Shown here in pieces: positions 1-32,535 of a stretch of 32,535 nucleotides of DNA. This stretch comes from an uncultured beta proteobacterium (GTDB lineage Bacteria; Pseudomonadota; Gammaproteobacteria; Burkholderiales; Burkholderiaceae_C): contig CAIJOK010000082.1 in NCBI GenBank assembly GCA_903822205.1, positions 1 to 32,535 on the forward strand. Direction: 5' to 3'. The position numbers and the translations under genes were made by a program. The notes beneath the pieces were generated by a model. The model had not been told where the DNA came from, did not search any database, and saw nothing but the letters and a program-made list of their open reading frames with translations. The first letter of the stretch is position 1. Each line of letters starts with the position of its first letter.

Positions 1-115
1 ATGGTGATCACCTTGTTTGCTCCTGCCTAAAAATAAGGCAGCGCTTGTAAAACACCTGGATCAATTTTCGGTCGGCACACCCCCTAAAAGTGGATCAGTT
101 TTCAATCGGCATCAA
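1..115. mobile_element. IS21-family-like end remnant
   Basis: Two imperfect direct copies of a unit reading TGGATCA(A/G)TTTTC(G/A)(G/A)TCGGCA lie at about 58-78 and 92-112, 34 bases apart. Repeated motifs of this kind (GATTGAAAACTGATCC when read on the other strand) occur in the terminal regions of many IS21-family elements, so this is probably the outer end of such an element whose istA/istB genes lie off the window or are lost. A short open frame ends in TAA at 28-30 and could be the tail of a gene entering from the left, but ten codons are too few to identify. I see nothing else supportable in 1-160. The family assignment is an inference. Confidence 0.4.
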
Positions 116-160
116 CACGCTGGGGATAACGGCGCAGCAAACGCTTGTTTTGACGGCGGT

Positions 161-436
161 CTAAGAAAACACCTTCCACAGCACAGCCATTGTGACGGCC
201 AGATTGAACCCGATCATCCATTGCAAAAGCGAAAATTTGGCATCAACCTTTGCGTCAAGAAGCGAAATTCTGTTTTCTAGCTTAACGATGTCGGCTTTTG
301 TTGCCAATGTGGTGTCAAGGGCTTCGGCCAAAGAGTCCCTTTGCGCCTGGGAGAAAGCTGCCGCTTGCTCACGCGGCATACCGGCTTTTTCAAGCGTTTC
401 GACAAACCTGAATGTGTCAAAGGTGATGGTGCTCAT
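161..436 (-). CDS. small coiled-coil membrane protein, DUF1640-like (second of a pair)
   Basis: A 91-residue protein of unknown function. It has an N-terminal MSTITFDTFRFVETLEKAG stretch, a helical middle that is probably coiled coil (KADIVKLENRISLLDAKVDAKF, about residues 47-68), and a C-terminal hydrophobic helix (about residues 71-90, WMIGFNLAVTMAVLWKVF). This arrangement resembles the bacterial DUF1640/CCDC90-like family, which are short proteins with a coiled coil and a C-terminal membrane anchor. It follows its paralogue at 449-685 by only 12 bases on the same strand, so the two are probably co-transcribed. No good ribosome-binding site precedes the ATG, which may rely on translational coupling. 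Function unknown; family call moderately sure. Confidence 0.6.
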   Translation of the reverse strand: MSTITFDTFRFVETLEKAGMPREQAAAFSQAQRDSLAEALDTTLATKADIVKLENRISLLDAKVDAKFSLLQWMIGFNLAVTMAVLWKVFS

Positions 437-448
437 GGGGCGCTTTGG

Positions 449-685
449 CTACAAAACCTTAATGAGCGCAGCTATCACGCCTACAGCCACGGCCACGATA
501 GTTCCGAGCCGGATTGTCAATCTTTGTTCGAGTTCCGTCAGGCGATTGTCCAAGTCCTCTTTGGTCACCAAGTGCGATAGCGCGTCCCTGCTGGCATCAA
601 CGATTGTTTCTGCCTGCTCTTCGGTAAATCCGGTAGTTCGCAAGCGTTTGACGAATGTATGCGAATCAAAAACGATGGTGCTCAT
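449..685 (-). CDS. small coiled-coil membrane protein, DUF1640-like (first of a pair)
   Basis: A 78-residue protein whose start is chosen at the ATG giving MSTIVFDSHTFVKRL, because this aligns with the start of the neighbouring paralogue. An upstream ATG would add nine residues (MQPRCKLRG) that have no counterpart there. The shared pattern is MSTI.FD...FV..L...G...EQA, then a coiled-coil stretch with KEDLDNRLTELEQRL (about residues 43-57), then a C-terminal hydrophobic helix (IVAVAVGVIAALIKVL). The architecture matches small bacterial DUF1640-like proteins. GTGGA lies directly before the chosen ATG and is at best a weak Shine-Dalgarno. No enzymatic motif is visible and the role is unknown. 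Confidence 0.6.
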   Translation of the reverse strand: MSTIVFDSHTFVKRLRTTGFTEEQAETIVDASRDALSHLVTKEDLDNRLTELEQRLTIRLGTIVAVAVGVIAALIKVL

Positions 686-741
686 TCCACGCAGTTTACA
701 CCTGGGCTGCATGGGGCGTAGGGTAGCAAGTTTTCAAAAAA

Positions 742-936
742 ATGTCGCAAATGACAGGCATCGCAAAAACAGACAGCAAGCAATCAGCCAAACTGGAGAA
801 GCGAATTACGGCCAACACAAAAGCCGGATGGTGCGAAAACGGGCAGATCATGCTGCACATCCGTAACGCAGGACTTTACAAAGCCAAGTGCATGTTGGCC
901 ACCATCCAGAATTTTGAAACAGCCATTGACCAATAG
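742..936 (+). CDS. hypothetical protein, doubtful
   Basis: A 64-residue open frame divergent from the coiled-coil pair. It is rich in Lys, Thr and Ala at its N-terminus, with no hydrophobic segment and no motif I recognise. No Shine-Dalgarno sequence precedes the ATG, only an A-rich run. It is the only plausible frame between the minus-strand pair and the tRNA gene, but it may be a chance ORF. It is listed so that the 713-1004 interval is accounted for. Confidence 0.2.
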   Translation: MSQMTGIAKTDSKQSAKLEKRITANTKAGWCENGQIMLHIRNAGLYKAKCMLATIQNFETAIDQ

Positions 937-1004
937 GTCCACTTGCTGGCGCTAAATTCGGTCATAACCATGTACCGCAGTCTGTAAAAAGTCTGTAAAC
1001 GCGC

Positions 1005-1039
1005 CACAAACAAAAAAGCCCAGAGGGTTAGTCTGGGCT
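1005..1039 (-). terminator. rho-independent terminator after tRNA-His
   Basis: Read on the minus strand, AGCCCAGA (1032-1039) pairs perfectly with TCTGGGCT (1017-1024) around a seven-base loop, followed by a six-T run (1012-1017) and further T/G-rich sequence. It starts 17 bases beyond the tRNA 3' end, so it fits as the terminator of the tRNA-His transcript. Confidence 0.8.
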
Positions 1040-1055
1040 AATTTGTTGATTTTGA

Positions 1056-1132
1056 TGGGGTGGCTGATGGGGATCGAACCCACGACAACAGGAATCACAA
1101 TCCTGGACTCTACCAACTGAGCTACAGCCACC
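1056..1132 (-). tRNA. tRNA-His (anticodon GTG)
   Basis: The minus strand folds as a full cloverleaf. The acceptor stem is GTGGCTG/CAGCCAC, preceded by the extra G(-1) typical of tRNA-His and facing C73. The D arm has GTAGCTCAGTTGGTAGAG, the anticodon stem-loop is CAGGATTGTGATTCCTG with anticodon GTG, and the T arm has GTTCGATCC. The CCA end is encoded (RC of 1056-1058). Own promoter and terminator flank it. The G(-1):C73 pair makes the histidine identity secure. Confidence 0.95.
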
Positions 1133-1147
1133 GCTAAACCGGCTTTG

Positions 1148-1176
1148 ATTATAGGGAACTAGGGGCCCATGCTCAA
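1148..1176 (-). promoter_or_regulatory. sigma70 promoter of tRNA-His
   Basis: On the minus strand TTGAGC (RC of 1171-1176) is followed by exactly 17 bases and then a perfect TATAAT (RC of 1148-1153). The -10 box lies about 15 bases upstream of the tRNA 5' end, as expected for a short tRNA leader. It sits in the 64-base gap between ppiD and the tRNA gene. Confidence 0.75.
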
Positions 1177-1196
1177 AGCTGATTTGCACGGACAGA

Positions 1197-3104
1197 TCAA
1201 GGCGCGACGGAGGGTGTCCCCTGCGTATTGGTCCACAAAATGCGGGCTTTCACGTGGTCTTTCAGGACATCGTAATAGGCCAAAGCCTCGGCAGAGTCCC
1301 AGGCCCGTGCATAGGGATCGCGGTCTGAGGTGGTTGTGGTCTGTGCTGCGATCTTGTTCACACGCACCACTGCGTAACCGTCTTGGCCCAGGTCCACGCC
1401 TAGCCATTGAGGCAATGCCTTGGCATCTGCCCGCAGCGATGCCGTGACGATGGATGCGGGCAAATTTTGTGGCTGGTTGCGTGAAACCACGGTGGGGGCA
1501 TCCAGCAGCTTGGCCGCAGCGGCGTTTTTGGGCCAGGCAGACAGTTGGGCCTCCCCGTCTTTTTTAGCCAAAGCAAGCGCATGGGTGCGAACAACACGGC
1601 TGCGTACCTGGTCTAACACTTGCGCCTGCGGCAAAACGTGGGCCGGACTGTGCGAGACCACCCGCCCTGCCGCCAATTGGCTGGCGGCGGTCTCAATGGC
1701 CTCGGTATTGCGCTTCTTGTCGATCGAATCAGCAGAGAACAACGCCGTCAAAAACTTGTCATTGGCCAATACGCCTGTCACACCGGTTGCAGGCTTGCGG
1801 GTAACGCTGGCGGTTTTGATCTCTAGGCCCAGCCGGTCGGCAACGGGCTTCAAGCTGTCCGATTGTTCATAAACGGTGTTAGAAAAAAGATCGGCAACCT
1901 CGGCAAATTTACGCTGGGCCTGCTGGGTTTGAAGGTCTGCCGTCAAGCTGGATCGCAGCTCGTCCAGACTCCTTCGGACGGGCTTTTTGATGTCGGCCAG
2001 ACGGATGATGTGGTAACCAAAGTCAGACTCCACCACGTCACTGATGTCGCCTGGTTGCATCGCAAACACCGCATCTTCAAAGGGTTTGACCATCACGCCC
2101 CGCCCAAAAAAACCCAGGTCACCCGACTTGGCGGCAGACCCTGTGTCCTGCGAGTTTTTTTTGGCCACGTCTGCAAAGCTACCAGGCGCTGCTCGAACGG
2201 CCAAGAGCAGTTCAATCGCCTTGGCTTTGGCCTTTTGCCGTTCAGTGGGGGGGGCATCTTTGGCAGCAGTGATCAGGATATGGCTGGCGCGGCGTTCTTC
2301 TTTGCCGCTCAAAGCAATTGCGTTTTGGTCGTAGTACGCTTTCAAGTCGGTCTCAGGGATTTGGATGGATTTTTTGACGGCATCCAGGTCAAGCACCACG
2401 TACGCGATCTGCGTTTGTTCGTCGGCTTGAAATTCGGCTTGATGGTCTTTGTAATAGGCCAATAGTTCGGCCTCGGTGGGGCGCACCCCAGCAGTGTAGG
2501 CATCAGGTACAAAGCGAGCCACCTGAATCTCTCTTTGCTCGTTGAAGGCCCCTAGGGATACATCGGCCACCCCAGGCACGGCAAATCCAGACTGCCGCAA
2601 ACCAGATTCAACTTGTTGTGCAGACAGATGACGGCGGACATTGTTCTCAAAGCCCTCAGGGGTCATGCCCTGTGCAGCGGCCAATTGGCGGTAACGGCCC
2701 ATGTCCACACTACCGTCAGGCTTGCGCAGGGCTGCGATAGTGGCATCCTCCTGTAGAAAGCGTGCGAGTCGCGCATCGCTGGTCCATAGGCCGGACTTGT
2801 CGGCGGCAGCCGTCATCACTTTGTTGCGAACCAGTTGCTCTAACGTGGCGTAACGGGCCTCTGGAGAATCGAGCAGCTTGGTATCCAGACCCGGGATGGA
2901 GGCACGCATGCGGTCAAGCTCGGACTTGTGGGATGCATCCCACTGGGCTTGGGTAATTTCTTGTCCATCCACGCTGGCCACTGTGCTGTCGGACCTGCCC
3001 ATACGGTTGTAACCATCGATACCAAACAAGACAAACGACGGGATAATGAGCAAAAACATCAATGCCATCATGATCTTGGTGTGTTTGCGAACAAAATCAA
3101 ACAT
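1197..3104 (-). CDS. ppiD: peptidyl-prolyl cis-trans isomerase D, periplasmic chaperone
   Basis: A 635-residue inner-membrane-anchored periplasmic folding factor of the SurA/PpiD type, acting on newly exported proteins near the Sec translocon. The N-terminus [10 protein letters not shown] is followed by a single membrane anchor (about residues 11-32, [18 protein letters not shown]). Residues 40-260 form the SurA-N-like chaperone region, and a parvulin (PPIC) domain lies at about 268-372, with the typical ASHILI near its start and [20 protein letters not shown] and FGYHIIRL further on. The C-terminal 250 residues resemble the PpiD tail. Length is normal for the family (about 620-640). AGGGG nine bases before the ATG supports the start. 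It is transcribed towards tRNA-His and divergently from the signalling cluster. Confidence 0.93.
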
Positions 3105-3123
3105 TACAAAAAACCCCTATGTC

Positions 3124-3165
3124 AAAACGAAAAGGCGAACGGTTTGGGGTTCGCCTGGTCGTTTT
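3124..3165. promoter_or_regulatory. long hairpin in the ppiD leader region
   Basis: AAAACGA-AA-AGGCGAAC, loop GGTTTGGG, GTTCGCCT-GG-TCGTTTT: a 7 bp plus 8 bp stem with a 2x2 internal loop. It lies 19 bases upstream of the ppiD ATG, where it would be in or near the ppiD mRNA leader. On the plus strand it ends in a short T run like a terminator, but no plus-strand gene lies upstream to need one. It could be an attenuator or an operator; function not determined. Confidence 0.45.
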
Positions 3166-3286
3166 ATTATGGCACGGCGGCAGGCTGGGTGACGTGGGGT
3201 TGTCGGTGGACAGTGGTCCAATGCCAATTGTTCGCGGAAGAAAATCGATGCAAAACGCAAACAAACAAGAAAAATTATCAAAATAT

Positions 3287-3315
3287 GTCAGACGACCCAG
3301 AATTTTGCGTATAAT
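3287..3315 (+). promoter_or_regulatory. putative promoter of the signalling cluster
   Basis: A perfect TATAAT lies at 3310-3315, with a weak -35 candidate (TGTCAG or GTCAGA near 3286-3292) 17-18 bases upstream. The expected transcript start, near 3322, leaves a leader of about 20 bases before the ATG at 3344 and rules out the longer in-frame start at 3119. The heptamer GTCAGAC occurs at 3287-3293 and again at 3325-3331, flanking the -10 box, and might be an operator. Confidence 0.5.
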
Positions 3316-3343
3316 CTGGTCATCGTCAGACACTTACCACATT

Positions 3344-3982
3344 ATGGCCACAGACAACATCGAGAAGTCGTTTTGCACCACCCGTGAGGCCGCCACCCAG
3401 CTCGGGGTGTCGGTGGGAACGGTGCAGCTTTGGGTTGAAAACGGCCTGCTACAGGCTTGGAAAACCAACGGAGGACACCGCCGCGTGATGCGAGACTCTG
3501 TCGAACGCCTGCTGCGCCGTTCGCCTGATGCTGCGCAAGCAGCCCCCCCAGCGCCAGTCACCACTGCGGTATCTTCGGGACCGCGTCAGCTCACGATTCT
3601 GGTGGTTGAAGATGATCCTTATCTTTTGCGGCTGTACAAGGCGCGCCTATCGCGCTGGCCCATGGCCCCCAATGTGATTTGCCTAGACAACGCTGTTGAG
3701 GCCTTGCTAACGATGGGGCGCAGCGGTGTGGATCTACTGATCACCGACCTGCATATGCCACAGATGGACGGTTTTGGTATGTTGCATACCCTGCGTTTGG
3801 CCCCCGAAATGGCGCATACCACCATCGTTGTTGTGACAGGTCTTGATGCCGCCGCCATTGCCACACGGGGCACCATCCCGCCTGGGATTGATGTTTTGCC
3901 AAAACCCGTCCCGTTTGATCGGCTGCTAACCATTGCTGTCAGTATCGCTAACTCAAGCCAGTTTCTGACTTTGTCGCATTAA
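3344..3982 (+). CDS. response regulator with N-terminal MerR/excisionase-like HTH
   Basis: A 212-residue DNA-binding regulator with the domain order reversed relative to usual response regulators. Residues about 9-55 form a MerR/excisionase-type winged helix (TTREAATQLGVSVGTVQLWV, then GGHRRV and the recognition-wing pattern). A Pro/Ala linker (about 58-75) leads to a receiver domain (about 80-200) with the acidic pair in VVEDD, phosphoacceptor Asp135 in LITDLHMPQMDG, and the conserved Lys in LPKPVP. The start is set by the perfect TATAAT 29 bases upstream; a 287-residue version starting at 3119 would span that promoter. No Shine-Dalgarno is evident. As the first gene of the cluster it is a candidate transcriptional output or autoregulator for the kinases downstream. 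Targets unknown. Confidence 0.85.
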   Translation: MATDNIEKSFCTTREAATQLGVSVGTVQLWVENGLLQAWKTNGGHRRVMRDSVERLLRRSPDAAQAAPPAPVTTAVSSGPRQLTILVVEDDPYLLRLYKARLSRWPMAPNVICLDNAVEALLTMGRSGVDLLITDLHMPQMDGFGMLHTLRLAPEMAHTTIVVVTGLDAAAIATRGTIPPGIDVLPKPVPFDRLLTIAVSIANSSQFLTLSH

Positions 3983-3999
3983 CCCATGATGCAGGCCAC

Positions 4000-4326
4000 A
4001 TGAGAATCCGACACCTGTTTATACCCATTGATGACGCTAGGTCAGGTATGGTTCTGGGCTCTTCGGTGAATATCACTCAGGACGGGTATTTGAGCTTGTG
4101 TTTTCCGGCCGGTTTGATGCTCACCGACGAAAGTCTCAACCAACTTCATGCACATCAGGCTGAGTTCATTGACATCGAACAGACGGATACCCGCCGTGAC
4201 GAGCAAATCGCTGTGGATATGGCGCTGGCTGCTCATCGTGTATTGCAAATTTTTGCAGGTGCTGACTTGAATGATCCCACCATGGCAAGTTTGTTTAACC
4301 AAGCGTTGTGCTACAGGTGTGCATGA
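4000..4326 (+). CDS. small protein resembling the DUF3391-type N-terminal domain of HD-GYP/HDOD proteins
   Basis: A 108-residue soluble protein. Its early region (SGMVLGSSVNITQDGYLSLC, then PAGLMLTDESLNQL) resembles the short domain often found in front of HD-GYP or HDOD phosphohydrolase-like domains (pattern GMVL..V....G.LLLPAGT.LT...I..L). Here the domain stands alone as its own gene and its stop overlaps the start of an HDOD gene (ATGA), so the two products may work as a split version of a normally fused protein. AGG four bases before the ATG is a plausible ribosome-binding site. No catalytic residues are visible. The family call is by pattern only. Confidence 0.6.
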   Translation: MRIRHLFIPIDDARSGMVLGSSVNITQDGYLSLCFPAGLMLTDESLNQLHAHQAEFIDIEQTDTRRDEQIAVDMALAAHRVLQIFAGADLNDPTMASLFNQALCYRCA

Positions 4327-5195
4327 TGAGTGACACGTCATTGACTCGCGACGAGGTGATCCGCTGCAGCCGTTATCTGCCAAGTTTTCCAAAGCTGATT
4401 ACCGAAATATTGACCACACTGGATGACCATGAGAGCAACCTTCGTGTGCTGGTGCGTTGCGTCACCCTTGAACCCATGATCAGCGCACGCATCTTGGCAT
4501 TTGCCAATACGGCTGCCATGCGTGGTCGCATGGGTTCCGATGTATGCAACGTCAATACGGCCATTTCGCTGATCGGTGTGAACCGTGTGCGTCACATCGT
4601 TCTGATGAGCTGCATGGATGCCTTCATGAGTAGCGCAGCCCAGGCCAGCGTACCCGTCAGTTTCTGGCAGCACAGTGTGGCAGTGGGTGTCAGTAGCGTA
4701 GAACTGGCCATGTATGTGACCATGCCCGTTATCACATCTGCGGCCTTGGTGGCAGGTTTGTTGCATGATATTGGCCAGCTTTGGCTGTATCGCTTCAGGG
4801 CAGAGGACATGCGCATTTGTCAGCATCAGGCTGTCGAGCACAAACGGGGGGCGGATGACGTTGAGCGGGACTACCATGGTGTGGATCACTGCACCATTGG
4901 CGCTTGGTTGGCCGAGAATTGGGGTCTGCCTCGCGATGTGGTGGCTGCCATTGCCGGACACCATCAGCCTGAAGAATCATCCGACATCACGCTGGTGTCT
5001 CTGGTGCATGTGGCCGAAGTGCTCAGCAACGCACTCGACTTAGGCAACTGCCCTGAAAATCGGGTTACAACCCTTTGCCGCAGTGCCTGCGATAAGTTGG
5101 GTTTGGTTTGGAACGACGAGATTCGTCCCCTATTTGGCCGGATTGAAGCGCGTAGTCGTCATACCAATCAATTTTTTATGATAGGTAACCACTAA
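4323..5195 (+). CDS. HDOD domain protein
   Basis: A 290-residue HDOD-family signalling protein (HD-related output domain, generally non-catalytic and involved in signal transduction). It has the family patterns LPSFPKLITEIL (about 17-28), VTLEPMISARILAFANTA (about 43-60), NVNTAISLIGVNRVRHIVLM (about 76-95) and GLLHDIGQL (about 145-153), with the His-Asp pair retained, then IGAWLAENWGLP and IAGHHQPEE. The start is the ATG overlapping the TGA of the preceding gene; a second ATG directly follows at 4326 and sits at better distance from AGGTG (4315-4319), so the true start could be three bases on. Likely acts with the neighbouring HDOD protein and receiver proteins; partner unknown. Confidence 0.85.
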   Translation: MMSDTSLTRDEVIRCSRYLPSFPKLITEILTTLDDHESNLRVLVRCVTLEPMISARILAFANTAAMRGRMGSDVCNVNTAISLIGVNRVRHIVLMSCMDAFMSSAAQASVPVSFWQHSVAVGVSSVELAMYVTMPVITSAALVAGLLHDIGQLWLYRFRAEDMRICQHQAVEHKRGADDVERDYHGVDHCTIGAWLAENWGLPRDVVAAIAGHHQPEESSDITLVSLVHVAEVLSNALDLGNCPENRVTTLCRSACDKLGLVWNDEIRPLFGRIEARSRHTNQFFMIGNH

Positions 5196-5339
5196 TTCCC
5201 TACCAGCATATTCAGGACTGACGCAATAGTTGTCCCTGCATGGCGTGCCGACACAGGCGGTGCAAGTGATACGGCTCGACGGCATCACACCGCCGGGGCA
5301 GATTTGCGTGAGACCTAACATAGAGAAAGCTCCTAAGCC

Positions 5340-6215
5340 ATGAATGCTACCCATCCATTGACCAGTGCCGATCCGGAACTGTCCACCCCTCAAACTGACG
5401 AGCTGATCAAAAGCATCGGCATACCAGCGCGACCGGTGACCTTGATCAATCTGCAAAAAGAGATTGAGTCTGATGACCCCGACATACGCAGGGCAGCGGC
5501 TCTGGTCACCAGCGATGTCACGCTGACGGTGGCTGTGCTGCGAACCGTCAATTCACCCGCTTTTGGGCTGTCGCGCCGCTGCGAAACAGTGGAGCATGCG
5601 GTGTCCATGATCGGATTCAAACGCTTGAAGAGCATCGTGACCGGCCTGATATTGCGCAACTTGATGCGTGGTGATGCCCAGCAACTGGCGCACTTTTGGG
5701 ATGTCTCCGCCAAGCGTTCTCACGCCATGACCCAGTTGGCCAGCGACATGGGGCTGGTCGATACGGATATTGCCCATTCGTTTGGCCTGTTTTGCGACGT
5801 GGGCATACCGCTATTGATGCTGCGTTTTCCAGACTACATTCAAACGCTGGCCATCTGTCGCGACGAAACCGAGCGAACCTTTACCCAAGTGGAGCAGGCC
5901 AAGTACAACACCGACCATGCCCTGATCGGAGCCATCATGGCGCGCAGTTGGGACCTATCGCCCACGCTTCACCAAGCTATCCGGCTGCACCATGATTATT
6001 CAGTTTTCCAAGATACCAAAGTGCCTGAGGTTGTAAGGCAATTGGTCGCAATGAACCTGATAGCCGAGCTGGCCATTCAGCGATTCAGCTATCTGGACAG
6101 TGTGGAATGGAACAAAGGGGGGGCAGGTGCTGTCGAACTTTTGGCCATGACGGACTACGAAATCACCGAGTGGATGGACCGCCTATCCTACGACTATGCC
6201 AAGGCCGGAACTTAA
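5340..6215 (+). CDS. HDOD domain protein with a degenerate HD motif
   Basis: A 291-residue HDOD protein, paralogous in layout to the one just upstream. It shows IPARPVTLINLQKEIESDDP (about 27-46), LTVAVLRTVNSPAFGLSRR (about 61-79) and VEHAVSMIGFKRLKSIVTGL (about 84-103). The position that is LLHDIG in its neighbour reads LFCDVGIPLLMLRFP here, so the His of the HD pair is replaced by Cys. The later element HALIGAIMARSWDLSP and a retained HH (LHHDYS) follow. This suggests a purely structural or protein-binding role. The 144-base gap upstream contains no recognisable gene. A weak AGAAAG precedes the ATG by about a dozen bases. Confidence 0.83.
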   Translation: MNATHPLTSADPELSTPQTDELIKSIGIPARPVTLINLQKEIESDDPDIRRAAALVTSDVTLTVAVLRTVNSPAFGLSRRCETVEHAVSMIGFKRLKSIVTGLILRNLMRGDAQQLAHFWDVSAKRSHAMTQLASDMGLVDTDIAHSFGLFCDVGIPLLMLRFPDYIQTLAICRDETERTFTQVEQAKYNTDHALIGAIMARSWDLSPTLHQAIRLHHDYSVFQDTKVPEVVRQLVAMNLIAELAIQRFSYLDSVEWNKGGAGAVELLAMTDYEITEWMDRLSYDYAKAGT

Positions 6216-6265
6216 ACGCCCCCGCGCCTCATTCAACATACTCTTTTTTAACTAAGCCGCTTATC

Positions 6266-6643
6266 ATGTCAACATCCCTGCCCACCGTTCTCATCGTGGA
6301 TGATCACACCGACATCCGCCGCCTGCTCAGCATCACACTGGGCAGAGAGTTTCACGTTATTGAGGCCGAAGACGGCCAGAGTGCCTTGGTCGCCGTGCGC
6401 AACCACCACCCCCGTGCGGTGCTGCTCGACGTGATGATGCCGGGCCAGATGGATGGTATGCAGGTGCTTGATGCCATCAAGTCGTCCCCCGATACCTGCA
6501 ACATTTTGGTGGCCATGATCACCGCACGGGGTCAAGATGCCGACCATGAGGATGCCAGACAGCGCGGTGCAGATGCCTACTTCATCAAACCCTTCAGCCC
6601 TGCTGGGGTGGCAGCGTGGGTGCGCAGCAGGCTGCTTGTGTGA
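6266..6643 (+). CDS. single-domain response regulator (CheY-like)
   Basis: A 125-residue stand-alone receiver domain with no output domain. Visible features are the acidic pair in LIVDDHTD, phosphoacceptor Asp55 in VLLDVMMPGQMDG, the Thr/Ser position in MITARG, and Lys108 in YFIKPF. The start is the ATG giving [13 protein letters not shown]; a longer in-frame start would overlap the preceding HDOD gene. Its TGA overlaps the GTG of the following kinase gene, so translation of the pair is probably coupled. It could shuttle phosphate between the kinases here and the Hpt or HD-GYP proteins downstream, by analogy with Spo0F/CheY-type proteins; this is an inference. Confidence 0.88.
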   Translation: MSTSLPTVLIVDDHTDIRRLLSITLGREFHVIEAEDGQSALVAVRNHHPRAVLLDVMMPGQMDGMQVLDAIKSSPDTCNILVAMITARGQDADHEDARQRGADAYFIKPFSPAGVAAWVRSRLLV

Positions 6644-8565
6644 AACGTTTGGCTTGCAATCGCTTTTCGCTGCACTTTCAGTTCACAGTCGCGCTGGCTG
6701 GGGCCTGTGTACTGGGCGCTCTGTCTGTGGTTTTTGTGATTGAGCTGATGCAAACACAGGCTTTGACCACAGAGGTCACCCCGCATCTCACGGATGCCAT
6801 GTTGCTAACCCTGTGTGTGCTGCTGTGCCTATCGGTTTGGCCGGCTCATCTCGTCGTACAACACCTGCTGGCCCCGCTTATTCGCTTGGGTCAGGCGGCA
6901 TCAGACCTTGAAACCAACGCGCAACAGACAGCACCGATCCCCGTCAGCACCCTGCCTGAATTGGTGGTACTGGTTCAAGCATTCAACGCTTTGCAGCACT
7001 GCATCACAGGGCTTCGCAGCGCGCAGGATGACGTGGTGGCGGCTCGTACCCAAACCCTGGCCCACAACGAAACACGGCTAAACCACGTACTCAACGCCAG
7101 TAACGAGGGTTTTTGGGACTGGGACTGGAGTACCCACCAGGTTTACGTTAATCGGCGCTGTTGTCAGTTGCTGGGGCTGCCAGAGTCCGTTTTATCGTAT
7201 CCCTCAGAGACTTTTATCGAAAGCTGGAGTCCGCAGGATCAAACCGGTCCGCAAGCAGCTATTCTTGCCTGTCTTGAGCCAGATGCGCCCACCCACCGCG
7301 AACTCCAAACCCATAAACCAGATGGAACTCCCATCTGGTTGATCGTCCATCAATCGGTGGTCGAACGTCAGGACGACGGCCATGCTTCTCGCGTGATCGG
7401 CTGCATCAGCGACATCACCGATCGGCGCTTGGCCCAGCAGGCCTTGCAGGATAGGACGACTGAACTCAACACCATTCTTGATCTCAGTCCGGATGGCTTT
7501 GTGGCACTTGATTCTGCAAACCACGTGCGGTACGTCAGCATGGCATTCACTCGAATCACCGGTTTGGATGCATCGCTACTACAAACTTTGGACGAAGCTG
7601 ATTTTTGGCGTTGCCTGTATCACAATTGCGTCAGCGACCCTCAGCCCTTAAGCTCTGCCGATCAGGGTACGGTGATTGGTGCAGCGCCTCAATTGATGGA
7701 CACCTTGTGTACGCGAACCCTGATCAATCTGACATACCCGGTGCGGCGTGTGGTTGATGTGACGCGCAGAGGCAGTCCGGCCGACGCAGTTTCACAAATT
7801 TTGTGTTTTCGCGATGTCACCCATGAAGCCGACGTGGCGCGTCTGAAAACTGAATTTTTATCGACAGCGGCTTACGAACTTCGCACACCATTGGCCAGCA
7901 TTTACGGTTTTGCCGAAATATTACTCAACCCAGATCACAATGACCCAACGCGGCATGAATTTGTAGAGATCATCCACCGGCAGTCTCACCTGATGTCGCA
8001 GCTTCTGGATGAACTGCTCAATTTGTCCAGCATTGAAGCCCGGATTGCTGTGGACTTTCACCCCGTTAACACCCCTGTGCAAGCCCTGGTTGAGAACATC
8101 GTGTCCACGATGAACCTTCCGCCTACGCGCAGTGCGCCTGTCATCAGCTCGCCCCATGGCGAATTGTCCATGCACGTTGATGTCAACAAGGCTCGCCAGG
8201 CTATTTTGAACGTGCTGTCAAATGCCTACAAATATTCTTCTGAGGGTGGCGAAGTTCACATCGTTATCGACTTGGTGGATGCCCCCAGTGGCGTTGCGAT
8301 GGTGTCAATCAGCGTCACCGATACCGGCATCGGTATGACCCCTGGTCAAAGCAGCCAGATTTTTGACCGCTTTTACCGTGCCAACCGCACCAGCAAAATT
8401 CCTGGTTCGGGACTGGGCATGAGCCTAGTCAAAGAAATTGCCGACTTGCATGGTGGCAACGTCACTGTGGACAGCGTCCCAGGGAAAGGCACACGCATTG
8501 CCTTGTTGTTTCCGTGTTCATCTGTTCAACAGGCCGATGGCCTACCAGCCCAGCCCATTCACTGA
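6640..8565 (+). CDS. PAS histidine-kinase-like protein lacking the phosphoacceptor His
   Basis: A 641-residue membrane protein. The start is the GTG overlapping the upstream TGA, eight bases after an AGG; a longer GTG start at 6616 is possible. Two membrane segments occur near residues 12-36 and 50-72. They are followed by PAS1 (about 140-265, EGFWDWDWSTHQVYVNRR), PAS2 (about 285-395, DGFVALDSANHVRYVSMAF), an HisKA dimerisation domain and a HATPase domain. The H-box reads STAAYELRTPLASI: codon 412 is TAC (Tyr) where CAC/CAT (His) is expected. N-box (NVLSNAYKY), G1 (VTDTGIGMTPGQ) and G2 (GSGLGMSLVKE) look intact. Its C-terminal half is closely similar to the next kinase, which retains His. Probably a pseudokinase, heterodimer partner or allosteric sensor. 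Confidence 0.85.
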   Translation: MKRLACNRFSLHFQFTVALAGACVLGALSVVFVIELMQTQALTTEVTPHLTDAMLLTLCVLLCLSVWPAHLVVQHLLAPLIRLGQAASDLETNAQQTAPIPVSTLPELVVLVQAFNALQHCITGLRSAQDDVVAARTQTLAHNETRLNHVLNASNEGFWDWDWSTHQVYVNRRCCQLLGLPESVLSYPSETFIESWSPQDQTGPQAAILACLEPDAPTHRELQTHKPDGTPIWLIVHQSVVERQDDGHASRVIGCISDITDRRLAQQALQDRTTELNTILDLSPDGFVALDSANHVRYVSMAFTRITGLDASLLQTLDEADFWRCLYHNCVSDPQPLSSADQGTVIGAAPQLMDTLCTRTLINLTYPVRRVVDVTRRGSPADAVSQILCFRDVTHEADVARLKTEFLSTAAYELRTPLASIYGFAEILLNPDHNDPTRHEFVEIIHRQSHLMSQLLDELLNLSSIEARIAVDFHPVNTPVQALVENIVSTMNLPPTRSAPVISSPHGELSMHVDVNKARQAILNVLSNAYKYSSEGGEVHIVIDLVDAPSGVAMVSISVTDTGIGMTPGQSSQIFDRFYRANRTSKIPGSGLGMSLVKEIADLHGGNVTVDSVPGKGTRIALLFPCSSVQQADGLPAQPIH

Positions 8566-8576
8566 GAGAAACTGCC

Positions 8577-10691
8577 GTGCCCGCCATTGCCACCCATTAC
8601 CGTCGCTCACTTGTCTTGCTTTGGCTGGCTGCAGCCCTGTTGTTGGGACTGACTTGGTGGCATGTGATTGCCCTGGTGTCAGACAGCCACACCAAAGAAC
8701 TGGCCGCAGCAGAACGCGACCTGGCCAATCTGACGCGTGTCAGCCAAGAACACGCTAACCGGACATTCCGTGCTACCGACCAGGTCATCCGTTTTATTCA
8801 GTCGCGCTACCTTGAAATTGGCAACCAGCTTAACCTGACGGCCTTGAGCGAACAGGGCGTGATCGATGCTGAGATATTTCCGCAAGTGGGCATCATTGAT
8901 GCAAAAGGGCTTTATGTGCTGGCCAATCGGCCCATCACCGGCAAACTGGACTTGTCAGACCGCGAACATTTCAAGGTTCACATCAAAGCCGACACGGGAG
9001 AACTGTTTGTTTCCAAGCCCGTTTTGGGCCGTTCCACCGGCAAATGGTCCATTCAGTTGACACGGCGCATCACACGGCCCAACGGTGAATTTGCCGGCGT
9101 GGTGGTGGTGTCGATTGACCCCAACTATTTCACCCGCTTTTACGGTGAGCTAAAGCTCGGCAACCAAGGACTGCTGGCACTGTATGGTCTTGATGGTGTG
9201 GCGCGGGTTCGCAAGGTAGGAACTAAAGAAGAATTTGGCACCAAGGCCACGGATGCCACTTTGTTTGCGCGCATTGCACAGGGACAGACCGAGGGCACTT
9301 ACACCAAGCGATCCGTGGTGGATGGTGTCGAGCGCATGTTTTACTTTCGCAAGATACCCGGCTACCAGTTGGTGGTGGTGGCCGGACTCGATACGCAGTA
9401 TTTGCTAGCCAACCATCAGCGCGCCAAAGAGGCCCTGTGGCTACAGGCAGGTATGGTCAGTTTGCTGATCATGGCGCTAGCGGTCGCCATGACACGTTAC
9501 TTGTGGCAAATTCGCCGCGAAATGCGTATGCGCCAACAAGCACAGCGGCAGATTGAAGACAGAAACGAGCAATTGAATGCGATTTTTGAGCTGAGTCCAG
9601 ACGGGGTTGTAACCTTTGACCCCCAACTGCGGGTCAAGTACATCAGTCCTGCATTTATCCAAATGACAGGCGCACAGGCAGTACAACTTGCAGGCCTCCA
9701 CGAAGCCGAGTTTTCTGACTGGCTGGCGCTTTGCAGCACGCCAGGGGCGACTCCCTTTATCGGCATGGCGGCTTTGCGTCAGCGCATCATCCACTCGCCT
9801 GAAGACCGCACCCTCCTTGAAGTATCTCAGCCAATCAAACGGGTGATACAAGTGGGACTGCGCTGTAGCCAGGCCAGCACGGTATCCCAAATTTTGTACC
9901 TGCACGACGTGACGCACGAGACCGAAGTGGACCGCATGAAAAGCGAATTTTTAGCCACCGCAGCGCATGAGCTTCGCACGCCCATGGCCAGTATTTTGGG
10001 ATTTTCAGAGCTGTTGTTGAACGACGACTTTGATGCCACTGCGCGGCAAGAATTTGTGAGCACCATCTACAAACAGTCCACCTTGATGGCCCATATCTTG
10101 AATGAACTGCTTGACCTGGCGCGCATCGAAGCCCGTCGTGACAAAGACTTTTGCTACGAACGGGTTGACTTGCAAGCGCTGATAACCGACATGCTGAAAG
10201 GCTACCCGTTGCCTGCCGAACGCAGCCTGCCACTTTTGGACATGCCTCTACAGCCTCTGTACCTGCTGGCTGATGCAGGCAAGCTGCGCCAGGCTTTGTT
10301 AAACGTGATCTCCAACGCCTACAAATATTCGCCAGACGGTGGCGCAGTGCAAATCAAAGCTGCCGTCCAACAGGATGACGCACCGGTCCCCCGTATCTGC
10401 GTCGAAATCACGGACTGCGGCATTGGCATGACTCCCGAGCAAGCAGCGCGGGTGTGTGAACGCTTTTACAGAGCGGATGACTCTGGCAAAATTTTAGGCA
10501 CAGGCCTTGGAATGAGCATCGTCAAAGAAATTATTGACTTACACAACGGCACGCTCAGTTTGACCAGCACCCCAGGCCAAGGCACATGTGTTCGCTTGTG
10601 CTGGCCCGCCTATGCCACATCGCATGAATTGCGGCACGGCGTTTCCGTCAACCTCAGAGCCTCTGACACCAGCCCTACAGACCTGGCTTGA
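8577..10691 (+). CDS. Cache-PAS sensor histidine kinase
   Basis: A 704-residue membrane histidine kinase. The GTG at 8577 lies 11 bases after the previous stop and behind GAGAGAAA; an upstream GTG at 8514 would overlap the preceding gene and adds unlikely sequence. Layout: TM1 (about 10-32), a periplasmic double-Cache-like sensor (about 45-285, including DREHFKVH and GVVVVSIDPNYF), TM2 (about 290-312), a PAS domain (about 335-450, SPDGVVTFDPQLRVKYISPAF), HisKA with phosphoacceptor His464 (TAAHELRTPMASILG) and HATPase (NVISNAYKYSPDG, DCGIGMTPEQ, GTGLGMSIVKE). Cache domains usually bind small extracellular metabolites. Paralogous to the preceding His-less protein, suggesting a tandem duplication. 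Its stop overlaps the start of the next kinase gene. Confidence 0.9.
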   Translation: MPAIATHYRRSLVLLWLAAALLLGLTWWHVIALVSDSHTKELAAAERDLANLTRVSQEHANRTFRATDQVIRFIQSRYLEIGNQLNLTALSEQGVIDAEIFPQVGIIDAKGLYVLANRPITGKLDLSDREHFKVHIKADTGELFVSKPVLGRSTGKWSIQLTRRITRPNGEFAGVVVVSIDPNYFTRFYGELKLGNQGLLALYGLDGVARVRKVGTKEEFGTKATDATLFARIAQGQTEGTYTKRSVVDGVERMFYFRKIPGYQLVVVAGLDTQYLLANHQRAKEALWLQAGMVSLLIMALAVAMTRYLWQIRREMRMRQQAQRQIEDRNEQLNAIFELSPDGVVTFDPQLRVKYISPAFIQMTGAQAVQLAGLHEAEFSDWLALCSTPGATPFIGMAALRQRIIHSPEDRTLLEVSQPIKRVIQVGLRCSQASTVSQILYLHDVTHETEVDRMKSEFLATAAHELRTPMASILGFSELLLNDDFDATARQEFVSTIYKQSTLMAHILNELLDLARIEARRDKDFCYERVDLQALITDMLKGYPLPAERSLPLLDMPLQPLYLLADAGKLRQALLNVISNAYKYSPDGGAVQIKAAVQQDDAPVPRICVEITDCGIGMTPEQAARVCERFYRADDSGKILGTGLGMSIVKEIIDLHNGTLSLTSTPGQGTCVRLCWPAYATSHELRHGVSVNLRASDTSPTDLA

Positions 10692-12895
10692 ATTTCGTGC
10701 AATCACAGAACTTTTCGCGTCAATACAACCGGATGGTTCTGTTGCTGGTGGCCATCGTGCTGGGGGTCGTCAGCCTGAATTACTGGAAAAACATGATGGC
10801 TCTGGACCACGGGGTTCAGATCAATCTGGCGGGTCGCCAACGCATGCTGACGCAACGCATACACCGGTTGTTGTTGCAGATTCATGGCACCTCGTCACAA
10901 AACTTACTCTTGCCGCAGCACGTTGTGGCGCTAGACACAGCAGCCAAGCTGTTCAACGATACCTTGCAGGGCTTTACCTACGGAACGCCAACACGCAACA
11001 GTGCCAATCAAGCTGTGCAATTTGACCCCATCGACGACCCTGGAATCCGTGGCACGCTGGGCAATGCCCAGGCGCTATGGCGAGGTTATATGCCCTTGTT
11101 ACAGGCGCTCACAAGCCTGCCAACACCTGACAACGTGCAGGCAGCCTTGGCTTATGCCGATCGCCATTCTGAACAACTGCTTGAGCTGATGGAGCAACTG
11201 ACCACCCAAATGACGTTTCACAGTCAGGCACACGCACATCAGTTGCTTTGGCTTGAGGGCTTGTCGTTGACATTGCTCCTTCTGCTGCTTGTGTGGTCCT
11301 TGTCACTCAAACGTCAATTGAATTTGGACGCACAAGCCAGAATCGAGGGCCTTCAACAACAAGTTGCCCACAGTGCGACAGAGCTGCAATCGGTCACCCG
11401 TCAGATCGACGATCTGATCGAAGTCAGCCCTGATATGGTGTGGGAAAAAGACACCATCGGGGTCTATCAAAGCTGCAATTTGCCTTTTGAAAACCACTTT
11501 GGATTAAGCCCCGGTCAGATCATCGGCAAAACCGACTTTGATCTGGTGTCCTATGACTTGGCCCAAACCTACCGTGAGAGCGACCGCCAGGCCATCGCTG
11601 CACGCCAACCCACCCGCCTTGAAGAATGGCACACCCCGGCCGGCAGCAACGATGCCTGTCTGTATGAAATCATCAGATCTCCCATTCGCGATGTGACCGG
11701 CAAATTAACAGGACTGCAATGCGTTGCACGCGACATCACCGAACGAAGAGCGGCTGAGACCGCTTTAGCCGCAGCAGATAGCCATCGACGCATGCTTGAG
11801 CTGTGCATTGCCAAACTCAATGACGTGGTGGTGATCACAGAGGCTGACGCTGTCGACGAACCCGGGCCGCGCATCGTGTTTGTGAATGATGCCTTTGAGC
11901 AATTGACCGGCTACAGCCGAGACGAGGTCATCGGCCAGTCCCCCCGTCTGTTGCAGGGCGCAAAAACACGTCGCAGTGAGTTAAGCCGCATCCGCGATGC
12001 TTTGAGGGCCTGGAAAAGTGTGCAAACCGAACTGATCAATTACAAAAAAAACGGCGATGAGTATTGGACCGAGATCAACATCACCCCGGTGGCCGATGCC
12101 ACAGGCCGATTTACCCGCTGGATAGCAGTGCAGCGCGACATCACAGCGCGCAAAAAAGTCGATGCCGAGATGCTGCTGATGTGTGACCGTGCCAATGAAA
12201 GTTCACGGCTCAAGTCCGAGTTTTTGTCGGCCATCAGTCACGAAATGCGTACGCCCATGAATGCTGTACTGGGTATGGCGCAATTGCTACTCAAGACCCC
12301 ACTGACGAACAGACAAACCTTGTACGTCAACCATATCTTTGAAGCCGCCACAAACTACGTACAGGTCATCAACAAAGCCCTAGATTTCTCAAGCATGGAA
12401 GGGGGCCATCTGGTCATTGAATGGCTGCCGTTTGATCTGCGGGCATTGATGGCAACCCTGGAGCTATTCACAGCACCCAAAGCGCAGGCGAAACGTCTGA
12501 CGCTGCACTGCACCATCGACCACACACTGCCGCAGCAACTACAGGGGGACGAACGCCGATTGCGCCAATGCCTGCTGATTTTGCTGGACAACGCTGTCAA
12601 ATTTACTGCCAAAGGGGGCATTGTCCTGAATGCCCGTGCGGTGTCTCGGTTAGGCCAAGTGTGGTTGCGGCTGGAGGTGACCGACACCGGCATCGGCCTG
12701 GGCGACGAGGTTCGGGAACGCTTGTTTCACCCCTTTGTTCAGGGCGAAGGCGGCATGACGAGGCAGTACAGTGGCATTGGGCTGGGCCTCGTAGTTTGCC
12801 GGCAACTGGTTGAGCTGATGCAGGGCCGCATGGATGTGGACAGCACACCTGACCGCGGCAGCACTTTTTGGCTTGAACTGCCGATCAGGGGGTAA
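10688..12895 (+). CDS. PilJ/NarX-like sensor, double-PAS histidine kinase
   Basis: A 735-residue membrane kinase, probably starting at a TTG that overlaps the preceding TGA; a GTG at 10697 and an ATG at 10733 are alternatives, and none has a good Shine-Dalgarno. TM1 lies at about 14-33. It is followed by the signature INLAGRQRMLTQRI (about 45-58) of the PilJ/NarX-type N-terminal sensor family, some members of which detect nitrate. TM2 is at about 184-205. PAS1 (about 235-355) and PAS2 (about 375-490, with NDAFEQLTGYSRDEVIGQSP) follow. PAS2 looks LOV-like but has no photoactive Cys (RLLQGAKTRR follows). HisKA carries His518 (ISHEMRTPMNAVLGM); HATPase motifs are LLDNAVKF, VTDTGIGLGDE and GIGLGLVVC. 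Nitrate as ligand is a guess from the family. Confidence 0.88.
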   Translation: MNFVQSQNFSRQYNRMVLLLVAIVLGVVSLNYWKNMMALDHGVQINLAGRQRMLTQRIHRLLLQIHGTSSQNLLLPQHVVALDTAAKLFNDTLQGFTYGTPTRNSANQAVQFDPIDDPGIRGTLGNAQALWRGYMPLLQALTSLPTPDNVQAALAYADRHSEQLLELMEQLTTQMTFHSQAHAHQLLWLEGLSLTLLLLLLVWSLSLKRQLNLDAQARIEGLQQQVAHSATELQSVTRQIDDLIEVSPDMVWEKDTIGVYQSCNLPFENHFGLSPGQIIGKTDFDLVSYDLAQTYRESDRQAIAARQPTRLEEWHTPAGSNDACLYEIIRSPIRDVTGKLTGLQCVARDITERRAAETALAAADSHRRMLELCIAKLNDVVVITEADAVDEPGPRIVFVNDAFEQLTGYSRDEVIGQSPRLLQGAKTRRSELSRIRDALRAWKSVQTELINYKKNGDEYWTEINITPVADATGRFTRWIAVQRDITARKKVDAEMLLMCDRANESSRLKSEFLSAISHEMRTPMNAVLGMAQLLLKTPLTNRQTLYVNHIFEAATNYVQVINKALDFSSMEGGHLVIEWLPFDLRALMATLELFTAPKAQAKRLTLHCTIDHTLPQQLQGDERRLRQCLLILLDNAVKFTAKGGIVLNARAVSRLGQVWLRLEVTDTGIGLGDEVRERLFHPFVQGEGGMTRQYSGIGLGLVVCRQLVELMQGRMDVDSTPDRGSTFWLELPIRG

Positions 12896-12939
12896 AAATG
12901 TTGAAGGGAAACGTAAATACCAAATGTGCAAAACACCGC

Positions 12940-12975
12940 GATCACGATCACGATCACGATCACGATCACGTTCAC
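12940..12975 (+). repeat. hexanucleotide tandem repeat (GATCAC)n
   Basis: Five perfect GATCAC units (12940-12969) and one changed copy GTTCAC (12970-12975) sit in the 136-base gap between the PilJ-type kinase and the hybrid kinase. The run ends 56 bases before the hybrid-kinase ATG. Each perfect unit contains GATC. The array could vary in length by slippage and change the distance between upstream control sequence and the ribosome-binding site. Confidence 0.9.
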
Positions 12976-13031
12976 ACGACGGGGGCCTTGACCAAAACGT
13001 CCCACCATTTTTTTGACACTGGAGCACATCC

Positions 13032-16000
13032 ATGAACAAATTGATCAGTTTTCTCGAAAAAAAGCCACTGGGAACCCAATTGCGCTGGGGCATCGGTACG
13101 CTGCTGGGCATTGCCTTATTGCTAGGCGGACAGTCCATCTACGGTGCGCGTCAGCAAGCCATTCAGATCAGGCACATGTATGAAGTCGATCTGCTGGGTG
13201 TGTCTCACATCAAAGAGGCCAATATCCACTTGATGGAGATCGGGCGATCGCTGCGGCAAATGATGTTGGCACCCAATGCGTTGGAGCGGTCTGAAGCCAG
13301 ACGCACGCTTGAGTCGGCACGTGATGAGCTGTTGTTACACATCGAATCGAGCAAGGCGCACGTTGTTCAGCATGAAAACCAGCATCTGCTGGAAGCCACC
13401 CAAAACATGGTGGTGCGTTACCTGCGAAATGTGGATCAGATTGTTACGCAGGTGAACGCCAATCGAGAGTACAGGGTGGATGCCACCGCAGGTCTGCTCT
13501 TCGAGGCTGACAACGTCAACGTATTTGAAGAAACGCATCGGCTGATGAGTGAGCTGGTCAAAAACAAAGAGGTCGGAGCAATGCGCGCTTGGGAAAATTC
13601 CATTGCCTTTGCCAATACCACTGAGCGGATCAGTCTGGCCTTGTTGGTGATTGGACTGACGACGGGTTTGGGCGTGGGGCTGCTACTGGGGGTTGCGGTG
13701 CGCTTGCCGCTGGATCGGCTGCGCCTGAGCATTGACGGCCTGGCCCGTGGTCAACTTGAACTTGCCGTGCCACACACAGATTTTAAAAACGAGGTGGGCG
13801 ACATGGCACGCGCAATCACAGTGCTTCGTCAGACCGCTGTCGATGCTGAAACTTTGCGCTGGGTCAAATCTGGGGTGAACGATATTTCTGCCAAAGTTCT
13901 GTCCATCGACCGGCTTGAGACCTTTGCCTCTGTGCTGATGGCGCAATTAACGCCCATGGTTGGGGCGCAGACCGGCCTGTTGTATGTTCAGGACATCCAA
14001 AAAAACCACTACGCCTATGCCGGCGGGGCCGGCGTGGCTGACGCTTCCAAACTTATCCCTTTTTTTGGCGTCGATCAGGGTCTTGTGGGGCAATGTGCCC
14101 GCCAGGTCGTCCCCATCACCTTGAATCAGATCGATCAACACGACTTGCGGGTGCAGTCTGGCCTGGTGGATGCCATGCCGCGCACCGTGTCTCTGTTGCC
14201 CGTGGTCAGCGTGGGCACGGGCATGGTGATCGCCGTGCTCGAATTGTGCAGACTGGACAGCCCCAGTGCCCGTCATCACGCCCTGCTGTCAGCCATGATG
14301 CCGCTGATCGCGCTTAATCTTGAAATTTTGGAGCGCAACCGTCTCACCCGTGAATTGCTTGCCACAACCCAGGCCCAAGCCTGTGATCTGGAACGTTCAG
14401 AAGAGGAAATGCGGATGCAGCAAAATGCCCTGAGAGAGCAATCCCTGCAATTGCACCAACAGAATGAAAAAATCACGGAAGCCGCCGAGAAAGCTGAGCT
14501 TGCCACCCGCGCCAAGAGCGAATTTTTGGCCAACATGAGCCATGAAATTCGCACCCCCATGAACGCGGTGATCGGTATGTCGCATCTGGCACTCAAAACC
14601 GATCTGTCGGATAAACAACGTGACTACGTCAGCAAGATCAATTCTGAGGGCAAGGCCCTGTTAGGCATCATCAACGACATCTTGGACTACTCCAAGATGG
14701 AAGCCGACAAGATGACGCTGGAGTTGGCACCATTCTGGCTGGACAACGTGCTCGACAGCGTGTGTACGCTGGTGGCGCAAAAAGCCCATGAGAAAGGCCT
14801 AGAGTTTTTGATCCGGGTGCAGCCCGATGTACCCCAGTCGCTGGTGGGTGATGCCATCCGCTTCAAACAAATTTTGACCAATTTGACCAACAATGCCATC
14901 AAATTTACCGAACGCGGCCAGGTCAATCTGACGGTGGCAGTGGCGCAGCATCCCAAAACCCCGCATGGGCAAGACGGGCAACTGGATCGTATTCAGTTGC
15001 GGGTGTCGGTTCAAGACACTGGCATAGGCATGACAGCAGAGCAACTCAGTCACCTGTTCACCTCGTTTTCCCAGGCTGACAGCTCGACGACGCGCCGTTT
15101 TGGAGGCACCGGTTTAGGCCTGGCAATCTCCAAACGCTTTATCGAGATGATGGAAGGACAGATCGATGTGGTGTCTGAGCTGGGCGTTGGCAGTACGTTT
15201 AGCCTGACTGTCTGGATGGACCAGTCAGCCCAGCAAACACGGTCTCCTTTGATGACCGAGGCCGATCGCAGTGTGCGCGTGCTGGTGGTGGACGATAACG
15301 ATGCGGCACGCCAAATTTTGACCGAGCAGTTGACCGGTCTGGGCCTGCGTTCCGATACCGCCTCAAGCGGTCAGGCGGGTTTGCACGCTTTGCACAGCGC
15401 TGATCTGGCTGACCCCTATGAACTGGTCTTGATGGACTGGAAAATGCCCGGTATGGATGGCATTGAGGCCACCCGTCGCATCGTTCAGGATGCCACACTG
15501 GCGCACCACCCTGCGGTGGTGATGGTCACCGCATTTGGGGCTGACGAGGCCAGAACTGCTGGATTGATCGCAGGTGCGAGTGCGTTTTTGGACAAACCGG
15601 TCAGCCAGTCGCGCCTGTGGGACACCTTGGCTGGCATGATTCGGCCCGAGACGGTTGCTTTGGGGGATGTCGCGTTGCAAGCGGTCAACACCGGTCAACT
15701 GGATGGTTTAAGCGTGTTGTTGGTCGAGGACAACGAGATCAACCAGCAAATTGCACGCGAACTGATGGAGTCCATGGGCGTGCTGGTCACCTTGGCAGGC
15801 AATGGACAGCAGGCGCTGGACTTGCTGCAAGCCGCAGCGCAACCCCTGCCGTGGTCGCTGGTACTGATGGACTTGCAAATGCCGGTGATGGATGGCCACA
15901 AGGCAACGCTGATCTTGCGCCAACAAGATCGCTTCAAAAATTTGCCCATCGTTGCTTTGACCGCCCACGCCGCCACCCATGAGGCCGAGCGCTGCCTGGC

Positions 16001-16808
16001 TGAAGGCATGAACGCCCACCTGACCAAGCCGATCGATCCGGACGAGCTATTCATGTGTCTGGCGCAGTGGGGCAAACCGGTGTCTGGCCCGGGCCGTCAC
16101 CTGGCGGCGAATGGTGTTGCACATCAGCCTGTCATGCCCGTCCATTCTGCGCAGAGCGCGACTGTGTCAATAACACCCATCGTGCCTTCGTTCCAGATTG
16201 AAGAGGTCAACGTAGCCAGTGGTTTGCGCCTGTGTGCCGGCAACTTGAATCTTTACATGGACTTGCTTGTCAAGTTTTTGCACAACATCAGCCTGTTGCC
16301 TGCGCAGTTACAAGAGGATATCAACCAGCAGAAATGGGAGCAGGCAGAGCGTACTGTTCACAGCCTGAAGGGCGTGGCGGCCAACATCGGCGCTGAACGG
16401 TGCAGTGCGCTAAGTGGCGATCTGGAACAGGTTCTGAGCCAGGCAGTGGTGCAGGGTTACCTGGCCAACGATCCTGCGCAGCTTGTCGCCCCTTTGCTGG
16501 AACACCTGGGGCAACTGGCACAAAACATGCAAACGGTACTGGCCTCTGAGACGCAACTTGCGCCTTCTGCCAAGACGACACCGAGCGAGCCAGTGGATGC
16601 AAAGCAACTGCAACAGGTGATCCAACAATTGGCTGATTTACTTCAAGCCGATAACGTCGAGGCCGAGCTGCTGCTGCAATCGCAAGCGCTTGTGCTGCGC
16701 TACGGCCTGGGCGGCCAGGCCTTTGATCTGATGGAGGTCCAAGTGCGTGATTTTGATTATTCTGATGCGCTTGACACGCTGCAAGAAGCCACGTCGGTGA
16801 CACCGTGA
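13032..16808 (+). CDS. hybrid sensor histidine kinase (4HB-HAMP-GAF-HisKA-HATPase-REC-REC-Hpt)
   Basis: A 1258-residue BarA/EvgS-like phosphorelay kinase. GGAG seven bases before the ATG supports the start. Domains in order: TM1 (about 18-38), a periplasmic four-helix-bundle-like sensor (about 40-195), TM2 (about 198-222), HAMP (about 223-275), GAF (about 290-435), a coiled coil (about 440-490), HisKA with His504 ([18 protein letters not shown]), HATPase ([35 protein letters not shown]), receiver 1 with Asp802 ([13 protein letters not shown]), receiver 2 with Asp947 ([13 protein letters not shown]), and a C-terminal Hpt with His1110 ([12 protein letters not shown]). All phosphotransfer residues needed for a His-Asp-His relay are present. 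The Hpt may pass phosphate to the single receiver, the HTH receiver or the HD-GYP protein that follows 43 bases downstream. Confidence 0.93.
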
Positions 16809-16851
16809 TGACAATGTGATGACACATTTCAACCCAAAATAGGGATACGCC

Positions 16852-18033
16852 ATGGACTTGTTTTTGCCCGTCAAACCTACCGTGTTGATCGTGGATGACA
16901 CGCCAGCTAATTTGTCACTCCTGGGCGGTTTGCTTCATGAACATTACACCGTCAAAGCAGTCAACCACGGCAACAAAGCCCTCAAAGTGGTCAGCCGAGA
17001 GCAGCCTGATCTGATCTTGCTGGATGTGATGATGCCCGACATCAATGGCTATGAAGTGTGCCGCAGACTCAAGGCCAATGTGCATACCCGGCACATCCCC
17101 GTCATTTTTTTGACCAGCAAGACCGACATTGAGAACGAAGAGATGGGCATGTCTCTGGGGGCGGTTGATTACATCACGCGGCCTATCAATGCGCAGGTAT
17201 TGATGTCACGGGTCAAGGCACATTTGGTCAATGCGTCCAACGCCCGCACCATGCGGGTGAACAACGAATACCTTGAGTTTGAAGTGAGCAAACGCGCCAA
17301 AGAACTGGTGACTCTGCAAAAAGTGACCATCCTGGCGCTGGCGTCCTTGGCCGAGGTTCGCGATGTCGAGACCGGCAACCACCTGTACCGCACCCAAAGC
17401 TACATCCAGGCACTGGCCCACAAACTGCAAGACTACCCCCGTTTTTCGAGCTACTTGAGCAGCACGATGATCGACATCATCGTGCAGTGTGCACCACTGC
17501 ACGACATCGGCAAGGTGGGCATCCCGGACCGGATATTGCTAAAACCCGGTCGCTTTGAGCCTCACGAATACGAAATCATCAAAACCCACCCCACGCTGGG
17601 GTATGAGGCTCTTTTGCAAGTGCAGGCGGCCTCGGATGATTCGGTCTATTTTCTTGAGATAGCCCGTCAAATCGTCTATTCACACCACGAAAAATGGGAC
17701 GGAACGGGCTATCCGCAGGGCCTAGCGGGTGATGAGATCCCGATCCCGGCCCGACTGATGGCACTGGCAGATGTCTATGATGCGCTGGTCAGCCCTCGCG
17801 TCTATAAGGCTGCCAAAAGCCACGCCGATGCCACCGCCATCATCATCAGCGGCAGCGGTCAGCATTTTGACCCTGACATTGTTGCTGCCTTTGTTGCGCT
17901 GGGCGATGAATTTCAGGAGATCGCAAAGCGCTTTGCCGACAGCGTCCACGGCCTGCACTCCAAGGCACTGTCTTTGTCGCGTGCAATCAGCAAGGCTTTC
18001 GCTGACGAACGCTCTGCACCCACGGCGAAGTGA
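16852..18033 (+). CDS. receiver/HD-GYP response regulator, c-di-GMP phosphodiesterase
   Basis: A 393-residue RpfG-like two-domain protein. AGGGA six bases before the ATG supports the start. The receiver (about 8-125) has IVDDTPAN and phosphoacceptor Asp58 ([15 protein letters not shown]). The normally invariant receiver Lys is Arg110 (DYITRPIN), a conservative but unusual change. A helical linker leads to the HD-GYP domain (about 155-350) with His217-Asp218 ([11 protein letters not shown]), [17 protein letters not shown] and [13 protein letters not shown], so the metal site and GYP motif are complete. HD-GYP proteins hydrolyse c-di-GMP to pGpG or GMP and usually favour motility over biofilm. 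It is probably the main enzymatic output of the cluster. Confidence 0.93.
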
Positions 18034-18083
18034 ATCCGTCCCGTCGACGAACGGTTACCCTAAGTTCTAGCTCTATCGTCTTC

Positions 18084-20201
18084 ATGGTCACTGCCATCGA
18101 CGCAGCCGCAGAGGCTGTCTTTGACCCCCTGCCAGTGCTGCGCATGGGGTCAGAGACCGGATGGCTGCGTCGTCTGGACAGTGCCTTGGCGGCCATGATG
18201 CACCAGATTGACCCAGCCGCGTCGCCACTGCTTTTGGTTTGCACGGCGTTTTTGGCCCACATGGAAGGACGTGGGCACACTTGCCTGCCGCTGCGGCCTT
18301 TGGCGCTTGATGCCATGGGCTTTTTGGGTCTGCCCCCCGCAGCGCAACCCCTATGGGACTTGCTGCGACCGCATTGCCCCGCCCAATGGTCTGACTGGCT
18401 GACTGACCTGCGTGCCAATGCCTTGGTTTATTCGCCCACGCGCTCTGTGATGGACAAGGCGCAGCCTATTGTGCTGAGCGGCACTGATGACGAGCCTTTG
18501 CTGTACCTGCGTCGCTACTGGCAGCACGAACAAAGCCTGGCCGCTTCACTGATCAACCGCGCCCAAATGGCCTGGCCCGTCGATGAGGCACTGGCGTGCC
18601 AGTGGCTGGATCGTCTGTTTGACCCACCTGACCCACCTGACCCACCTGACACACCAGCCGATGCCGGTACAGATGCCAAAACCGAGACAGGTGCTGTCCA
18701 TTGGCAAAAGCTGGCCTGCGCAAGCGCTTTACGGGCCGGTTTAACGATCATCACCGGCGGGCCAGGCACCGGCAAAACCTATACCGCTGCCCGTTTGTTG
18801 GCCCTGCTGTTGGCCATGCAAACCCCCGATCAACCCCTGCGAGTGGCACTGGCCGCGCCCACCGGCCGGGCTGCTGCACGTCTGCGCCAGTCCATCGATG
18901 CCTCGCTGGGCGACTTGGGACAGCGGCTGGGCACGCAGCTTGACCTGGCCGGCCTGGCCCGTCGCATCGGTGCAGCCAAAACCCTGCATGCCTTGTTGGG
19001 TTCACGGCCTGGTACACGGCAGTTTGCTTTTACGGCAGAACATCCGCTTGATCTGGATGTGTTGATCGTCGATGAGGCTTCGATGATCCATCTGGAGATG
19101 ATGCGGGCACTGCTGGACGCTATGCCTGCGGGTGCCAGGCTGATTTTGCTGGGCGACAAAGACCAACTGGCCTCGGTGGAGGCCGGTGCAGTCATGGGCG
19201 ACCTGTGCAGCACGGCCCAAGCCGGGTTGTATTCACCCCAGACAGCCCGCTATGCCTTGGCCGCCGCCGGGCAGACCCTGCCCAGTTCATGGATCAGCCC
19301 CCAAACCCCTGCTCCTGCGCTGGCGCAACAGACCGTCATGCTGCGCCAAAGCCACCGTTTTGGTGGGCGCATCGGGCAACTGGCGCTGGCCGCCAATCGG
19401 GGCGACAGCGACCAGGCCCTTAAGCTGCTCGGTCATGATCCATCGCAAGGGGTGTGTGCCATGTGTCCGTCAGATAGCCATCCCTTGGTGTATCTGGCGG
19501 TGTACGGACGCACGGGGGCAGCAGCCTGTTACGCCGATTACCTGCGGTTGATAGCCCACCGCCCCTCGGATGCCCTGCGTTGGCCTGATGCCCACACGGC
19601 ATGGGTAAAACAGGTGTTGCAAGCCTTTGATCGGTTTCGCATTTTGTGTGCCATTCATGAGGGCGACTTTGGCACGGCAAACCTTAACCTGGCCATTGAG
19701 CAGGCTCTGGCCAATGCCGGTTTGCTCAGGCCCACAAGCGAGTGGTACAGCGGCCGTCCCGTCATGGTCACCCAAAACAACCCCGTGCTGGGGGTGTTGA
19801 ACGGCGACGTGGGCATCACCCTGCCCGCTGGCCCCGCAGGGGTACGGCCTACAGACCTGCGGGTTTATTTTTTGGACGGCGACAGCCTGCGGTCGGTACG
19901 CGTCAGCCGCTTGGCGCAGGTTCAGACGGCCTTTGCCATGACAGTGCATAAAGCGCAAGGCTCGGAGTTTTTGCACACGGTTTTGGTCTTGCCGCCTGGT
20001 GGGACGCAGGTTTTAACCCGTGCCTTGGTCTATACCGGCATCACCCGAGCACAGAAACAATTCACCCTGGTTGAGGGGCAACGCGGCCTGCTGCGGGCCG
20101 CCCTGGAGCATCCTGCCCAGCGTGCCAGTGGCCTCAATGTTGCCTTGGACCGCATCAACCCGTCCCGAATAAATGCGCAAAAACCAGCGAGTGGCCCTTG
20201 A
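18084..20201 (+). CDS. recD: exodeoxyribonuclease V alpha subunit (RecD helicase)
   Basis: A 705-residue superfamily-1 5'-3' helicase subunit of the RecBCD double-strand-break repair nuclease. The N-terminal domain (about 1-190) includes YLRRYWQHEQSLA. Walker A is GGPGTGKTYTA (about 225-235), Walker B/motif II is LIVDEASM, then LLGDKDQLASVEAGAV, and the C-terminal motif MTVHKAQGSEFLHTVLVLP with YTGITRA follows. Length is normal. A GTG at 18030 overlapping the upstream stop would add 18 residues, but that stretch uses codons unlike the rest, so the ATG at 18084 is preferred; neither has a clear ribosome-binding site. recB and recC, normally adjacent, are not in this window. An in-frame 9-base repeat expands a Pro-Asp linker. 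Its stop codon overlaps the groES promoter. Confidence 0.9.
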   Translation: MVTAIDAAAEAVFDPLPVLRMGSETGWLRRLDSALAAMMHQIDPAASPLLLVCTAFLAHMEGRGHTCLPLRPLALDAMGFLGLPPAAQPLWDLLRPHCPAQWSDWLTDLRANALVYSPTRSVMDKAQPIVLSGTDDEPLLYLRRYWQHEQSLAASLINRAQMAWPVDEALACQWLDRLFDPPDPPDPPDTPADAGTDAKTETGAVHWQKLACASALRAGLTIITGGPGTGKTYTAARLLALLLAMQTPDQPLRVALAAPTGRAAARLRQSIDASLGDLGQRLGTQLDLAGLARRIGAAKTLHALLGSRPGTRQFAFTAEHPLDLDVLIVDEASMIHLEMMRALLDAMPAGARLILLGDKDQLASVEAGAVMGDLCSTAQAGLYSPQTARYALAAAGQTLPSSWISPQTPAPALAQQTVMLRQSHRFGGRIGQLALAANRGDSDQALKLLGHDPSQGVCAMCPSDSHPLVYLAVYGRTGAAACYADYLRLIAHRPSDALRWPDAHTAWVKQVLQAFDRFRILCAIHEGDFGTANLNLAIEQALANAGLLRPTSEWYSGRPVMVTQNNPVLGVLNGDVGITLPAGPAGVRPTDLRVYFLDGDSLRSVRVSRLAQVQTAFAMTVHKAQGSEFLHTVLVLPPGGTQVLTRALVYTGITRAQKQFTLVEGQRGLLRAALEHPAQRASGLNVALDRINPSRINAQKPASGP
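18621..18656 (+). repeat. 9-base minisatellite inside recD
   Basis: Three perfect GACCCACCT units (18621-18647) and one degenerate GACACACCA (18648-18656) encode Asp-Pro-Pro repeats in the linker before the RecD ATPase core. The unit length is a multiple of three, so changes in copy number keep the frame. Confidence 0.85.
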
Positions 20202-20225
20202 AAGCCACTTGAACGCCCTTATCAT
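20197..20225 (+). promoter_or_regulatory. groES-groEL promoter, sigma32-like overlapping sigma70-like
   Basis: TTGAAA (20198-20203) is followed by 16 bases and TATCAT (20220-20225), a good sigma70 match. CTTGAAA (20197-20203) with GCCCTTAT (20215-20222) also resembles a sigma32 heat-shock promoter, though with a short 11-base spacer. The -35 region contains the recD stop codon (20199-20201), so the promoter is embedded in the end of recD. The operator follows at once. Confidence 0.65.
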
Positions 20226-20251
20226 TAGCACTCGATAGCGGCGAGTGCCAA
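20225..20251 (+). promoter_or_regulatory. CIRCE operator (HrcA site)
   Basis: TTAGCACTC (20225-20233), a nine-base spacer GATAGCGGC, and GAGTGCCAA (20243-20251). This is the controlling inverted repeat of chaperonin expression (consensus TTAGCACTC-N9-GAGTGCTAA) with one mismatch in the right arm. HrcA is known to bind it and repress groESL when GroEL is free. Its overlap with the -10 box fits repression by occlusion. Confidence 0.92.
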
Positions 20252-20376
20252 AACCATGCATCACAGTGTGGACAACACACGGATATGTGGCCTTGCACAT
20301 CCGCTTCGCAAGCACACTCGTTCAAATGCACGAGCTGGCGTTTTATCTTTTTGTTTCACAATTTTTTGGAGAACCC

Positions 20377-20667
20377 ATGAAACTTCGTCCCCTGCACGAC
20401 CGCGTGATCGTCAAACGCATTGAAAACGAAACCAAAACTGCATCCGGTATCGTCATTCCGGACAGCGCCGCCGAGAAACCCGACCAAGGCGAGGTTTTGG
20501 CTGTCGGCCCCGGCAAAAAGAATGACAAGGGCGAGCTTGGTGCGATGAGCGTCAAGGTTGGCGACCGCGTTTTGTTTGGCAAATACAGCGGTCAGACCGT
20601 CAAGGTTGATGGCGACGAGCTGCTGGTCATGAAAGAAGACGACCTGTTTGCCGTCGTCGAAAAATAA
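20377..20667 (+). CDS. groS: co-chaperonin GroES
   Basis: A 96-residue GroES, the heptameric lid of the GroEL folding chamber in the cytoplasm. It shows the family start [16 protein letters not shown], the mobile loop region (about 16-35, [20 protein letters not shown]), [22 protein letters not shown] and the C-terminal [10 protein letters not shown]. Length is the usual 95-97. A longer in-frame start at 20245 lies within CIRCE and is rejected: TTGGAG four bases before the ATG at 20377 sets the start. It is preceded by a leader of about 125 bases after CIRCE and followed after 62 bases by groEL, forming the usual heat-inducible bicistronic operon. Confidence 0.97.
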
Positions 20668-20705
20668 GACTGGCCTCTTCATTCGCATCATTTTCACATT
20701 TTTAA

Positions 20706-22382
<1,677 letters not shown>

Positions 22383-22469
22383 TACGCCCATTGCCATTCG
22401 GCATTCACTATTTGCATCCTTGCACACGATTGGCCGGTCGGCTTGATCGTGTGTTGGTGCAGCAGTCCG

Positions 22470-22498
22470 GGCCACAGTGCAAACTGTGGCCTTTTTTT
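22470..22498 (+). terminator. rho-independent terminator after groEL
   Basis: GGCCACAG (22470-22477), loop TGCAAA, CTGTGGCC (22484-22491), then seven T residues (22492-22498). An eight-base-pair perfect GC-rich stem plus T run is a textbook terminator. It separates the chaperonin operon from the following defence-like operon. Confidence 0.92.
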
Positions 22499-22552
22499 CG
22501 TCTGAAAGAAGCCAGGTGGTGTCATCATGCCTCAAAATTGAAGTGATCAACC

Positions 22553-22559
22553 AAGGGGA
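22553..22559 (+). promoter_or_regulatory. ribosome-binding site setting a TTG start
   Basis: AAGGGGA lies six bases before the TTG at 22566. No ATG or GTG lies between them, and this strong site decides the start of the helicase gene. I could not find a convincing promoter in the 54 bases between the groEL terminator and this site. Confidence 0.7.
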
Positions 22560-22565
22560 ATACCA

Positions 22566-25500
22566 TTGAAATCAGGCATCAGGGACAACAAAACACGCGG
22601 CCACGTGGCTGATTTTTTACGCGACAAACTGACCAGCGGCAGTCACCTGTCGGTTGTGTCGGCGTACTTCACTATTTACGCATACCAGGCACTGGGCGAT
22701 CAGCTTGACAAGCTTGCATCACTCAGATTCTTGTTTGGCGAACCCCAATTTATCCAGACGCTGGACCCGGACAAAACCGACAAAAAAACCTTTAGGATAG
22801 AAGACGAAGGGCTGACGCTGTCCAACCGGTTGCAACAAAAAGAAGTGGCACGCCGTTGCGCACAATGGATCACGGACACGGTAGAAATTCGATCCATTCG
22901 TGCGTCCAATTTGCTGCACGGCAAGCTTTACCACATTGACGATGGCAAACGTGAACATGCCCTGATGGGAAGTTCCAACTTTACCCAGCGCGGTCTTGGA
23001 TTGTCTGCATCCTCCAATATTGAGTTGAATATGGTGGTCGATAGCGACCGCGATCGTAGTGACCTCAAAGCCTGGTTTGATGAATTATGGAATGACATTG
23101 CATTGGTGGAAGATGTCAAATCCAGTGTGCTTGAATATCTGGCACAGCTCTACGTGGACCATGCCCCTCAGTTCATCTATTTCAAGACACTGTTTCATAT
23201 CTTTGAAAAGTTTTTGTCGGGTCAAGCCGAGCAGGCGCAGTTCTTTGACAAAACGGCCATCACAGATACTGACATCTGGCAAACCCTGTTTGAATTTCAA
23301 AAAGACGGGGCCAAAGCAGCCATTCAAAAGATAAGCACGCACAACGGCTGCATTTTGGCCGACAGCGTGGGGCTGGGTAAAACCTATTCTGCCCTGGCCG
23401 TCATCAAATATTTTGAATTACGCAACCACCGTGTGCTGGTGTTATGCCCCAAAAAGCTGCGTGAAAACTGGACGGTTTATCAGGGCAGCAACATGACCGA
23501 TCTCAATCCCTTTGTGAAAGACAGGTTCAGTTACATGGTGCTGTCTCACACGGACCTATCACGAGAATCGGGCAAGTCAGGAGATATTGATCTGGCCGCC
23601 ATCAACTGGGGTAACTTTGACCTGGTGGTGATTGATGAATCGCATAACTTTCGCAACAACGTCAAAGGCAAACGTGATGCCGACGGCAACACCATCAAAA
23701 AAAGCCGGTATGAGCGGCTGATGCAGGACATTATTAAAGGCGGTGTCAATACCAAGGTCATGCTGCTGTCGGCCACCCCCGTCAACAATGACCTGAAAGA
23801 TTTACGAAACCAACTGTACTTGGTGTTCGGGGGCCAAGACTCTGCGCCCTCTACTGGCATTGCCAGCATCAAACAAACGCTGGATACCGCACAAAAAACC
23901 TTTAATGCATGGGCCAGTCGGCCAGGTGATCGTGACCCCAAAAATCTGATGGATGCGCTGCCTGCGGGTTTTTTTACTTTGCTGGATGAACTGACCCTTG
24001 CACGATCGCGCCGGCATATTCAAAAGTATTACCAGGCATCCATGGCGCAGATGGGGCAATTTCCAAAGCGGGCCAAGCCCAGGGCAATTTATGCGGCCAT
24101 CGACAACAAAGGGCGTTTCCCGACTTATGACAAGCTCAACGAAGAGATTGAAAAATACCAACTGTCTCTGTTCAAACCCTCCACTTATGTCTTGCCCCAA
24201 TTCAAGCATCACTACCAGGGGGACATCAATGTGCGCAATTTCACCCAGGAAAATCGGGAAAAGTTTTTGATTGGCATGATGAAAGTCAATTTTTTGAAAC
24301 GACTGGAAAGCTCGGTCCAATCGTTTGCCATCACCATGAATCGCACGGTGTCCAAAATTGAAAATTTGGAAAAGAAACTGAATGCCTATCAAAAATGGCG
24401 TGATGACCATCTATCCAACCTGCCAGAAAACCCGTTTTTAATCACAACCGATGCCAACGGCGAAAAAGAAAACGAAGACGATGACGATGATGAAGGGGAA
24501 TATGAAAACTTGCGAGAGGCTTTTGAAGTAGGTGCCCTCAAATACCGCATGGAGCATATAGATGTGGACAGGTGGCTATCCGATCTGTCCGCAGACAAAC
24601 AGCAATTGGCCTTGTTGGCCACCAGTGCCGATAGTGTCAGCCCGGACCGTGATGCCAAACTGGGTGAACTCAAAAATATCATTCAAACCAAAATCACCCT
24701 GCCCACCACCAACAGTTTGGGTGAGGCCAACCGCAAAATCATTGTGTTTTGCGCGTTTGCCGACACTGCGGCCTATTTGTATGAGCAACTACAGCCCTGG
24801 GCCAGCACCACACTGCACAGTCATATTGCACTTGTGTCGGGTGGAACACGTCCCAACCGCAGCACATTTGGCACGGCAGACTTTCACCAGATATTGATTA
24901 ACTTTGCACCACGCGCCAAGCAGCGCGCCAAAATGTCCAAAATGCCGCAGACAGGCGAGATTGATATTCTGATTGCCACCGACTGCATTTCGGAAGGCCA
25001 AAATCTGCAAGATTGCGATCTGTTGATCAACTATGACATTCACTGGAACCCCGTGCGCATCATTCAGCGCTTTGGCCGGATTGACCGCATTGGCAGTCTC
25101 AATGACACCATTCAATTGATTAACTTTTGGCCCACGCCTGATCTGAACAAATACATCAATCTTAAAAACAGGGTTGAGGCCCGCATGGCGCTGGTCGATA
25201 TATCGGCCACCAATGAAGACAACTTGCTGACCAGTGCAGAACTGGAAGATTGGATCACACAAGACCTGAAATACCGCGACAAACAACTGATGCGGCTCAA
25301 GGATGAAGTGCTTGATCTGGAAGATTTTAACGAATCTGTCGCGTTGAACGCATTTAGCCTGGATGACTTTCGCATGGATTTGAGCAACTATATTGAGGCC
25401 AATCGCATCAAGCTGCAAGATGCGCCGTTGGGCCTGTACGCTGTGGTATCGGCTGATACCGAAAACGCATCGGTCAAGCCTGGTGTTATTTTTTGCTTGC

Positions 25501-25925
25501 GCCAGCACAAGGGCGCAGAGGGCGTTGAAACCACCAACACAATTAGCACAATTAACACAAATACAACCAACACCATCAACCCTTTAAGCCCGTATTTTTT
25601 GGTCTATATCCAGGCAGATGGCGTGGTGCTTTACAACTTTGCAGCGCCAAAACAGGTACTGGAGATTTTTCGCTCCCTGTGTCAGGGCAAAACAACCCCC
25701 GATGCCGAACTGTGCAAACTGTTCAATGAACAAACCTGCAACGGTCAAGATATGAGCGTGTACTCTGCCCTACTGGACAAAACCGTTGCGGCCATCGTGT
25801 CGCAGTTTGGCCGTAAAAATGCTGCCAACCTGTTTTCTGGCCGAGGGGGCAAATTGATGGATACGACCGCCATTGTCAAAAACAAGACTGATTTTGAATT
25901 GGTCACCTGGTTGGTGCTAAAGTAG
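22566..25925 (+). CDS. phospholipase-D/SNF2-type helicase of a defence-like operon
   Basis: A 1119-residue fusion. The N-terminal phospholipase-D-like domain (about 1-190) has His118-x-Lys120-x4-Asp125 (HGKLYHID) followed by GSSNFTQRGL from Gly135, one complete HKD-type half site as found in PLD-family nucleases. An SF2 helicase/translocase core follows: Walker A (DSVGLGKTYSA, Lys272), DESH box from Asp357, LLSATPVNN, and the C-terminal helicase lobe with ATDCISEGQNLQ and IIQRFGRIDRIGS (about 805-845). An acidic run of Asp/Glu (about 634-650) and an Asn/Thr-rich run (about 988-1006) interrupt it. Start is TTG behind AAGGGGA. The following gene begins 36 bases on. Similar helicases occur with adenine methylases in defence islands; DrmD of DISARM class 1 is comparable. 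Nuclease activity is inferred. Confidence 0.85.
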   Translation: MKSGIRDNKTRGHVADFLRDKLTSGSHLSVVSAYFTIYAYQALGDQLDKLASLRFLFGEPQFIQTLDPDKTDKKTFRIEDEGLTLSNRLQQKEVARRCAQWITDTVEIRSIRASNLLHGKLYHIDDGKREHALMGSSNFTQRGLGLSASSNIELNMVVDSDRDRSDLKAWFDELWNDIALVEDVKSSVLEYLAQLYVDHAPQFIYFKTLFHIFEKFLSGQAEQAQFFDKTAITDTDIWQTLFEFQKDGAKAAIQKISTHNGCILADSVGLGKTYSALAVIKYFELRNHRVLVLCPKKLRENWTVYQGSNMTDLNPFVKDRFSYMVLSHTDLSRESGKSGDIDLAAINWGNFDLVVIDESHNFRNNVKGKRDADGNTIKKSRYERLMQDIIKGGVNTKVMLLSATPVNNDLKDLRNQLYLVFGGQDSAPSTGIASIKQTLDTAQKTFNAWASRPGDRDPKNLMDALPAGFFTLLDELTLARSRRHIQKYYQASMAQMGQFPKRAKPRAIYAAIDNKGRFPTYDKLNEEIEKYQLSLFKPSTYVLPQFKHHYQGDINVRNFTQENREKFLIGMMKVNFLKRLESSVQSFAITMNRTVSKIENLEKKLNAYQKWRDDHLSNLPENPFLITTDANGEKENEDDDDDEGEYENLREAFEVGALKYRMEHIDVDRWLSDLSADKQQLALLATSADSVSPDRDAKLGELKNIIQTKITLPTTNSLGEANRKIIVFCAFADTAAYLYEQLQPWASTTLHSHIALVSGGTRPNRSTFGTADFHQILINFAPRAKQRAKMSKMPQTGEIDILIATDCISEGQNLQDCDLLINYDIHWNPVRIIQRFGRIDRIGSLNDTIQLINFWPTPDLNKYINLKNRVEARMALVDISATNEDNLLTSAELEDWITQDLKYRDKQLMRLKDEVLDLEDFNESVALNAFSLDDFRMDLSNYIEANRIKLQDAPLGLYAVVSADTENASVKPGVIFCLRQHKGAEGVETTNTISTINTNTTNTINPLSPYFLVYIQADGVVLYNFAAPKQVLEIFRSLCQGKTTPDAELCKLFNEQTCNGQDMSVYSALLDKTVAAIVSQFGRKNAANLFSGRGGKLMDTTAIVKNKTDFELVTWLVLK

Positions 25926-25961
25926 ATACGTTTTCATAGATATTTTTAGAGGAGACACACC

Positions 25962-26231
25962 ATGATCGCTACAGCCAAAGTATTTACCACTGGCAACAGC
26001 CAAGCCATTCGACTGCCCAAGGCATTTCGTGTGGATGTTCAAGAAATGTGGATTGACAAAAACGAGGTGACGGGTGAAATCACCCTTAAACCCAAGGATG
26101 ACGAAGATCAGCGCAAGCGCAACTTGGAAGAACTGCTCCGGTTAATCCGTGAAAACCCATTCAAAGAAGACTTCATTCCGCCCCGCGATGATGCGCTTCG
26201 CCCCAGCCCATTTGAAAACTGGATGGTTTAA
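25962..26231 (+). CDS. AbrB/VapB-like DNA-binding protein without a toxin partner
   Basis: An 89-residue protein whose N-terminus (AKVFTTGNSQAIRLPKAFRV, about 4-23) is the swapped-hairpin AbrB fold typical of VapB antitoxins. The C-terminal half is charged (EDQRKRNLEELLRLIRENPF) and in VapB proteins this part holds the toxin. No PIN-domain vapC follows; the methylase gene begins two bases after its stop. It has the strongest ribosome-binding site in the operon (AGAGGAG, seven bases before ATG), which would suit a repressor made in excess. It could autoregulate the operon or be the antitoxin of another gene here. The fold assignment is fairly safe, the role is not. Confidence 0.8.
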   Translation: MIATAKVFTTGNSQAIRLPKAFRVDVQEMWIDKNEVTGEITLKPKDDEDQRKRNLEELLRLIRENPFKEDFIPPRDDALRPSPFENWMV

Positions 26232-26233
26232 GC

Positions 26234-29200
26234 ATGACCGATGCACATCAAAAATACGCCATTCAAACCGCCATTCAGGCATTCGCCGCCAGGCCGTTGC
26301 ACGATGCTGCCACCGCGCTGTTTGCCACTTTGGGCTACACATCCGACCGCTGCATGGCGGTCGATTCGATCGAACAATTTTGCACACAGCATGACCCCGA
26401 TGGTTTGCTCAATCATCCGCGAGCGTGCAAATCACAATGGCAATCGATCCACTTATTGTTTCAATTGACCGACGAAGAACTGTCGCGACACACCACGCTG
26501 TTCAAAGACACCTCCGTCAAGGCCTCCTTGCTCCAGTCCTACGTTTTCTTCGCGATTGAACTGCAACACGGCGATTACGCACGCGGCAAATTGGCCAATA
26601 TGACGCGCCAAATCAACCGCCTGTTTCCAATGCCGGTCATGGTGCTGTTCAAAATTGACACTTATTTGTCGATCGCGGTGATCAACCATCGGCAAAACAA
26701 ACGCGATGAAAGCAAAGACGTTCTGGGCAAGGTCACGCTGATTCAAAACATCTCTATTGCCAAACCTCACCCGGGCCATTTGGACATTCTGGCCTCGTTT
26801 TCCACCGCTGAATTGGCCGCCCGCAACACGCCCATTGGCAATTTTGACCAACTGCACGTCGCGTGGGAAGTCGTTTTTAACGTTGAACTGCTGAACAAAC
26901 GGTTTTATGAGGAACTGTCCAACTGGTATTTTTGGGCGCGCAAGCAAGTCAGCTTTCCGGCCGATCTGGAGCCGGATGAAGGCACACGCAACGCCACCAG
27001 CGTGATTCGCCTGTTGACGCGGCTGATCTTTTGCTGGTTTCTGAAAGAAAAAAACCTCATCCCCGACCATTTGTTTGACCAGGATGCCATACGCTGCGCC
27101 CTGAATTCTGTCGGTGACGAAGAAAGCACTTATTACCACGCCATTTTGCAAAACCTGTTTTTTGCCACACTCAATCAGCCGATGAATGTGGGGGGTGAAT
27201 CTGTGCGGCAATTTGCTGCCGACGGTGCTTTTCATGACAACAAGAACCAGTACGGGGTCAAAACCCTGTACCGCTATCAGAAATACTTTCGCCAAGCCAA
27301 CGAAGCCTTGGGGCTTTTTGCAAACATTCCATTTTTGAACGGCGGTTTATTTGCCTGCCTGGATGCAGAAGATGACAACGGTAAAGTGCGTTATGCCGAT
27401 GGCTTTTCACGCAACCCCAACAAGCAGCCAAGTGTGCCTAACCGATTGTTTTTTGCCATGCCGCAACAGGTTGATTTGAGTGAAGATTATGGGGATGCCA
27501 AAAAAAAGAAGTCCGGTGTTCGTGGCCTGCTGCACATTTTGAACAGCTACAAATTCACCATTGCCGAGAGTACCCCCGTCGAGCAGGAAATTGCGCTTGA
27601 CCCCGAACTGCTGGGCAATGTGTTTGAAAACCTGCTGGCCAGTTATAACCCTGAAACCGGCACCAATGCCCGCCGCCAGACAGGCTCGTTTTACACGCCA
27701 CGCGCCATTGTGGATTACATGGCAGATCAAACCCTACAGGCTTATCTGGCAAATGCCCTGTTGAAAGCCATGCCTGCGGCTGTGGATATCAAAGCGCGGC
27801 TGGCGGTACTTTTTGCCTATACCCACCAGGAACACGCCTTTTCTGATGCAGAAATTGACGCTCTCATCGGTGCCATCAATGCCTGCAACATTTTGGATCC
27901 GGCTTGTGGATCGGGGGCTTACCCGATGGGCATATTGCACAAACTGGTGTTTATTTTGGGAAAACTTGACCCCCACAATGAAAAATGGCGGAGTCGCCAA
28001 GTGGCCAAGGCCGAAGAAATTGAGGACGTGCAGGCGCGTACCTCTGCGGTGCAAGCCATTAACCACGACTTTGCCAACAATGCCCTGGACTATGGCCGCA
28101 AGCTCTACCTGATTGAAAACTGCATTTATGGCGCAGACATTCAGCCCATTGCCATTCAAATTGCCAAACTGCGATTTTTTATCTCGTTGATTTGTGACCA
28201 GCGAACCCACAGCGACAAGTCACGCAATTTGGGTGTGCGGCCTCTGCCCAATCTGGAGACCAAGTTTGTTGCCGCCAATACGCTGCTGGGGCTGAACCTG
28301 CCCAAAAATCGCAGTCTGTTTGAAAACCCCACGGTTGTCCAGCTTGAAATGGAATTGGAGAAAGTGCGCCACCGCTACTTTTCAGCCCAAACCCGAAAAG
28401 ACAAGCTGGCATTGCAACAAAAAGACCGGTCACTCAGCAAACAAATCATTGACGCGCTCAAACAGGATTCTTTTGGCAATGAAGATGTTTATCGCCGCAT
28501 GGCCTGGAACCCGTATGACCACCACCATGTTGCAGATTTTTTTGATGCAGCCAAAATGTTTGGGCCGGAGTTGGAAAATGGTTTTGATATTGTGATTGGC
28601 AATCCACCTTATGTGCAAATTCAAAAATTTTCGGCCGTACAAAAAGCATTATGGGTCGATCAAAAATTCAAAACCTACACCGCCACAGCGGATATTTATT
28701 GCCTGTTTTATGAGCGTGGTGTTCGATTATTAAAAGAGGGTGGACATTTAAGCTATATCACTTCCAACAAATGGATGCGGGCGGGGTATGGGGAGGCTTT
28801 ACGTAGCTTTTTCTGTAAAGATGTGGCTGTTGAAGAAGTGATTGATTTTGGTGGTGTACCCGTTTTTAACGCGGCTGTGGTCGATACCGCCATTGTGCAG
28901 TTAGCCAAATCTGCGCCCAAACCCAGCTTTTCGTCCAGCGTATTAACGCGCAGCTTTACCATTTTGGATTCTTTGTCTGGCTATGTGCATGACAATGCCA
29001 TCGCATTTACGCGGCCTGCCGATGGTTCAACATCATGGGTTGTGATGTCGCCTGAGCGTTTTCGCATCAAGTGTGCAGTAGAGCAGCAGGGCATTCCGCT
29101 TGAAAAATGGCAGATTCAAATCAACTACGGCATTAAAACGGGCTACAACGAAGCGTTTTATATCAGTACGGCGCAGCGTGAAGCGTTCATTGCCAAAGAC

Positions 29201-30088
29201 CCCCGTTGCGCTGAATTGATTGTGCCTTTGCTGCGAGGTCGCTATGTGGGTAAATACGCGACACAGTGGGCAACTGTGGCTGATGAGCAGTGGATGATCA
29301 ATTCGCACAATGGGGTGAAAGAGTTGGGCATTCCGCCTGTGCAGTTGAAGACTGACTATCCCGTGCTTTGGAAACATTTGATTGCACATGAAGCAAAACT
29401 GGTCGCTAGGCAGGATCAAGGTGATCACTGGTCAAATTTGAGAAACTGCGCTTATATTTATGATTTTCAAAAGCCGAAAATCATTTATCCGAATATGACA
29501 AAGTATTTGCCGTTCTACCTTGACACGACAGATCACTTCTTCATTAACGACAAGGCCTTTATTCTGACAAGCGAGTCCGAATCGTTGACCTATTTAACGG
29601 CAGCCTTGAACTCAACGGTGTTCCGTTGCTGCTTCATGGACAACTTCCCCAACCTGGGTGAGGACCGCCGGGAGTTGCGCAAAATCTTTTTTGACAAAAT
29701 TCCCATTAAAAAGACCACTTCGCAGCAAGCAGCCCTGTTTGAGGCGCTGGTATCCATGGTACAGGCCAGCAAAGCGCCGTCTGTTCAATATGGTCATACG
29801 AATCCAAAAAGCATTTCCGCATTTCTCGAGGAAGTGATCGACGCTTGCGTGATGGAAGTCTATTTTGCAGACCACATGGCAGAGCGCCGCCTTGGCATCA
29901 TGGCCCACGTCACGCCCCTGTTAAAAAACTTCGATGCCGCTGCATCGTCTGAACAACAGGTCGCAGCCGCCCAACAGTTCTACGCCTTGGCCAACGACAG
30001 CAAACACCCCATTCGCAACATCCTCATCCGCATTCCAGTCGATAGCCCAGACTTGCTGGCAGTGATTCAAAAAGAAGGGGCGGTGTGA
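26234..30088 (+). CDS. Eco57I-like adenine-specific DNA methyltransferase (type IIG/DrmMI-like)
   Basis: A 1284-residue N6-adenine methylase. The N-terminal 430 residues are of a kind found in large Eco57I-class enzymes (PMPVMVLFKIDTYLSIAVIN at about 133-152, NATSVIRLLTRLIFCWFLKE at about 255-274); I see no certain PD-(D/E)xK nuclease motif there. The methylase core starts with GSFYTPRAIVDYMADQ, then SAM-binding motif I from Asp555 (DPACGSGAYPMG) and catalytic motif IV Asn790-Pro-Pro-Tyr (DIVIGNPPYVQIQKF). The C-terminal 450 residues would be the target-recognition region. Its TGA overlaps the GTG of the ATPase gene. It probably methylates host DNA so that the helicase/nuclease can tell self from non-self. 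Whether it also cuts is undecided. Confidence 0.88.
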   Translation: MTDAHQKYAIQTAIQAFAARPLHDAATALFATLGYTSDRCMAVDSIEQFCTQHDPDGLLNHPRACKSQWQSIHLLFQLTDEELSRHTTLFKDTSVKASLLQSYVFFAIELQHGDYARGKLANMTRQINRLFPMPVMVLFKIDTYLSIAVINHRQNKRDESKDVLGKVTLIQNISIAKPHPGHLDILASFSTAELAARNTPIGNFDQLHVAWEVVFNVELLNKRFYEELSNWYFWARKQVSFPADLEPDEGTRNATSVIRLLTRLIFCWFLKEKNLIPDHLFDQDAIRCALNSVGDEESTYYHAILQNLFFATLNQPMNVGGESVRQFAADGAFHDNKNQYGVKTLYRYQKYFRQANEALGLFANIPFLNGGLFACLDAEDDNGKVRYADGFSRNPNKQPSVPNRLFFAMPQQVDLSEDYGDAKKKKSGVRGLLHILNSYKFTIAESTPVEQEIALDPELLGNVFENLLASYNPETGTNARRQTGSFYTPRAIVDYMADQTLQAYLANALLKAMPAAVDIKARLAVLFAYTHQEHAFSDAEIDALIGAINACNILDPACGSGAYPMGILHKLVFILGKLDPHNEKWRSRQVAKAEEIEDVQARTSAVQAINHDFANNALDYGRKLYLIENCIYGADIQPIAIQIAKLRFFISLICDQRTHSDKSRNLGVRPLPNLETKFVAANTLLGLNLPKNRSLFENPTVVQLEMELEKVRHRYFSAQTRKDKLALQQKDRSLSKQIIDALKQDSFGNEDVYRRMAWNPYDHHHVADFFDAAKMFGPELENGFDIVIGNPPYVQIQKFSAVQKALWVDQKFKTYTATADIYCLFYERGVRLLKEGGHLSYITSNKWMRAGYGEALRSFFCKDVAVEEVIDFGGVPVFNAAVVDTAIVQLAKSAPKPSFSSSVLTRSFTILDSLSGYVHDNAIAFTRPADGSTSWVVMSPERFRIKCAVEQQGIPLEKWQIQINYGIKTGYNEAFYISTAQREAFIAKDPRCAELIVPLLRGRYVGKYATQWATVADEQWMINSHNGVKELGIPPVQLKTDYPVLWKHLIAHEAKLVARQDQGDHWSNLRNCAYIYDFQKPKIIYPNMTKYLPFYLDTTDHFFINDKAFILTSESESLTYLTAALNSTVFRCCFMDNFPNLGEDRRELRKIFFDKIPIKKTTSQQAALFEALVSMVQASKAPSVQYGHTNPKSISAFLEEVIDACVMEVYFADHMAERRLGIMAHVTPLLKNFDAAASSEQQVAAAQQFYALANDSKHPIRNILIRIPVDSPDLLAVIQKEGAV

Positions 30089-31746
30089 GCATACTTCGGA
30101 TTCAACGCATAGAGGCCAAGGCATTCAAAGCCTTCAAACACCTTGATTTCAAGCTCGATGGACGGAATCTACTGGCCTATGGGGCAAATGGATCTGGCAA
30201 GTCGTCGCTGTACTGGTTGCTTTACACATTTTTGCAAAGTGGTCAAAAGCAAACCGACGAGGTGACAAAGTATTTCGATCCAAATCGGGATGAGCGTTTG
30301 TTAAACGTCCACTCAGACTCAACAGACAAAAATCAAGCCCACATCACTGTCACGCTTGATACCGAAGATCACACCGCCAGTACTCGGTACACCATTTCGG
30401 CCTATCAACACGACACGCACAACGTACCAGAAATTGTCAAAGGCAACTTGGCTAGCGACTTTGTTACCTATCGTATTCTGTTTAACTTTTACCGTTTCCG
30501 TAACTCCGAAGCGATTGATTTGTGGCCGGTGTTTGAAAGCGAAATGCTGCCGTTTTGTTATACCACTTCTGAACGTGACTTGGATGGGTTGTGGAAAAGT
30601 ATTCGCTACGACAACTCATTTACACCTGGTGTCCCTGGTCCCGCCAAGAAGCGGTATGACGCTTTTGATGTCCGTGCGACTCGTTTCAACATGGCACTCA
30701 CGCAAGTGCTTGAGTCGATCAGTACGGAAGCACTCAAGTTTTACCGTCAAAATTTCTCTGACGACGACTTGCAGGAAGTTAAATTTGGCATGGTTTTACG
30801 AAGCCCTGTGTCAATGTATGACCGCAAGCAACATCGCTTTGACTGGCCTACCATTGGTTTTGAAGTTCAGTTGGGTGGGCAAAAATTGGATCGCCCTCAT
30901 ACTTTTTTGAATGAAGCGAAATTGACACAGCTTTCGCTGTCTGTGCGCTTTGGTGCTACTTTGGCGCATTTGCAGGATGCCAACACCAAATTGCTGGTAC
31001 TCGACGACTTGCTGATTAGCCTGGACATGGGCAACCGAATGAAGGTGGTGGACATCATCTTGAGCGAAACCTTTGCCGATCATCAAAAAATTATTCTGAC
31101 GCACGACTTGGGATTTTTCAACGAATTCAGGCGACGCATTGCTGGCCATCACATTGGCTGGTCATTCCAGCATTTCAAAAATCCATCGGCTCAAACTGGT
31201 AGTACGCTAATAGAAGCCAAATCTGAAATTCAGAAAGCTGAGGATTATCTGCATGGGCAAAATCTGGACGAAGCAGCTACATGTCTGCGTAAAGCAGCCG
31301 ACGATTCAGCCAAACGCTTGCGCGAGTGGTTGAGCAAAGAGAAATTGCCACCGGGCAAGTTTTTCACCCTGACAGAAAATCTGCGTGAAGCCAAAAATCG
31401 GCTTCTTCTGACCATACCGAAGCAGTTGTACGAGAAGGTTCTAAAGGGTACGCCCATTGATTTGCTTCAAAAGCTGGTTCCCAATAGCGCTGCGGATATT
31501 GAAAAGGAAGCTGATCTTGAACCAGCCGAGCGCGGAAAAATCAACAGTAAACGTGGATCGCTGCGTAAATTGCTGACCGACACCCACTGGAAAGCCATGG
31601 AAAACGTTCGACTAATTGATGATGTTCTGGCATCCACCGAGCGAGTTTTGAATCCTGGTGCCCACGGCGGTGAAACACCGCTCTACGAGTCTGAGGTAGT
31701 GATTGCACTTGACCTCATCAAGCGTTTGGAAAACTGTTTACCATAA
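30085..31746 (+). CDS. ABC-type ATPase with C-terminal HEPN-like domain
   Basis: A 553-residue protein starting at a GTG that overlaps the methylase stop, behind AAGAAGGGG. The N-terminal two-thirds is a RecF/SMC-like ATPase head without a long coiled coil: Walker A GANGSGKSS (about 33-41), signature-like LNEAKLTQLSLSVRFG (about 273-288), Walker B LLVLDDLLISLD (Asp307-Asp308) and H-loop His340 (ILTHD). The C-terminal part (about 380-553) looks all-helical, with EAATCLRKAADDSAKRLREW and then Arg520-x6-His527 (RVLNPGAH). That motif fits the R-x4-6-H pattern of HEPN ribonucleases. PrrC and RloC combine an ABC ATPase with a HEPN tRNA nuclease beside restriction systems, so an abortive-infection role is plausible. 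The HEPN call is an inference. Confidence 0.75.
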   Translation: MSILRIQRIEAKAFKAFKHLDFKLDGRNLLAYGANGSGKSSLYWLLYTFLQSGQKQTDEVTKYFDPNRDERLLNVHSDSTDKNQAHITVTLDTEDHTASTRYTISAYQHDTHNVPEIVKGNLASDFVTYRILFNFYRFRNSEAIDLWPVFESEMLPFCYTTSERDLDGLWKSIRYDNSFTPGVPGPAKKRYDAFDVRATRFNMALTQVLESISTEALKFYRQNFSDDDLQEVKFGMVLRSPVSMYDRKQHRFDWPTIGFEVQLGGQKLDRPHTFLNEAKLTQLSLSVRFGATLAHLQDANTKLLVLDDLLISLDMGNRMKVVDIILSETFADHQKIILTHDLGFFNEFRRRIAGHHIGWSFQHFKNPSAQTGSTLIEAKSEIQKAEDYLHGQNLDEAATCLRKAADDSAKRLREWLSKEKLPPGKFFTLTENLREAKNRLLLTIPKQLYEKVLKGTPIDLLQKLVPNSAADIEKEADLEPAERGKINSKRGSLRKLLTDTHWKAMENVRLIDDVLASTERVLNPGAHGGETPLYESEVVIALDLIKRLENCLP

Positions 31747-31970
31747 CATATTGAGGATTTTTTTGAGAGCAAAAACACCCTTCAACGCCCGTCAAATAAG
31801 CATAGTTAGCTACAAAATTCATACTAGCCAAATAGAAATACCTCATGAACTCCACTTTAGACTCTCGAAGATTTATTGAACAAAATCAATGACTTGACGG
31901 AATCAGAACTTTTTCTACATTGTTATTAGAAATCAACAAGTTAGCTCTTCATGATGTGCTGAATGTCTAA
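31747..31970. other. A/T-rich non-coding stretch with a 13-bp inverted repeat
   Basis: About 220 bases after the ATPase gene are strikingly A/T-rich, with no open frame worth calling and no obvious terminator. CTCCACTTTAGAC (31850-31862) and its exact reverse complement GTCTAAAGTGGAG (31965-31977) bracket a 128-base segment. No flanking target-site duplication is visible. This could be a small mobile-element remnant or an operator pair; I cannot decide which. Confidence 0.5.
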
Positions 31971-32417
31971 AGTGGAGCGCCCCAAAATCAGAAATCAGCC
32001 CACCACGTTGCTGTCTTTCAAGAGACGACCATCCGCCGTACCTGGCATAACGAAGCGTGGTGGTTTGCTTTGCATGATGTCATTTTGGTGCTGACCGATT
32101 CGGCTGATGTCAAGCAATACATCAAGAAAATGCGCAGTCGCGACCCTGCACTTGATGCCAACTGGGGTACAACTTGTACCCCTCTTGTCATGTTGGCAGC
32201 CGAGGGAAAAATGCGCGAAACCAACTGCGCCAACACCGAAGGCCTGTTTCGCATCATCCAGTTCATACCGTCCCCCAAGGCCGAGCCTTTCAAGCGCTGG
32301 CTGGCGCAAGTGGGTTACGAACGGGTCAAGGAAATAGAAAACCCTGAGTTCGGACCTCCCCGGAACCTCCACCAAAACGCCATTATTTTTGGACGTAACC
32401 GTTTAGACCCCCTCACC
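31971..32417 (+). pseudogene. BRO-N (phage antirepressor-like) gene remnant
   Basis: A plus-strand frame, open from after the TAA at 31968-31970, translates to sequence typical of BRO family N-terminal domains: HVAVFQETTIRRTWHNEAWW (32001-32060), FALHDVILVLTDSADVKQYI, GLFRIIQFIPSPKAEPFKRW and LAQVGYERVKEIENPE. BRO-N domains occur in phage antirepressors and DinD-like DNA-binding proteins. There is no ATG before the conserved region in this frame; the nearest ATG (31963) is in a different frame, consistent with an indel near the C4A4 run at 31980. Similarity stops after ENPE (about 32348) and the frame runs into the inverted repeat at 32418. So both ends look damaged. The BRO-N call is strong, the pseudogene call moderate. 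Confidence 0.75.
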
Positions 32418-32503
32418 GTCATTCCCGCGAAGGCGGGAATCCAGACTTCATGTGCATCCTTTAACATCCAAAAACACTGGATTCCCGCCTTCGCGGGAAT
32501 GAC
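32418..32503. repeat. dRS3-like inverted repeat pair
   Basis: GTCATTCCCGCGAAGGCGGG followed by AATCCAG (32418-32444) is matched exactly by its 27-base reverse complement at 32477-32503, around a 32-base loop. Each arm contains ATTCCC-N8-GGGAAT, the pattern of the dRS3 dispersed repeats of Neisseria and of similar repeats in other betaproteobacteria. Such pairs form small non-autonomous mobile units or mark recombination points. Confidence 0.85.
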
Positions 32504-32535
32504 AAATGTTGTTTGCCTCCACTGGAGTGACTGCA

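Follow-up and report, generated by a model that had tools for sequence, protein, structure and literature searches.

A conserved helicase, methylase and ATPase gene set in a Rhodoferax-like bacterium: a candidate two-layer phage defence operon

The window, which is the whole 32,535-nucleotide stretch of DNA analysed, carries an operon with an HKD-SNF2 helicase, a fused methylase-specificity protein and an SMC-type ATPase. The gene set of this Rhodoferax-like bacterium is conserved, and apparently it has no name in PADLOC (2023), NCBIfam (2026) or the open-access literature; a paper on the classification of ABC ATPases may describe operons of this kind. On balance, the operon is probably a restriction-modification-like phage defence with two layers in the style of PrrC. 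The features are as follows.

22469..22492, + strand: terminator-like hairpin after groEL, 10 pairs then a T run, a pattern match only; upstream boundary of the operon
22566..25925, + strand: gene 1 (P0001), HKD (PLD)-SNF2 helicase, 1119 aa, TTG start; Helicase_C, SNF2-rel and PLDc_2 domains
25962..26231, + strand: gene 2, orphan VapB-type antitoxin (AbrB/MazE fold), 89 aa; MazE/VapB-like matches
26234..30088, + strand: gene 3 (P0003), Eco57I-like N6-adenine methylase with a TaqI_C-like specificity domain, 1284 aa; Eco57I, N6_Mtase and TaqI_C matches
30085..31746, + strand: gene 4 (P0004), SMC/Rad50-type ATPase with a predicted C-terminal HEPN-like domain, 553 aa, GTG start; SMC_N match
31998..32363, + strand: truncated BRO-N gene, residues 11/12–132 of 300/317-aa relatives

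ORF calling re-derived the four genes, all on the plus strand, and their spacing (a 36-base gap, a 2-base gap and a 4-base overlap, in order) agreed with that given in the first-pass annotation. Going by this spacing alone, the four genes would be carried on a single transcript. The groEL terminator that the annotation had taken as the upstream boundary was found as the terminator-like hairpin listed above. A sigma-70-type promoter scan gave 9 sites against 9.9 in shuffles, which is no excess, and detected no promoter-like site immediately before gene 1. Past the operon the contig runs on for 789 bases to its end. This end had been described as a degenerate phage or repeat edge; it is indeed truncated, being a partial gene, but its identity was corrected to a piece of a BRO-N gene, of which L019 and L020, the two nearest relatives, have a longer copy directly 3' of the ATPase gene. 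Eleven relatives were compared over their groEL flank (roughly 1.5 kb, in one case 0.3 kb), and this flank had no DNA in common with the operon or with the stretch after it.

Conservation in other genomes places the gene arrangement beyond chance. From 86 ATPase loci, 19 at contig edges (<7 kb upstream) and one without an ATPase ORF were set aside, leaving 66 with at least 7 kb upstream. The methylase adjoined the ATPase in 59/66 of these, the helicase lay upstream in 54/66, and helicase, methylase and ATPase followed in that order in 48/66, spread over many phyla. The order was fixed and 4-base overlaps between methylase and ATPase were frequent. Both partners, or one of them, were not in place in the other 18 loci, several of which matched the C-terminal part of the methylase only; in the contig-edge loci, the methylase adjoined the ATPase in 10/19. 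The genome relatives used were the best 80 of 122 confirmed, and these patterns hold among the matches listed. The idea of a defence-like operon was supported, as was the conserved association of helicase, methylase and ATPase, seen in the 48 ordered loci. The expected co-occurrence of all four genes held for the three large ones and failed for the small AbrB-like gene, a vapB remnant. Presence was patchy, with the set in 3/101 relatives and 3/398 phylum genomes, the own genome being counted in both.

A scan anchored on the methylase in a viral collection gave 34 loci, of which 12 were counted as strong (methylase HMM >500 bits, a limit chosen after the scores were known). The helicase was upstream in 11/11 of these with room for it, and the ATPase was present in 4/12 and missing from 8/12; three of the four ATPase-bearing contigs had already been recruited via the ATPase. 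As the helicase is constant here and the ATPase is not, these loci point to a two-gene core of helicase and methylase with an optional ATPase, and the ATPase-HEPN gene, previously proposed as a fixed part, is often absent beside the pair. Among the other 22 loci the helicase stood before the methylase in one and after it in one. Distance matrices built from the window and 46 of the 48 full loci correlated strongly for helicase and methylase (Mantel r 0.79), with values of 0.41 and 0.53 for the ATPase with those two; none of 2000 permutations reached any observed value.

P0001 carried H118-x-K120-x4-D125, GSSN at 134–137, a G-x-GKT Walker A and DESH. HxK...GSxN, Walker A and DExH were each present in 54/54 aligned helicases (window included), and the strict HxKx4D only in 7/54. 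The protein is presumed to be the translocating restriction subunit. Its match to the PADLOC family C3a139 ('HKD+Snf2') reached 424 bits over residues 35–1117; no mention of the name C3a139 was found in the open-access literature, and a search for Gao_RL gave no match. In P0003, the aligned sequences (window included) showed NPPY (NPP[YF]) in 61/64 and DPACGSG in 62/64. Its N-terminal domain, about residues 1–225, has no assigned role and no invariant acid, and D158 was kept in 17/21 aligned sequences. The methylase may possibly have a nuclease of its own, since E82 and D162 are each kept in 19/21. Alignment A8 comprised 16 hand-chosen sequences of the 21 in A7.

The Walker A of P0004 was found in 82/82 aligned ATPases (window included), and its best solved-structure relatives were Rad50 chains. 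AAA_13 matched P0004 at 30.5 of 36 bits, below the cut-off, and 31/44 family members at E<0.5; AAA_13 was found in none of 36 class genomes at 1e-40 and in 16/249 phylum genomes. P0004 searched alone in viral contigs gave no match. Inside the C-terminal domain (about residues 368–552; R402, D406, N523 and H527 in the window), R402 and H527 were each conserved in 82/82 sequences, E406 in 81/82, the window having D, and N523 in 79/82. Serine preceded H527 in 64 and alanine in 13 of the 82. The E-to-H spacing was 35–131 (median 62.5) in the 80/82 where the pattern search matches. The RloC triad is Arg-X3-Glu-X36-52-His, often with Ser before His, and replacement of any triad residue abolished activity (PMC2610378).

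By hhalign, the ATPase C-terminal profile aligned with ten DUF4145 stretches at 78% (E 1.8e-5), compared with 0.5% for an unrelated control. Against 13 RloC-like C-termini and seven PF05168 members the values were 0.9% and 9%, which gave the HEPN reading no support, but these misses say little because RloC and DUF4145 are both accepted as HEPN families and their sets also missed each other (0.3%). The sets comprised 13/16 RloC-like loci (L130, L135 and L141 omitted as broken or partial), 10/10 DUF4145 loci (two under the Pfam cut-off) and 7/8 HEPN loci (L111, with stops, omitted); the ATPase alignments were hand-chosen, A2 with 44 of the 82 sequences and A3 with 42 of those 44. A Pfam scan at E<0.5 matched DUF4145 in 13/44 members (best 0.0079) and HEPN in 5/44 (best 0.00076), a loose scan in which other families also matched several members and the match position per member is not given. 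The classical Rx4-6H was not family-wide, with R at H-7 in the window and elsewhere in others. The DUF4145 alignment and the R-x3-E...N-x2-S/A-H set, which resembles the RloC triad, support a HEPN-like assignment of the domain at the sequence level, as the first-pass annotation had suggested.

From these features we infer a role in phage defence, DNA cutting by the HKD domain, the methylated base, an RNase activity and its trigger. In the first layer, the fused methylase-specificity protein would place N6-methyladenine on host DNA, and the HKD-SNF2 helicase would translocate along unmarked DNA and cut it. In the second, the SMC-type ATPase would sense failure or engagement of the first layer, whether signalled by bound DNA ends, by a restriction complex that is inhibited or by a nucleotide, and would switch on its own C-terminal HEPN RNase, giving a translation stop in the PrrC/RloC manner. 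What links the locus to PrrC/EcoprrI and RloC is an ATPase from a family with an R-x3-E...(S/A)H set in its C-terminal domain, encoded next to restriction-modification-like genes. The partner there is hsdRMS, whereas here it is the HKD-SNF2 helicase with the fused methylase-specificity protein. P0004 also differs in falling below the AAA_13 cut-off and in aligning with DUF4145 and not with RloC-like C-termini. The window has aspartate at the glutamate position of the triad, and the E–H spacing of the family spans 35–131, against 36–52 in RloC.

An unlikely alternative, in our estimate, is that the ATPase has a structural role as the third subunit of the restriction complex, serving in SMC/Rad50-like DNA bridging or end sensing, with a HEPN-like domain that is dead or RNA-binding and no abortive layer. 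The Rad50 relatives, the D406 of the window and the lack of a family-wide classical Rx4-6H favour it. A dead domain, however, would be unlikely to keep R402 and H527 in every one of the 82 ATPases and E406 and N523 in nearly all, and an ATPase absent from eight of the twelve strong methylase-anchored loci is no needed subunit there. It is distinctly improbable that independent defence genes are merely clustered in islands, the methylase perhaps acting as a type IIG enzyme that has a nuclease of its own. The optional ATPase, its looser distance correlations, the partly conserved acidic N-terminal columns of P0003 and its 383 bits to the PADLOC type IIG model (REase_MTase_IIG) would suit such clustering, but the fixed order, the frequent 4-base overlaps in many phyla and the co-variation of helicase with methylase argue against it.

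The DISARM class 1 set consists of drmA, drmB and drmC with drmD and drmMI; its DrmD-DrmMI pair is a SNF2 helicase and a methylase, and an MZB domain marks DrmB. It is very improbable that the locus belongs to DISARM class 1, BREX or a BREX-related system as a degenerate or split form. P0001 did match DrmD models (129 bits in PADLOC, 158 bits in NCBIfam), HmaA (97 bits) and a DrmA model (66 bits), and P0003 matched PglX (78 bits in NCBIfam) and DrmMI (74 bits in PADLOC). The NCBIfam scores were, however, far under the cut-offs (157.6 of 610 for DrmD; 78.1 of 500 for PglX), the similarity to DISARM was of helicase and methylase type only, and no MZB domain was matched anywhere in the genome. 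Among the four proteins, neither Pfam nor NCBIfam matched DUF499, PglZ or BrxC at E<=0.01, and inspection by eye showed none of these cores among the families that recur around the operon in three loci or more. BREX-related type 2 also combines an HKD-SNF2 helicase effector, an N6-methylase and an ATPase, but it has a DUF499 ATPase and DUF3780 (PMC12839542), and Pfam found neither in the four proteins. ARMADA pairs a BrxHII-like helicase with a PglX-like methylase (PMC12458937). The operon resembles ARMADA and DISARM class 1 in pairing a SNF2 helicase with a PglX/Eco57I-like methylase; it differs in lacking a YprA/DrmA or DrmB partner and in the N-terminal HKD nuclease domain of its helicase. 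MADS (mad1-8) was also rejected; P0004 matched mad3 over residues 5–105 only (48 bits) and P0003 matched mad2 (49 bits), with NCBIfam scores of 24.1 of 420 and 16.6 of 720 cut-offs. In the PADLOC (best 25 matches per table) and NCBIfam searches, no match seen gave the whole locus a named system, in line with the earlier proposal.

PbeABCD/CxC ABC-ATPase systems are similar in having an HKD-SF2 helicase with an ABC ATPase, sometimes with a methylase, and they contain DndE and a zinc-hook coiled-coil ATPase (PMC10853773). No DndE was recognised among the four proteins of the operon, and P0004 has only 553 aa. The plasmid loci L006–L010 (HKD-SNF2/DUF4391/DNA methyltransferase/DEAD-box helicase) have a helicase of the same family (39–43% identity), and the E. 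coli protein also matches C3a139. Their partners differ: DUF4391 occurs together with a site-specific methyltransferase, and 4/5 of these loci also have a DEAD/DEAH helicase. In the E. coli locus the partner genes are scored as Mod and Res of a type III system.

We tentatively suggest, as a possible wider reading, that the HKD-SNF2 helicase and the fused Eco57I-like methylase-specificity protein form a widespread two-gene class of restriction system in its own right, to which optional backup genes are added and whose specificity is sometimes phase-variable, and that the SMC-ATPase-HEPN protein is a DUF4145-type PrrC counterpart guarding such a class instead of type I. If so, the guarding of a restriction enzyme by a suicide RNase, as in PrrC/RloC, would extend to a restriction machine outside type I. 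It would also give one name to an operon split by the profile libraries used, in which the methylase becomes 'type IIG' and the helicase a lone candidate family. The arms race around the operon would be testable through the optional third gene and inverted specificity copies.

The AbrB-like protein had been counted as a component of the system. Its MazE/VapB-like scores were under the curated cut-offs (24.3/24.7 bits in Pfam; 46/100 and 34/60 in NCBIfam), and the VapBC test, a vapB with adjoining vapC, found no vapC within the window. L020, which is a Rhodoferax relative, and L022 have an antitoxin and PIN-domain gene pair at this position, and the gap in the alignment of the window with L020 coincides with vapC. 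Judged by this comparison, gene 2 is no conserved component but a leftover vapB whose PIN-toxin partner (vapC) was deleted, and vapBC is one of several gene types inserted between helicase and methylase. Other inserts at this spot were YhcG PDDEXK (L023, L042), KilA-N (L031, L086) and Schlafen AlbA_2 (L046, L099). Small HTH regulators recur in 8 relative loci, one of them profiled.

The window is one entire contig (C82, 32,535 bases) of a genome assembled in 146 contigs. The first-pass annotation had described four same-strand genes separated by gaps of 36 and 2 bases and then a 4-base overlap, and the ORFs of the window reproduced both the coordinates and the spacing:

22469-22492, 3' of groEL: terminator-like hairpin (sequence pattern)
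22566-25925, + strand: gene 1, HKD (PLD)-SNF2 helicase
25962-26231, + strand: gene 2, vapB-type small gene
26234-30088, + strand: gene 3, Eco57I-class adenine methylase
30085-31746, + strand: gene 4, SMC-type ATPase

An ATPase-anchored search, seeded with four homologues (set A1), supplied the best 80 of 122 confirmed genome loci and 6 viral-collection loci. After an HMM search of their ORFs, one locus without an ATPase ORF and 19 too near a contig edge were set aside, and 66 were counted. Within this sample (best 80 of 122 genome loci plus 6 viral), the methylase lay −40 to +120 bases from the ATPase start in 59/66 loci, the adjoining match being a C-terminal piece only in a few. The helicase was upstream in 54/66, at any position before the ATPase within the fetched locus, with accessory genes or split ORFs sometimes intervening. 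Both partners were present in 48/66 and neither in 1/66. Genome loci (best 80 of 122) made up 45 of the 48 full loci, and their taxa included Rhodoferax, Agrobacterium, Desulfuromonadales, Desulfobacteraceae, Verrucomicrobia, Bacteroidetes, Sulfurovum, Phycisphaerales, Aminicenantes, Latescibacteria, Chlorobiaceae, and Pseudanabaena. Tandem methylase-like gene pairs or repeated methylase-ATPase pairs were seen in L072, L080, L089, L091, and L096, where module duplication is possible.

Because these loci were chosen by their ATPase, the counts are uninformative on how often the helicase-methylase pair occurs without it. A methylase-anchored scan of 34 loci was therefore read separately, split at a methylase score of 500 bits. 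Above this score (12 loci), the helicase was upstream in 11/11 loci with room for it and the ATPase downstream in 4/12; the 22 weaker loci were mostly without a helicase (2 carried one). Across 46 loci and the window, helicase and methylase distances correlated with r 0.79, compared with 0.41 and 0.53 for the ATPase against these two. From these counts and correlations we conclude that helicase and methylase form a two-gene core, and that the ATPase is an optional third gene, co-varying less tightly. The genes, their order, their motifs, and this covariation are direct observations.

In gene 1, the domain search found a PLD/HKD domain fused to a SNF2 helicase, and the top PADLOC model was C3a139 'HKD+Snf2' (424 bits, residues 35-1117). 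HxK...GSxN, Walker A, and DExH were each present in 54/54 aligned helicases, and the strict HxKx4D in only 7/54, the window included in both counts. Gene 3 joined a TaqI-like specificity domain to an Eco57I-class adenine methylase. Pfam matched no family in its N-terminal 225 residues, and no invariant acidic residue was found there among 21 sequences; E82 and D162 (19/21) and D158 (17/21) were partly conserved. This N-terminal part may conceivably hold a nuclease site of its own.

Gene 4 scored as an SMC-type ATPase (41.9 bits against a cut-off of 40), and its closest solved relatives were Rad50 chains. Arg402 and His527 were present in 82/82 aligned ATPases and Asn523 in 79/82. Position 406, within the presumed triad, was Glu in 81/82 and Asp in the window alone. 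The residue preceding His527 was Ser in 64 and Ala in 13 of the 82. A stricter pattern search found R-x3-[ED]...N-x3-H in 80/82; the distance from E to H ranged over 35-131, and its median was 62.5. The passages of PMC2610378 give RloC as Arg-X3-Glu-X36-52-His, often with Ser preceding His, and report that replacing any one of the three residues abolished activity. In profile comparisons, the C-terminal domain gave 78% with DUF4145 stretches, 9% with seven PF05168 proteins, 0.9% with 13 RloC-like C-termini, and 0.5% with an unrelated control; the RloC and DUF4145 sets gave 0.3% with each other. At E<0.5, Pfam DUF4145 matched 13/44 ATPase members and HEPN 5/44 (matches counted irrespective of position in the member). 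Motif, profile comparisons, and Pfam matches together indicate, at the sequence level, a HEPN-like domain that is closer to DUF4145 than to RloC. Both DUF4145 and PrrC/RloC are assigned to the HEPN superfamily in the relevant passages of PMC3710099, which also propose multi-pronged defence for HEPN genes adjoining R-M genes.

We infer the enzymatic activities of the operon products from their families. In a first layer, methylation would mark self DNA and the HKD-SNF2 helicase would cleave unmarked DNA; in a second, the ATPase-HEPN protein would stop the cell once the first was overcome. The system is clear and well conserved, made of familiar parts, with a good mechanistic hypothesis.

DISARM class 1 and BREX type 3 each pair a SNF2 helicase with a PglX/Eco57I methylase. 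In the open-access literature, going by titles, abstract openings, and passages, no description of the helicase, methylase, and ATPase trio was seen, and the operon is provisionally 'unnamed'. Passages of PMC12458937 describe the SNF2 helicase and PglX/Eco57I methylase pairing in ARMADA. PMC12839542 names BrxHII and BrxXI in its outline and describes BREX-related type 2 as combining HKD-helicase, methylase, and ATPase, but this ATPase differs from that of the window. Pbe/CxC systems contain an HKD-helicase with an ABC ATPase, according to passages of PMC10853773.

A vapB-vapC pair, encoding an antitoxin and a PIN-domain protein, lay between helicase and methylase in Rhodoferax L020 and in L022. 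The alignment gap in the window coincides with vapC, and the terminal residues of its vapB reading frame resemble the C-terminus of vapC. An accessory-gene survey covered 14 loci in which helicase and methylase were widely spaced. The intervening DNA held YhcG PDDEXK in L023 and L042 (Pfam) and L027 and L083 (similarity), KilA-N in L031 and L086, and Schlafen AlbA_2 in L046 and L099 (Pfam) and L057 (similarity).

Inverted partial second methylase copies stood 3' of the methylase gene in three loci:

L145, 12810-13646: inverted partial second copy
L149, 12698-13834: inverted partial second copy
L018, 11442-12110: inverted partial second copy

Long inverted repeats accompanied the copies in L145 and L149 (304 nt at 88%; ~100-110 nt at 95-100%). 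None was found in L018 at the search settings used, and an Mpi-type invertase gene lay close to its copy. The inverted copies, the repeats, and the invertase gene suggest phase-variable specificity in these loci.

Helicase relatives on plasmids numbered 527 records. In the five plasmid loci examined (L006-L010), the HKD-SNF2 helicase family adjoined DUF4391 and a site-specific methyltransferase, followed in 4/5 by a DEAD/DEAH helicase; in the E. coli plasmid locus the latter two scored as type III Mod and Res. These loci represent another recurring locus type built around the HKD-SNF2 helicase.

A strong methylase match occurred in 3/101 relatives and 3/398 phylum genomes (own genome counted in both), and the ATPase in 1/274 class genomes, namely its own. 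The operon and groEL were on different contigs in the related genome G306, and neither of the two ORFs immediately 5' of the L020 helicase was groEL. No DNA was shared between the groEL flank of 11 relatives and the operon or its 3' DNA. 5' of groEL, the window held a signalling-gene run (3119-18033) of histidine kinases, a hybrid kinase, response regulators, and HDOD and HD domains.

The downstream side, initially read as a degenerate phage/repeat edge, contains a gene remnant that matches Pfam Bro-N (E 7e-14) and encodes a portion of a BRO-N protein. BRO-N relatives lay directly 3' of the ATPase gene in L019 (85% identity) and L020 (70%), over 122 residues. Because the piece spans only residues 11/12-132 of the relatives' 300/317, the BRO-N gene of the window has lost both ends. 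Beside this remnant, an inverted repeat with arms like attcccgcgaaggcgggaat was seen by eye at ~32420-32503, possibly a small transposable repeat.
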